DNA from: Telmatospirillum sp.
GTDB lineage: Bacteria; Pseudomonadota; Alphaproteobacteria; Rhodospirillales; Magnetospirillaceae
Length of the DNA stretch: 45,164 nt
Reading direction: 5' to 3'
Assembly: GCA_031291415.1 (NCBI GenBank)
Contig: JARLJB010000228.1
Span: 1-45,164, forward strand
In this document: piece after piece, positions 1 through 45,164 of the stretch
How positions within the stretch are numbered: the first letter of the stretch is position 1
Layout: each line of letters opens with the position of its first letter
The notes under the pieces: model-generated
What the model was told of the DNA's origin: nothing
The model's database searches: none
Seen by the model: only the letters and a program-made list of their open reading frames with translations
Program-made: the position numbers and the translations under genes

Positions 1-3000
1 GATCAGAACGGAAACTGGAGCGAACCGATCACCACCACGGTCGATAGTACCGGGGATATCATCGGATCGGCGACGGCCGATCTGGCCTCCAAGCTTTACG
101 GTATTCTGGGCGGTAAGAACCTTGTTATCAGCCTGTCGGCCTCGGCCCTGGCGCAGGCGCTGCAGACCCAGGCGTCTTATGCGGCCAAGGGACCGAACGC
201 CGATACGACGTCCAAGGACCCCGGCTTCGCCGTCGATTATATGTCCGCGTTCGCGACGGCGCTCGTCGACGCCGGTCTGAACAGTCTGATTTCCGACATG
301 AAACTGGGGTCGGTCGGGACCGCGGCGGTCAACTCCGTTGCCGACATGCTGATCAACAAGGCGGTCAGCAAGGTGACGTCGGATATCGTCGACGATGGTG
401 TCACCGATGTCTCCAAGCTTCTTTCCGATGCGGCCGAGTCCTACAGTAGTCTCGGCGCTGCCGACTTCGAAAGTCTCGGCGTCAATTTCGCGGTGTCGCA
501 GGTCATCGACGCCATCGCCGGCAATGCGCCCAACGCCCAGGACATCCAGATCGGCCAGGCCATCGGTTCGACGGTGGGGAGCGTCGCCTGCACGATTTGT
601 TCCGCCGAACTCGCCGCTCTTGCGCTGGAAATGGGAGTGACGATAGGGAGCAGCGTATTTCCCGTGATCGGTACCGCCATCGGCGCCATTGTCGGTGCCA
701 TCGCCGGCAGCCTGTTCGGCCCCAGCTCGCCGCCGACCGAGACGGCCAGCGCCTGGTCCGACTGGGACGCGGCCAGCGGCGCTTTCGTGGTGAAGGATGC
801 CTATGGCTACAAGGGCGCCTCGACCGCCAGCTCGATCGCCATGACCCAAGCCGCCGCCCAGCTGGAAAACGAAGTGCTGCCGGTGTTGGGCGGCACGCTG
901 GCCAGCACCGTCAATACCAACTTCGGCTGGTATATGCGTGGCAACAACTTCAAGAACAATTCCTATTTTGACAAGATCGACGAGGATGATTACGAGAACG
1001 GCGCTTTCCATTCCGCCGATTCCTCGGCGGTGATCAATCAGGGCGTGATCCGCGCCATGCAGCGCACCGTGCTGTCGGGCGGCGATCCGATCCAGAAGTA
1101 CGTGCTGGCCCATGCCAATACCAATGTCGATGCGGCATCGGTCGTGAAACTGCAAGGCGATCTGCAGGTGGCGGCCGATTACGGCAACTACCTGACCGAT
1201 CCGGCCCTGGAAGCCGCCGTCGCCGCCGGCAGCACAGAGGGCGGTTCCAAATGGACCACGGAACTGACGCAGGCCGCGCAGTTGGGGGTGACGGCGGCCC
1301 ACGCCGCCGGAGGACAGATCTCCGCCACGGTCAGCGACATCTTCGGGAACCAGCCGACCGACACCGATGGCGATAGTGGATGGAGGTATCGTTACGGCGA
1401 GGCCCTGACCGCCAGTCAGGTGACTGAGACGTTCCAGTCCATCCTGGGGCGGAACCCGTCGGCCGCCGAACTGGAAAGCTGGCAGATTCCGAGCAACGGC
1501 TCGACCGACTATCTTGCCAGCCTGCTGGTCGCTTCCAACGAATTCATCGTCAGGGTCGAGAACACCTATCAGGCGGTGCTCGGCCGCGCGCCTTCCGGGG
1601 ATACGAGTTTCCATTACGACGACCAGGGCAATCCCTATTACGTCAATTCCGGCGAACTGCAGCAAAGCATGCAAGATGTGCTGTCCGGCGGCTCCTTTGC
1701 GGCGGTCGTGGCCGGACTGGTCAAGAGCAGCGAGTTCATCGCGGACGTCAACACGGTCTATCAGACGATCCTCGGCCGCAATGCCGATGCCGACGGTCTG
1801 GCCTATTGGCAGTCCCAGGTGGCCGGCGGTCAGGCGACCTTGTCGTCGCTGTGGACCGGGGCGGCCTCGTCGGCGGAGTTCCAGGCCGACGTCACCGCCG
1901 CCTACGAGGCCGTTCTGGGCAAGGCCCCGACCGCGCTGGAGCTGCAGAACTGGCAGAATAGCGCCGCCGCCGGCGTGCCCTTTGGCGGCTCCTCCGGCGT
2001 GAGCTATGTGCTCGCCCATTCGACCGATTACTCGACCCTGGTTCGGGAACAGTACAAGGGCCTCGTGGACCGGGCGCCGACCGCCGCCGAACTGGCCCGG
2101 GCCATCTCGGCACAGAATATCGGCGTCATCACCCAACAGGTGACGGCGACGCCGGAACACGCCATCGCCGTGTTCACCCAGTCGATCGCCCAACTGGAGA
2201 CCAGCCTTGGCGCCCTGAAGACCCAGGTGTCCACCAGCGTCTCCACCGAGGCCGCCCTGAAAGACTCGGCGACCGCGGCGGCGACCAAGCTGGCCGGCGT
2301 CGCGGCGGCCATCGACAAGGCGAAAGCGGCCATGGCCGCCATGACGCAGCAGGTGGCGGCCGGCGCTTACAACAGCATCGCGGCGTCGAGCGCCGCGGCG
2401 CAACAGGCCAGCGCTGCCGATGCCACCATTGCCAGCACTGTCATGAACGCCATCAAAAGCGCCAGCTACGCCTCCGGCGACCTGGTGCTTTTGCAGCGCA
2501 TCGAAAACAGCGGCGCCACCACGCTGCAGGCGGTGGCCGCCGCCGTCAGCAACGCCGCGAGTTCGGAATACACCAAACTCAACACCCAGGTTCAAATCCT
2601 GCAGCAGCAGGTGGCCTCGGGCGTGGTGCCGACGTCGGCGCCGCCACTCGCGACCCCGGCGGAAACTATCACCGCCGCCTATCACTCTGCGCTCGGCCGC
2701 GACCCCACCGGATCGGAACTGGGCTATTGGGAAAACAAGGTGTCGACAGGTGCCGTCGCCATTGGATCGATTACCAGCCGGATCGGCCCCTATTCACCCG
2801 CCACGATCATCACGGGATATTACCAGACCATTCTGGGGTATGTTCCCGGCGCATCGCAGGTCGCCGACTACGGCGCATGGGTCGACAAGGCGTCCAGCAC
2901 GTCGATGACCGACATCGAGCGTGCTTTCTTCAATCAAGTGACGATGAAGGACCACGGTCAGAACATCACCGCCGAGGTGACGCTGCTGATGAAAGACGCG

Positions 3001-6000
3001 CTCGGCGACGATGCTCCGAGTACGGCGGACATCAATTTCTTCGTCAACCGATACAATTCCGGCGGCATGTCCTGGTCGCGGATCGTCGACATCGCATATG
3101 CCATCGGAGAATCGGCCCCGCTCAACACCACCCTGGTGTCCTATTACAACGATATTCTGGGACGGGCTCCCGATCAGTCCGGGTATGACTGGTGGATCGC
3201 CAAGATCGGCGGCGGCATGTCCATGCTTTCCGTGCAGGCGGGATTCCTCGACAGCCTCCAATTCCACCAGGACTACAGCAGCAGTAACGCCACCCTCGTG
3301 CAAGCTCTTTACAAGTTCGTTCTTGGCGATCTGCAGCCATCGGCGGCCGACGTGCAGTGGTGGGTCAACCAGATCAATGGCGGCATGACCTTCACCACGG
3401 TCGAGGAAAAATTCTACGGATCCCCCGAATACCAACAGAAACATCCCGGTCTGACCGCGGCGCAGATCACCGCGCAGGTGCAGGCCGGTGTGAACACCGG
3501 TCTCGGCGATCCCCTGGTGATCGGGGCGCCGGGTCTTTCGCTGCCGGCGATGACCGGCATCGCGTCGGGGGCGACCTATTTCGACACCGGCAGCGACGGG
3601 CAGAAGGTGCTGACCGGCTGGACGGCCGGCGGATCGGGATTCCTGGTGGCCGACACGGGCGCCGGCGGCATCACCATGCTGTCGCAGATGCTGCCCGACG
3701 CCGCCAATCCAAGCGCCGGAAACACGTTCGCCGCTTTGTCCCAGTATGGGGTGAACGGGCGGATCACCGCCAACGATCCGGGCTACAACCAGGTCGAGGT
3801 CTGGACCGACAGCAACGGCAATGGCCAAGTCGATGCCGGCGAGCTGCACAGCCTCGCCAGCCTGGGTATCGCCTCCATCTCGACGGTGCCCACCGCCGCC
3901 CTGGTCAACGACGCCGGCAACCTGATCACCTTCGAGTCGACCTACACCACGACCTCGGGCCAGACCGGGGTCATCGCCCAGGTAACCCTGCCTTTCGGCG
4001 GACCGCACAGCAGTCCCTCCTTCACCTCGACGGGCAGCAGCTTTACGACGGCCAGCGGTGTCCAGGTGGTCCTGGGCGACGGCGGCCATGACCTGTTGTC
4101 GACCAGCGGTTCCAACATTTTGTTGGACGGCAACGGCGGTTCCAACCTGATCGTCGATAATGGCGGCAACCATAACGACCTTTACGGCGGCAGCGGCGAT
4201 TCGACGCTGATCACCACGGGCAGCTACGATCTTTTGCAGGGGGTCACCGGCAACGATCTGATCAAGGACAACGGCGGTTCCTTCAACGTGCTCGATTCCG
4301 GCACCGGCAGCAGCATCCTGATCACCACCGGTTCCAACGACACCCTGATCGGCCGGGGCGAGCTCGAGATCCTGATCGACAACGGCGGTTCCCGCAATCT
4401 GCTGGTCGACGTGGGAAGCGGCAGCGACTGGCTGATCACCTCGGGCAGCGGCGACACCCTGGTGGCCGGCTCCGGCAACGACATCCTGCTGGATTCCGGT
4501 CATGGCAACACGCTGATCGGCGGGGCTGGCAACGATACCCTGGTCACCAGCGGCAGCGGCGCGCTGTTGATCGGCGGTTCGGGAACCCAGTGGCTGTCGA
4601 CCAGCGGCAGCGGCAATACCCTGGTCGGCGGCTCGGGCAGCGATGTGCTGACCGATGTGGGCGGCAGCCACAACACCCTGGTCGCCGGGGCGGGAACCGA
4701 TACGCTGACCACCAGCGGCAGCCAGGACCTGCTGCTGGGCGGGGCGGGCGCCGATACCCTGATCGACAACGGCGGCAGCTACAACACCTTGGCGGCGGGC
4801 AGCGGCAGCAGCACGCTGATCACCACCGGCAACCACGACATCCTGGTGGGCGGGGCCGGCAGCGCCACGCTCTCCGACAATGGCGGCAGTTACAATACCC
4901 TGATCGGCGGTTCGGGAACCGCGACCCTGACGACCAGCGGCAACCATGACCTGCTGGCGGCCGGCGACGGAACCACGACGCTTGCCGACAATGGCGGCAG
5001 CTTCAATACGCTGCTGGGAGGAGCGGGGGCCGACATCCTGCTCACCAGCGGCAGCCACGATCTTTTGAGCGCCGGCAGCGGGGCCACCACGCTCTCCGAC
5101 AATGGCGGCAGCAACAACACGCTGCTGGGCGGCTCCGGCGCCGACACGCTGATCACCAGCGGCAGTCACGACTTCCTGGTGGCCGGCTCGGGCGACGCCA
5201 CGCTCTCCGACAATGGCGGCAGTTGGAACACGCTCTCGGCCGGCAGCGGCACCGATACCCTGGTTACCAGCGGCGCCAACGATCTGCTGATCGGCGGGAC
5301 GGGGGCGGTGACCCTGGCGGACCAGGGCGGCAGTTCCAACACCCTGGTCGGCGGCGATGGGGCCAGCACCCTGATCACCACCGGCAGTCATGACATTCTG
5401 GTGGCCGGGGCCGGCGCCGCCTCGCTTTCCGATCAGGGCAATGGAGCCAATACGCTGATCGGCGGCACTGGCAGCGCGGTGCTCGCCACCACGGCCAGCG
5501 GCGATCTGCTGATGGCCGGGTCCGGCAATGCCACTCTGTCGGATCTCGGCGGCAACCGGAACACCCTGATCGGCGGCGGCGGGCGGGATACGCTGACCAC
5601 CACCGGCACTCACGACGTCCTGCAGGCCGGCAGCGGCGACGCCACCCTTGCCGACAACGGCGCCGGCTACAATACCCTGGCGGGCGGCGCCGGCAACGAC
5701 CTGCTGGTCACCAGCGGCAGCCACGATCTTTTGAGCGCCGGCAGCGGGGCCACCACACTCTCCGACAATGGCGGCAGCAACAACACGCTGCTGGCCGGAT
5801 CGGGCGCCGACACGCTGATCACCAGCGGCAGCGGTGACCTGTTGCTGGGCGGCGGCGGAACGGCGGTGCTTTCCGACGTCGGCGGCCATGGCAATACGCT
5901 GGCGGCGGGCAGCGGCGCCGCCAGCCTCGCCACCACCGGCTCGCAGGATCTGCTGTTGGGCGGCGCCGGCGCCACCACGCTCTCCGATAACGGCGGCAGC

Positions 6001-9000
6001 CATAACACGCTGGTCGGCGGAGCCGGCACCGCCATACTTTCCACCACGGGCAGCAACGACATCCTGATGGGCGGGACGGGCGATGCGACCCTGTCCGACC
6101 TCGGCGGTCACGGCAACACCCTGGCGGCGGGCGGCGGCACCGACATCTTGATGACCAGCGGTGCCGGCGATCTGCTGGCGGCGGGATCGGGCAGCGCCAC
6201 GCTCTCCGATCTGGGGGGCAGCCACAACACCCTGATCGGTGGGACCGGGACGGCGACATTGACGACCACGGGGTCCGCCGATCTGCTGATCGGCGGTGCC
6301 GGGGCGGCGGTCATCGAGGACAATGGCGGCCAGGGCAACACCCTGGTCGGCGGCAGCGGCGCCAGCACCCTCATCACCTCGGCCGTCGGCGACATGCTGG
6401 CGGCCGGCAGCGGCGACGCGACCCTCACCGACAACGGCGGGCATGGCAACACGTTGATGGGAGGTGTCGGCAAGGACACGCTGTCGACCTCGGGTCACGA
6501 TGACCTTTTGTCGGCCGGCTCCGGCGACACCACCCTGGTCGACAATGGCGGACGCAACAACACTCTCTCGGCCGGCAGCGGCAGCGATACCCTGATCAGC
6601 ACCGGCAGCGGCGATCTGCTGATCGGCGGCTCGGGCTCGGATGCGATCATCGTGACCGGCGATGCCGATACGGTATCGGGCTCCAGCGGCGATTACCGGA
6701 TTACGGTGACCGGCGACGGCGCTTCGGTCACCGTCGGCGACGGCACCGACCAGATCACCGTCACCGGCCACAATGCCTCGGTGAAGGCCGGCAGCGGGCG
6801 GGACACGGTCGCGGTGACCGGTGACGGCGCCAGCGTCACGGTCGGCAGCGGCCGCAGTCAGGTCAGTATTGCCGGCAACGGTGCTTCCGTCACCGCCGGC
6901 AGCGGCACGACCGTCACCCTGACCGGCACCGGCGCCACCGTGGCGATGGGCGACGGCTGGCTGAAGCTGGCCGACAACGGCCAGGCGACGCTGACCGGCA
7001 CCGGCAACCAGGTCGATCTGACGACCGGCGACAGTGTGACGGTGACCGGCTATTCGACCACCGTCTATGCCAAGGGCGCTGGCGACGCGGTCTCCCTGTC
7101 GGGCGGCGGCTCGGTGCAGATGTCGGGCGGCACGCTCACCCTGGCCGACAATGGCGAGGCCATCCTGACCGGCAGCAATGACTCGGTCACGCTGGGGGCG
7201 GGGAATGCCCTCGACGTCACCGGCGCCGGCGAGACCATTACCGCCACCGGAACGGGCGACGGGGTCAATCTGACCGGCACCGGGCATAGCGTGCAGATGG
7301 CAAGCGGTTCTCTGACCCTCTCCGACGGCAGCCAGGCGACGCTGACCGGCGGCAGCAACAGCGTCAGCCTGGGCAACCGGGACAGCCTTTCGGCCAGCGG
7401 TTCGGGCGAGACCGTCGCCGCCTCGGGCACCGGCGATGTCATCGCCTTGTCCGGCGGCAACGATTCCATAGCCATGAGCCAGGGGACCCTGACCCTGTCC
7501 GACGGCGGCCAGGCGGTCCTGAGCGGCAGCGGCGATGCGGTTGCTATTGGCGCCAATGACAGCCTGACGGCATCCGGCTCCTCCGACACCATCGTCGCCG
7601 GTGGTGCCGGCGACGTGGTCGGTCTTTCCGGAAGTGGCGATACGGTGACCATGAGCGGCGGTTCCCTCGGCCTTGCCGACGCGTCCTCCGCCGCGCTTTC
7701 CGGCAGCGGCAACTCGGTCAGCCTGGGCGCCAAGGACGGTCTGTCGGTCGTCGGCGGCAACAACACCATCCTGGCCAGCGGCGCCGGCGATGCCGTCGCC
7801 CTGTCCGGCCAGGGGAATGCCCTGTCCATGAGCGGCGGCAGCCTGACCCTGGCGGATGGAGGTTCGGCCGGCCTGCAGGGCAGCAATGACACGGTAAGCG
7901 TCGGCGGCAACGACATCCTGGCGGTGTCGGGTGGGTCCGACAGCATCTCCGCCAGCGGCAGCGGCGACCAGATCGGTCTTTCCGGCAGCGCTTTCACGGT
8001 GGCGATGAGCCACGGCACTTTGTCGCTGGCCGACGGCGGCTCGGCTGCCCTGACTGGTGACGTCAATGCCGTCGCCTTGGGGGCCAACGACAGCCTCGCC
8101 GCGACCGGTGCTGCCGACAGCATCGTCGCCGGTGGTTCGGGCGACGTGGTGACGCTGTCCGGCAGCGGCGCCGCCATCGCCATGAGCAACGGCGGCCTGA
8201 CCCTGGCCGACAACGGTTCGGCCGGACTGTCGGGCAGCGGCGACCGCGTGACCCTGGGGGCTGGCGATACCCTTGGGGTGAGCGGTGACAACGACAGCAT
8301 CGCCGCCACCGGCAGCGGCGATGCCATCAGCCTGAGCGGCACCGGCCATTCGGTCACCATGACCGGCGGGGCGCTGTCGTTGACCGACAACAGCCAGGCC
8401 ACGCTTTCCGGCAGCAACGACGCCGTCACCGTGGCCAGCGGCGACTCTCTTGCCGTGACCGGCGGCGATAACGTCATCAACGCGTCCGGTTCCGGTGACG
8501 CGGTCAGTCTGACCGGCCGGGGCAACTCGATCGCCATGAGCCAGGGCCGCCTGACCCTGGCCGACAACAGCGGTGCACTGCTGGCCGGCGGCAATGACAG
8601 CGTCGTCCTGGGGGCGAACGACAGCCTCGCGGTATCCGGTTCCACCGATGTGATCAGTGCCGCTGGCACCGGCGATGCCGTCAGTCTGTCCGGTAGCGGC
8701 CATACGGTGGCGATGGGCGGCGGCAGTCTGACCCTGGCCGACAGCAGCGGCGCCGTTCTTGCCGGCGGCGGCGACACCGTCACCCTGGGCGCCCATGACA
8801 GCATCACGGTGACCGGCGCCAACGATGCGATCACCGCCAGCGGGGCCGGCGATGCCGTCACCCTGGATGGGACCGGCCATAGCGTCGCCATGAGCAACGG
8901 CGGCCTGTCGCTGACCGACAACAGCCAGACGAGCCTCGCCGGCAGCGGCGATCTGGTGACGCTCGGCAAGGGCGACAGCCTGTCTGTCAGCGGTTCGAAC

Positions 9001-12000
9001 GACATAATTGCCGCCTCCGCCACCGGCGATGCCGTCAGCCTGTCCGGTAGCGGCCACATGGTGACCATGTCGGGTGGCGCCCTGTCGCTGGCCGACGGAT
9101 CCTCGGCCAGCCTGCTGGGCAGCGGCGACGTGGCGAGCCTGGGGACGGGCGATACTCTCCGTGTAACCGGCAACAATGACGCCATCACCGCCACCGGCAC
9201 GGGCGACGCGGTGTCGCTGACCGGCACCGGCCATACGGTTTCGATGAGCAACGGTAGCCTGTCGCTGGCCGACAACGGCTCGGCAGCGCTTTCCGGCAGC
9301 GGCGATGCCGCGACCATCGGGGCGAACGACGCCCTCAGTGTGACTGGCGGCAATGATACCGTTACCGCCACCGGCAGCGGCGATCAGGTCAGCCTGACCG
9401 GCACCGGCCATACGGTGACGATGACCGGCGGCAGCCTGTCGGTTGCCGATACCGGCGGCGCCAGCCTGTCGGGCAGCAACGACAGCGTCAGCCTGGGGGC
9501 GGGGGCGACCCTTACGGTGACCGGCGCCTCGGACGCCATCGCCGCCGGTGGCGCGGGCGACGTCGTCACCCTGTCGGGCACCGGCCATGGCGTGGCGATG
9601 AGCGGCGGATCGTTGACCCTGGCGGATGCCGGCGGGGCGGCGCTTTCGGGCAGCAACGACAGCGTGGCCCTGGGGGCCGGCGGAACCATCAGCATCACCG
9701 GGTCCTCGAACGCCGTCACCGCCTCGGGCGCCGGCGACACCATCGTGCTGTCGGGCAGCGGCGACACGGTCACCGCCAACGCCGCCACGGTCGGCCTGGT
9801 GGATGGCAGCGACGCCTCGGTCACCGGCAACGGCAACTCCGTGCAGATGGAGACGAAGAGCAGCGTCAAGGTCAAGGGCCAGAACAACACGGTCAGCGCC
9901 GGCGGCGAGGGCGACGCGGTCGATGTCGACGGCACCGCCCTGCTCGCCATGAGCAAGGGCCGCCTGACCCTGGAGCGGGCGGCGCAAGCCACGCTCGCGG
10001 GCAACGCCAACTGGATCGCCATGTCGGTCGGCGCCGCCCTGATGGTGGCCGGATCGGACGAGGTGATCGCCGCCAATGGCGACGGCACCGCCGTGACCGT
10101 CGCCGGCATCGACGAACAGGTGAGCATGGACAACGGCAGCCTGACGGTGACGGACGGCTCCCAGGCGGCGCTGACCGGCGACGGCGACGCGGCGACCTTG
10201 GGCGCCAACGTCAGGCTCAGCGTCACCGGCGCCGCGAACGCCATCACCGCCAAGGGCCTGGGCGACCAGATCACCCTTTCGGGCACCAATGAGACCGTGA
10301 TCATGAACGGCGGCATCCTGGTCCTGGCCGACGACAGCGGGGCCGCGGCCAGCGGCGACGGCAATGTCGTGGGGCTTGGCGCCAATGACGCGCTCCGGGT
10401 CGCCGGCAGCGGCAACAAGATCACTGCCGGCGGCGGCGGCGACAGCGTCGAAATCGACGGGACGCAAAACACCCTGGCGATGACCGCCGGCAATCTGACG
10501 GTCGACGCCGGCGCCGCGGTCACCCTGACCGGCGCCCAGAACAGCGCCGCCATCGGCTCGGGCGGCAGCTTGACGGCCTTCGGCTCGTCCAACCTCATCA
10601 CCGCCACCGGCGCCAACGTCACCCTGGGACTGGCGGGCACCAACGAGACGGTGACCATGGCGGCCGGCAATCTCACCTTGGCCGACAGTGGCCAGGCCAG
10701 CCTGACCGGCGGCGGCAACAGTGTCGTCATCGGGGCCAAGGCCATCCTCGCCGTCAAAGGCGTCGCCAACAAGGTGGCGGCGGCCGGAGCGGGGGCGGCG
10801 GTGTCGGTCGACGGGACCGGCGAACAGGTGGCGATGACCGCCGGTAGCCTCGGTCTCGCCGACAACAGCCAGGCGACGCTGACGGGCAGTGGCGACAGTG
10901 TGACGGTCGGCGGCAACGGCACGCTCGCGGTTACCGGAACCTCGGACCGCGTCACCGCCAGCGGCTCTGGCGACAGCATCGCGGTCACCGGCAGCAACGA
11001 CAGCGTCGTCATGAGCAATGGCGCCCTGTCGCTGGCCGACAACAGCCAGGCGACGCTGACGGGCAGCAACGACAGCGTGACCGTCGGCGCCAATGCCATC
11101 CTGTCGGTGACCGGCGACAACGATGTCATCACGGCGGGCGGCGCCGGCGACCAGATCGCCCTGGCCGGCGTCGGGACCCATGTCGGCATGAGCCACGGGC
11201 GTCTGGTCATGGCCGACAACAGCCAGGCGGCGCTCGCCGGCAGCCAGGATCAGGTGGTTCTGGGGGCCGGTGACAGCCTGTCGGTGACCGGCAACGGCAA
11301 CGCGGTCGCGGCCAGCGGCGCCAATGACACGGTCAGCCTCGACGGCACCGGCAACACGGTGCAGATGAGCAACGGCAGCCTCACCCTGGCCGACAATGCC
11401 CAGGCGACCCTGGTCGGCGGCCAGGACGGCATTTCCCTGGGCCGCAACACCGCGCTGACCCTGGAGGGCAGCGATGAGACCATTACGGTGGCCGGTGCCG
11501 GCGTCAGTCTGGCGCTGTCGGGAACCCATAATACCGTCGCGATGAACAATGGCGCGCTCGGCCTGACCGACTCCAGCCAGGCCAGCCTGACCGGCAACGG
11601 CGACATGGTGGTGGCGGGGACGGCAACCGTCTTCGGCCTGACCGGATTCTCGGATTCGATCTTCGCCGGGACCGGCAGCAAAGTGACCGTGTCCGGCGGC
11701 GGCGATCTGGTCAAGACCAGCGGCAGCGCCGTGTCCCTGGCCGCCAACGGCGGCCTGCTGCTGTCCGGCAACAACGACGCCGTCACCCTGGCGGCCAACG
11801 GTTTGCTGGGACTGACCGGCTTCTCGGACAGCATCATCGCCGGCTATGGCAGCAGCCTCAACATCACCGGTGGCAACGATACGGCGCAACTGAGCGGCGG
11901 CGTTTTCAGCCTGGGAAGCGGCGGCCAGGCCAGCCTCGGCGGATCGCTGAACGCGGTGGTGGCCGGGGCCAACAGCACGTTGGCCGTCACCGGTTCGTCC

Positions 12001-15000
12001 AACAGCATCAGCATGACCGGAACCGGCGGCACCCTGGTGCTGAGCGGCACCGATCAGACGGCGTCCCTCAGCAACGGCACGGTGGTGTTCGCCACCGGCA
12101 GCCAGGTCGGCGTGACCGCCCAGGGCCTGTCCGTGGCGGCGGCCGGCCTCACGGTCAGCGGCGGCAACGACACCCTGATGCTGAACGGCGGCGGGATCAC
12201 GCTGGCCAACAACCTCGCCCTGTCGCTGACCGGCAACGGCAACAGCCTGGCCGGCGGCGCCGGCGACAGCCTCAGCCTCAACGGGGCCAACAATGCGGTG
12301 GCCTTGAGCAACGGCACGCTGACGCTGGCGGCCAACGCCAGCGTCAGCCTCACCGGCAACAACGATCACGTCACCGGCGCCGCCGGCGCCACCGTGCTGG
12401 TGAACGGCCGGAACGACAGTGTCGCCTTGAGCGGCGGCACCGTCGGTCTTGCCGACGGATCCTGGGTCTCGCTCTCGGCGGGCGGAATGTCGGCCTCGGG
12501 CGGCGTGACCGTCGCGGGCGGCAACAACCTGCTGGCGCTGAACAACGGCACCATCACGGGAACCGGCGGCAAGCTCAGCCTGTCGGGCAGCAACGACACC
12601 CTCGATGTGGCCAACGAGACGATCAGTCTGGGCGCCAACAGCAGCGCCATTCTGGCCGGCTATGGCAACAGCCTGACCGCCCAGAGCGGCGACGTGGTGG
12701 TCCTCAGCGGCCAGTCCAACCAGGCCGCCATCAGCAATGGCACGGTGGTTTTCGGCACCGGGTCGCAGGTCGCGGTGACGGCGTCGGGGATGACCGGTTC
12801 CTGGACCGGATTGTCGGTGGCCGGCAGCAACGACGTTCTGATGCTCAACAGTGGCGGCATCACCCTGGCCAATGGAGTCAGCCAAACCGTCACCGGCGAC
12901 TACAACCGCGTCAGCGGCGGCTCCGGCGTTTCGCTGACCGTGAGCGGTGCCTGGGAACAGGCCAGCCTGAGCGGCGCAGCGATCACTTTGGGCAACGACA
13001 CCCAGTTGGCCCTGAACGGGAACAACAACAGCGTTGGCGGCGGCGCGGGCGACAGCGTCACCTTGTCGGGAAGCAACACGACAATCGGCTTCAGCGGCGG
13101 CAACATCGCCATCTACGGTGGCGGCAGCGCCACCGTCACCGGGTCCAACGACAGGGTTTCGGCCTATGCCGACAACGCCCTGACGCTGACCGGTGCCAAC
13201 ACGACGGCGACCATCGATTCGGTTCATGTCACCCTTGGCGACGCCGTCTCGGCGACCGTCGACGGCAGCAACAACACCGTCGCCGGCGGCAGCGGCGACG
13301 CGGTCTCGCTGAACGGCTGGAACAACACCGTCGGCTTCAGCGGCGGCGCTGTGCAAATGACCAGCAACAGCGGCGCCACCGTCACCGGCGACAACACCGC
13401 GGTTACCGGTGGGACCAACGACTTCGTCACCTTGTCGGGCAACCACGACAGCGCCGCCCTGACCGGCGGCACCGTCACCGTCGGCAACTCCGTTCAGGCC
13501 AGCGTCAGCGGCAATGGCAACACCATCCTCGGCGGCAGCGGCGCCACGCTGGCGGTGTCGGGGACCAACGACATCGTCGGCGTCAACAGCGCGACCGTCA
13601 GCGTCGCCGACCATGGCAGCATCGTCCTGACCGGGCGGCATGACACGGTCACGGCCGGTGGTACCGGCTCGGGCGTCAGCGTGATGGTGGCCGGGACCAA
13701 CGACACCGTGGCGGTGAACAATGCGACGGTCGGCCTCTACAACGGCTCGCAGATCAGCGTGACGGCGGCCGGGGCCAGCGTCGCGGCCAGCGGCACCAGC
13801 ATCACCGGGACCAACGATACCCTGGCGGTCGGCAGCGCTTCGGTCAGCCTGGCCGACCATGCGGCGGTGTCGCTGTCGGGCGATTGGAACCGCGTCAGCG
13901 GCGGGACCGGCGACAGCGTGAGCCTGAACGGCGTCGGCAACAGTGTCAGCGCCACCGCCGGCACGATCACCCTGGCCGACAACAGCAGCGTGACGGTGAG
14001 CGGCGCCAACGATCAGGTGACCGGCGGCAGCAATGACGTCGTCAGGTTGAACGGCGGCAACGACAGCGTCACGCTGACCAACGGCGCGGTTTCGCTGGCC
14101 GACACTATTCAGGCGACGGTCACCGGCAGCGGCAACGTGATCACCGGCGGGGCCGGCGATTCCCTGTCGGTCGGCGGCAGCGACCAGATGGTCGGGCTCA
14201 ACAATGCGGCGGTCAGCGTCGCCGACAACAGCAGCGTCACCGTCAGCGGCCGGAACGACACGGTCACCGCCGGGGCCGGCGACAGCCTGACCTTGAACGG
14301 CGGCAACGATCAGGCCAGCATCAGCGGCGGGACGGTCGGTTTCGCCGACGGTACCCAGGTTGCCATGACCGCCGGCGGCATGACGGTCGCCTCCCGCGGC
14401 CTGACGGTGACGGGAACCGGCAATACCCTGGCGCTCGATGACGGCAGGGCGACGTTGGGCTCCAACATGCAGGCCGCGATCAGCGGCGACAACGATCTGA
14501 TCACCGGCGGCACCGGCGACAGCCTGAGCGTGAGCGGCACCGGCGACGACATCGCGCTCGACAATGCCGATATCACGCTGGCCGACGACAGCGAGGCCAG
14601 GCTCTCGGGCAGCGGCAACACGCTGTTCGGCGGCTTCGGCGATACCGTGCTGATGGGCGGCATCAATAACGTCGCCTATCTCAGCCATGGAACGGTGATC
14701 TTCAATGCCGGCACCAAGGTCAATGTCACGGCGACCGGCTTCACGGTGGTGTCCAGCGGCTTGTCGGTGGTCGGCAGCGACAATGTGCTGATGGTCAACA
14801 ACGGCACGGTGAGCCTCAGCGACAATGTCCAGGCCTCGTTGACCGGCAGCAACGACAGCGTCACCGGCGGCATCGGCGACACGCTGGCCCTGACCGGCAG
14901 CGGCGACAGCGTCGGCCTCAGCGGCGGCACCGTGACGCTGGGCGACAATTCCAGCGCGACCGTCACCGGCGCCAACAACGCCATCACCGGCGGCAGCGGC

Positions 15001-17304
15001 GACAGCCTGACGCTGACGGGAAACAACAACAGCGCGGCGTTGAGCAACGGACTCGTCACTCTTGGCAGCAATCTCCATGCCTCGGTCAGCGGCACCGACG
15101 TTACCTTGCGGGGCGGCAGCGGCGACAGCGTGACGGTGGGCGGCGCCAATATCAGCGTTTCGCTCAATTCCGCCTCGGTCATCCTGGCCGACGACAGCAG
15201 CGTCAAGGTGACGGGCCGGAACGACACGATCACCGGCGGGGCGGGTGACAGCCTGACCCTGGGCGGTTCGAACAACACCGCCGTCCTCAGCAATGGCACG
15301 GTGTCCTTCGCCGACGGCAGTCAAGTCGCGGTCACCGCCGCCGGCGTCACCGCGTCGGGCGGTCTGTCGGTCACCGGCAGCAACGACACGCTGGGGCTCA
15401 GCAATGGCCGGGTCAGCCTGGCCAGCAATGTCCAGGCCAGCCTCAGCGGCAATAACGACAGCGTGGTCGGCGGCAGTGGCGACAGCGTCACCCTGTCGGG
15501 CGGCAATTTCGCCGTCGGCCTCAACAACGGCGCGGTTACTCTTGGCGCCAACAGCCAGGCGGCGATCACCGGCAATGGCGTCGCCGTTTCCGGAACCGCA
15601 AGCGACACGGTTGCGGTGGCCGGGACCGCCGACACGGTGACGCTCTCCGGCACCGGCGGGACGGTTTCCCTGCAGGGCACCGGGAACGCGGCCAGCGTCA
15701 ACGGCGCGACGGTCAGCGTCGGCGCCTTCGGCCAGGCCGCCGTCAGCGGTGACGGCAACGCCATCAGCGGCGGCGTCGGCAGCACTCTCGCCGTCGCCGG
15801 CCAGGGCGATACCGTCGCGGTCAGCCTCGGCTCGGTGAGCGTCGCCGACAACAGCGGCGTCACCGTCGCCGGCCATTTCGACAGCGTCACCGCCGGCAGC
15901 GGCGATGCCCTGACCCTGCTGGGGTCGAACAATCAGGCGAGCATCAGCAACGGCACGGTCGGGTTCGCCGCCGGCAGCGCGGTGAACGTCGGCACCAACG
16001 GTCTGTCGGCCTCGAACGGCATGACCGTCACCGGCGTCAACAACACCGTGGCCCTGACCAACGGTTCGGTCAGGCTGGCCGACAACACCCATGCCGGCGT
16101 CACCGGCAGCGGTGACAGCGTGACCGGCGGGACCGGCGACAGCCTGACTCTCGCCGGCAGCAATCAGACGGTTGCTCTCAGCAATGCGACGGTCAGCCTG
16201 GCCGACAACAGCCAGGTCACCGTTACCGGAAGCAAAAACACCGTCACCGGCGGCGTCAATGACGCGGTGACGCTGACCGGCGGCAACAACAGCGCCTCGC
16301 TCACCAACGGCACGGTGAGCCTGGGCAGCAATGTCGCCGCCAGCGTGACCGGCAGCGGTGTCACCGTGACCGGAGGAACCGGCGACAGCCTCAGCCTCGG
16401 CGGTCAAAATCAGGCGGTCGGGCTGAACGGCGCCGCGATCACTCTGGCGGCAAACAGCAGCGTCACCGTCAATGGCGCCGCCAATGCCATCACGGGCGGC
16501 ACCGGCGACGCGCTGACGCTGAACGGCACCGGCAACAGCGCCACCCTGACCGGCGGAACGGTGACCTTGGGCAGCGGCATCCAGGCGACCGTCGGTGGCA
16601 ACGGCAACAGCGTGACCGGTGGCACCGGCGATCATCTGGCGTTGAGCGGCAGCAACGACAGCGTCGCGCTGAATGGCAGCACGGTGACGGTCGCCGACGG
16701 CACCACCACGGCGGTGAGCGGCACCGGCCTTACCGTCCAGGGCAGCAATGCGACGCTCGGCATCGGCGACAACAGCGCCGTCGCCGTCGAGGGCAACAAC
16801 GACACCGTCACCGGCGGGGCAGGCGATAATCTGCTGCTCGGCGGCAGCGGCACTCAGGCGAGCCTGAACGGCGGCAAGGTCAATCTGGCCGACAACAGCA
16901 GCGCCACCGTGACCGGCAACGGCAACCAGGTGATCGGTGGAAGCAACGACGCGGTGATCGCGGTGGGCGGCAACAATATCGTCGCCCTGAACGGCGGGAC
17001 GGTCACGGTGGCCGGATCGGGGCCGGCGGCGGTGACCGGCGACAACAACGCCATCACCGTCGGGGCGGGCGTCACCGCGACGGTGACCGGCGCCAACGAC
17101 AATGTCACGTCAACGGCGCCGACCGGCGGCGTTACCGTCAACGGAACCAATGACACGGTGAACGGCGCCATCTCGACTGACGCATCCTATCTGAACCTGG
17201 TCAACGCCATGTCGGCCTTCGCGCCGGCCGACACCGGCTCGGCCAGTCTGGCGACCACCCAGGTCGACCAGACCCAGACCCTGATCGCGGCCAGCAACCA
17301 TTGA
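1..17304 (+). CDS. Giant secreted repeat protein (DUF4214 + RTX-like/beta-solenoid), 5' end outside window
   Basis: The frame has no stop from base 1 to the TGA at 17302-17304. The ATG at 241 is internal to open coding sequence and has no clear ribosome binding site, so the gene is 5'-truncated by the window. Residues below count from that ATG. A hydrophobic segment (about 115-165) ends in a glycine zipper and holds the only two cysteines I noticed. About ten DUF4214-like motifs (aromatic-x-x-x-LGR-x-P-x-x-x-EL-x-x-W) lie at about 390-1050, split by an Ala-rich helical stretch (about 650-800). An Asp-rich EF-hand-like loop (VWTDSNGNGQVDAGEL) follows at about 1188. From about 1277 to 5620 there are only repeats, in three blocks. 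The last 65 residues are non-repetitive, with LVNAMSAFAP near the end, resembling tails of type I-secreted proteins. I infer a calcium-binding adhesin, matrix or S-layer-like surface protein; toxin activity is possible but unsupported. No secretion genes are in the window. Confidence 0.85.
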   Translation, partial: DQNGNWSEPITTTVDSTGDIIGSATADLASKLYGILGGKNLVISLSASALAQALQTQASYAAKGPNADTTSKDPGFAVDYMSAFATALVDAGLNSLISDMKLGSVGTAAVNSVADMLINKAVSKVTSDIVDDGVTDVSKLLSDAAESYSSLGAADFESLGVNFAVSQVIDAIAGNAPNAQDIQIGQAIGSTVGSVACTICSAELAALALEMGVTIGSSVFPVIGTAIGAIVGAIAGSLFGPSSPPTETASAWSDWDAASGAFVVKDAYGYKGASTASSIAMTQAAAQLENEVLPVLGGTLASTVNTNFGWYMRGNNFKNNSYFDKIDEDDYENGAFHSADSSAVINQGVIRAMQRTVLSGGDPIQKYVLAHANTNVDAASVVKLQGDLQVAADYGNYLTDPALEAAVAAGSTEGGSKWTTELTQAAQLGVTAAHAAGGQISATVSDIFGNQPTDTDGDSGWRYRYGEALTASQVTETFQSILGRNPSAAELESWQIPSNGSTDYLASLLVASNEFIVRVENTYQAVLGRAPSGDTSFHYDDQGNPYYVNSGELQQSMQDVLSGGSFAAVVAGLVKSSEFIADVNTVYQTILGRNADADGLAYWQSQVAGGQATLSSLWTGAASSAEFQADVTAAYEAVLGKAPTALELQNWQNSAAAGVPFGGSSGVSYVLAHSTDYSTLVREQYKGLVDRAPTAAELARAISAQNIGVITQQVTATPEHAIAVFTQSIAQLETSLGALKTQVSTSVSTEAALKDSATAAATKLAGVAAAIDKAKAAMAAMTQQVAAGAYNSIAASSAAAQQASAADATIASTVMNAIKSASYASGDLVLLQRIENSGATTLQAVAAAVSNAASSEYTKLNTQVQILQQQVASGVVPTSAPPLATPAETITAAYHSALGRDPTGSELGYWENKVSTGAVAIGSITSRIGPYSPATIITGYYQTILGYVPGASQVADYGAWVDKASSTSMTDIERAFFNQVTMKDHGQNITAEVTLLMKDALGDDAPSTADINFFVNRYNSGGMSWSRIVDIAYAIGESAPLNTTLVSYYNDILGRAPDQSGYDWWIAKIGGGMSMLSVQAGFLDSLQFHQDYSSSNATLVQALYKFVLGDLQPSAADVQWWVNQINGGMTFTTVEEKFYGSPEYQQKHPGLTAAQITAQVQAGVNTGLGDPLVIGAPGLSLPAMTGIASGATYFDTGSDGQKVLTGWTAGGSGFLVADTGAGGITMLSQMLPDAANPSAGNTFAALSQYGVNGRITANDPGYNQVEVWTDSNGNGQVDAGELHSLASLGIASISTVPTAALVNDAGNLITFESTYTTTSGQTGVIAQVTLPFGGPHSSPSFTSTGSSFTTASGVQVVLGDGGHDLLSTSGSNILLDGNGGSNLIVDNGGNHNDLYGGSGDSTLITTGSYDLLQGVTGNDLIKDNGGSFNVLDSGTGSSILITTGSNDTLIGRGELEILIDNGGSRNLLVDVGSGSDWLITSGSGDTLVAGSGNDILLDSGHGNTLIGGAGNDTLVTSGSGALLIGGSGTQWLSTSGSGNTLVGGSGSDVLTDVGGSHNTLVAGAGTDTLTTSGSQDLLLGGAGADTLIDNGGSYNTLAAGSGSSTLITTGNHDILVGGAGSATLSDNGGSYNTLIGGSGTATLTTSGNHDLLAAGDGTTTLADNGGSFNTLLGGAGADILLTSGSHDLLSAGSGATTLSDNGGSNNTLLGGSGADTLITSGSHDFLVAGSGDATLSDNGGSWNTLSAGSGTDTLVTSGANDLLIGGTGAVTLADQGGSSNTLVGGDGASTLITTGSHDILVAGAGAASLSDQGNGANTLIGGTGSAVLATTASGDLLMAGSGNATLSDLGGNRNTLIGGGGRDTLTTTGTHDVLQAGSGDATLADNGAGYNTLAGGAGNDLLVTSGSHDLLSAGSGATTLSDNGGSNNTLLAGSGADTLITSGSGDLLLGGGGTAVLSDVGGHGNTLAAGSGAASLATTGSQDLLLGGAGATTLSDNGGSHNTLVGGAGTAILSTTGSNDILMGGTGDATLSDLGGHGNTLAAGGGTDILMTSGAGDLLAAGSGSATLSDLGGSHNTLIGGTGTATLTTTGSADLLIGGAGAAVIEDNGGQGNTLVGGSGASTLITSAVGDMLAAGSGDATLTDNGGHGNTLMGGVGKDTLSTSGHDDLLSAGSGDTTLVDNGGRNNTLSAGSGSDTLISTGSGDLLIGGSGSDAIIVTGDADTVSGSSGDYRITVTGDGASVTVGDGTDQITVTGHNASVKAGSGRDTVAVTGDGASVTVGSGRSQVSIAGNGASVTAGSGTTVTLTGTGATVAMGDGWLKLADNGQATLTGTGNQVDLTTGDSVTVTGYSTTVYAKGAGDAVSLSGGGSVQMSGGTLTLADNGEAILTGSNDSVTLGAGNALDVTGAGETITATGTGDGVNLTGTGHSVQMASGSLTLSDGSQATLTGGSNSVSLGNRDSLSASGSGETVAASGTGDVIALSGGNDSIAMSQGTLTLSDGGQAVLSGSGDAVAIGANDSLTASGSSDTIVAGGAGDVVGLSGSGDTVTMSGGSLGLADASSAALSGSGNSVSLGAKDGLSVVGGNNTILASGAGDAVALSGQGNALSMSGGSLTLADGGSAGLQGSNDTVSVGGNDILAVSGGSDSISASGSGDQIGLSGSAFTVAMSHGTLSLADGGSAALTGDVNAVALGANDSLAATGAADSIVAGGSGDVVTLSGSGAAIAMSNGGLTLADNGSAGLSGSGDRVTLGAGDTLGVSGDNDSIAATGSGDAISLSGTGHSVTMTGGALSLTDNSQATLSGSNDAVTVASGDSLAVTGGDNVINASGSGDAVSLTGRGNSIAMSQGRLTLADNSGALLAGGNDSVVLGANDSLAVSGSTDVISAAGTGDAVSLSGSGHTVAMGGGSLTLADSSGAVLAGGGDTVTLGAHDSITVTGANDAITASGAGDAVTLDGTGHSVAMSNGGLSLTDNSQTSLAGSGDLVTLGKGDSLSVSGSNDIIAASATGDAVSLSGSGHMVTMSGGALSLADGSSASLLGSGDVASLGTGDTLRVTGNNDAITATGTGDAVSLTGTGHTVSMSNGSLSLADNGSAALSGSGDAATIGANDALSVTGGNDTVTATGSGDQVSLTGTGHTVTMTGGSLSVADTGGASLSGSNDSVSLGAGATLTVTGASDAIAAGGAGDVVTLSGTGHGVAMSGGSLTLADAGGAALSGSNDSVALGAGGTISITGSSNAVTASGAGDTIVLSGSGDTVTANAATVGLVDGSDASVTGNGNSVQMETKSSVKVKGQNNTVSAGGEGDAVDVDGTALLAMSKGRLTLERAAQATLAGNANWIAMSVGAALMVAGSDEVIAANGDGTAVTVAGIDEQVSMDNGSLTVTDGSQAALTGDGDAATLGANVRLSVTGAANAITAKGLGDQITLSGTNETVIMNGGILVLADDSGAAASGDGNVVGLGANDALRVAGSGNKITAGGGGDSVEIDGTQNTLAMTAGNLTVDAGAAVTLTGAQNSAAIGSGGSLTAFGSSNLITATGANVTLGLAGTNETVTMAAGNLTLADSGQASLTGGGNSVVIGAKAILAVKGVANKVAAAGAGAAVSVDGTGEQVAMTAGSLGLADNSQATLTGSGDSVTVGGNGTLAVTGTSDRVTASGSGDSIAVTGSNDSVVMSNGALSLADNSQATLTGSNDSVTVGANAILSVTGDNDVITAGGAGDQIALAGVGTHVGMSHGRLVMADNSQAALAGSQDQVVLGAGDSLSVTGNGNAVAASGANDTVSLDGTGNTVQMSNGSLTLADNAQATLVGGQDGISLGRNTALTLEGSDETITVAGAGVSLALSGTHNTVAMNNGALGLTDSSQASLTGNGDMVVAGTATVFGLTGFSDSIFAGTGSKVTVSGGGDLVKTSGSAVSLAANGGLLLSGNNDAVTLAANGLLGLTGFSDSIIAGYGSSLNITGGNDTAQLSGGVFSLGSGGQASLGGSLNAVVAGANSTLAVTGSSNSISMTGTGGTLVLSGTDQTASLSNGTVVFATGSQVGVTAQGLSVAAAGLTVSGGNDTLMLNGGGITLANNLALSLTGNGNSLAGGAGDSLSLNGANNAVALSNGTLTLAANASVSLTGNNDHVTGAAGATVLVNGRNDSVALSGGTVGLADGSWVSLSAGGMSASGGVTVAGGNNLLALNNGTITGTGGKLSLSGSNDTLDVANETISLGANSSAILAGYGNSLTAQSGDVVVLSGQSNQAAISNGTVVFGTGSQVAVTASGMTGSWTGLSVAGSNDVLMLNSGGITLANGVSQTVTGDYNRVSGGSGVSLTVSGAWEQASLSGAAITLGNDTQLALNGNNNSVGGGAGDSVTLSGSNTTIGFSGGNIAIYGGGSATVTGSNDRVSAYADNALTLTGANTTATIDSVHVTLGDAVSATVDGSNNTVAGGSGDAVSLNGWNNTVGFSGGAVQMTSNSGATVTGDNTAVTGGTNDFVTLSGNHDSAALTGGTVTVGNSVQASVSGNGNTILGGSGATLAVSGTNDIVGVNSATVSVADHGSIVLTGRHDTVTAGGTGSGVSVMVAGTNDTVAVNNATVGLYNGSQISVTAAGASVAASGTSITGTNDTLAVGSASVSLADHAAVSLSGDWNRVSGGTGDSVSLNGVGNSVSATAGTITLADNSSVTVSGANDQVTGGSNDVVRLNGGNDSVTLTNGAVSLADTIQATVTGSGNVITGGAGDSLSVGGSDQMVGLNNAAVSVADNSSVTVSGRNDTVTAGAGDSLTLNGGNDQASISGGTVGFADGTQVAMTAGGMTVASRGLTVTGTGNTLALDDGRATLGSNMQAAISGDNDLITGGTGDSLSVSGTGDDIALDNADITLADDSEARLSGSGNTLFGGFGDTVLMGGINNVAYLSHGTVIFNAGTKVNVTATGFTVVSSGLSVVGSDNVLMVNNGTVSLSDNVQASLTGSNDSVTGGIGDTLALTGSGDSVGLSGGTVTLGDNSSATVTGANNAITGGSGDSLTLTGNNNSAALSNGLVTLGSNLHASVSGTDVTLRGGSGDSVTVGGANISVSLNSASVILADDSSVKVTGRNDTITGGAGDSLTLGGSNNTAVLSNGTVSFADGSQVAVTAAGVTASGGLSVTGSNDTLGLSNGRVSLASNVQASLSGNNDSVVGGSGDSVTLSGGNFAVGLNNGAVTLGANSQAAITGNGVAVSGTASDTVAVAGTADTVTLSGTGGTVSLQGTGNAASVNGATVSVGAFGQAAVSGDGNAISGGVGSTLAVAGQGDTVAVSLGSVSVADNSGVTVAGHFDSVTAGSGDALTLLGSNNQASISNGTVGFAAGSAVNVGTNGLSASNGMTVTGVNNTVALTNGSVRLADNTHAGVTGSGDSVTGGTGDSLTLAGSNQTVALSNATVSLADNSQVTVTGSKNTVTGGVNDAVTLTGGNNSASLTNGTVSLGSNVAASVTGSGVTVTGGTGDSLSLGGQNQAVGLNGAAITLAANSSVTVNGAANAITGGTGDALTLNGTGNSATLTGGTVTLGSGIQATVGGNGNSVTGGTGDHLALSGSNDSVALNGSTVTVADGTTTAVSGTGLTVQGSNATLGIGDNSAVAVEGNNDTVTGGAGDNLLLGGSGTQASLNGGKVNLADNSSATVTGNGNQVIGGSNDAVIAVGGNNIVALNGGTVTVAGSGPAAVTGDNNAITVGAGVTATVTGANDNVTSTAPTGGVTVNGTNDTVNGAISTDASYLNLVNAMSAFAPADTGSASLATTQVDQTQTLIAASNH
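1417..3410 (+). repeat. Array of about ten DUF4214-like motifs in the giant protein
   Basis: Five motifs (FQSILGRNPSAAELESW, YQAVLGRAPSG, YQTILGRNADADGLAYW, YEAVLGKAPTALELQNW and a degenerate YKGLVDRAPTAAEL) are followed by an Ala/Gln-rich helical region. Five more follow: YHSALGRDPTGSELGYW, YYQTILGYVPG, MKDALGDDAPS, YYNDILGRAPDQSGYDWW and LYKFVLGDLQPSAADVQWW. DUF4214 modules are common in large secreted or S-layer-associated bacterial proteins and are thought to be structural or binding modules. The match is by eye. Confidence 0.7.
5042..5128 (+). repeat. Near-identical internal duplication, copy 1 (partner 5708-5794)
   Basis: These 87 nt match 5708-5794 with a single difference (G at 5091, A at 5757). 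Other units in the block have diverged at many synonymous sites, so this pair marks a recent in-phase duplication or gene conversion. Confidence 0.85.
5708..5794 (+). repeat. Near-identical internal duplication, copy 2 (partner 5042-5128)
   Basis: Second copy, offset by 666 nt, which is six 111-nt units. The flanks diverge immediately outside the matched segment. Confidence 0.85.
7081..12060 (+). repeat. Repeat block 2: 59-residue (177-nt) beta-solenoid-like units
   Basis: About 28 units follow the pattern GDxVxLSGxGHxVxMSxGxL, TLADNxxAxLxGxxDxVxLG, ANDxLxVTGxxDxIxAxGS, i.e. three coils of 18-21 residues. I counted 59 residues in several consecutive units and 58 in one. Nucleotide segments starting at 10861 and 11038 are nearly the same and lie 177 nt apart. 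The conserved small residues and Asp/Asn turns suggest a right-handed parallel beta-solenoid; this is an inference. Confidence 0.75.
12060..17100 (+). repeat. Repeat block 3: 41-residue (123-nt) units with nine GSQV-type interruptions
   Basis: Units run GDSLTLxGxNxxxALSNGxV then TLxxNxxAxVSGxxxxxxGGS. Unit starts at 14998, 15121 and 15244 are exactly 123 nt apart. At irregular intervals a different coil pair appears, with pattern TVxFxxGSQVxVTAxGh followed by GLxVxGxNDTLxLxNG. I see nine of these, near 12075, 12433, 12736, 13719, 14329, 14688, 15292, 15950 and 16678. Confidence 0.75.
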
Positions 17305-17313
17305 CGAGCGAAG

Positions 17314-17361
17314 GGCTAATACCGGCGAATTTCTGATTTTATCTGTTCGCCTGTATTAGCC
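17314..17361. terminator. Stem-loop between convergent genes
   Basis: GGCTAATAC at 17314-17322 pairs with GTATTAGCC at 17353-17361, and GGCGAA at 17324-17329 with TTCGCC at 17346-17351. This gives a stem of about 16 bp with one mismatch and a T-rich 16-nt loop. It lies between the stop of the giant gene (17304) and the stop of the leftward kinase gene (17378), so it probably ends transcripts from both sides. No long T tract follows on either strand. Confidence 0.6.
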
Positions 17362-17377
17362 GGGATCGCCAACGTCT

Positions 17378-18319
17378 TTATTCCCTGTATTTCAGAATCT
17401 GTTCTCTGGTCGGCAGCGAGGTAATCGCCCCTTTTGTCTGTACGGAAAGACATCCGGCGATATTGCCGTATTTGGTCGCCCGCAAGACCATTTCTTCCGT
17501 CAGATGGTCCGCGCGCGTCACGCCGTCCAGAAGCAGGCTCGACAGAAAACCGCCCCAGAATGCGTCGCCGGCGCCGGTTGCATCAATGGCCTCGACCTGA
17601 TGTCCGGCAACCGAAACCACCGATTTTCCAAAGTGATAGGTCGCCCCGGACGCTCCTCTGGTCACAACGACCAGGCAAATCCGGGCGTCGTCCATGAGAC
17701 GGGGAATGTTGGTCTCGCCACCGACCAGATCGACCTCTTCCTCCGAAATCTTCAGAAGATCGACATATTTGAAGACAGAGGAAATCGTTCGGGCGGAGAT
17801 CTCCTGGTCGCCGTTCCACATGAGAGGTCGATAATTCACGTCGAAGGAGACGATCTTTCCTTTCTCATGGGCAATCCGCAGCGCCTGCCGGGTTGCCTCC
17901 GCCGCCGGCGATTGCGAAAGGGAGCATGACCCGCCGTGGACTATTCTCGTCCGGTCGATGACGTCATCTTTGATGTCATCCCTGGACAGGAACATGTCGG
18001 CACCCGGTTTGCGAACGAAGGTAAACGTGCGCTCTCCGCCTTCGTGCAAGGTTACGAAGGCCATCGTCGTTACGGCATCGGCTGTCGGTTCGGTACAGAC
18101 GTTTTCGACACCGTTCGCGGTCAAGGTCGACACCAGGAAGCGTCCGAAATCATCGCGGCCGACTTTGCCGATAAAGCCGGATTTCAACCCGTTGCGGGCC
18201 ACCGCGATGGCGACATTGGCAGGCGCGCCCCCGGCGTTGCGGATGTAGCTTCCCGGTTCGTTGCCAGGCAGGAAATCGACCAGAATTTCACCGATACAGA
18301 GTACGTCCACCACGATCAC
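17378..18319 (-). CDS. PfkB-family sugar kinase (fructokinase-like)
   Basis: A 313-residue ribokinase/PfkB fold kinase, close to the usual length for fructokinases and 2-keto-3-deoxygluconate kinases. The N-terminal Gly-rich sugar-binding motif (GGAPANVAIA) is at about 30-39. FDVNYRP is at 159-165 and the KISEEE segment at 190-195. PfkB signature 2 (DATGAGDAFWGGF) is at 246-258, with D252 as the expected catalytic base. It phosphorylates a sugar with ATP in the cytoplasm. As the last gene of the sugar operon, 65 nt after the isomerase gene, its substrate is most likely the ketose that enzyme makes (D-fructose or D-xylulose); this is an inference. The start is GTG: 18319 has a GGTGA-like site, while the GTG at 18313 has AAAGG five bases upstream, so the protein may be two residues shorter. 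Confidence 0.85.
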   Translation of the reverse strand: MIVVDVLCIGEILVDFLPGNEPGSYIRNAGGAPANVAIAVARNGLKSGFIGKVGRDDFGRFLVSTLTANGVENVCTEPTADAVTTMAFVTLHEGGERTFTFVRKPGADMFLSRDDIKDDVIDRTRIVHGGSCSLSQSPAAEATRQALRIAHEKGKIVSFDVNYRPLMWNGDQEISARTISSVFKYVDLLKISEEEVDLVGGETNIPRLMDDARICLVVVTRGASGATYHFGKSVVSVAGHQVEAIDATGAGDAFWGGFLSSLLLDGVTRADHLTEEMVLRATKYGNIAGCLSVQTKGAITSLPTREQILKYRE

Positions 18320-18384
18320 CTTTATTCACCGGAGGCCGGGATATCGGCCATCGCCAGACATCTTCGGTCATGCCATTTCCCCAT

Positions 18385-19065
18385 CTATTTCGCCAGCGGA
18401 TATTCCGTGCAGAGCAACCGGTAGGGCGGTTCGTCTTCCTCTATCGTCGGAAATCTTGCGAATTGGTCCAGAAATCTGTTGTCGGCGTTGTCGTCATTGC
18501 ACATCGACACTTCGCCAAGCAGGACGGTGCCGGTTCCTGGTTGCCCAATGAATTCATGATACTGGTAGGGCCGGAGGGTCAGGCTGTCTCCTGGTTTCAA
18601 TATAATATCGACGCCGGCGGGAGCCAGGTATTTCCTGCCATCCTGGTTGATCTCCACGTCCGTGCTGTCCAGTTTTCCATCTTTGGTGGCATTGTGAAGA
18701 TGAAAAATCACATTTCCGCCGCCGCGGTTGATAATATCTTCCATCTTCTTCCAATGAAAATGCATCGGAGCGACTTGTCCTTCTTCGATCATGATCAGCT
18801 TTTCGGCATAGGTCTTCGGGTATTTCGCATTTTTTGCATTGCCGTTGCGCAGGGTAATCAAAGCGATCCCCATTTCGGCATAGTTGCCCATGCCATAGTC
18901 CGTGACATCCCAGCCCAGCATGTTGTCGCGGATCTCGTCATAGTCGTGGCCTTTCTCACGCCATTCCTCCGGTGTCCATTTCAAGAACGGTGGCAATTGA
19001 AAGCGGAGCTCGTCGACCAGTTTTTCCATTTTTCTGATCACGGCATTGATATGCGATCTCTTCAT
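18385..19065 (-). CDS. D-lyxose/D-mannose ketol-isomerase (cupin)
   Basis: A 226-residue cupin-fold protein resembling bacterial D-lyxose isomerase (EC 5.3.1.15), which interconverts D-lyxose and D-xylulose and often D-mannose and D-fructose. The expected metal ligands are visible: H102 and H104 in PMHFHWKKME, E109, and H170 in YQYHEF. The start at 19065 (MKRSHINAV) is preceded by AGGGA at suitable spacing; the frame extends upstream to 19236 but would run into the binding-protein gene. The gene lies between the sugar-binding protein and the PfkB kinase, so import, isomerisation and phosphorylation are encoded together. The family match is from memory of the motifs; which sugar is used in vivo cannot be read from the sequence. 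Confidence 0.85.
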   Translation of the reverse strand: MKRSHINAVIRKMEKLVDELRFQLPPFLKWTPEEWREKGHDYDEIRDNMLGWDVTDYGMGNYAEMGIALITLRNGNAKNAKYPKTYAEKLIMIEEGQVAPMHFHWKKMEDIINRGGGNVIFHLHNATKDGKLDSTDVEINQDGRKYLAPAGVDIILKPGDSLTLRPYQYHEFIGQPGTGTVLLGEVSMCNDDNADNRFLDQFARFPTIEEDEPPYRLLCTEYPLAK

Positions 19066-19135
19066 GATTCGATTCCCTATCTGGGCGTTCGCGAAGCGAC
19101 ACGATCGCCTGCGGCATATCGCCCGTGATCCTGTC

Positions 19136-19178
19136 GCCCCCAAGTCTCGATGAGCGGACTCATCCGGGACTTGGGGGC
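19136..19178 (-). promoter_or_regulatory. Strong intercistronic stem-loop after the binding-protein gene
   Basis: GCCCCCAAGTC (19136-19146) pairs perfectly with GACTTGGGGGC (19168-19178). Inside it, GATGAG (19149-19154) pairs with CTCATC (19159-19164) around a CGGA tetraloop. No T run follows in the leftward direction. Stem-loops here in sugar ABC operons usually protect the binding-protein mRNA from 3' exonucleases and lower expression of downstream genes. I infer the same role. Confidence 0.65.
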
Positions 19179-19195
19179 ATTGAGTGGACCGCGAT

Positions 19196-20128
19196 CTACT
19201 TGGAACTCCAGCCCTTGTAGGAGGAAATGTTGTCACGGGTGATCAGTTCGACCGGAATGAGCGTCGTCGGATTGGCCGGCGGGTGACCCTGCATGATCTG
19301 GTAGCCGACTTCGACGGCCTTTTTCGCCATCGCAAAGGGATCTTGCGCCGCCGATGCTTCGATCAGGCTGTTCTTGTCTTTCAACTGTCCTTCGATGTCC
19401 GGTGCGCCATCGACCGAGGTGATGAACAGATTGGTGCGGCCCAACTGCTTGGCGGCCAGATCGGCGCCGATCGATTGCGGGTCGTTGATCGAAAACACCG
19501 CGTCGATATTGTCAAAGGCGGTCAGCGTGCCGACCATGACCTCGAGTGCTCCTTCACGGGATCCCTTGGCGTTCTGATTGTCCGACAGGATCTTGATATC
19601 GGGCGACTTGGCCAGCACGGACTTGCAACCGTTGACCCGATCGATGACCGCGGAGACCGGCGGGCCGTTCAGGATGACGACGTTGCCCTTGCCCTTCAGT
19701 TTCTCGACGATGTACTGACAGGATTTTTCGCCGGCTTGAACATTGTTGCTGGTGACCGTCGCGTCGGCGCCCTTGCCGGAGACGTCAACCGCGACGGCGA
19801 TGATGCCGGCATCATGCAGGCGTTTCATCGCCGGTTCGATCGCCACCGGATCGACGGCATTGATGAGAACCATGTCGACGCCGGCGGCGATGAAGTTGTC
19901 GATCTGCGTGAATTGTTTGTTGAGGTCGTAATCGACGCCGCCGGCGATGACCTTGACATCCTTGTTGATGGCTTTGGCCCCCTCCTCGGCGCCCTTGACG
20001 ACCTGCACGAAGAAGGGATTGCCCATGTTGCCGACCGAAACGCCGATCGTCTTCAGATCCTTGGCCGTCGCCGGTGCCGCCAGGGCCAGGGCGGCGGCCG
20101 AAACCAACAGAAAGCATTTCTTGAACAT
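19196..20128 (-). CDS. Periplasmic sugar-binding protein of ABC transporter (RbsB-like)
   Basis: A 310-residue type I periplasmic binding protein (Peripla_BP_4, ribose/allose/galactose group). A signal peptide is evident: a Lys pair, a hydrophobic core at 6-18 and cleavage likely after APATA at residue 22. The mature start (KDLKTIGVSVGNMGNPFFVQVVKG) is typical, and TSVDGAPD and NDPQSIGADLAAK fit the ligand-binding cleft. It delivers a monosaccharide to the RbsC/RbsA-like membrane complex encoded directly upstream. GAGGAA precedes the ATG at 20128. Neighbouring enzymes suggest D-lyxose, D-mannose or a related aldose as ligand; the sequence alone does not decide. Confidence 0.9.
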   Translation of the reverse strand: MFKKCFLLVSAAALALAAPATAKDLKTIGVSVGNMGNPFFVQVVKGAEEGAKAINKDVKVIAGGVDYDLNKQFTQIDNFIAAGVDMVLINAVDPVAIEPAMKRLHDAGIIAVAVDVSGKGADATVTSNNVQAGEKSCQYIVEKLKGKGNVVILNGPPVSAVIDRVNGCKSVLAKSPDIKILSDNQNAKGSREGALEVMVGTLTAFDNIDAVFSINDPQSIGADLAAKQLGRTNLFITSVDGAPDIEGQLKDKNSLIEASAAQDPFAMAKKAVEVGYQIMQGHPPANPTTLIPVELITRDNISSYKGWSSK

Positions 20129-20195
20129 TGCGGTTCCTCGTTTTCTTGGTTGCGGATCTCCACCCGCGGGGCGGGCCGGAGCGGGGGCGCGGCGG

Positions 20196-21212
20196 TCAGG
20201 TCCGACCGCTGCGGGAATTGCGATATTTGTCGAGCGACACGGCCAGGATGATCACCAGGCCTTTGACGATCAGCTGCCAGATTTCCGAGACATTCATCAG
20301 GATCAGGCCGTTCGACAGCACGGCGATGATAAGGGCGCCGATCAGCGTGCCGAAAATGCTGCCGATGCCGCCGACAAAGCTGGTTCCTCCGAGAATGACG
20401 GCGGCAATCGCGTCGAGTTCGTATCCCATGCCAAGCTGGGCGCCGTTGGCCGACAGGGTACGCGCCGCCGCCATGGCGCCGGCAAGTCCCGCCATCAACC
20501 CGGCCATGCTGTAGGTGAACAGCAGCACCGACCAGACTTTGATGCCCGATAGCCGCGCCGCGTCCTCGTTGCCGCCGACGGCGTAAATGCGCACGCCCAA
20601 GACGGTGCGACGCAAAATGAACCAGCTGATGGCGATCACCACCAGGGCGATGACGACGAGATAGGGCACGCCGAGCACCCGCTGGTTGCCGACCCAGGCG
20701 AACGGCAGGACCGGGTTGAAAACAGTCGTGTCATTGCTCAGCAAGCGGGCGACACCACGCACGGCGGTCATGGCGCCCAGCGTGACGATGAAGGATGGCA
20801 ATTTGACGAAGGCGACCAGAGCGCCATTCAACGCGCCGAATCCCAGTCCGACCAGCATGGCGAGCGGTATGGCGAAGGCACTCAGGCTGGTCAGCGACAA
20901 GCTGACCGCCGCGACCGCCGAAACCGCCAGGATCGCCCCGACCGACAGGTCGATGCCGCCGGTCAGAATGACAAAGGTCATCCCGGCACCGAGAACGATG
21001 TTGATCGCCGATTGTTGCAGAACAATCGCCATATTGCCGGTACTGAGAAATTTGCCGGTCGCCAGTTGGAAGCCGACGCAGATCAGGATCAGGATCGGCA
21101 GCATTCCGACGACTTGAACGACTTTGCCGATTGCCTGCTTGCGGGTGTTTCTCATCGATGCGGTCCCCTGCGGCGCATTGGACTCGAGTGACAGGGGTTT
21201 TGTCGCGTTCAT
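20196..21212 (-). CDS. Sugar ABC transporter permease (RbsC-like)
   Basis: A 338-residue inner-membrane permease of the BPD_transp_2 family (ribose/xylose/AraH type), with about eight to ten hydrophobic helices. Conserved segments include ILTGGIDLSVGAILA, GALNGALVAFVKLPSFIVT and AVILGGTSFVGGIGSIFGTL near the C-terminal coupling region. The start at 21212 (MNATKPL) is chosen because GGAGG lies at the right distance; the frame itself opens nine codons earlier. It works as a dimer with the ATPase encoded upstream and the binding protein encoded downstream. Confidence 0.9.
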   Translation of the reverse strand: MNATKPLSLESNAPQGTASMRNTRKQAIGKVVQVVGMLPILILICVGFQLATGKFLSTGNMAIVLQQSAINIVLGAGMTFVILTGGIDLSVGAILAVSAVAAVSLSLTSLSAFAIPLAMLVGLGFGALNGALVAFVKLPSFIVTLGAMTAVRGVARLLSNDTTVFNPVLPFAWVGNQRVLGVPYLVVIALVVIAISWFILRRTVLGVRIYAVGGNEDAARLSGIKVWSVLLFTYSMAGLMAGLAGAMAAARTLSANGAQLGMGYELDAIAAVILGGTSFVGGIGSIFGTLIGALIIAVLSNGLILMNVSEIWQLIVKGLVIILAVSLDKYRNSRSGRT

Positions 21213-21287
21213 CGCCAATACTCCTCCAAGTGTTCTCAATCGGCTTTTGCCGCGATGTTTTTGTGGTCGGCGTTGGGCGAGGCGCGT

Positions 21288-22829
21288 TCAGAGCTCGACG
21301 CCGGTGGCGTAGGCCATGATGTTTTCCTGGGTGATTTCTTTTCCGCCGCCGCCGCCGACCTCACCCTCGATGCGGCCTTCCCGCATGACCAGGACGCGAT
21401 CGCAAATGCCGATGATTTCGGGCAGTTCGCTGGAAATCACCAGAACGCCCACTCCGCGCTCGGCAAGCTGGTCGATCAGCCGGTAGATCTCCTGCTTGGC
21501 GCCGATATCGATGCCGCGTGTCGGTTCATCGAGGATCATCACCCGCGGGCCGACCTCCAGCCATCGGGACAGCAGCACCTTTTGCTGGTTGCCCCCGGAC
21601 AGATGGCCGACATCCAACGTCGGCGTCGCGCCACGGATGGAGAGGAGCGAGAGTGCCGATATCGTCCGTTGCGACGCGCGGGCCCGGTTCAGCACGCCAC
21701 CGGTGAAGGCGTCGCGGTCAATGACACCGAAATTGATGTTGTCGTGACACGACATGGCAAGAAACAGCCCTTGCGCCTTGCGGTCCTCGGTCAGATAGGT
21801 GATTCCTGCGGTCAGAGCGTCGCGCGGCGAACGGATATCGAGGTCCTTGCCGGCCAAAGCGATGGTCCCGCCGTGACGTTTGTCGGCGCCGTAGATCAGA
21901 CGCGCCAATTCGGTCCGGCCGGAGCCGACCAGGCCGGCGATGCCCAGGACCTCGCCCTCATGAAGGGTCAGGCTCGATGGATGCACCCGCCGTCCGCCGT
22001 CGGTGACGTCGTGAACCTCCAGCACGACCGGACCCAAAGGGCGCGCCGCCCGGTTCTCATGTTTGTAGAAACTGTTGATTTCGCGGCCGACCATCATCCG
22101 GACCAGCCGGTCGGCGGCGATTTCGTTCTTCTCCAGCGTTCCGACATAGCAGCCGTCGCGCAGAACCGTCACTCGGTCGGATAATTCGTAGACTTCGCCC
22201 ATCCGATGACTGATGTAAATGATCGCCAAACCTTCGTCGCGCAGTTGTTTGATCAATGAGAAAAGACGGTCGGTTTCGCGGGCCGACAGCGCGGTGGTTG
22301 GTTCGTCCATCACCAGAATTCGGGATTTTGCGTGAATAGCGCGGGCGATTTCGACCATTTGACGCTCGGCGATCGACAGGGTCGAAACAACGGTCGTGGG
22401 CCCGAAATCAGCCCCAAGGCGTTCGAGAACCGCGCGGCAGCTCTGTTCCATTTCCTTGCGGGAGATCAGCCCTTTGTGCGAGATTTCACGGCCGAGATAG
22501 ATGTTTTCGGCAACCGTCAGATTGGGAGCCAGGCTTAACTCCTGGTAAATGATCGATATCCCCAGTTCGCGGGCGACCAGGGGACTGGTGACGTCGATCT
22601 TCTTGCCGTCGACCAGAATGTCGCCGCCGCTGTCGGCCTGATAGGCGCCCGACAGCACCTTCATCAAGGTGCTCTTGCCGGCTCCGTTTTCCCCCATCAG
22701 CGCCAGGATCTCGTGGCTCCAGGCCTTCAATTCGACGCCGTCGAGCGCTTTGGTGCCCGGAAACGTCTTTGAGATTCCCCGCATTTCGAGAATTGGTTGG
22801 CTTCTCTCCGGCATTGCCGATGACAGCAT
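21288..22829 (-). CDS. Sugar ABC transporter ATP-binding protein (RbsA-like, two ATPase domains)
   Basis: About 513 residues with two fused ABC ATPase domains, as usual for the ribose/xylose/galactose class. Domain 1 has a canonical Walker A (GENGAGKST), a Q-loop in YQELSLAP, the signature [14 protein letters not shown] and Walker B ILVMDEPT. Domain 2 has the degenerate Walker A typical of the family ([12 protein letters not shown]), signature [15 protein letters not shown] and Walker [11 protein letters not shown]. It powers uptake through the adjacent permease. The start is placed at the ATG at 22829, five bases after GGAGG; the GTG at 22841 would put that site inside the gene. Confidence 0.92.
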
Positions 22830-22861
22830 CCGTTCCTCCACCTTTTGTGCTTGTCGAGATC

Positions 22862-22881
22862 CGGCCGCCAGGCCGTTTTTT
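22862..22881 (+). terminator. Plus-strand intrinsic terminator-like hairpin inside a leftward operon
   Basis: CGGCC (22862-22866), loop GCCA, GGCCG (22871-22875), then six Ts (22876-22881). It reads as a short Rho-independent terminator only on the plus strand, against the direction of the surrounding genes, in the 111-nt gap between the regulator and the ATPase gene. It could stop antisense transcripts, or be chance. Confidence 0.4.
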
Positions 22882-22940
22882 ACAGGCAGTCTTTGGTGCT
22901 TAAGTCGAGGTACCGTATAAAAATTGAATGTGGGGTCGGG

Positions 22941-23939
22941 TTACCGGCAACCGCAAGAATTGCGGATGACCAGCGACGCCGCGAGGCGCAACGTGCGGCG
23001 TTTCCCGTCATAATCCTTGATGCGATCCATCAGCAGCGATGCCGCATGCCGGCCAATTTCCTGGCACGGCTGGGCGATCGTCGTCAGCCGTGGTTCGAAA
23101 TAGTCGGCCCATTCAAAGTCGTCGAAACCAATCAGGGCCATGTCATCGGGAACGCGTAGCCCGGCTTGGCGCAAGGCGCGCATCGTTCCAACCGTCGCCA
23201 GATTGTTTCCGGTGGCGATGGCCGTCGGCGGCTTGGGCAATGCCAGCAATCGGAAGGCGGCGGCGGTCACAGCGTCCAGATCGCCGTTGCCGACCTGGAG
23301 CAATGCCATGTCGTCGTCCAGGCCGCGGGCCAGGACGGCATCGCGAAATCCCTCCGCCCGTTCCAGCGAGGTGGCAAAGCCGGGTTGTCCGCCGACAAAG
23401 CCGATGCGCCGGTGCCCATGACCGGCAAGATGCTCGACGACCATCGCCATCGCCCGGGCATTTTGCACGCAAACCTGGTCGAATTCGGGCGATCCGGCGC
23501 GGTCGACCAGAACGCAGGGAACCCGGTTATCGCGCAGATAGTCCAGGGCTCGCTGCTCGGAGGTGGCGGCCGGCGCCAACAAGACGCCGTCGACGCGCCG
23601 CTGGTGCAACCCACGGACAACCTGCAGCTCATGCTCGGGATCGTCATGGGTGTCGCAAAGGAACACCATCAGTCCCAGGCGGTCGCATTCGCGTCCAATG
23701 GCACAAATGATATCGCTGAAATAGGGGTTGGAGATCGCCGAAAGCGCGATACCGACACTGTTGGTGGCCGACCGCGCCAGGGACCGGGCAATGGAATTCG
23801 GGGTGTACCCGGTCGCGGCGATCGCCTCGGCGACCAGACGGGTTGTTTCCGGGCTGACCGTTCTCGTCGCATTGACAACGTGAGAGACCGTTGAAACCGA
23901 CACGCCGGCGCGACGGGCAACATCAATAATGGTCGCCAT
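22941..23939 (-). CDS. LacI-family transcriptional regulator
   Basis: A 332-residue LacI/GalR-type repressor. The N-terminal helix-turn-helix (ATIIDVARRAGVSVSTVSHV) spans residues 2-21 and is followed by the hinge-helix region (TPNSIARSLA). A periplasmic-binding-protein-like sensor domain fills the rest (SVGIALSAISNPYFSDI onward). The start at 23939 has a strong GGGAGGGAG site upstream; the frame extends 15 codons further without support. It is the first gene of the leftward operon, so it likely senses the transported sugar or a phosphorylated derivative and controls its own operon through the double site at 24147-24172. The C-terminal SCGCR ending has two cysteines, of no known meaning. Confidence 0.9.
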   Translation of the reverse strand: MATIIDVARRAGVSVSTVSHVVNATRTVSPETTRLVAEAIAATGYTPNSIARSLARSATNSVGIALSAISNPYFSDIICAIGRECDRLGLMVFLCDTHDDPEHELQVVRGLHQRRVDGVLLAPAATSEQRALDYLRDNRVPCVLVDRAGSPEFDQVCVQNARAMAMVVEHLAGHGHRRIGFVGGQPGFATSLERAEGFRDAVLARGLDDDMALLQVGNGDLDAVTAAAFRLLALPKPPTAIATGNNLATVGTMRALRQAGLRVPDDMALIGFDDFEWADYFEPRLTTIAQPCQEIGRHAASLLMDRIKDYDGKRRTLRLAASLVIRNSCGCR

Positions 23940-24311
23940 TTCGCTCCCTCCCACCGGCCGTGCCACGCGGGACGGGGCCGTCAACGGGTGCGGCGGGGGA
24001 TATCACGGCTGATTGGTGCACGACCCAACGGGTCGTACAACGACCTGGATATTGCATCGGACATCTTCCTCACCCGCTTACGCCTTTTGGGTTATCTGTC
24101 GAGATATCAGGCGTCTTATGCGTGTATTTTCGTTGATGATATGCCGTCGAAACGTTTGCGCAAGCGTTTTCCTTTCGGAATTTTGAGTTATTTACGAACT
24201 AACGGTTGTCCTACCGGTTTCCCCGCCTGGCTGTGACGGCCATCCCTTGACGTGTGGTTCAGTTCGCGTTCACGCTGGCGGGAGCCGACTGGATTGCGGA
24301 CGAGGGTGACT
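23940..24311. other. Divergent intergenic region upstream of the LacI gene
   Basis: These 372 bases separate the LacI operon from the rightward DUF6429 gene. They hold the operator/promoter at 24136-24172 and a perfect inverted repeat ACGACCC-AAC-GGGTCGT at 24020-24036, a possible second operator or leader hairpin. The open frame at 23988-24236 (82 codons) overlaps these sites, resembles no family and is probably not a gene. Confidence 0.6.
24136..24172 (-). promoter_or_regulatory. Double LacI-type operator overlapping a leftward promoter
   Basis: CGAAACGTTTGCG (CG centre at 24153-24154) and CGCAAGCGTTTTC (CG centre at 24165-24166) are two overlapping CG-centred half-palindromic sites 12 bp apart, as LacI/PurR-type repressors recognise. 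Together they form a 20-bp palindrome with two mismatched positions. On the minus strand a possible -35 TTGCGC (24158-24163) and -10 TATCAT (24136-24141), 16 bp apart, overlap the operator. This predicts repression of the regulator and the whole sugar operon from a start about 190 nt upstream of the LacI ATG. Confidence 0.55.
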
Positions 24312-24536
24312 ATGGATTTTGATACGGATCGGATCGACGACGCCGTCCTGGCGCTGCTTTTCCTTACGTTGGATCAAGACGGGCGGGCATGGAAGTCGTT
24401 CGACTGGAACGCCATGAATCGCCTTCACGAGCAGGGTTATATTCTCGATCCCGTTAACAAGGCGAAGTCTGTCGTCGTCACGGAAGAGGGCGCCCGCCGG
24501 GCAGAGGGTCTTTGCCGCAAGCTTTTTGGTCGCTGA
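24312..24536 (+). CDS. DUF6429 family small protein
   Basis: A 74-residue protein starting MDFDTDRIDDAVLALLFL, with FDWNAMNRLHEQGYI, DPVNKAKSVVVTEEG and a final helix. This matches the pattern I know for DUF6429, a small cytoplasmic family of unknown function, scattered in proteobacteria and often near mobile or repeat-rich DNA. The segment LHEQGYI-DPVNKAKSVVVTEEG looks like a winged-helix end, so DNA binding is conceivable but unproven. The ATG at 24312 follows GAGGG; the frame opens 20 codons earlier without a ribosome site. It stands alone, with a repeat element downstream. Confidence 0.75.
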   Translation: MDFDTDRIDDAVLALLFLTLDQDGRAWKSFDWNAMNRLHEQGYILDPVNKAKSVVVTEEGARRAEGLCRKLFGR

Positions 24537-24873
24537 CGCGTTCGCAATGAACATGGAATAAAGGGCTCGGTGTGGCCTTATCCCGTTGTTTCCTGTGCCT
24601 CGATTACACCATCTTGTTGGCTCAAAATATTGTGAGTAAATCCACCACGGAGGCACAGAGAACACGGAGAAAAGATGTACGGAGTACAATGCGTAATATT
24701 AAATTAGAATACCTCGCCACCGCCGCGAAAGCGGGAGTCCAGCCGGCAGTATGGATCCCACTTCCGCGGGGATGGCGAGGTGATTAATTTACTTCTGCGG
24801 AACATCTTAGACTCGGTGTTCTCCGTGTCTCCGTGGTGAATGAAAAACTAAACAGACGTCTCGTCTGCGGCTA
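24537..24873. other. Convergent gap holding a repeat element
   Basis: These 337 bases lie between the stops of the DUF6429 gene and the MFS gene. Most of the gap is the long inverted repeat at 24641-24840. I see no gene in it. Confidence 0.7.
24641..24840. repeat. 200-bp imperfect inverted repeat with nested REP-like core
   Basis: The left end (CACCACGGAGGCACAGAG, 24643-24660) is repeated inverted at the right end (CTCCGTGTCTCCGTGGTG, 24821-24838). Further in, AAGATGT and AAATTA pair with TAATTT and ACATCTT. At the centre, CCTCGCCA plus GCGAAAGCGGGAGTCCA (24713-24740) faces TGGATCCCACTTCCGCGGGG plus ATGGCGAGG (24752-24780). The whole element could fold as one long hairpin. The outer arms are shared with 26553-26636 and the core with 37546-37647. 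No transposase gene is present, so it is MITE- or REP-like. Confidence 0.75.
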
Positions 24874-26235
24874 TCAGTCCTGATCGAAACCGTACACCTC
24901 CGGCAGGACGAAAATCGCCGTCAGCAAGCCGATCAAGGGAAAGATCGCCACGAAGAGCGTGGCGCCGGCCTGGCCGATGGCGGTGAACAATGTCGGGAAC
25001 AGGAAGATTGCCAGGAAAGATGGCAGTTTGACGAACATATAGGCGAAACCGCTGGCCGTTCCGCGATATTCCGGCCGGGCGACGACCGTCGGGATGGTCA
25101 TGCAGTTGGAGGCGTCCCAGTAATGCCCCCACAGCATCGTTGCGCAAATGAAGGGCAGTACACCGGGGTGGTCGGTATAGATGGCGGCGGCGGCCACCAG
25201 CAGGGAAACCAGAACGATGCCGAACCCCCAGATGCTGATGCCGCGATGCCCGATCTTCGGCGTCAGCATCGGGCCGACCAGGCCGGAGATCCCGGCAATC
25301 GTGAAAAGCGCCATCGTCACCAGATCGGTTCCCAAGATGGAACTGACTCCGAGCGAGACGAACAGCACGGGAATATAGAAGGCGAAGGTCGAGAATTCGC
25401 TGCTTTGGCAAAAGCACGCGATATAGCCGTAAAGCGTGGCCCGCCAACGGATCGGATCCTTGCGGAGGTCGGAGAGAAAGCCGGTCAGGCGCGGTTTCGG
25501 AACCGTCACGTCGTGGTCGGGCAACATGTCAAGCCGGTCGCCGTACATCTGCATGGTGACCTTCTTGGCTTCCACGAAGCGGCCGCGACGGACCAGCCAG
25601 ACCGCCGTTTCCGGAAGATCGAGCCGCAGGAACAGGATGATCGCGGCGGGGACGGCCCCCAGGGCAAGGGTGATCCGCCAGATCCACTCGTGCTGCATAT
25701 TGGAGACGATGAAGACGGCGATGACCGCCAAGGTCAGCACTTCGCCCACCGCGAACATGAACTGCCAGCGATTGCCCATGATTTCGCGCTTACCCTTGGG
25801 CATGGCTTCCATGATGTAGGTGTAGCTGTTGGAGATGTCGCTGCCGAGCGGGACGCCCAGAATGAAGCGGACAACCACCAGCCAGCCGACGTTGGGCACG
25901 ATTCCCTGCAACAGGGCAAAAACGATAAACATGAACATGGTCGACAGAAACATGATGCGGCGTCCGATTTTGTCGGACAGCCAACCGCCGATCAGCGCTC
26001 CGATCAGCGCGCCACCCTGCGTTCCGGCGGCAGCCAGGCCGAGCAGCAGTGGGTCGGGACTGAACTGTTCGCGGACGAATACCAGAACGAAAGCGATCGA
26101 GTAGAGGTCCCACGCTTCCACCAGGATGGATGACATCATCAACCAACCGGTCCGATTGCCTTTGGGACTGTATTTGCCAACCAGATGTCTGGTTGCCGCG
26201 TCCATCGCGGTTTGTTGCGATTCTGTCAGCGCCAT
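24874..26235 (-). CDS. MFS transporter (sugar-porter/metabolite:H+ symporter type)
   Basis: A 453-residue inner-membrane transporter with 12 predicted helices in two halves. The major facilitator motif between helices 2 and 3 is GGWLSDKIGRRIMF. PETAVWLVRRGRFVEAKK at the end of the first half matches the PESPRWL-type motif of sugar and organic-acid porters. An acidic residue in helix 1 (EAWDLYS) fits proton coupling. The ATG at 26235 follows GAGGGGGG. The substrate cannot be told; relatives carry sugars, aromatic acids or organic acids. The gene stands alone between two inverted-repeat elements, one 34 bp after its stop and one about 318 bp before its start. Confidence 0.85.
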   Translation of the reverse strand: MALTESQQTAMDAATRHLVGKYSPKGNRTGWLMMSSILVEAWDLYSIAFVLVFVREQFSPDPLLLGLAAAGTQGGALIGALIGGWLSDKIGRRIMFLSTMFMFIVFALLQGIVPNVGWLVVVRFILGVPLGSDISNSYTYIMEAMPKGKREIMGNRWQFMFAVGEVLTLAVIAVFIVSNMQHEWIWRITLALGAVPAAIILFLRLDLPETAVWLVRRGRFVEAKKVTMQMYGDRLDMLPDHDVTVPKPRLTGFLSDLRKDPIRWRATLYGYIACFCQSSEFSTFAFYIPVLFVSLGVSSILGTDLVTMALFTIAGISGLVGPMLTPKIGHRGISIWGFGIVLVSLLVAAAAIYTDHPGVLPFICATMLWGHYWDASNCMTIPTVVARPEYRGTASGFAYMFVKLPSFLAIFLFPTLFTAIGQAGATLFVAIFPLIGLLTAIFVLPEVYGFDQD

Positions 26236-26402
26236 GACGCCCCCCTCTCGTTTGTTTATTCGCGGCCGGCATACCGATCGCTTGGATTGGTCGGGAAAAG
26301 CCGTTGCAGTACGTAACCATCAGGCATGTCCGCCGTAGGACCAGACTGCGGCTGAGCATCGGGATGGTGGGTTCCCATGCCGGACCTCGATTCCATTAGT
26401 AA

Positions 26403-26431
26403 TTCGTATCAGGTATGATCTTTTGTGTAAA
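26403..26431 (-). promoter_or_regulatory. Candidate promoter of the MFS gene
   Basis: On the minus strand, TTTACA (26426-26431), a 17-bp spacer and TACGAA (26403-26408), about 170 bp upstream of the MFS start. The match is moderate and not otherwise supported. Confidence 0.3.
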
Positions 26432-26552
26432 GACGCGCCGGATATCCGCGCCTCGCGGTGCGCGGGGATCAAGTTTTGGGCTTATTCGCTGCGGTGCATT
26501 CCGTCACCTTGGTGACATCGTGTCGTGGTGGTTCGGGATATCTTTAGTGAAG

Positions 26553-26636
26553 TTCACCACGGAGGCACGGAGAACACGGAGTCAAGTATTCCAAAACTTC
26601 TCCGTGTTCTCCGTGTTCTCCGTGCCTCCGCGGTGA
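26553..26636. repeat. Inverted-repeat element with CACCACGGAGGCACGGAG arms
   Basis: The left arm (26553-26581) and the inverted right arm (26600-26636) match almost completely. The right arm contains one extra copy of the nine bases GAACACGGA in its inverted form. The arms are the same family as the outer arms of 24641-24840. The element ends 8 bp from the stop codon of the HAD gene and could act as its 3' hairpin. Confidence 0.75.
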
Positions 26637-26643
26637 ATAAAAA

Positions 26644-27369
26644 TCAAATGTCGGTCGTGACGACAAAATCCTCATCAAGACAACCCGACAGGTCGGCGAT
26701 CGTCTTGTCCTGTCCCCAATGGCGCGAGCCGGATGACTGGCGGTCGATCAACACCGCCCGCAGGCCGGCGTTTTTGGCGCCGACGATGTCTTTTTCCTCG
26801 TTTCCGACATAGGCCGCTTCGGCCGGCAAAACGTTCAGATCCTTGCACAGGCAAAGAAAACCCTGTGGGTGGGGCTTGCGATAACCGATCTGGACCGACG
26901 TGCGCCAAAGGTCGAGCAGGTTCAAGAGTCCGGTTTGGCGCAGATCGTCCTCGACGAAGCGGTCAGGCATTCCATAGGCGACGTCGGTCAGGGCGCCGGT
27001 CTTGATGCCCCGGCATCGCAGGGTCGACAGCACATCGCCTGTCTCCGGATAGGGGCGGAGCGACTGTCGAAAATGGCCAAAGAAGGCATCGACGATACCG
27101 TCCCGCAGACCGCCGTCAATTCCAAGAGTGACGAGTGCGCCGCCGAAAATGTGGTCGGCGTCGAATTCCCGCTCGCGGGCGACCAGTCTCGTATTGAATT
27201 TTTCCATGTGGCTGGCAGCCAGGCGGAGATTGTAGGCGCCCGGGTCGAGCCCGACGGCGGTCAGCGCATCGGACCATGCATCGAGATAGTGGCCTTGCCA
27301 ACTGAGCGGCAGGCCGTCATAGGTGTAGAGCGTGTCGCCCAGATCGAACAGCATTGCTTTAACTGCCAT
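26644..27369 (-). CDS. HAD-family hydrolase (phosphatase)
   Basis: A 241-residue haloacid-dehalogenase superfamily protein with a helical cap between motifs I and II. Motif I is LFDLGDTLY (residues 7-15): the nucleophile is D9, and the acid/base Asp is shifted as in the common DxGDT variant of this superfamily. Motif II is GALTD, motif III the Lys in YRKPHP, and motif IV GNEEKDIVGAKNAG. It probably dephosphorylates a small cytoplasmic metabolite; the substrate is unknown. AAAGGA lies upstream of the ATG. A candidate promoter is at 27435-27464. Confidence 0.85.
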   Translation of the reverse strand: MAVKAMLFDLGDTLYTYDGLPLSWQGHYLDAWSDALTAVGLDPGAYNLRLAASHMEKFNTRLVAREREFDADHIFGGALVTLGIDGGLRDGIVDAFFGHFRQSLRPYPETGDVLSTLRCRGIKTGALTDVAYGMPDRFVEDDLRQTGLLNLLDLWRTSVQIGYRKPHPQGFLCLCKDLNVLPAEAAYVGNEEKDIVGAKNAGLRAVLIDRQSSGSRHWGQDKTIADLSGCLDEDFVVTTDI

Positions 27370-27921
27370 GGTGCTGATGTCCTTTGTCGCAATCAGTCTC
27401 GCGGCAGGTCGTTGATTGCCGTGGAAAATGCGATTTAATACGAGTGCTTTTGGTCGTTGTCCAATTCGCCACCGGCTGAGGTTTGTCGAAATGGCCCTGC
27501 GACGCGCCGTCTACGAAATGGTTTTGACGACGAAGTCTGTCTGACCGCGCGGACTCCGCGTTTTCGAAACACCGACAATGATCGGGATCATCCGGAAAAC
27601 ATGGCGAAAGTCGTGATTCTGACGCGGTTCACAAATATTTAGACATACGCCAAAATGGATAGAATGACGTTGGGAATTCAATTTTCCGGAACGTGGAGTA
27701 TGTGCATCTAATTGCGACAAAGTAAATATGCATATTATTATATGCGTACTACTGTATTTTTGCTAAAATACTTGAGATTTAATGATTTTTTAATAAATAA
27801 TACTAAATATAGTGTGCGAAATATGAAGATTTTTATCAATGTGTATGGTGCTTGATTGAATAGTATCTTAGATGATACGTTATTTTTAATATGAATTGTT
27901 GTAATTCGATTGGGGTTTATC
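27370..27921. other. AT-rich regulatory gap between HAD and chemoreceptor genes
   Basis: These 552 bases lie between divergent genes. From about 27640 to 27920 the sequence is far richer in A+T than any other part of the window. It holds AATATGCATATT (27725-27736, perfect palindrome) overlapping GCATAT-TATT-ATATGC (27730-27745), and GTATC-N6-GATAC (27863-27878). These could be binding sites for regulators of the chemoreceptor gene. Short frames at 27457 and 27511 look non-coding. Confidence 0.55.
27435..27464 (-). promoter_or_regulatory. Candidate promoter of the HAD gene
   Basis: On the minus strand, TTGGAC (27459-27464), an 18-bp spacer and TATTAA (27435-27440), about 65 bp upstream of the HAD start codon. 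Confidence 0.35.
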
Positions 27922-29607
27922 GTGCCGTCATTTAAGAACATGAAGATCGTCTATAAAGTGGTGTCGCTTCTGGGGCTGCTTGGACTCGTCGCCGTGGTGA
28001 CGACGTTCTTCGCCACGACCAACATGCACGGCATCGATTCGACCTATACGACGTTGATCGACGGTGACGCCAAGGGGGCGGTTGCCGTTTCTCGCATCAA
28101 CACGCGGGTCATCGACACCGGGCGATTGAATTACCAGATGATCGCCGAGTCGGACCCCGCGAAGATGCAGGCCGTCAGCGCCGAAATCGATGCGAACCGC
28201 GAGTCGCTTCTCAAGCAGGCCCAGCAGGCAAAAGCCAGATTGCCGAGATGGAGCAGCGAGCTGGCCGAAATCATGTCGGACTATGATGCGGTATTCCAGA
28301 TATCCAAGGAGATCAGGGACATCGCCGCGACCAATGACGACGCGAAGGCCTTGGCCGTGACACGGGAACGCTTTCAGCCGGCGATGACGGCGCTCAGGAC
28401 CAAGACGAACAAATTGGTCGACGGGGTAGGTGCCGATCTCGACAAGGTGTCGGCCGACGCTTCCGAAACCACCAAGGTCACGGTTTATGTCACCTACGGA
28501 GCGGTCGGCGCCGGTTTGGTTGCCGTCATGGCACTGGCGGTTTTTCTCACCAACACCGGGGTGGCCCGGCCGATCGTCGAGATCGACGAGGTGATGCGGC
28601 GTTTGGCCGACCGCGACTACACGGCCGAGGTTCGAGGTCTCGATCGCCACGACGAGGTTGGTGCAATGGCCAAGGCGGTGCAGGTCTTCAAAAGCAGCAT
28701 GATCAAAGCCGATGAGTTGGCCGCCAAGGAGGAACAGGCGCGCCGGGAACGCGAACAGCGGACTCGCCGGATCGAGGAATTGACCAGGGATTTCGATGCG
28801 GCCGTCGACGAAATGCTCAATTCCACCAGTGTCGCCGCCGGGGAGCTGCAAACCACGGCGTCCAGCATGTCGGCCACGGCCGAGCAGACGATGCAGCAGG
28901 CCGGATCGGTTGCCGCCGCAGCCGAACAGGCGTCGGCCAATGTGCAGACGGTTGCCGCCGCTTCCGAAGAACTGGCGTCGTCCATCAATGAAATCAGCCG
29001 CCAGGTGACGCAATCGAGCAAGGTTGCCGCTGATGCTGCCATCCAAAGCAAACGGACCGACGACATGGTCCAGGGGCTGGCCCAAAGCGCCCAGCGGATC
29101 GGCGACGTGATCAAACTGATCAATGATATCGCCGGGCAGACCAATCTGTTGGCCTTGAACGCCACCATTGAGGCGGCGCGCGCCGGCGAGGCCGGCAAAG
29201 GTTTTGCCGTCGTCGCCGGCGAGGTCAAGAATCTGGCCAACCAGACGGGCAAGGCCACCGAGGAGATCGCCCAGCAAGTGTCCGCCGTGCAGTCAGCCAC
29301 ACAGCAGGCCGTGCAGGCGATCCAGCAGATCGGCGCGACGATTTCCGAGATCAACCAGATATCGACCACCATCGCTTCGGCGGTGGAGGAACAGGGCGCG
29401 GCGACTCGCGAGATCGCCCGCAATGTCAATGAAGCCTCGGTTGGCACGAACGAAGTGACGAAGAATATCGGCGGTGTCACGGATGCCGCCGGAACCACCG
29501 GCCGGGCGGCCACCGATGTCTTGGCGACGTCGTCGAAACTGGCCGGCCAGGCCGATAAGCTGAAGCAGGTGGTTCAGGCATTCCTGGAGGGCGTGCGGAC
29601 GGCCTGA
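27922..29607 (+). CDS. Methyl-accepting chemotaxis protein
   Basis: A transmembrane chemoreceptor of about 561 residues. Helix 1 at about 9-32 and helix 2 at about 187-213 enclose a periplasmic domain of about 150 residues, mostly helical, like the four-helix-bundle MCP sensor. A HAMP domain follows (ARPIVEIDEVMRRLADRDY), then a long coiled-coil signalling domain. The hairpin tip that binds CheA and CheW is plain at about 412-440 (LNATIEAARAGEAGKGF then AVVAGEVKNLANQT). It feeds ligand signals to the flagellar motor through CheA; the ligand is unknown and no che genes are in the window. I place the start at the GTG at 27922, six bases after GGGG; TTG at 27910 is less likely. Its promoter region is unusually AT-rich. 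Confidence 0.92.
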   Translation: MPSFKNMKIVYKVVSLLGLLGLVAVVTTFFATTNMHGIDSTYTTLIDGDAKGAVAVSRINTRVIDTGRLNYQMIAESDPAKMQAVSAEIDANRESLLKQAQQAKARLPRWSSELAEIMSDYDAVFQISKEIRDIAATNDDAKALAVTRERFQPAMTALRTKTNKLVDGVGADLDKVSADASETTKVTVYVTYGAVGAGLVAVMALAVFLTNTGVARPIVEIDEVMRRLADRDYTAEVRGLDRHDEVGAMAKAVQVFKSSMIKADELAAKEEQARREREQRTRRIEELTRDFDAAVDEMLNSTSVAAGELQTTASSMSATAEQTMQQAGSVAAAAEQASANVQTVAAASEELASSINEISRQVTQSSKVAADAAIQSKRTDDMVQGLAQSAQRIGDVIKLINDIAGQTNLLALNATIEAARAGEAGKGFAVVAGEVKNLANQTGKATEEIAQQVSAVQSATQQAVQAIQQIGATISEINQISTTIASAVEEQGAATREIARNVNEASVGTNEVTKNIGGVTDAAGTTGRAATDVLATSSKLAGQADKLKQVVQAFLEGVRTA

Positions 29608-29722
29608 CTGCGGCCTGGCGGTGGAATCTAACACTCGGTGCTCTGGCGAGTGGGGGCGGACATATTGCCCGCCTCCGACGCGAAAGCGGTGGAAATGCTT
29701 GGCTTCCGGCTTCACCGGAACA

Positions 29723-29762
29723 CGGGCGAGACGCCCGCGCCACTCGACTTTCTTATTTTTTT
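29723..29762. terminator. Hairpin and T-rich tract between convergent genes
   Basis: CGGGCG-AGA-CGCCCG (29723-29737) is followed after 11 bases by a T-rich tract (29749-29762) on the plus strand. It sits in the 214-base gap between the stops of the chemoreceptor and PRC-barrel genes and probably ends the chemoreceptor transcript. A smaller CCGG-CTTCA-CCGG hairpin precedes it. Confidence 0.45.
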
Positions 29763-29821
29763 ACAAGCTCAGATGCCTGCCCCACTCCCGGTCTAAGGAC
29801 GCATCCGTCAGATTGTCACCA

Positions 29822-30586
29822 CTAGAATCCATATCCTGGCCACCCATAGTGGCTGTGGAGTTTCTTCTCATAGGTCTGGTCGGTCGTATGGATCGGATCC
29901 CAGGGTGGACAGGACTTGACCTGGTCGCGAGTCACATCGAGACGGATTTGGCGATCGGACCATCTGATCTTTTGTACCGCGTAGGGCGACACCAGAACAT
30001 GTTGTCCAAGCCACCAGTTCTTGGTGTCGACGACAAAATAGCGAATACCCCAGGAGGCCGCGTCGATCAGAAAGCTTTCGACATGGCCTATATCGCCATC
30101 GGTTCCGTGGATATGGTAGCCCGTCACGGAAGTCATGCTGTGCAGGTGCTGATCTTCCTTTTCCGGGTGCGGGTCGACCCTGATGTCCTCGGGCGACGGA
30201 GCACCGAAGTAGGGCTGTGATGCCAAGGGCGAGCCATTCGCCCCGGTTCCGAAATAATTGCTTTCCCAGTCGTGGTCGCATCCGTAATAACCAAAGAGGT
30301 GCGATTCCATCTGGCTTGATATTGGCTGGTCCCGAGAGATAAGGGGGCTTCCTTCGACCTGTGCCTTCGTCAGGGCCAAGGCAAGTGTCTGGCGAACATT
30401 GTCGATATGTCCGATCGCCGACGGGTGGAGCAAGACCTTGCGCCCAGCCAACCATGCTCCCGTATCGACGACCAGCCAACGGATCATCCAGGTCTCGTCA
30501 TCGAACAAAAAGTCGCTGACCTTTCCAAGCCTGCCGTCGCTCGCCTCGGTGGCATAGCCCTTGAGTGCCGATCCAACCAGCAGCAT
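29822..30586 (-). CDS. Protein with two PRC-barrel domains
   Basis: A soluble protein of about 254 residues with two PRC-barrel modules. The first is at about 5-75 (GSALKGYATEASDGRLGKV, FLFDDETWMIRWLVVDTG, KVLLHPSAI) and the second at about 145-220 (VTGYHIHGTDGDIGHVESFL, WGIRYFVVDTKNWW, HVLVSPYAV). A Gly/His-rich linker joins them. PRC-barrels are small beta-barrels found in photosynthetic reaction centre H subunits, RimM and many stress or cell-surface proteins. Tandem-barrel proteins like this are common in alphaproteobacteria and of unknown role. The ATG at 30586 follows AAGGAG; earlier in-frame starts lack one. It is divergent from the PilZ gene. Confidence 0.8.
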   Translation of the reverse strand: MLLVGSALKGYATEASDGRLGKVSDFLFDDETWMIRWLVVDTGAWLAGRKVLLHPSAIGHIDNVRQTLALALTKAQVEGSPLISRDQPISSQMESHLFGYYGCDHDWESNYFGTGANGSPLASQPYFGAPSPEDIRVDPHPEKEDQHLHSMTSVTGYHIHGTDGDIGHVESFLIDAASWGIRYFVVDTKNWWLGQHVLVSPYAVQKIRWSDRQIRLDVTRDQVKSCPPWDPIHTTDQTYEKKLHSHYGWPGYGF

Positions 30587-30877
30587 CACATGACTCCTTC
30601 CGAAGCGGTCGTTCGGAAATCGGGTGTTTTTCTTTCGTGTAAACATAGTCGTCGGGCAAGCACGGGTAGTAGACTCGGAAAACACTCAACCCTTTCGACC
30701 CGGTCTCCATGTGGACCTGCTCAGACGCCGCTCGGGCTTAGTGCCCCGAATTCTGCGAATGACTGAGCGCACCAGCGTCGCGCGATTCGCCCATGTAGGT
30801 AATATCCGAGTCTGCTATCTATCGATTCCAGCCGGTACTCTTTGCCTCGGATATCTATCACCGGAGGAAAGACGAGG

Positions 30878-31492
30878 ATGTCTGGAGGCGTAACCCAGGA
30901 AAATAGAAGAGATGTTCGATATGACTCTCAAAAGAAGGTGATATTTACGACGATGGTTGGCATAAATTATCTCTGCCTGATTCGCAATGTCAGTAAAAGC
31001 GGAGCTTATTTGGCTGCCATTGGTTCTCATAATTCCTTCGAATACGGACGAATAGGACTGTCCGTTCGTCGTCCGACATTTGCCAGTTCCGTCATCGAGA
31101 AGGACAATGAGGGCATTCACTGCAAGTTCGATTCGCCGATTGGCGAGAGTGATCTGGAGCAGTTTTTACCGGACGGCGCGGGCGGCGGGGAGATCACTTC
31201 CTATCGGCCCTCGATTCTTCTTCGAGGCGCGTTGCGACCGGCCAGTTCGATGACCGTCAACGGTTCGGGATCGCAGGTGCTGCAAAGCGCGCCTGGATTG
31301 TCCCATTCCTTCCGAACCTACGGCGAGGGGTGGGTGGCCGGGCGCAACTATGTCGATCCGCTGGTCGATCTTTTGGGCGCCACGATGACCGCCCTCAATC
31401 CATATCGCAGGCAGCCGGAACGCGACCACTGGATTGCCGGGTTCAATGATGGTCTGACGCTTGCCGCTTGGCTCAGACCCTATTGCAATTGA
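30878..31492 (+). CDS. PilZ-domain protein (probable c-di-GMP binding)
   Basis: About 204 residues. The N-terminal part carries the two PilZ signatures: the RxxxR-type motif in NRRDVRY (about residues 9-15) and the D/NxSxxG motif as NVSKSGAYL (about 37-45), the sites that hold cyclic di-GMP. The C-terminal half (from about 100) has no family I recognise; it ends in a helical segment (HWIAGFNDGLTLAAWLRPYCN). PilZ proteins alter motility, exopolysaccharide or adhesion when c-di-GMP rises. I chose the ATG at 30878 (MSGGVTQ), preceded by GGAGG and GAGG; a TTG 12 codons upstream is also open. It may link with the nearby chemoreceptor and surface protein genes, but that is a guess. Confidence 0.7.
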   Translation: MSGGVTQENRRDVRYDSQKKVIFTTMVGINYLCLIRNVSKSGAYLAAIGSHNSFEYGRIGLSVRRPTFASSVIEKDNEGIHCKFDSPIGESDLEQFLPDGAGGGEITSYRPSILLRGALRPASSMTVNGSGSQVLQSAPGLSHSFRTYGEGWVAGRNYVDPLVDLLGATMTALNPYRRQPERDHWIAGFNDGLTLAAWLRPYCN

Positions 31493-31501
31493 TCGGAGGA
31501 A

Positions 31502-31576
31502 TGGTGGGCGCTGCAGGGATTGAACCTGCGACCCCGTCCGTGTGAAGGACGTGCTCTCCCGCTGAGCTAAGCGCCC
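31502..31576 (-). tRNA. tRNA-Val (anticodon CAC)
   Basis: On the minus strand, the 7-bp acceptor stem GGGCGCT/AGCGCCC, D arm TAGCTCAGCGGGAGAGC, anticodon stem CGTCC/GGACG with loop TTCACAC (anticodon CAC), T arm containing GGTTCAATCC, discriminator A and an encoded CCA. It reads GUG valine codons. Its 3' end is 10 bp from the stop of the convergent PilZ gene. Confidence 0.96.
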
Positions 31577-31596
31577 ATTCCATAGAAGAGGGCCGG

Positions 31597-31625
31597 TTTA
31601 TACGGGTCTCCGTCGGCTCTGTCAA
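31597..31625 (-). promoter_or_regulatory. Near-consensus sigma-70 promoter of tRNA-Val
   Basis: On the minus strand, TTGACA (31620-31625), a 17-bp spacer and TATAAA (31597-31602), 20 bp before the mature tRNA 5' end. This is the best promoter in the window, as expected for a stable RNA. Confidence 0.75.
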
Positions 31626-31670
31626 GCCTCGGACGATAGCGACCAGGGCAACCAGGACGATCGGCCTCCT

Positions 31671-32549
31671 CTAAAGATGGCCGGGCATTGTCATGCTGAC
31701 GATGGTCAGGACGATTTCGATGACAATCAGGATGACGACGTACCATTCAACCCGCATGCTGCGGCGGTTCTGCATCAGGTCGAGCAATGTTTCGCTGGTC
31801 CGGGCGATCAAGTCGAGCTTGCGGTCGAGCACGCGGCCGCGCTCGCGCAGTTCATACTCATCCTCAAGGCGCAGGTAGAAGCGTTCGAGCGACGGGCGTT
31901 CCCACAGAACTTCCGGCTTATCCAGGACTTCGACGCGTCCGACCATGCGCTGCTGGGTCAACAGCACGCCGCCGATCTGCTGCAGGAGCTCTTTGCCCTG
32001 CGAGCCGAAATCGCCTTTGCGCTGCAAGGTCGCGGCCAGCGGGTCGATGCGGTCGAAGACTTCGGCGACGCGGTGTTCGTAGTGGTCGAGAACGGCGTTT
32101 TTGCCCAGAATGTCGGCCAAAAGCTGCAGCCGTTCCGGCGTCGGGTCGGACAGGATGATGGCGCCCGAGTGTTCGACCCGGTCTTCGCCTTCGGGATGCA
32201 GATGGATCCTTATTTCCTCGGTTTCGGGTGGTTCCACCGGTTCGATGACCAGCCGCCGCAGCGAGGCGAGAAAATCCACTTCCTCCAGCGGATCGAGATC
32301 GAACAAAATCGCCACGCCATAGCGGAACAGGACCGCCCGGCCACGGCTGCCGGCCCGGATGGTCAGCGGCGAGGTGGCCAGCACTGAGCCTTGTTCGAGA
32401 TTCTTGGTGTCGATTCTCTGGCCCAGCAGGAATGTGCGAACCGAGATGGTCTTCAGAGTCGTGGGGGCAGGGCTATCGGAAGCTGTCACAATCGTCTCTA
32501 AAGGCATTGACGAGGCAATCATCCTAACATCGTTTGGCGAGCCGGCCAT
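31671..32549 (-). CDS. DUF155/RMD1-family membrane-anchored protein
   Basis: About 292 residues resembling the RMD1/sporulation-associated DUF155 family. A variable N-terminus is followed by TLKTISVRTFLLGQRIDTKNL, then GRAVLFRYGVAILFDLDPLEE, typical of the family's first half. A helical segment follows (VLDHYEHRVAEVFDRIDPL, EELR-rich), with the C-terminal RTSETLLDLMQNRRSMRVEWY motif and a single membrane helix at about 266-288. In yeast and plants relatives act in mitochondria or chloroplasts; the bacterial role is unknown. The start is uncertain: ATG 32549 has no clear ribosome site, and methionines at residues 10 and 15 are alternatives. A perfect inverted repeat ATGATCG-TTTG-CGATCAT (32548-32565) covers the first codon and the divergent promoter region toward glmU. 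Confidence 0.75.
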   Translation of the reverse strand: MAGSPNDVRMIASSMPLETIVTASDSPAPTTLKTISVRTFLLGQRIDTKNLEQGSVLATSPLTIRAGSRGRAVLFRYGVAILFDLDPLEEVDFLASLRRLVIEPVEPPETEEIRIHLHPEGEDRVEHSGAIILSDPTPERLQLLADILGKNAVLDHYEHRVAEVFDRIDPLAATLQRKGDFGSQGKELLQQIGGVLLTQQRMVGRVEVLDKPEVLWERPSLERFYLRLEDEYELRERGRVLDRKLDLIARTSETLLDLMQNRRSMRVEWYVVILIVIEIVLTIVSMTMPGHL

Positions 32550-32684
32550 GATCGTTTGCGATCATTTCACGTCCAGCGGTCTGTGAAATTATGTGCAACA
32601 AAGATTGACTTGGCCTTGCCGGCTCGTTTGTGGCAACGTCCCGCTGTCCGGCAACGTATAGTTCATTTTCATCCACGGAACTTC

Positions 32685-34040
32685 ATGGCCCAAGATCAAA
32701 TCGCTGTCATCGTGCTCGCCGCCGGGATGGGCACGCGCATGAAATCCTCCCAGCCGAAGGTGATGCATCGCGTCGCCGGCCGGCCAATGGTCAACCATCT
32801 GCTTGATACCGTCTCGGCATTGGCGCCCTCGCGGGTCGTTGCGGTGATCGGTCCCGGCATGGATAGTGTCGCCGCTGCGGTGGCCCCGCATCTGACGGTC
32901 GTGCAAACCGATCGTCTGGGAACCGGTCATGCGGTCGCCCAGGCAAAGACCGTCTTGGCCGGTTTTTCGGGAACGATTCTGGTTCTCTACGGCGATACGC
33001 CGTTGATTACAACTGAGAGCCTTGAGGCGATGCTGGAGTGTCGGCGCGGCGACCGCCATCCCGCCGTTGTCGTGCTGGGCTTCCGGCCGGTCGATCCGGG
33101 ACAATACGGACGTCTGGTCGAGGGTCCGCAAGGGCTGGAGGCGATCGTCGAATTCAAGGACGCGACGGAGCAGCAACGGGCGATTGGCCTTTGCAATTCC
33201 GGTGTCATGGCGGTCGACGGCGCACGGCTGTTCGGTTGGATCGACCGCTTGTCCAATGACAATGCCAAAGGCGAGTACTATCTCACCGATATCGTCGGCT
33301 TGGCGCGTGCCGACGGTCAAGCCTGTGGCTTCGTCGAAGGGGCGGAAGAGGAATTGCTGGGCGTCAATTCGCGGGTCGAATTGGCGGCCGCCGAAGCCAT
33401 CGTTCAGAATCGCCTGCGCCGGGCCGCCATGGAAAACGGCGCAACCCTGGTCGATCCGGACAGCGTCTATTTTTCCTGGGACACCCGGCTTGGCCGCGAT
33501 GTCGTCGTCGGTCCCCATGTGGTGTTCGGTCCGGGCGTTTCGGTCGGCGACGACGTCGAGATCCGGCCATTTTGTCATCTGGAAGGCGCCGTGGTGGATA
33601 GCGGCGCGCTCATCGGCCCGTTTGCCCGTTTGCGGCCGGGCGCCGTGGTCGGAGTCAAGGCCCATGTCGGCAATTTCGTCGAGATCAAAAAGGCCACTGT
33701 CGAGGCCGGCGCCAAGGTCAACCACCTGACCTATATCGGCGACGCCAGGATCGGGGCCGGCGCCAATATCGGAGCCGGAACCATTACCTGCAACTACGAC
33801 GGCTTCGGCAAGTTCTTCACCGACATCGGGGAGGGCGCCTTCATCGGGTCGAACAGTTCGCTGGTCGCCCCCGTGAAGATCGGCGACGGCGCGATGGTCG
33901 GCGCCGGCTCGGTGGTAACCCGTGACGTGGTGGCGGGAGCCTTGGCCGTCGGGCGCGGCACGCAGGTTGAGCGGGCCGGTTGGGCCGATCACTTTCGTTC
34001 CCTCAAACAGATCGAAGCCGCTGGCAAGAAGAAGGAATAA
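32685..34040 (+). CDS. glmU: Bifunctional GlcNAc-1-phosphate uridyltransferase / glucosamine-1-phosphate acetyltransferase
   Basis: A 451-residue GlmU of normal length. The N-terminal nucleotidyltransferase has the signature LAAGMGTRMKS...PKVMH at residues 9-26 and the metal-binding YGDTPL near 104. The C-terminal left-handed beta-helix acetyltransferase is clear from the hexapeptide repeats (IGAGANIGAGTITCNYDG, AFIGSNSSLVAPVKIGDGA, MVGAGSVVTRDV). It makes UDP-GlcNAc for peptidoglycan and lipid A in two final steps. The start at 32685 (MAQDQIAVIV) fits the family; the frame opens 43 codons earlier without support. glmS starts 6 bp after its stop, so the two are co-transcribed and the pathway is encoded in reverse order of its steps. 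Confidence 0.96.
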   Translation: MAQDQIAVIVLAAGMGTRMKSSQPKVMHRVAGRPMVNHLLDTVSALAPSRVVAVIGPGMDSVAAAVAPHLTVVQTDRLGTGHAVAQAKTVLAGFSGTILVLYGDTPLITTESLEAMLECRRGDRHPAVVVLGFRPVDPGQYGRLVEGPQGLEAIVEFKDATEQQRAIGLCNSGVMAVDGARLFGWIDRLSNDNAKGEYYLTDIVGLARADGQACGFVEGAEEELLGVNSRVELAAAEAIVQNRLRRAAMENGATLVDPDSVYFSWDTRLGRDVVVGPHVVFGPGVSVGDDVEIRPFCHLEGAVVDSGALIGPFARLRPGAVVGVKAHVGNFVEIKKATVEAGAKVNHLTYIGDARIGAGANIGAGTITCNYDGFGKFFTDIGEGAFIGSNSSLVAPVKIGDGAMVGAGSVVTRDVVAGALAVGRGTQVERAGWADHFRSLKQIEAAGKKKE

Positions 34041-34046
34041 CCGGTC

Positions 34047-35867
34047 ATGTGCGGTATCGTCGGAATCATCGGCAAATCGAAGGTGGCGCCTCTGTTGATC
34101 GAGGGGCTGAAGCGGCTGGAATATCGCGGCTACGATTCGGCCGGCATCGCCACGCTGGTGAATGGTCACATCGAGCGTCGGCGGGCGCAAGGCAAGCTGG
34201 TCAATCTGGAAAAGCTGCTGGTCGAACAACCGGTGGAGGGCACCATCGGCATCGGCCATACGCGCTGGGCCACCCATGGCGTGCCCAACGAAACCAACGC
34301 CCATCCACATGCGACGAAATATGCCGCCGTGGTGCACAACGGCATCATCGAGAACTTCCTTGAGCTGCGCGCCGAACTGACCGCCGCCGGACACGTCTTC
34401 GAGTCCGATACCGATACCGAGGCGGTAGTGCAATTGATCAGCCACTATCTGGCCGAAGGCGACAGCCCGGAGGTTGCCACCGCCAAGATGCTGAAGCGGA
34501 TCGAGGGCGCTTTTGCTCTTGGCATCATCTTTGCCGGGCGTTCCGACCTGATGATCGCCGCCCGGCGGGGAAGCCCGCTGGCCATCGGCTACGGCGACGG
34601 CGAGATGTACCTGGGATCGGACGCCCTCGCCCTGGCGCCGCTGACCCAGAAGATTTCCTATCTCGGCGAGGGCGACTGGGCGGTGCTGTCGAGCGATGGC
34701 GTGGTAATCCACGACAAGGACGATCGCGTCGTGACGCGCGAGGTCAAGCAGACGGCCTTTTCCGGGGCGATGATCGGCAAGGGCGAACATCGTCATTTCA
34801 TGCACAAAGAGATCTACGAGCAGCCGCAGGTCATCGGCGACACCCTGAACACCATGTTCAACCCGGTGACCCGGACCTTTACGCTTCCGGCTCTGACGTT
34901 CGAGCTGGCCAAGATCGAGCGGGTCACCATCATCGCTTGCGGCACCTCCTTCTATGCCGGCATGGTGGCAAAGTACTGGATCGAACAGATGGCCAGGATT
35001 CCGGTCGAGGTCGACATCGCCTCGGAGTTCCGCTACCGGGCGCCGTCGATGCCCGAGGGGGGGCTGGCGCTGTTCATATCGCAGTCGGGCGAGACGGCCG
35101 ATACATTGGCTGCGTTGCGCTATTGCCGCGAGCAGAGGCAGCATATCGCCTCGCTGGTCAATGTCCCCGAATCAACCATGGCCCGCGAGTCCGAAGTGGT
35201 TCTGCACACGGTGGCCGGGCCGGAGATCGGCGTTGCTTCGACCAAGGCCTTCACCACCCAATTGACGGCGCTTGCCTGTTTCGCGCTGGGAATGGCGCGC
35301 GCCCGGGGAGCCATCGACCATGAGACCGAGGCGCGCCTGTCGAAAGCCCTGATCGAGGTGCCGGCGCGGGCTGCCGAAGTGCTGGCCCATGACGACCAAC
35401 TACGTGAAATCGCCGAAGACATCATGGATGCTCATGACGTTCTCTATCTGGGGCGTGGCACCAGCTATCCGATCGCCCTCGAGGGAGCACTGAAGCTCAA
35501 GGAAATCAGCTACATCCATGCCGAAGGCTATGCGGCCGGCGAAATGAAGCATGGGCCGATCGCCCTGATCGATGAGACCGTTCCCGTCATCGTCATCGCG
35601 CCGACCGATGAGCTTTACGAAAAGACGGCTTCCAACGTGCAGGAAGTGGTGGCGCGCGGCGGGCGGGTGATTTTTCTGTCCGACAAAAAAGGTGTCGAAC
35701 GGTTGGGGGCACGGGCAGTGACCGTGGCGCTGCCGAGTGTCGACCCCTTCGTGGCGCCAATTCTCTACGCCATTCCGGTACAACTGTTGGCCTATCACGT
35801 CGCCGTCGCCAAAGGGACCGACGTCGACCAGCCGCGCAACCTTGCCAAGAGCGTTACGGTCGAATGA
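34047..35867 (+). CDS. glmS: Glutamine-fructose-6-phosphate aminotransferase (isomerizing)
   Basis: A 606-residue GlmS, full length. It starts MCGIVGIIG with the catalytic Cys exposed as residue 2 after Met removal; glutaminase residues follow in TRWATHGVPNETNAHPH and VHNGIIEN. The synthase half has two SIS domains: CGTSFYAGMVAKYWIE, SQSGETADTLA, STKAFTTQL, then GRGTSYPIALEGALKLKEIS, AEGYAAGEMKHGPIALID and the terminal PRNLAKSVTVE. It converts fructose-6-phosphate and glutamine to glucosamine-6-phosphate, the entry to amino sugar synthesis. AAGGA inside the end of glmU serves as ribosome site. No glmS ribozyme is expected or seen, as there is only 6 bp between the genes. Confidence 0.97.
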   Translation: MCGIVGIIGKSKVAPLLIEGLKRLEYRGYDSAGIATLVNGHIERRRAQGKLVNLEKLLVEQPVEGTIGIGHTRWATHGVPNETNAHPHATKYAAVVHNGIIENFLELRAELTAAGHVFESDTDTEAVVQLISHYLAEGDSPEVATAKMLKRIEGAFALGIIFAGRSDLMIAARRGSPLAIGYGDGEMYLGSDALALAPLTQKISYLGEGDWAVLSSDGVVIHDKDDRVVTREVKQTAFSGAMIGKGEHRHFMHKEIYEQPQVIGDTLNTMFNPVTRTFTLPALTFELAKIERVTIIACGTSFYAGMVAKYWIEQMARIPVEVDIASEFRYRAPSMPEGGLALFISQSGETADTLAALRYCREQRQHIASLVNVPESTMARESEVVLHTVAGPEIGVASTKAFTTQLTALACFALGMARARGAIDHETEARLSKALIEVPARAAEVLAHDDQLREIAEDIMDAHDVLYLGRGTSYPIALEGALKLKEISYIHAEGYAAGEMKHGPIALIDETVPVIVIAPTDELYEKTASNVQEVVARGGRVIFLSDKKGVERLGARAVTVALPSVDPFVAPILYAIPVQLLAYHVAVAKGTDVDQPRNLAKSVTVE

Positions 35868-36433
35868 AGAGCAAAGCGTCGCCACCCTGGCTGAAACCCA
35901 CCGTCGACTATGTGCCGCTGGTGGTCTTCCTGGTTGCTTACGAGACCCGGGGACTGATGGTCGCCACCGGCGCCTTGATGGCCACCACTCTTGTCGCCTT
36001 GCTGCTGTCTTTGGTGGTTGCCCGGCGCCTGCCGATGGTGCCGCTGGTAACGGCGGTGATCGTCGGCGTGTTCGGCGGATTGACCCTGTGGTTCAACGAC
36101 GACACTTTCATCAAGCTGAAGCCGACCATCATCTATTGCCTTTTTGCGGCGGCTCTTGGTATCGGGCTGCTGCGCGGCAAGCCTCTGCTCAAGGCGGTGA
36201 TCGGCGACGCCCTGCCTCTCGACGACGATGGATGGCGCAGCCTGTCGCTGCGGTTCACCTTCTTCTTTCTGGCGATGGCCGTGGCCAACGAGGTGATTCG
36301 CCGAGTCCTGACCACGGAGATGTGGGTCCTGTGGAAGGTTCCGGGCAGCATCGTCCTGACCTTCGTATTTATCCTTACGCAGACGGGGCTGATTCGCCGG
36401 CACCGGCTGCCCGATGGCGAGAAGGCCGACTGA
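35864..36433 (+). CDS. yciB: YciB/IspZ (septation protein A) family membrane protein
   Basis: A 189-residue inner-membrane protein with five hydrophobic helices. The family hallmark FNDDTFIKLKPTIIY (about 79-93) is present, followed by GKPLLKAVIGDALPLDDDGW and RFTFFFLAMAVANEVIRR. YciB proteins take part in cell-envelope and division functions and membrane voltage or lipid homeostasis; the precise role is debated. Its ATG overlaps the glmS stop by four bases (ATGA), which points to translational coupling and fits a shared envelope-building operon. Confidence 0.9.
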   Translation: MKSKASPPWLKPTVDYVPLVVFLVAYETRGLMVATGALMATTLVALLLSLVVARRLPMVPLVTAVIVGVFGGLTLWFNDDTFIKLKPTIIYCLFAAALGIGLLRGKPLLKAVIGDALPLDDDGWRSLSLRFTFFFLAMAVANEVIRRVLTTEMWVLWKVPGSIVLTFVFILTQTGLIRRHRLPDGEKAD

Positions 36434-36551
36434 GACCGCCCGCCGGAGCGTTGTGCGTCAAATCTGACGCGGCCCCGCTTCCTGCGGCCATTGAGGCCGC
36501 GGCCAAGCGCGCGGAGGCGCGCGCCCGGCGAGGGACATAAATCATAACTGG

Positions 36552-36580
36552 AGCGTGATGCAGATTTAACGCATCACGCT
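36552..36580. terminator. Perfect 10-bp stem-loop between yciB and the GntR gene
   Basis: AGCGTGATGC (36552-36561) and GCATCACGCT (36571-36580) surround a 9-nt loop. The right arm covers part of the TAG stop of the leftward GntR gene (36579-36581). It probably ends transcription from one or both sides. The 118 bases before it (36434-36551) hold an open frame ending at 36540 with an Ala/Arg-rich tail (DAAPLPAAIEAAAKRAEAR), perhaps a gene remnant. Confidence 0.55.
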
Positions 36581-37388
36581 AACGTCCGAACTTTCGCCGA
36601 ATCGCTTCGATGTCGCCGTAAAAATAGGTCGGGTTGTGCTCGGGTATTTCCAGCAGACCGGCCTCCAGGCCATCCAGATGGACGCCGAGGCTGGTCAACG
36701 CCGCCTGTGTGTCGTGGTCGCGGATGGCGTAGACGATGGCGGCATGTTCTTCGACCAGGCGGGCCATGCGGCCCGGCTCCGGCAAGGTCAGATGCCGGTA
36801 GCGATCGACCTGTAATTTGACCTGCTGAACGACTGTCCAGATGCCAGGGTAGCCGGCCGTTTCAGCGATCGCCCCGTGAAAATCCTCGTCGGCGTCGTGG
36901 AAGCCGTCGCGGTCGTCGATGGCCACCGCTTCGCGTTGGCGTTCAAGATTGGCCTCCAGCAACGCCACCTGGCTGCGTGTCGCTGTTCGCGCTGCGGCTC
37001 CGACAGCCACTTCCTCAAGAGCCCTGCGGATGACCATGGCCTCCGGCAGCGCGTCAAGCGGGATGCGGGCAACAAAAGTGCCCGACTGCGGGACAACTTC
37101 CACCAATCCTTCGGCCGCCAGTCGCAGGACGGCTTCGCGGATCGGTGTGCGGCTGACTCCGAAAATCGAGCCCAGATCTTTTTCGACGATCGGATCGCCT
37201 GGACGGCGCTGCAGGCAGACGATCTCGCGGCGCAGAGTCTGATAGATGAGAGATGCCGCGCTATTGCCGGTGCCGCCGGGCGCCGGGCGCAAAAGGGCCG
37301 GGCGGGCGTTACGGGTTCGTGGTCGCCGTCCGGCGGGCGCGTCGTCGGTTACGGTCGTGGAATCGGGATCGTCCGGTGTTGCCGCCAT
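36579..37388 (-). CDS. GntR-family regulator, FCD (FadR-type) subfamily
   Basis: A 269-residue regulator. After a disordered Pro/Arg-rich N-terminus of about 40 residues comes the winged helix-turn-helix (IYQTLRREIV, PGDPIVEKDLGSIFGVSRTP, IREAVLRLAAEGLV). The all-helical FCD sensor domain follows, with likely metal ligands in DEDFHGAIAE, VEEHAAIVYAI and GVHLDGL. FCD regulators often control uronate and organic-acid catabolism. Its nearest partner is kduI, 307 bp upstream on the same strand, so it is probably the kduI regulator. The palindrome at 38868-38885 is a candidate binding site. Confidence 0.88.
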   Translation of the reverse strand: MAATPDDPDSTTVTDDAPAGRRPRTRNARPALLRPAPGGTGNSAASLIYQTLRREIVCLQRRPGDPIVEKDLGSIFGVSRTPIREAVLRLAAEGLVEVVPQSGTFVARIPLDALPEAMVIRRALEEVAVGAAARTATRSQVALLEANLERQREAVAIDDRDGFHDADEDFHGAIAETAGYPGIWTVVQQVKLQVDRYRHLTLPEPGRMARLVEEHAAIVYAIRDHDTQAALTSLGVHLDGLEAGLLEIPEHNPTYFYGDIEAIRRKFGR

Positions 37389-37695
37389 CTGGGATCACCA
37401 TCGCTGTTTCGGGGTGGGGGAAGACGAGGCGCCGGCTTGCGCCTCGCCTCCCGTCAACAATGTCGATCGTCTTTCTAGAGGTCCTTCTGAATGAGATAAC
37501 GCTCTAGAGCCTGTCGTCAGCTACGGTTCTTCTGTCACATTTTCCCGTCATTCCCGCGAAAGCGGGAATCCATGCCACAACAACTATCTTTTGTTGTATG
37601 TCCATCGTTTTTTCCAACCATGGATCCCCTCTTTCGCGGGGATGACGACTGCAAAATACCCGCAGACGAACCTTTGACGTAACTGACGACACACC
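37389..37695. other. Gap between kduI and the GntR gene
   Basis: These 307 bases contain the inverted repeat at 37546-37647 and no gene. The frame across the repeat (37504-37692) encodes the HPRERGDPW and WIPAFAGMT strings that repeatedly appear as false proteins translated from this repeat class. Confidence 0.7.
37546..37647. repeat. REP-like inverted repeat (GCGAAAGCGGGAATCCA type)
   Basis: The left arm CGTCATTCCCGCGAAAGCGG (37546-37565) plus GAATCCAT faces ATGGATCCCC plus TCTTTCGCGGGGATGACG (ending 37647). An inner ACAACA...TGTTGT pair lies in the loop. This repeat class is widespread in proteobacterial intergenic regions. The same core is buried in the centre of 24641-24840. Confidence 0.85.
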
Positions 37696-38532
37696 CTAGC
37701 GGAGGTCAGGAACCTTCACGTGATCCATGTCGTCGAAAACCTGATTTTCGCCGACCATGCCCCAAATGAAGGTGTAGGCCTTGGTGCCGACGCCGGCGTG
37801 GATCGACCAACTGGGAGAAATGACCGCCTGCTCGTTCTGCACGACGATGTGCCGCGTTTCCTGCGGTTTACCCATCATATGGAAGACGACATTGTCGGAG
37901 TCCATGTTGAAGTAAAAATAGACCTCCATGCGCCGCTCATGGGTGTGGGCCGGCATGGTGTTCCACATGCTGCCGTCTTCGAGCTTGGTCATGCCCATCG
38001 ACAGCTGACAGGTCGGCAGAACCGAGGGGACGATATATTTGTAGATCGTCCGGCGGTTGGCCGTCTTGGCGTCGCCCAAAGTCGAGGGGGACGCATCGGC
38101 CAGCGTGATCTTGCGCGTCGGATAGGTCGTATGGGCCGGTGCGGAGTTGTAATAGAACTTCGCCGGAGATTTGGGATCGGTGCTGCCGAAGCTGATCTCG
38201 CGGGCACCCTGGCCGACGTAGAGGGCTTCTTCGCGAGCGATTTCATAGCGCGTGCCGTCGACGGTCGCCCAACCGGCACCACCGATGTTGATCAGTCCGA
38301 GTTCCCGGCGCTGCAGGAAAAAGTCGACGCCGAAGTTTTTGCCCAGCGAGTCCGCAAGCGTGATTGCCTTGGCGGCCGGCATGATCCCGCCGAAAACGAT
38401 GCGATCGATGTGGCTATAGGTCATGGTCAATTCGCCCGGGCGGAAGATCTCTTCGACCAGGAATTCGCGACGCAGCCCTTCAGTGTCCAGCGTTTTCGCA
38501 TGGTCGCTGTGGATGCTTTGGCGGGTTTCCAT
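37696..38532 (-). CDS. kduI: 5-dehydro-4-deoxy-D-glucuronate isomerase
   Basis: A 278-residue KduI of normal length, a cupin-fold zinc enzyme (EC 5.3.1.17). It converts 4-deoxy-L-threo-5-hexosulose uronate, from pectin or unsaturated uronides, to 3-deoxy-D-glycero-2,5-hexodiulosonate. The zinc site is visible as [15 protein letters not shown] (His, His, Glu) and SIHAGVG (His). Family blocks [34 protein letters not shown] and [13 protein letters not shown] are intact. The ATG at 38532 follows GGAGAGAG. The usual partner kduD is not in the window. It is probably regulated by the GntR protein encoded downstream. Confidence 0.94.
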
Positions 38533-38922
38533 AAAACTCTCTCCTTCTTGAGACTGGGCTGCTATTCCATCGCGTTGGTTGTGCCGGGGGCAGGGCCAAG
38601 GCTAGGCAGCAGAATGAAAATGAACCATATTACAGGCCCGTCGGCAGACAGGACGTCGGGATGATAACGGCGGCAGTCCTCGCCCGGAGGCGGCTGCCGG
38701 TGTCGCCGTCGCTGTGGCGGGAACGCAAATGATGGAACAGGGCCCCGGCAACGGCGAAGCAGTCACCATCTTCCTAGGCCTCTGTCAAAAGTGCGTTCGA
38801 TCGTCATCCGTACCCGCCGCCCCACTGGAGAGCGAGGCTAACTGCTATTTTTGCAGTGTCGCAGAGGTATCTGATATATCAGATATATAAAAATGTCAAT
38901 GCGGAGGGTTGGTGGTCAGTTC
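38533..38922. other. Divergent intergenic region between kduI and the radical SAM gene
   Basis: These 390 bases hold the promoter/palindrome at 38851-38885 and, near 38619-38624, a TAATAT that could be the -10 box of kduI on the minus strand. I see no gene. Confidence 0.5.
38851..38885 (+). promoter_or_regulatory. Promoter overlapped by 18-bp perfect palindrome
   Basis: TATCTGATATATCAGATA at 38868-38885 is perfectly self-complementary, with the TGATATATCA core expected for an FCD-type GntR operator. A -35 TTGCAG (38851-38856) and -10 TATATC (38875-38880), 18 bp apart, read toward the radical SAM gene, so a bound repressor would cover the -10 box. Confidence 0.55.
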
Positions 38923-39792
38923 ATGCTTTACGATCTTCCTCTTTATCGGCCGCCTTCGGAAGGTGACAATCTTATCGTCCAGGTGACGCTTGGTTGCAGC
39001 TACAATCAATGCAGCTTCTGCGCCATGTACAAAGACAAAGACTATCGGGCGTTGCCGCTACCGGCCGTATTCGCGGACATTGACCAACTGTCTTTGCTGT
39101 ATCCGCAGGCGCACAGGGTTTTTCTCGCCGATGGTGACGCACTGACCTTGCCGACTGACCATCTTCTGGCGATCGCCGATCGCTTGGCGGCACGCTTTCC
39201 CAATTTGCAGCGCATTTCGACTTATGCCACGCCGATTGGTCTGCTGCGCAAAAGCGACGACGAGTTGGCCCGCCTTAAAAGCAGGCGTCTATCCCTCGTC
39301 TATGTCGGGATCGAGTCCGGATCGGCCGAGGTCTTGCGACGGATCGCCAAAGGCGTGAGCGTTGAAAATCTCGTCCTGTCCCTGGTCAAGGCGCGCCGTG
39401 CTGGACTGAAGATTTCGGCGACGGTGATCCTCGGTCTTGCCGGCAAGCGGCTGGCCGACGAGCATATCCTTGCCACGGCCGACCTGATCAACCGGGCACC
39501 GCCGCATTTCCTGTCGACTTTGCAACTGATCCTGCCCGATACCGTGGCAGCCGGTTTCCTACGCCGTTGGGAGGGCGAGTTCGTCTTTCAGGACGATCGG
39601 GCCATTTTGGCCGAGCAAAGGCTGCTTATCGCGTCTCTGTCGCCTCCGCGGCCGGTGATCTTCCGTTCGAACCACGCCTCCAACTGCCTGGCCCTCGAGG
39701 GAACACTTCCGAAGGACCAGACCCGGTTGTTGACGGAGATCGATCAGACGATGGACGGCGACCTGCGACCAAACTGGATGCGAGGTCTGTGA
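38923..39792 (+). CDS. Radical SAM protein
   Basis: About 289 residues with a radical S-adenosylmethionine core. The iron-sulfur cysteines are CSYNQCSFC (C25, C30, C33), i.e. C-x4-C-x2-C, one residue wider than the textbook CX3CX2C but usual, as I recall, for this MLYDxPLYRPPSE subfamily. The Gly-rich LADGDAL, YVGIESGS and VILGLAGKRL segments fit the partial TIM barrel. There is no extra cluster or substrate domain, so the reaction is unknown. I chose the ATG at 38923 (MLYDLPLYRPPSE) by family resemblance; ATGs at 38893 and 38899 lie too close to the predicted promoter. Transcription may be controlled by the palindrome just upstream. Confidence 0.85.
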   Translation: MLYDLPLYRPPSEGDNLIVQVTLGCSYNQCSFCAMYKDKDYRALPLPAVFADIDQLSLLYPQAHRVFLADGDALTLPTDHLLAIADRLAARFPNLQRISTYATPIGLLRKSDDELARLKSRRLSLVYVGIESGSAEVLRRIAKGVSVENLVLSLVKARRAGLKISATVILGLAGKRLADEHILATADLINRAPPHFLSTLQLILPDTVAAGFLRRWEGEFVFQDDRAILAEQRLLIASLSPPRPVIFRSNHASNCLALEGTLPKDQTRLLTEIDQTMDGDLRPNWMRGL

Positions 39793-39808
39793 CATCGATC
39801 TTTTCGCT

Positions 39809-40192
39809 TTAGCGAACGCGCCGCCGGGCGACCGACCGGGGAACTCTGGCAAGACGGGTGCGCAGGCCTGATCTCGGTTTTTCGCGACGGCCTCGGTTGA
39901 GCAGGTAGACCACCAAGACCGGCGGGACAAGAATCAAGCAGACTTTCTCCGTCCAGATCAGAAAGCTGTCGTAGCCTTTGGCGATGATGATTGCTTCCTT
40001 GCAGTCGTAGCGCTGCTGGAAACTGCCGCCGCAAGACTTCATCTGGCTTTCGACGTCGGAGGAACGGAAACCGAATTGATCCGGATCGACGTCGAGAAAT
40101 TCCAGATAGAACGTCGCCCCCATCCAAATGGCGCATGCAAGCATAGCAAACCATCGAAGCATCGTACGGATGTTGGTCGTCTGCACTGTCAT
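39809..40192 (-). CDS. Small membrane protein of unknown function, two helices
   Basis: A 127-residue protein I do not recognise. Hydrophobic helices lie at about 11-33 and 77-99, with a loop of some 43 residues between them that carries two cysteines (C54 and C64), possibly disulfide-bonded if the loop is periplasmic. The C-terminal 28 residues are strongly basic (about ten Arg), suggesting a cytoplasmic tail contacting phospholipid head groups or nucleic acid. The ATG at 40192 follows GAGAAGAAG. It is convergent with the radical SAM gene, with a small TTCGC-TTTA-GCGAA hairpin over its stop codon (39803-39816), and divergent from the DAHP synthase gene. Confidence 0.65.
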   Translation of the reverse strand: MTVQTTNIRTMLRWFAMLACAIWMGATFYLEFLDVDPDQFGFRSSDVESQMKSCGGSFQQRYDCKEAIIIAKGYDSFLIWTEKVCLILVPPVLVVYLLNRGRREKPRSGLRTRLARVPRSVARRRVR

Positions 40193-40484
40193 GGTCTTCT
40201 TCTCGGTTCGGATTCCTGCGGTGCCGAAAAGGTCTTGGCAAGAATACTAATTCATCAGTTCGCAATTCTATCATAGGACGCGATCCCTGCGGGAGTGATG
40301 TCATTGCGGACGTCAGGGCAAACGGGTGAAACGCAGGTTCCTGTTATCGATGCCGAAGGCCCCCGGAATATGAAGAAATTGCCCGCGGTTTGTCCGCGCC
40401 GGTCGTCCTGGCACTGGCAATCATCTAATTGAGAGCGTATATCGGGGGCTTTCCCACGTTGTGTTGCCCATCGAGGATCTCAAG

Positions 40485-41858
40485 ATGGCCGAGAAATGGA
40501 CCCCCGAAAGCTGGCGGAGAAAACCAATCCAGCAGGTGCCCGATTACCCCGACGCCGCCAAGCTCGCGGCGGTTGAAGCGCAACTGGGAATCTTTCCGCC
40601 GCTGGTGTTTGCCGGCGAGGCGCGTCAGCTCAAGAGCCAGTTGGCCCAGGCAGCGATCGGCAAGGCCTTCGTGTTGCAGGGTGGCGATTGCGCCGAGAGT
40701 TTCGCCGAATTTCATCCCAACAACATTCGCGACACCTTCCGCGTGCTTTTGCAAATGGCCGTGGTGCTGACCTTCGGCGCCGCCTGTCCGGTGGTGAAGA
40801 TCGGTCGCATGGCCGGCCAGTTCGCCAAGCCGCGTTCGGCGCCGAACGAGACCATCAATGGCGTGACCTTGCCGTCTTATCGCGGCGACATGATCAACAG
40901 CATGGAGTTCACCCCCGAGGCGCGGATCGCCGATCCGGAGCGGTTGGTGCGGGTCTACAACCAGTCGGCCTCGACGCTCAACCTGTTGCGTGCCTTCGCT
41001 CAGGGCGGCTATGCCGATCTGCACAAGGTGCATCAGTGGAATCTGGGTTTCGTCGCCGGCAATTCTGGTGCGCGCTACATCGATTTGTGCGCCCGGCTGG
41101 ACGAGACCTTGGCATTCATGGAGGCCTGTGGCCTGACATCGGAAACAACGCCGCAGATCCGCGAGACCAATTTCTTCACCTCGCACGAAGCGCTCATTTT
41201 GCCGTATGAACAGGCTCTGACCCGGGTCGATTCGACGACGGGCGACTGGTACGACTGCTCGGCGCATATGCTGTGGATCGGCGACCGTACGCGGCAGCCG
41301 GACGGCGCGCATGTGGAGTTCATGCGTGGCGTCGGCAACCCGATCGGCTGCAAGGCCGGTCCGACGACGCCGTCCGACGATCTCTTGCGATTGATCGAGA
41401 CGCTCAACCCGAAAAACGAGCCGGGTCGTCTGACCATCATCACCCGCATGGGGGCCGATCAGGTCGAAACCAAATTGCCGCCGCTCCTGCGTGCCGTGAA
41501 GAGGGAAGGCCGCTCGGTCGTCTGGCTGTGCGATCCGATGCACGCCAATACGGTGAAAATGGGCGATTACAAGACCCGTTCGTTCGACCGCGTCCTGGCC
41601 GAGGTCCAGGGATTCTTCGCCGCTCACCGGGCGGAAGGCACGCAATCGGGCGGCGTCCATTTCGAAATGACCGGCCAGGACGTCACCGAATGTGTCGGCG
41701 GCGCCCAGGCGATCACTGAGGCCCGTCTGGGAGATCGCTATCATACCCATTGCGATCCCCGGCTGAATGCCACGCAGGCGCTCGAATTGGCGTTCCTGAT
41801 CGCCGAAACCCTGAAAGACGAACGTGCGGAAGCGCGGAGGCAGGCTCGTGCATCATGA
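40485..41858 (+). CDS. Class II 3-deoxy-7-phosphoheptulonate (DAHP) synthase
   Basis: A plant-type DAHP synthase of 457 residues, normal for class II. It condenses phosphoenolpyruvate and erythrose-4-phosphate in the first step of the shikimate pathway. Visible family blocks are GGDCAESF (66-73, with the metal-ligand Cys), [55 protein letters not shown] and the C-terminal [17 protein letters not shown]. The start at the ATG at 40485 ([10 protein letters not shown]) follows GAGGATCTC; the GTG at 40461 is open but lacks a site. Its stop overlaps the next start (ATGA), so the downstream NAPRT-like protein is translationally coupled. Confidence 0.95.
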
Positions 41859-43012
41859 GTGGCAATGCCAGTGACGATGCACCGGTGACGCCGTCAGGCG
41901 AGGATATTCCTTGCCTGACCGACCACTATTTCCTGCGGACCAAGGAGATCGTCGGGCGTTACGGCGACTGTCAGGTGACCTATGCGGTTTTCATGCGCCG
42001 GCCAGTCTTATTCACGCCGCGACTCGCTGTCGAATGGCTCCAGGCCGTGGCACGGGAACGCGGGACGCAATTCCAGATCGACCTGAACTATCAGGAAGGC
42101 GATTGGGTCGGGGCTGGCGAGCCGATGATGTTCATCACCGGCTCGTTCGTCCATCTGGTCGATCTCGAAACGCTTTATCTGCAAAAGCTGGGGCCGGCCT
42201 GCGTGGCTGCCTACAACGCCTTCACCATGTGTGTCGATTTGCCGCAGGTGGCCTTTCTTGCCATGGACGCGCGTCACTGTGCCGGCGCGGAAATGGCCGA
42301 CATGATGGCCTATGCCGCGTCGGTCGGGTCGGCTGCTGCCCACAAGGCCAACAGTGCGACGGGTTTCGTCGGCAATGCGACGACGGCCACCGCCCATTAT
42401 TTTGGCAAGGAGCGCGGTCTCGGTACCATGCCGCACGCGTTGATCGGCTATGCCAACTCGACGGTTCGGGCGGCCGAGATGTACCACGAGAGTTTTCCCG
42501 CTGACGACATTGTCGTTCTGGCCGACTATTTCGGTCGTGAAGTGACGGATTCTCTCGATGTCTGCCGCCGCTTTCCAGACCTGGCCAAGGACGGGCGACT
42601 GGGACTTCGCTTCGATACCCATGGTGGACGTTTCATCGAAGGTCTCGATCCACAAAAATCCTATGCCGTGCTGGAGCGCCACTCGCCGAAGGCGGTCCGC
42701 GGTTATCGGACCGATACGGAGTTGCGCTATCTGGTCGGTACCGGGGTCTCCGCCGCCGCCTTGTGGTATATTCGCGAACAATTGAACCACCATGGCTTCG
42801 ATAAGGTGAAGATCATCGCGTCGTCCGGCTTCACGCCGGCGAAGTGCAAGGTCATGGCCTTTTCCCATGCACCGATCGACGTCATCGGCACCGGGTCATT
42901 CCTTCCCGACAGTTGGGGCGAGACCTATGCGACCGCCGATATCGTCGCCTATGATGGAGTACCTCGGGTGAAGCTCGGCCGGGAATTCCTGCTGCGCCGA
43001 AAAGATCAGTAG
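41855..43012 (+). CDS. Nicotinate phosphoribosyltransferase-like protein
   Basis: A 385-residue protein of the nicotinate/quinolinate phosphoribosyltransferase fold. NAPRT joins nicotinate and phosphoribosyl pyrophosphate in the salvage route to NAD. Segments supporting it are [13 protein letters not shown] near the start, [66 protein letters not shown] and [17 protein letters not shown] with the later VIGTGSF phosphate loop. The ATG overlaps the DAHP synthase stop by four bases. This subfamily may have a different base as substrate, so the exact reaction is not certain. The pairing of a shikimate-entry enzyme with an NAD-salvage-type enzyme is unexplained. Confidence 0.85.
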
Positions 43013-43113
43013 CCGGTATCCCTATTTCCCGGGTGGTTGGCCTTGCCTGCGCTCAGCGGTCGGGATAGCCTGTGCCCTGATCTCGCCCTGGCATTCGCAA
43101 GAGGGACCGTTCC

Positions 43114-44100
43114 ATGGATCTTAAAACGAAATATCTCGGGCTCGACCTGATCAATCCGTTGATCGTGTCGGCCTGTACGCTCGGTCATACCGTCGACAAT
43201 ATCCGTCGTTTGGAGGACAACGGCGCCGCCGCCGTTGTATTGCCTTCGATTTTCCAAGAGGAAATCGAAGGGCAAATCGAGGATGTGGAGGCCATTCTGG
43301 CCGAAAGCGGGGCTGAGGCCACGACCTATATGCCTCCATCGATCGCCGATCGCTCCGGTCCGCAGAACTATCTGGACCTTATTCGCAAGGCGCGGAGCTC
43401 CGTCGATATTCCGATCATCGCCAGCCTGAATGGCGTCAGCCTGACCGGTTGGACCGATTATGCCAAGCAGCTCGAACAGGCCGGGGCGAACGCCATCGAG
43501 CTCAACGTTTATTTCCTGCCGACGGATCTCTCCCTGTCGGGTCAGAAGGTCGAGCAGCGATATCTGGAAATCCTGAAGGCCGTCAAAAAAACGGTGAAGA
43601 TTCCCGTGTCGATGAAGCTCAGCCCCTATTTCAGCTCGCTGGGCGACATGGTTCATCAGCTGGACGAGGCCGGTGCCGATGGTTTCGTGCTGTTCAACCG
43701 GTTCTATCAGCCCGATATCGATCTTGAGGAGCTGACGCTGCAGCGCGACCTCAACCTCAGCCACCGTGGTGAGATCCGCTTGCCGCTGCTGTGGCTGGGC
43801 GTTCTATCGGGTCACGTGAAGGGGTCGTTGGCGGCCAGTTCCGGCGTGCAGACGGCCAAGGAAGTGGTCAAATATCTTTACGTCGGCGCCGATGCGGTGA
43901 TGACGGCTTCAGCGCTGATCCGTCATGGCGTCGGTTATATGAAGACGTTGCTTGACGGATTGCGGGTTGAGCTGGAACAGCGCGAGATCGAGTCGGTGTC
44001 GGCCATCCGCGGCAAGATGAGCCGTCGCGCCGTCGATGATCCGACGGCCTTTGATCGTGCCAACTACATCAAGATTTTGCACGGCGCTCCCCGCGGCTGA
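43114..44100 (+). CDS. Dihydroorotate dehydrogenase-like FMN protein
   Basis: A 328-residue TIM-barrel flavoprotein related to class 1 dihydroorotate dehydrogenases: MDLKTKYLGLDLINPLIVSA at the start, ASLNGVSLTGWTDYAKQL, AIELNVYFLPTDLS, PVSMKLSPYFSSLGDMV and LPLLWLGVLSGHVKGSLAAS. It has no iron-sulfur cysteines. This subgroup is usually annotated as DHOD-like and is often found away from pyrimidine genes, so it may not make orotate. The ATG at 43114 follows GAGGG. It is about 100 bp after the NAPRT-like gene, possibly in the same operon. Confidence 0.82.
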   Translation: MDLKTKYLGLDLINPLIVSACTLGHTVDNIRRLEDNGAAAVVLPSIFQEEIEGQIEDVEAILAESGAEATTYMPPSIADRSGPQNYLDLIRKARSSVDIPIIASLNGVSLTGWTDYAKQLEQAGANAIELNVYFLPTDLSLSGQKVEQRYLEILKAVKKTVKIPVSMKLSPYFSSLGDMVHQLDEAGADGFVLFNRFYQPDIDLEELTLQRDLNLSHRGEIRLPLLWLGVLSGHVKGSLAASSGVQTAKEVVKYLYVGADAVMTASALIRHGVGYMKTLLDGLRVELEQREIESVSAIRGKMSRRAVDDPTAFDRANYIKILHGAPRG

Positions 44101-44142
44101 TCTGAGCCGTCGGGTATAAGGGCCTGGACCCGGCAGGATGAA

Positions 44143-44176
44143 GACGGAGAGGCAGTGCGAAGACCGCCTCTCCGTC
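44143..44176 (+). terminator. Stem-loop after the DHOD-like gene
   Basis: GACGGAGAGGC (44143-44153) pairs perfectly with GCCTCTCCGTC (44166-44176) around a 12-nt loop, followed by GCCTTTG. An 11-bp GC-rich stem 42 bp after the stop codon is a likely terminator, though the T tract is short. Confidence 0.6.
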
Positions 44177-44246
44177 GCCTTTGTCGACGGGCAGTCGTTG
44201 ACAGCCGGGGCCGTGCCGCATAGCTTGCGACACATATTTGACACGT

Positions 44247-44278
44247 CCGGTCGGGGGGCTTGCCCCGGGTACGACCGG
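44247..44278. promoter_or_regulatory. Hairpin in the gltX leader
   Basis: CCGGTCG (44247-44253) pairs with CGACCGG (44272-44278), and inside it GGGG-CTTG-CCCC (44255-44266) forms a second stem. It ends about 43 bp before the gltX start and could be a leader structure or a second terminator. Confidence 0.4.
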
Positions 44279-44321
44279 CGTTGTCTTGTCGTCAATGGTT
44301 TGACCGAAACGATTTGATCCC

Positions 44322-45164
44322 ATGTCCGTCACGGTTCGCTTTGCTCCCAGTCCAACCGGCCGCTTGCATGTCGGCAACGCCCGGTTGGCCGTCATCAATT
44401 GGTTGTTCGCCAAAAAACAGGGCGGACGTTTCGTTTTGCGCATCGATGACACCGATCGCGAACGCAGCCGTCACGATCACGAAGTGGCGATCGGTGAAGA
44501 TCTGGTCTGGCTGGGTCTCGTCTGGGACAGCAAGGTCAATCAATCGGACCGCTTCGATCGCTATGCGCTGGCGGCCGAGCGCCTGAAGGCGGATGGCCGG
44601 CTCTATCCTTGTTATGAGACGCCGGAAGAGCTGGAATATAAGCGCAAACGGCAGTTGGCCCGGGGCGCGCCGCCGGTCTACGACCGCGCCGCGCTGTCCT
44701 TGACGGATGCCGAGCGGCAGGCTTTCGAGGCCGAGGGACGCCAGCCGCATTGGCGCTTCAAGCTCGACGACAGTGACGTCCGCTGGGACGATTTGGTGCG
44801 CGGCCCCTGTCATTATCATGTGTCGCATCTCTCCGATCCGGTGCTGATCCGTGGTGATCAATCGCCGCTTTACACGCTGCCGTCGGTCGTCGATGACGTC
44901 GAACTGGGGATTACCCACGTGATTCGCGGCGAGGACCATGTCACCAACACGGCGGCACAGATTCAGATTTTCCAGGCACTGGGCGCCGCGGTGCCGCAAT
45001 TCGCCCATTTGTCGCTGCTGACCGACGCATCCGGGCAAGGGCTCTCAAAACGGCTTGGAAGCCTGTCGCTGGGTGAGCTGCGGGCCGGCGGCATCGAAGG
45101 CATCGCGCTCGACAGCCTGCTTGCCAAATTGGGCACCTCGGACGCCATCCAGCCGCGCCAGTCG
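44322..45164 (+). CDS. gltX: Glutamyl-tRNA synthetase, 3' end outside window
   Basis: The first 281 codons of a class I aminoacyl-tRNA synthetase, open at the window end. The HIGH-type motif is [13 protein letters not shown] (residues 9-21), followed by [33 protein letters not shown] is the tRNA/ATP-contacting region, and the KMSKS-type loop is LSKR (241-244). It charges glutamate onto tRNA-Glu, or tRNA-Gln where the amidotransferase route is used. The [17 protein letters not shown]...NWLFA and SKRLGSLSL pattern resembles the second GltX of alphaproteobacteria, which commonly have two copies; the other would lie elsewhere. Confidence 0.92.

What the first reader, a model, noticed from the sequence alone, without database searches (positions are those of the whole stretch)
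1..17304. Secreted-type protein of at least 5,767 codons, open at the window edge
The reading frame is uninterrupted from base 1 to 17304, so the gene is larger than it looks from the first ATG at 241. It combines a glycine-zipper segment, about ten DUF4214 motifs, an EF-hand-like loop and some 4,300 residues of repeats. If each coil of about 20 residues rises about 0.48 nm, as in known beta-solenoids, the repeat part alone would be about 100 nm long (inference).
Basis: partly seen in the sequence, partly recalled or inferred. Interest (0 to 1): 0.8.

Follow-up and report, generated by a model that had tools for sequence, protein, structure and literature searches.

The report
Giant secreted-type protein with self-cutting-like domain
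A bacterium carries a gene, cut off at the edge of the assembled DNA, for a probably secreted protein of more than 5,700 amino acids that looks like a long stalk joined to a head by a domain related to one that, in other proteins, cuts itself and glues itself to neighbouring proteins.

Summary
The open frame is real: stop-free and coding from base 1 to the TGA at 17304 (at least 5,767 codons, about 549 kDa). Base 1 is the contig's own end, so the start is lost. A repeat-assembly artefact is unlikely: no exact direct repeat reaches 50 bases, and the repeat units compared diverge about twice as fast at silent as at replacement sites. It keeps the scissile Asp-Pro pair (D1170-P1171) and both core tryptophans but only one of four calcium loops. 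About 4,350 residues of 37-, 59- and 41-residue repeats follow; a 246-residue piece is predicted all-beta. The last 59 residues match C-termini of RTX-type proteins. No secretion genes were found beside it, but four relatives lie beside type I secretion genes, one a Pantoea plasmid protein with the same order (module, solenoid, C-terminus). Best reading: a type I-exported extracellular stalk with a joint that may cut and cross-link. New variant of a known kind; whether the eroded joint works is open.

The parts
1..17304 (+). Giant ORF, at least 5,767 codons, 5' end missing at the contig edge; stop TGA 17302-17304
571..723 (+). Hydrophobic glycine-zipper segment, aa 191-241, the only region over Kyte-Doolittle 1.6 (19-residue windows) in the protein
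634..1305 (+). Glycine zipper plus following region, aa 212-435, 27% identical to the C-terminal part of a prophage tape-measure protein in a same-family genome
1408..3435 (+). DUF4214 region, aa 470-1145, with several degenerate copies
3493..4035 (+). Self-processing-module (SPM) fold, aa 1165-1345
3508..3513 (+). D1170-P1171, equivalent of the scissile D414-P415 of FrpC
3808..3843 (+). Calcium loop aa 1270-1281 (site 4), the only one of four SPM calcium sites still complete
4033..6570 (+). Gly/Asp-rich RTX-like repeats, regular 37-aa unit from aa 1561 (two sub-repeats of 18-19 aa)
6571..12870 (+). DUF3060-type repeats with a 59-aa unit, aa about 2190-4290 (boundaries approximate)
12871..17100 (+). 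Repeats with a 41-aa unit, aa about 4290-5700; a 246-aa piece modelled as an all-beta repeat fold
17125..17301 (+). C-terminal 59 aa shared with the C-termini of RTX-type proteins; putative type I secretion signal

Best explanation
The gene encodes a type I-secreted extracellular giant. It is exported unfolded, C-terminus first (established for type I secretion in general; inferred here), and folds outside the cell into (a) a head of at least 1,170 residues with a glycine-zipper segment and DUF4214 copies, (b) an SPM-fold joint, and (c) a long beta-solenoid stalk of about 4,350 residues ending in the secretion signal. The joint keeps the Asp-Pro pair, so after folding outside the cell it may cut between D1170 and P1171 and leave a reactive aspartyl on the head that can link to lysines on nearby cells or matrix; if not, it is a calcium-stiffened hinge. 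Likely role: adhesin or matrix/surface fibre. Shown: the frame, the domain homologies, the predicted folds of the SPM and of part of the solenoid, the C-terminal homology. Inferred: export of this protein, stalk length, cutting/linking, adhesion.
For: SPM by sequence and by predicted fold (pLDDT 85.5; 6sjx E 5.8e-11, TM 0.75). Asp-Pro pair and both core Trp kept. C-terminal match in 10 other genomes of 297 searched (11 with the own), each match ending 0-5 aa before a stop. Four relatives beside type I secretion genes: G017 (HlyB 976 bits and HlyD 379 bits, both over the curated cut-offs), Pantoea sp. JZ2, Burkholderia ambifaria MC40-6, Rhizobium sp. NXC14 (annotated; 3 hits opened of the 88 plasmid records). 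The Pantoea protein has an SPM-like domain, a match to the window's solenoid and the C-terminal match. Own genome has RTX-type HlyB and HlyD genes. A repeat piece is all-beta, block pLDDT 88 or more over the first 130 of 246 residues. dN/dS about 0.5 between repeat units.
Against: No secretion gene found beside it; N-terminus missing. The own-genome paralogue L071 has no secretion gene among the four ORFs tested upstream and no C-terminal match, its frame stopping 98 bases from the contig end. Rhizobium's C-terminus did not match and Burkholderia's only at 8.9 bits. Three of four SPM calcium sites are lost and the D579 equivalent is Gln; D579A abolished and D579N spared cleavage in FrpC (PMC7078468). 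Foldseek gave no PDB match at E <= 0.001 for the solenoid, and that model has low confidence from about residue 151 on. No function was found for DUF4214 or DUF3060.
Confidence: 0.62

Rival explanations
1. The SPM is a fossil: the protein is exported and forms a stalk as in the best explanation, but the eroded module only folds and never cuts or links.
For: Sites 1-3 eroded and D579 replaced by Gln. Across 28 aligned SPM-like domains of the order only 11 keep Asp-Pro, so many members seem to have kept the fold without the scissile pair.
Against: The window and the own-genome paralogue L071 both keep Asp-Pro although the other rows most like the window (35-38% identical: L032, L033, L031, L039) have Y-P, S-P, D-A and S-P.
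Confidence: 0.55
2. A toxin-like RTX protein whose glycine-zipper segment inserts into membranes, the repeats serving only export and folding.
For: Hydrophobic glycine-zipper; hydrophobic stretches also precede the SPM in L074, L072 and L129 and lie in the gene upstream of the Pantoea protein.
Against: One short hydrophobic region in 5,767 residues; none over the threshold before the SPM in L071, L073, L077 or L128; no Pfam match to a pore-forming domain.
Confidence: 0.12
3. An autotransporter or two-partner-secretion type beta-helix rather than a type I substrate.
For: Weak NCBIfam match of the repeats to AIDA-I (22 bits against a cut-off of 1200).
Against: No beta-barrel or transporter domain reported at the C-terminus; the NCBIfam match to RTX_toxin is stronger (52 bits, also below its cut-off of 1000); the C-terminus matches RTX-type C-termini.
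Confidence: 0.04
4. Assembly artefact or decayed gene.
For: Fragmented assembly (412 contigs), 5' end lost, several other giant genes end at contig ends.
Against: No exact direct repeat of 50 bases or more, dN/dS about 0.5, strong third-position G+C in the frame.
Confidence: 0.03

Closest known systems
FrpC of Neisseria meningitidis and ApxIVA (SPM-bearing RTX proteins; PMC7078468)
   Same: SPM fold with an Asp-Pro pair at the junction of an N-terminal part and a repeat part; type I-secreted class
   Different: More than three times the length of FrpC (1,829 aa per PMC3034196); one instead of four complete calcium sites; D579 replaced; DUF3060-type repeats instead of tandem RTX nonapeptides; DUF4214 head
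Pantoea sp. JZ2 plasmid pJZ2-02 protein WP_324030750.1 (1,721 aa)
   Same: SPM-like domain, match to the window's solenoid, matching C-terminus; next to type I ATPase, HlyD and TolC genes
   Different: About a third of the length; its annotated start lies at the first residues of the module, so the Asp-Pro pair is not seen there; a separate 821-aa gene lies just upstream
Own-genome paralogue on contig C217 (L071, 4,269 codons from its first ATG)
   Same: SPM with Asp-Pro followed by thousands of residues of DUF3060-type repeats
   Different: Different N-terminal part without DUF4214 hits; SPM keeps calcium sites 3 and 4; frame stops 98 bases from the contig end without the C-terminal match
Giant RTX adhesins such as MpAFP (1.5 MDa) and the 5,047-residue Aeromonas hydrophila adhesin (search listing and abstract starts only)
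   Same: Size class, type I secretion, long extender region
   Different: MpAFP's extender repeat is an Ig-like domain, not a beta-solenoid; no SPM is mentioned in the abstract starts that I saw

Membership tests
FrpC-type self-processing module | Homology and fold of the module | tested here: met
FrpC-type self-processing module | Scissile Asp-Pro at the module's N-terminus | tested here: met
   D1170-P1171; kept in 11 of 28 aligned rows, and in B. ambifaria and Rhizobium NXC14
FrpC-type self-processing module | Core tryptophan pair W451/W519 | tested here: met
   invariant in 28 of 28 rows
FrpC-type self-processing module | Four EF-hand-like calcium sites | tested here: not met
   only site 4 complete; ligand counts 0, 1, 2, 4 of 4 for sites 1-4
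FrpC-type self-processing module | D478 and D579 near the cut site | tested here: inconclusive
   D478 kept, D579 is Gln; at 579 Asn tolerated and Ala not, per PMC7078468
FrpC-type self-processing module | Ca2+-dependent cutting and isopeptide linking | not testable with these tools
   needs purified protein
RTX proteins | Tandem GGxGxDxUx nonapeptides | tested here: not met
   9 strict matches, none 9 residues apart; Pfam HemolysinCabind 23.1 bits against a cut-off of 23.0; NCBIfam RTX_toxin 52 bits, cut-off 1000
Type I secretion substrates | C-terminal signal shared with other substrates | tested here: met
   by homology only
Type I secretion substrates | Linked HlyB/HlyD/TolC genes | tested here: inconclusive
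   none among the adjacent genes scanned, to base 29607, and no HlyB or HlyD match listed on contig C33 (for HlyB 77 of 173 candidates were scored); upstream lost; TolC not searched in the own genome; present beside four relatives
LapA-type tethered adhesins | N-terminal retention module | not testable with these tools
   N-terminus beyond the contig edge

The most novel reading that the evidence does not exclude
A naturally pared-down clip-and-link module that works with a single calcium loop, releasing and covalently anchoring a head of over 1,170 residues from a stalk of about 100 nm: a covalent anchoring device in alphaproteobacteria near Rhodospirillaceae, within a recurring module-solenoid-signal architecture.
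Probability: 0.2. Interest if true: 0.72.

Novelty: new variant of a known kind. Interest (0 to 1): 0.47.

Why it matters
In the papers I saw, SPM cutting is reported for few proteins: FrpC and ApxIVA (PMC7078468), and FrpA and the Alysiella and Kingella homologues (PMC12538545, section 7). Here SPM-like domains appear in 39 of 297 genomes of the window's order, with large natural variation in the Asp-Pro pair and the calcium sites, which makes testable which parts of the machine are essential. The window's version, with Asp-Pro kept and three calcium sites gone, is a sharp test case. It also gives DUF3060-type repeats, named in only one paper of the held library, a setting: the stalk of giant proteins of the type I-exported kind.

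Tried and rejected
ATG 241 as start: rejected, codon use upstream is coding. The 4,613-codon antisense frame at 2794-16635: treated as a shadow of codon use; the sense frame has no TTA or CTA and two TCA codons. Finding the lost 5' end: the first 27 bases occur only once in the genome; other contig ends hold fragments of giant repeat genes and type I secretion genes (C295, C212, C218), but nothing ties one of them to this gene. Relatives in named genomes with aa 1-1350: none. Viral contigs with aa 171-470: none. Foldseek of the solenoid: nothing at E <= 0.001. A first solenoid alignment (A3) only aligned identical overlapping stretches and was dropped for A4 (9 rows). SPM rows: 28 of the 31 sequences in hand were aligned (window, L071, L031-L056); L057, L058 and L059 were left out as short or divergent, and matches without loci were not read. 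dN/dS used 17 adjacent pairs of 37-aa units and 15 of 59-aa units (aa 2353 to about 3296 only); in one of these 32 pairs dN exceeded dS; 41-aa units were not tested. The SPM and C-terminal HMMs contain the window and several of the relatives they were run on; independent of the training rows are L127, L128 and L129 (SPM) and L072b, L127, L128 and L077 (C-terminus). L077 matched the C-terminal HMM only internally (11.7 bits at 1767-1797, not at its end) and L129 not at all. Fetched but not analysed beyond an ORF list or one scan: L078-L084.

Full report
OBSERVATION. The frame is open from base 1 to the TGA at 17302-17304, 5,767 codons, about 549 kDa. In 50 shuffles of the same bases the longest stop-free frame was 490 codons. 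The window is the left end of a 98,048-base contig, C33, of a 7.14-Mb genome in 412 contigs (contig length), so the frame is cut by the assembly, not only by the window. Bases 1-240 score as coding in this frame and in no other.

NOT AN ARTEFACT, PROBABLY. In spite of its repeats the gene holds no exact direct repeat of 50 bases or more. Neighbouring 37- and 59-residue units have mean dN 0.40 and 0.44 against median dS 0.88 and 0.80 (17 and 15 pairs, dN above dS in one of the 32), as expected for a protein kept by selection. The long antisense frame (2794-16635) follows from codon choice: no TTA or CTA and only two TCA codons in the sense frame.

ANATOMY. Aa 191-241 is a hydrophobic glycine-zipper. 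Aa 470-1145 holds degenerate DUF4214 copies (Pfam 118 bits, 3 stretches significant on their own; 11 candidate stretches with a home-made HMM, 5 of them clear). Aa 1165-1345 is the surprise: a phmmer match to the self-processing module of FrpC (6sjw, 4e-13). An AlphaFold model from 28 homologous rows (pLDDT 85.5) matches the solved module at E 5.8e-11, TM 0.75; the only other match at E <= 0.001 is the second entry of the same protein. Aa about 1345-5700 is repeats in three regimes with units of 37, 59 and 41 residues, with 1 Pro and 57 Lys/Arg in aa 1401-5700. Pfam calls DUF3060 in them, 107 and 134 bits in two pieces. A 246-residue piece models as an all-beta repeat with strands every 8-9 residues, confident over its first 130 residues or so, without a PDB match at E <= 0.001. 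The last 59 residues match the C-termini of RTX-type proteins.

SELF-PROCESSING MODULE IN DETAIL. PMC7078468 (abstract and outline, parts 1 and 2 of 3 of Results, part 1 of 2 of Discussion) describes the mechanism: Ca2+-driven folding strains the D414-P415 bond, which breaks through an aspartic anhydride that lysines can capture. It has lost sites 1, 2 and 3 (0, 1 and 2 of 4 ligand positions) and has Gln for D579. Of 28 aligned rows 11 keep Asp-Pro; the two tryptophans are invariant; site 4 is complete in 27. Activity therefore cannot be called from sequence.

EXPORT. The C-terminal 60 residues find 11 of 297 genomes of the order, own genome included. In the 10 others the match ends 0-5 residues before a stop codon, and most have RTX-like sequence just upstream, judged by eye. 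I looked at the neighbours of five SPM proteins. Four lie next to type I secretion genes: G017 (HlyB 976 bits, HlyD 379 bits, over the curated cut-offs), Pantoea sp. JZ2, Burkholderia ambifaria MC40-6 and Rhizobium sp. NXC14 (annotated). The fifth, the own-genome paralogue L071, has none among the four ORFs tested upstream. On G120's contig an HlyB gene (1,020 bits) lies within about 8 kb of an SPM match in a 7,940-codon frame; what lies between was not read. The Pantoea protein, found with the window's solenoid as query (E 3e-7), also carries an SPM-like domain (93 bits) and the C-terminal match (50 bits), so the order module, solenoid, signal exists in small form beside ATPase, HlyD and TolC genes; its annotated start lies at the module's first residues, so no Asp-Pro is seen there. 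The own genome has two HlyB over the curated cut-off, a third at 617 bits, and five HlyD over the cut-off. None is listed on this contig; the adjacent genes scanned are mostly sugar transport and metabolism.

ORGANISM. A same-family genome (G007) has a contig identical to one of an uncultured Rhodospirillaceae MAG, isolate AlinenLipids_bin-2225, so the window probably comes from an alphaproteobacterium near Rhodospirillaceae (inference). SPM-like domains occur in 39 of 297 genomes of the order, DUF3060 in 11 of 297, the window having the longest open frame among the matches listed.

FUNCTION. Best reading: a type I-exported extracellular fibre, with a head, a joint able or once able to cut and link, and a stalk of about 85-130 nm (inference: 16-25 residues per coil, 0.48 nm rise). 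Against an active joint: the eroded calcium sites and Gln at 579. For it: Asp-Pro kept both here and in the paralogue on C217, although four of the five rows most like the window's module lack it.

NOVELTY. FrpC-type modules in other RTX proteins are in print (PMC3034196, passages; PMC7078468). The searches (one held library) showed no title or abstract start describing an SPM joined to DUF3060 or DUF4214; only three of the listed papers were opened, each in part. Hence a new variant of a known kind.

Noticed in passing
window aa 212-435 (nt 634-1305) and L075 (G007:C151): The glycine-zipper region of the giant is 27% identical to the C-terminal part of a prophage tape-measure protein (Pfam TMP_2); an SPM protein of the same genome (L074) is 26% identical to it over 144 aa. 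A module perhaps shared between phage tail tape measures and secreted giants.
   Followed up: partly
G000:C217 (L071: 98-12907, - strand): A second giant in the same genome: 4,269 codons from its first ATG, SPM with Asp-Pro after a Gly/Asp-rich linker, then DUF3060-type repeats; the frame stops 98 bases from the contig end.
   Followed up: partly
G000 contig ends C295 (right), C218 (left) and contig C232: Further giant repeat genes with other repeat types (GINDAGQ-type repeats after HlyB/HlyD on C295; ALTTAQV-type repeats on C218 and C232), some cut by contig ends: the genome seems rich in type I-linked giants.
   Followed up: no
L074 (G007:C451, 2133-7745, - strand): A large serine recombinase (Pfam Resolvase and Recombinase) and an SPM-repeat protein lie in one open frame of 1,870 codons; insertion into the gene or an assembly chimera.
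   Followed up: no
G120:C111 about 29719; L078 13857-16385, - strand: An SPM-like domain inside an open frame of 7,940 codons, larger than the window's; an HlyB-type ATPase gene (1,020 bits) lies on the same contig.
   Followed up: partly
G003:C53 (L077, 3472-18903, - strand): A same-genus 5,143-codon SPM protein whose N-terminus resembles a phage-type lysozyme by eye; no Pfam match at 0.001 supports this.
   Followed up: partly
L076 (G017:C16, 5096-8757): GINDxGQ-type repeats with DUF4214 in one frame, and solenoid-type repeats with the matching C-terminus in a second frame about 0.9 kb downstream; possibly one split gene.
   Followed up: no

Follow-up and report, generated by a model that had tools for sequence, protein, structure and literature searches.

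Among the closest described systems to the locus considered here are UxuR and ExuR of E. coli, hexuronate repressors of the FadR/FCD group. The locus lies in a 45,164-nt stretch of Telmatospirillum sp. DNA (hereafter, the window) that encodes a GntR-type regulator beside kduI. Like UxuR and ExuR, this regulator combines an N-terminal GntR winged helix with a C-terminal FCD domain, the composition that places it in the FadR/FCD group, and the two systems are also alike in having the regulator gene in an operon with a uronate gene and an AT-rich palindromic operator at the promoter. Identity of the regulator with E. coli-type UxuR or ExuR was rejected, however, because it scores far below the NCBIfam equivalog cut-offs (33.9 of 442 bits for UxuR, NF007588; 19.4 of 396 bits for ExuR, NF008571).

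Operators of the FadR subfamily carry conserved GT and AC spaced by 2-3 nt, with named exceptions, according to the available portion of PMC4494728. In contrast, the GT-N2/3-AC arrangement is absent both from the site in the window and from the symmetrised consensus of 108 related sites described below, and the core here is TRATATATYA. For the Rhodobacteraceae, the accessible part of PMC5507952 presents a prediction of a novel GntR-type UxuR that governs uxaC-type glucuronate genes; this too is an alphaproteobacterial GntR protein with a predicted uronate role, and it is in this description that its likeness to the present regulator lies. No mention of the motif was found in the literature, within a scope of titles and the beginnings of abstracts that excluded supplements, and in the portion of PMC13050008 that contains the motif string it forms part of a PCR primer.

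The regulator and its predicted operator fall within known FCD-type GntR regulation, as a further member. Comparison of genomes makes it highly probable that a GntR-type repressor uses the palindrome as the operator of its own kduI-gntR operon, which serves the catabolism of pectin-type sugar acids; the radical SAM gene now standing next to it most likely became adjacent through loss of the genes between.

The locus and its predicted promoter

The features of the locus are as follows.

36579..37388, minus strand: gene for the FCD-type GntR regulator, the proposed repressor binding the palindrome (PF00392, 63.1 bits, cut-off 27; PF07729, 99.3 bits, cut-off 24.3; syntenic orthologues 73% identical in G003, 75% in G001 and 81% in G004)
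37505..37665, no strand: dispersed repeat between kduI and gntR, with GTCATTCCCGCGAAAGCGGGAAT-type ends (repeat matches in the assembly; gap comparison)
37696..38532, minus strand: kduI, 5-dehydro-4-deoxy-D-glucuronate isomerase (NF002091, 447.2 bits, cut-off 250)
38868..38885, no strand: perfect palindrome of 18 bp and putative operator for the FCD-type GntR protein, with core CTGATATATCAG at 38871-38882 (sequence search; conservation upstream of kduI in the four kduI-bearing genomes of the genus)
38871..38876, minus strand: TATCAG, possible -10 element of kduI, 17 bp from TTGACA and within the palindrome (a weak match, spaced by eye)
38894..38899, minus strand: TTGACA, putative -35-like box of the kduI-gntR promoter (TTGACA or TTGACT 11 bp before the core in four genomes)
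38923..39792, plus strand: radical SAM gene, an intact open frame with probable start at ATG 38923 and a neighbour probably by deletion (PF04055; orthologue starts; 13 of 30 loci with gor immediately upstream)

A sequence-only reading had placed a GntR gene about 1.5 kb from the palindrome, beside kduI, and this was borne out, as the gene starts at 37388, approximately 1.48 kb away, and encodes both domains. The longest radical SAM open frame (299 aa) opens with ATG 38893, a codon that shares bases with TTGACA read in reverse complement. Alignments with orthologues begin at about residue 4-12 of this frame, mostly at residues 8-12, and most orthologues have their own start near residue 11; the start is therefore probably ATG 38923, which lies 37 bp from the end of the palindrome. 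To the right of the radical SAM gene is a small ORF on the minus strand (39809-40192) without a Pfam match, followed by a plus-strand gene for a class II DAHP synthase. The dispersed repeat has at least 48 matches in the assembly, a count that includes itself and short pieces. With the repeat, the gap between kduI and gntR is 308 bp, as opposed to about 15 bp in G001 and G003, and co-transcription of gntR may therefore be weakened.

Elsewhere in the window, a 5687-aa ORF (241-17304) with DUF4214, RTX and DUF3060 matches resembles a giant repeat protein and is opposed by a 4613-aa open frame on the other strand, and a sugar cluster on the minus strand (17378-23984) consists of a PfkB kinase, an ABC transporter ATPase and a LacI-type regulator.

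The palindrome TATCTGATATATCAGATA is exact and perfect over 18 bp, as had been claimed. It is the longest perfect palindrome in the window and has no second match there with up to three mismatches; a match arose in 1 of 100 dinucleotide shuffles. In first-order Markov simulations of the window (60 simulations), perfect palindromes of at least 18 bp appeared at 0.3 per window and were present in 27% of them, while for the 390-bp intergenic region the rate was 0.15% of 20,000 simulations. The palindrome is thus notable for its position and not for the window as a whole. A search for the palindrome elsewhere in the genome, which had been suggested as a check, found its inner core TGATATATCA only once in the 7.14-Mb assembly of the window (G000; 7,144,923 bases, 412 contigs), and the full 18-mer at up to three mismatches has one further site, which is asymmetric. 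An Rfam scan of 37380-39000 gave no match.

Four genomes of the genus were compared with respect to this promoter: G000, G001 (Rhodospirillales MAG bin_346), G003 (Telmatospirillum siberiense 26-4b1) and G004. All four contain gntR-kduI, and a fifth (G002, 0.9 Mb) has neither gene. Upstream of kduI, and in its direction, each of the four has TTGAC(A/T)-N11-CTRATATATYAG, such that TTGACA or TTGACT stands 11 bp ahead of the 12-bp core in every kduI-bearing genome of the genus that was searched. The core is CTGATATATCAG in G000, G001 and G003, and CTAATATATTAG in G004, where both arms are altered and the symmetry is kept. Correspondence among the four copies was established by eye and from blastn matches (E values of 2e-8, 3e-7 and 1e-4), as a multiple alignment misplaces the G000 copy. 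Because the core is conserved upstream of kduI behind TTGAC(A/T) in four genomes, the site belongs to the minus-strand promoter of kduI-gntR, although it had originally been assigned to a radical SAM promoter. Overlap with a radical SAM -10 box, which was part of the same proposal, found no support, since a scan of 38500-38960 on both strands gave no sigma-70-like consensus promoter; the best plus-strand candidate by eye is TTGCAG-N18-TATATC. The negative promoter scan, the lack of a GT-N2/3-AC core and the distance of the site from kduI count against the operator reading; in G000 this distance is about 344 bp to the kduI start, as compared with 195 bp in G001, 182 bp in G003 and 80 bp in G004.

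The frequency of 27% among simulated windows would be compatible with the palindrome being a chance product of AT-rich promoter DNA. However, the same promoter conserves the site in four genomes, with a symmetric change in one of them, and the motif recurs with the same regulator. This conservation, the strict-core counts and the recurrence at GntR loci led us to reject chance, the probability of which we regard as negligible.

Recurrence of the motif with the regulator

Recurrence was examined in 77 related loci from named genomes (48 from Azospirillum and 14 from Bradyrhizobium), fetched with an alignment of six GntR homologues from among the best 80 of a larger number of matches. The core was searched as [CT]T[AG][AG]TATAT[CT]A[AG] or its complement form, with the reversed pattern as the control. 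It was found at 108 sites in 66 of the 77 loci (883,549 bp), none of them counted twice through overlapping loci, and the control was found at none; 11 loci were without a core site. Because the loci are related and the expression was fixed after the first sites had been seen, these counts represent association and not independent trials.

Core sites were present within 400 bp upstream of uxaC (22/24), kduI (13/21), kdgK (7/17) and gntR (49/93), and upstream of EamA-type genes (1/15), uxaA (0/21) and kdgA (0/12) at the frequencies given; the last of these probably sit inside operons. At 39 of the 77 loci, a core site lay no more than 350 bp from the anchor GntR gene, and the lack of one at the other 38 is explained in part by sites that precede a neighbouring operon. 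Without any preset motif, the octamer TAATATAT was found in 48 of the 77 upstream regions of anchor GntR genes, and CTAATATA, ACTAATAT and TACTAATA were found in 43, 41 and 40 of them, respectively, while none of the four occurred in the background stretches, 75 of 77 of which were of full length. The symmetrised consensus of the 108 sites is ATAYTRATATATYARTAT; the site in the window agrees with this consensus over the inner 12 bp but not in the triplets on either side.

The core was present at all seven loci of close GntR homologues that were examined (E <= 1.3e-28, counting that of the window), in four cases preceding kduI and more than 500 bp from gntR, while it was found at none of the 13 examined loci of more distant homologues, which served as a negative control; homologues of intermediate similarity (E from ~1e-44 to 1e-29) fall outside this comparison. 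These observations bear upon the idea that the main binder is another FCD-GntR paralogue and not the product of the adjacent gene. The assembly has 28 GntR matches, of which three others are listed at 38% identity or more, and more than one GntR gene is present at several of the orthologue loci. Nevertheless, among the loci examined the motif accompanies the close relatives and not the distant ones, and gntR itself is part of the operon predicted to be governed by the site, so that a paralogous binder is unlikely. Together, the four-genome footprint, the recurrence with orthologues and the absence from the 13 distant-homologue loci lend good support to the palindrome being a predicted FCD-type GntR operator, as the sequence-only reading had suggested.

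In Bradyrhizobium, 13 of 14 loci have a site. The reference search recognised only gntR in these loci, and all 14 have behind gntR a DctP gene whose product is 34-38% identical to G000 DctP. Because nothing else was recognised there, a uronate link is not established for the Bradyrhizobium sites. Across the full set, a homologue of G000 DctP at 46% identity or more was present in 19 of the 77 loci.

For genome-wide prediction, a degenerate 16-mer at up to three mismatches could not be told from its reversed control by number of matches in G000 and in most of the other genomes, and the strict core YTRATATATYAR was therefore adopted. It occurs twice in G000, G001 and G019, four times in G003 and three times in G004, and its reversed control occurs twice in G003 and is absent from G000, G001 and G004. 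One strict site precedes kduI in each of G000, G001, G003 and G004. The second site in G000 stands directly behind TTGACA, approximately 240 bp upstream of a gene for a DctP-type TRAP binding protein (L192 4881-5855, G000:C381). A strict site also precedes the DctP gene in G003 and G004, the DctP proteins of these three genomes being 77-87% identical, and single strict sites are found upstream of kdgT in G004 (TIGR00793 above its cut-off) and of uxaC in G019. The best solved relatives of G000 DctP are 4n15/4n17, 4ln5, 4n8y and 4mhf/4mij. Among them are structures of hexuronate TRAP binding proteins, namely 4N15, which is Bamb_6123, and 4MHF, which is Bpro_3107, a binder of D-glucuronate and D-galacturonate, as given in the accessible part of PMC7660916. 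Unlike these proteins, G000 DctP has no recognised dctQM genes beside it and seems to stand alone.

Sites thus precede genes of uronate uptake and breakdown (uxaC, kduI and kdgK, together with DctP and kdgT in genus mates), as would be expected of a GntR protein of hexuronate catabolism. Four strict sites in relatives adjoin genes without a recognised uronate role, those for a DUF4440 protein (G003) and a protoglobin chemoreceptor (G001) and those at G003 C22 and G019 C6, and these give no support to the uronate reading. The G001 site is about 300 bp before the protoglobin-type chemoreceptor gene (L195 5190-6879, G001:C179), with no uronate gene recognised nearby.

The radical SAM gene and its neighbours

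The order of genes in G001 and G003 is gntR-kduI, a C45 acyltransferase-like gene, gor and the radical SAM gene, which follows gor by 15-20 bp. The gor product is a glutathione reductase (TIGR01424 above its cut-off), and the C45 acyltransferase-like gene is below family cut-offs. In G004, other genes stand between kduI and the radical SAM gene. In the window, the interval between 38532 and 38923 contains neither gor nor the C45 acyltransferase-like gene, and no counterpart of either was found in the whole assembly. A search of the G000 assembly for a gor orthologue found none, the best matches being 33% identical, and the lineage of the window may thus lack its usual glutathione reductase; the C45-gene orthologue was likewise not found there, although an empty search alone proves little. 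The change is best viewed as a probable deletion in the lineage of the window, as opposed to an insertion in its relatives.

Among 30 radical SAM loci examined with flanks of at most ~1.5 kb, 13 had a gor gene upstream in the same orientation, no more than 300 bp away, and 7 had DAHP synthase in the flank. The motif was within 400 bp upstream at a single locus, that of the window itself. Its absence from the other 29 orthologous promoters had been named beforehand as an outcome that would contradict a tie between the radical SAM gene and hexuronate catabolism. The phyletic distribution (counted by hand where radical SAM matches are concerned) points in the same direction. Radical SAM matches at E <= 9.6e-69 were present in 68 of 99 genomes and KduI in 7 of 61 genomes searched, and of the 45 genomes among these 61 that carry a close radical SAM match, 40 were without KduI.

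A functional role of the radical SAM protein in hexuronate catabolism, with co-regulation through the operator, would draw on the physical neighbourhood in the genome of the window and on the location of gntR-kduI within ~4 kb of the radical SAM gene in the four kduI-bearing genomes of the genus. Against these stand the restriction of the motif to the window's own locus, the gor genes directly upstream elsewhere and the predominance of genomes with the radical SAM gene and no kduI, which make such a role very improbable. Long-standing membership of this gene in a hexuronate regulon was rejected on the loci without the motif and the genomes without KduI. Hence, the original proposal survives in part: the FCD-GntR operator stands, while the connection of the radical SAM protein to hexuronates does not.

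A different matter is whether GntR also controls the radical SAM gene in this one lineage, by regulatory capture and with no ancestral link to uronates. With kduI divergent and neither the C45 gene nor gor in between, the 390-bp intergenic region or its vicinity most likely contains the radical SAM promoter. Transcription of the gene would now have to start in this stretch, which also contains the operator, close ahead of the probable start codon. However, there is no consensus promoter on the plus strand, and the arrangement is seen in no second genome, as G001, G003 and G004 each have genes between. Capture is therefore conceivable, though somewhat doubtful.

Proposed regulation and its significance

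In the mechanism that we favor for the kduI-gntR operon, the FCD-domain GntR protein would sit as a dimer on the palindrome, which would fill the spacer and the -10 part of a promoter that begins with TTGACA. Without a uronate-derived inducer, GntR would block RNA polymerase at this overlapping leftward promoter into kduI and gntR, and binding of a uronate or a breakdown product would release it. Since gntR lies in the controlled operon, it would be autoregulated. The second operator, elsewhere in the genome, would extend this control to a TRAP-type uronate-binding protein. The radical SAM gene, for its part, would belong with gor and DAHP synthase to an older gene neighbourhood separate from kduI-gntR, and loss of the C45 acyltransferase-like gene and gor would have brought it against the kduI-gntR promoter. 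In this scheme we infer binding by GntR, repression as opposed to activation, the identity of the inducer and the exact promoter elements; repression, the effector and the exact promoter are modeled on knowledge of the FCD subfamily.

A bolder proposal, which we offer tentatively as it is probably not correct in full, is that a recent deletion of gor and its neighbor, placed in this lineage by comparison with genus mates, joined the radical SAM gene to an operator that responds to uronates, and that ATAYTRATATATYARTAT represents a type of FCD-GntR operator outside the GT-N2/3-AC rule, distributed across Azospirillum, Bradyrhizobium and Telmatospirillum. If true, a gene of unknown function would have been rewired in the lineage of the window to respond to plant uronates.

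The predicted regulation has implications for both gene systems at this locus. The comparison sets aside a false clue to the function of an uncharacterised family of radical SAM proteins and illustrates that, once two intervening genes are lost, mere proximity can suggest a connection between systems that have nothing to do with each other. For the regulator, it provides a concrete predicted operator sequence for an FCD-GntR group associated with the use of uronates by Alphaproteobacteria that live in soil or with plants.
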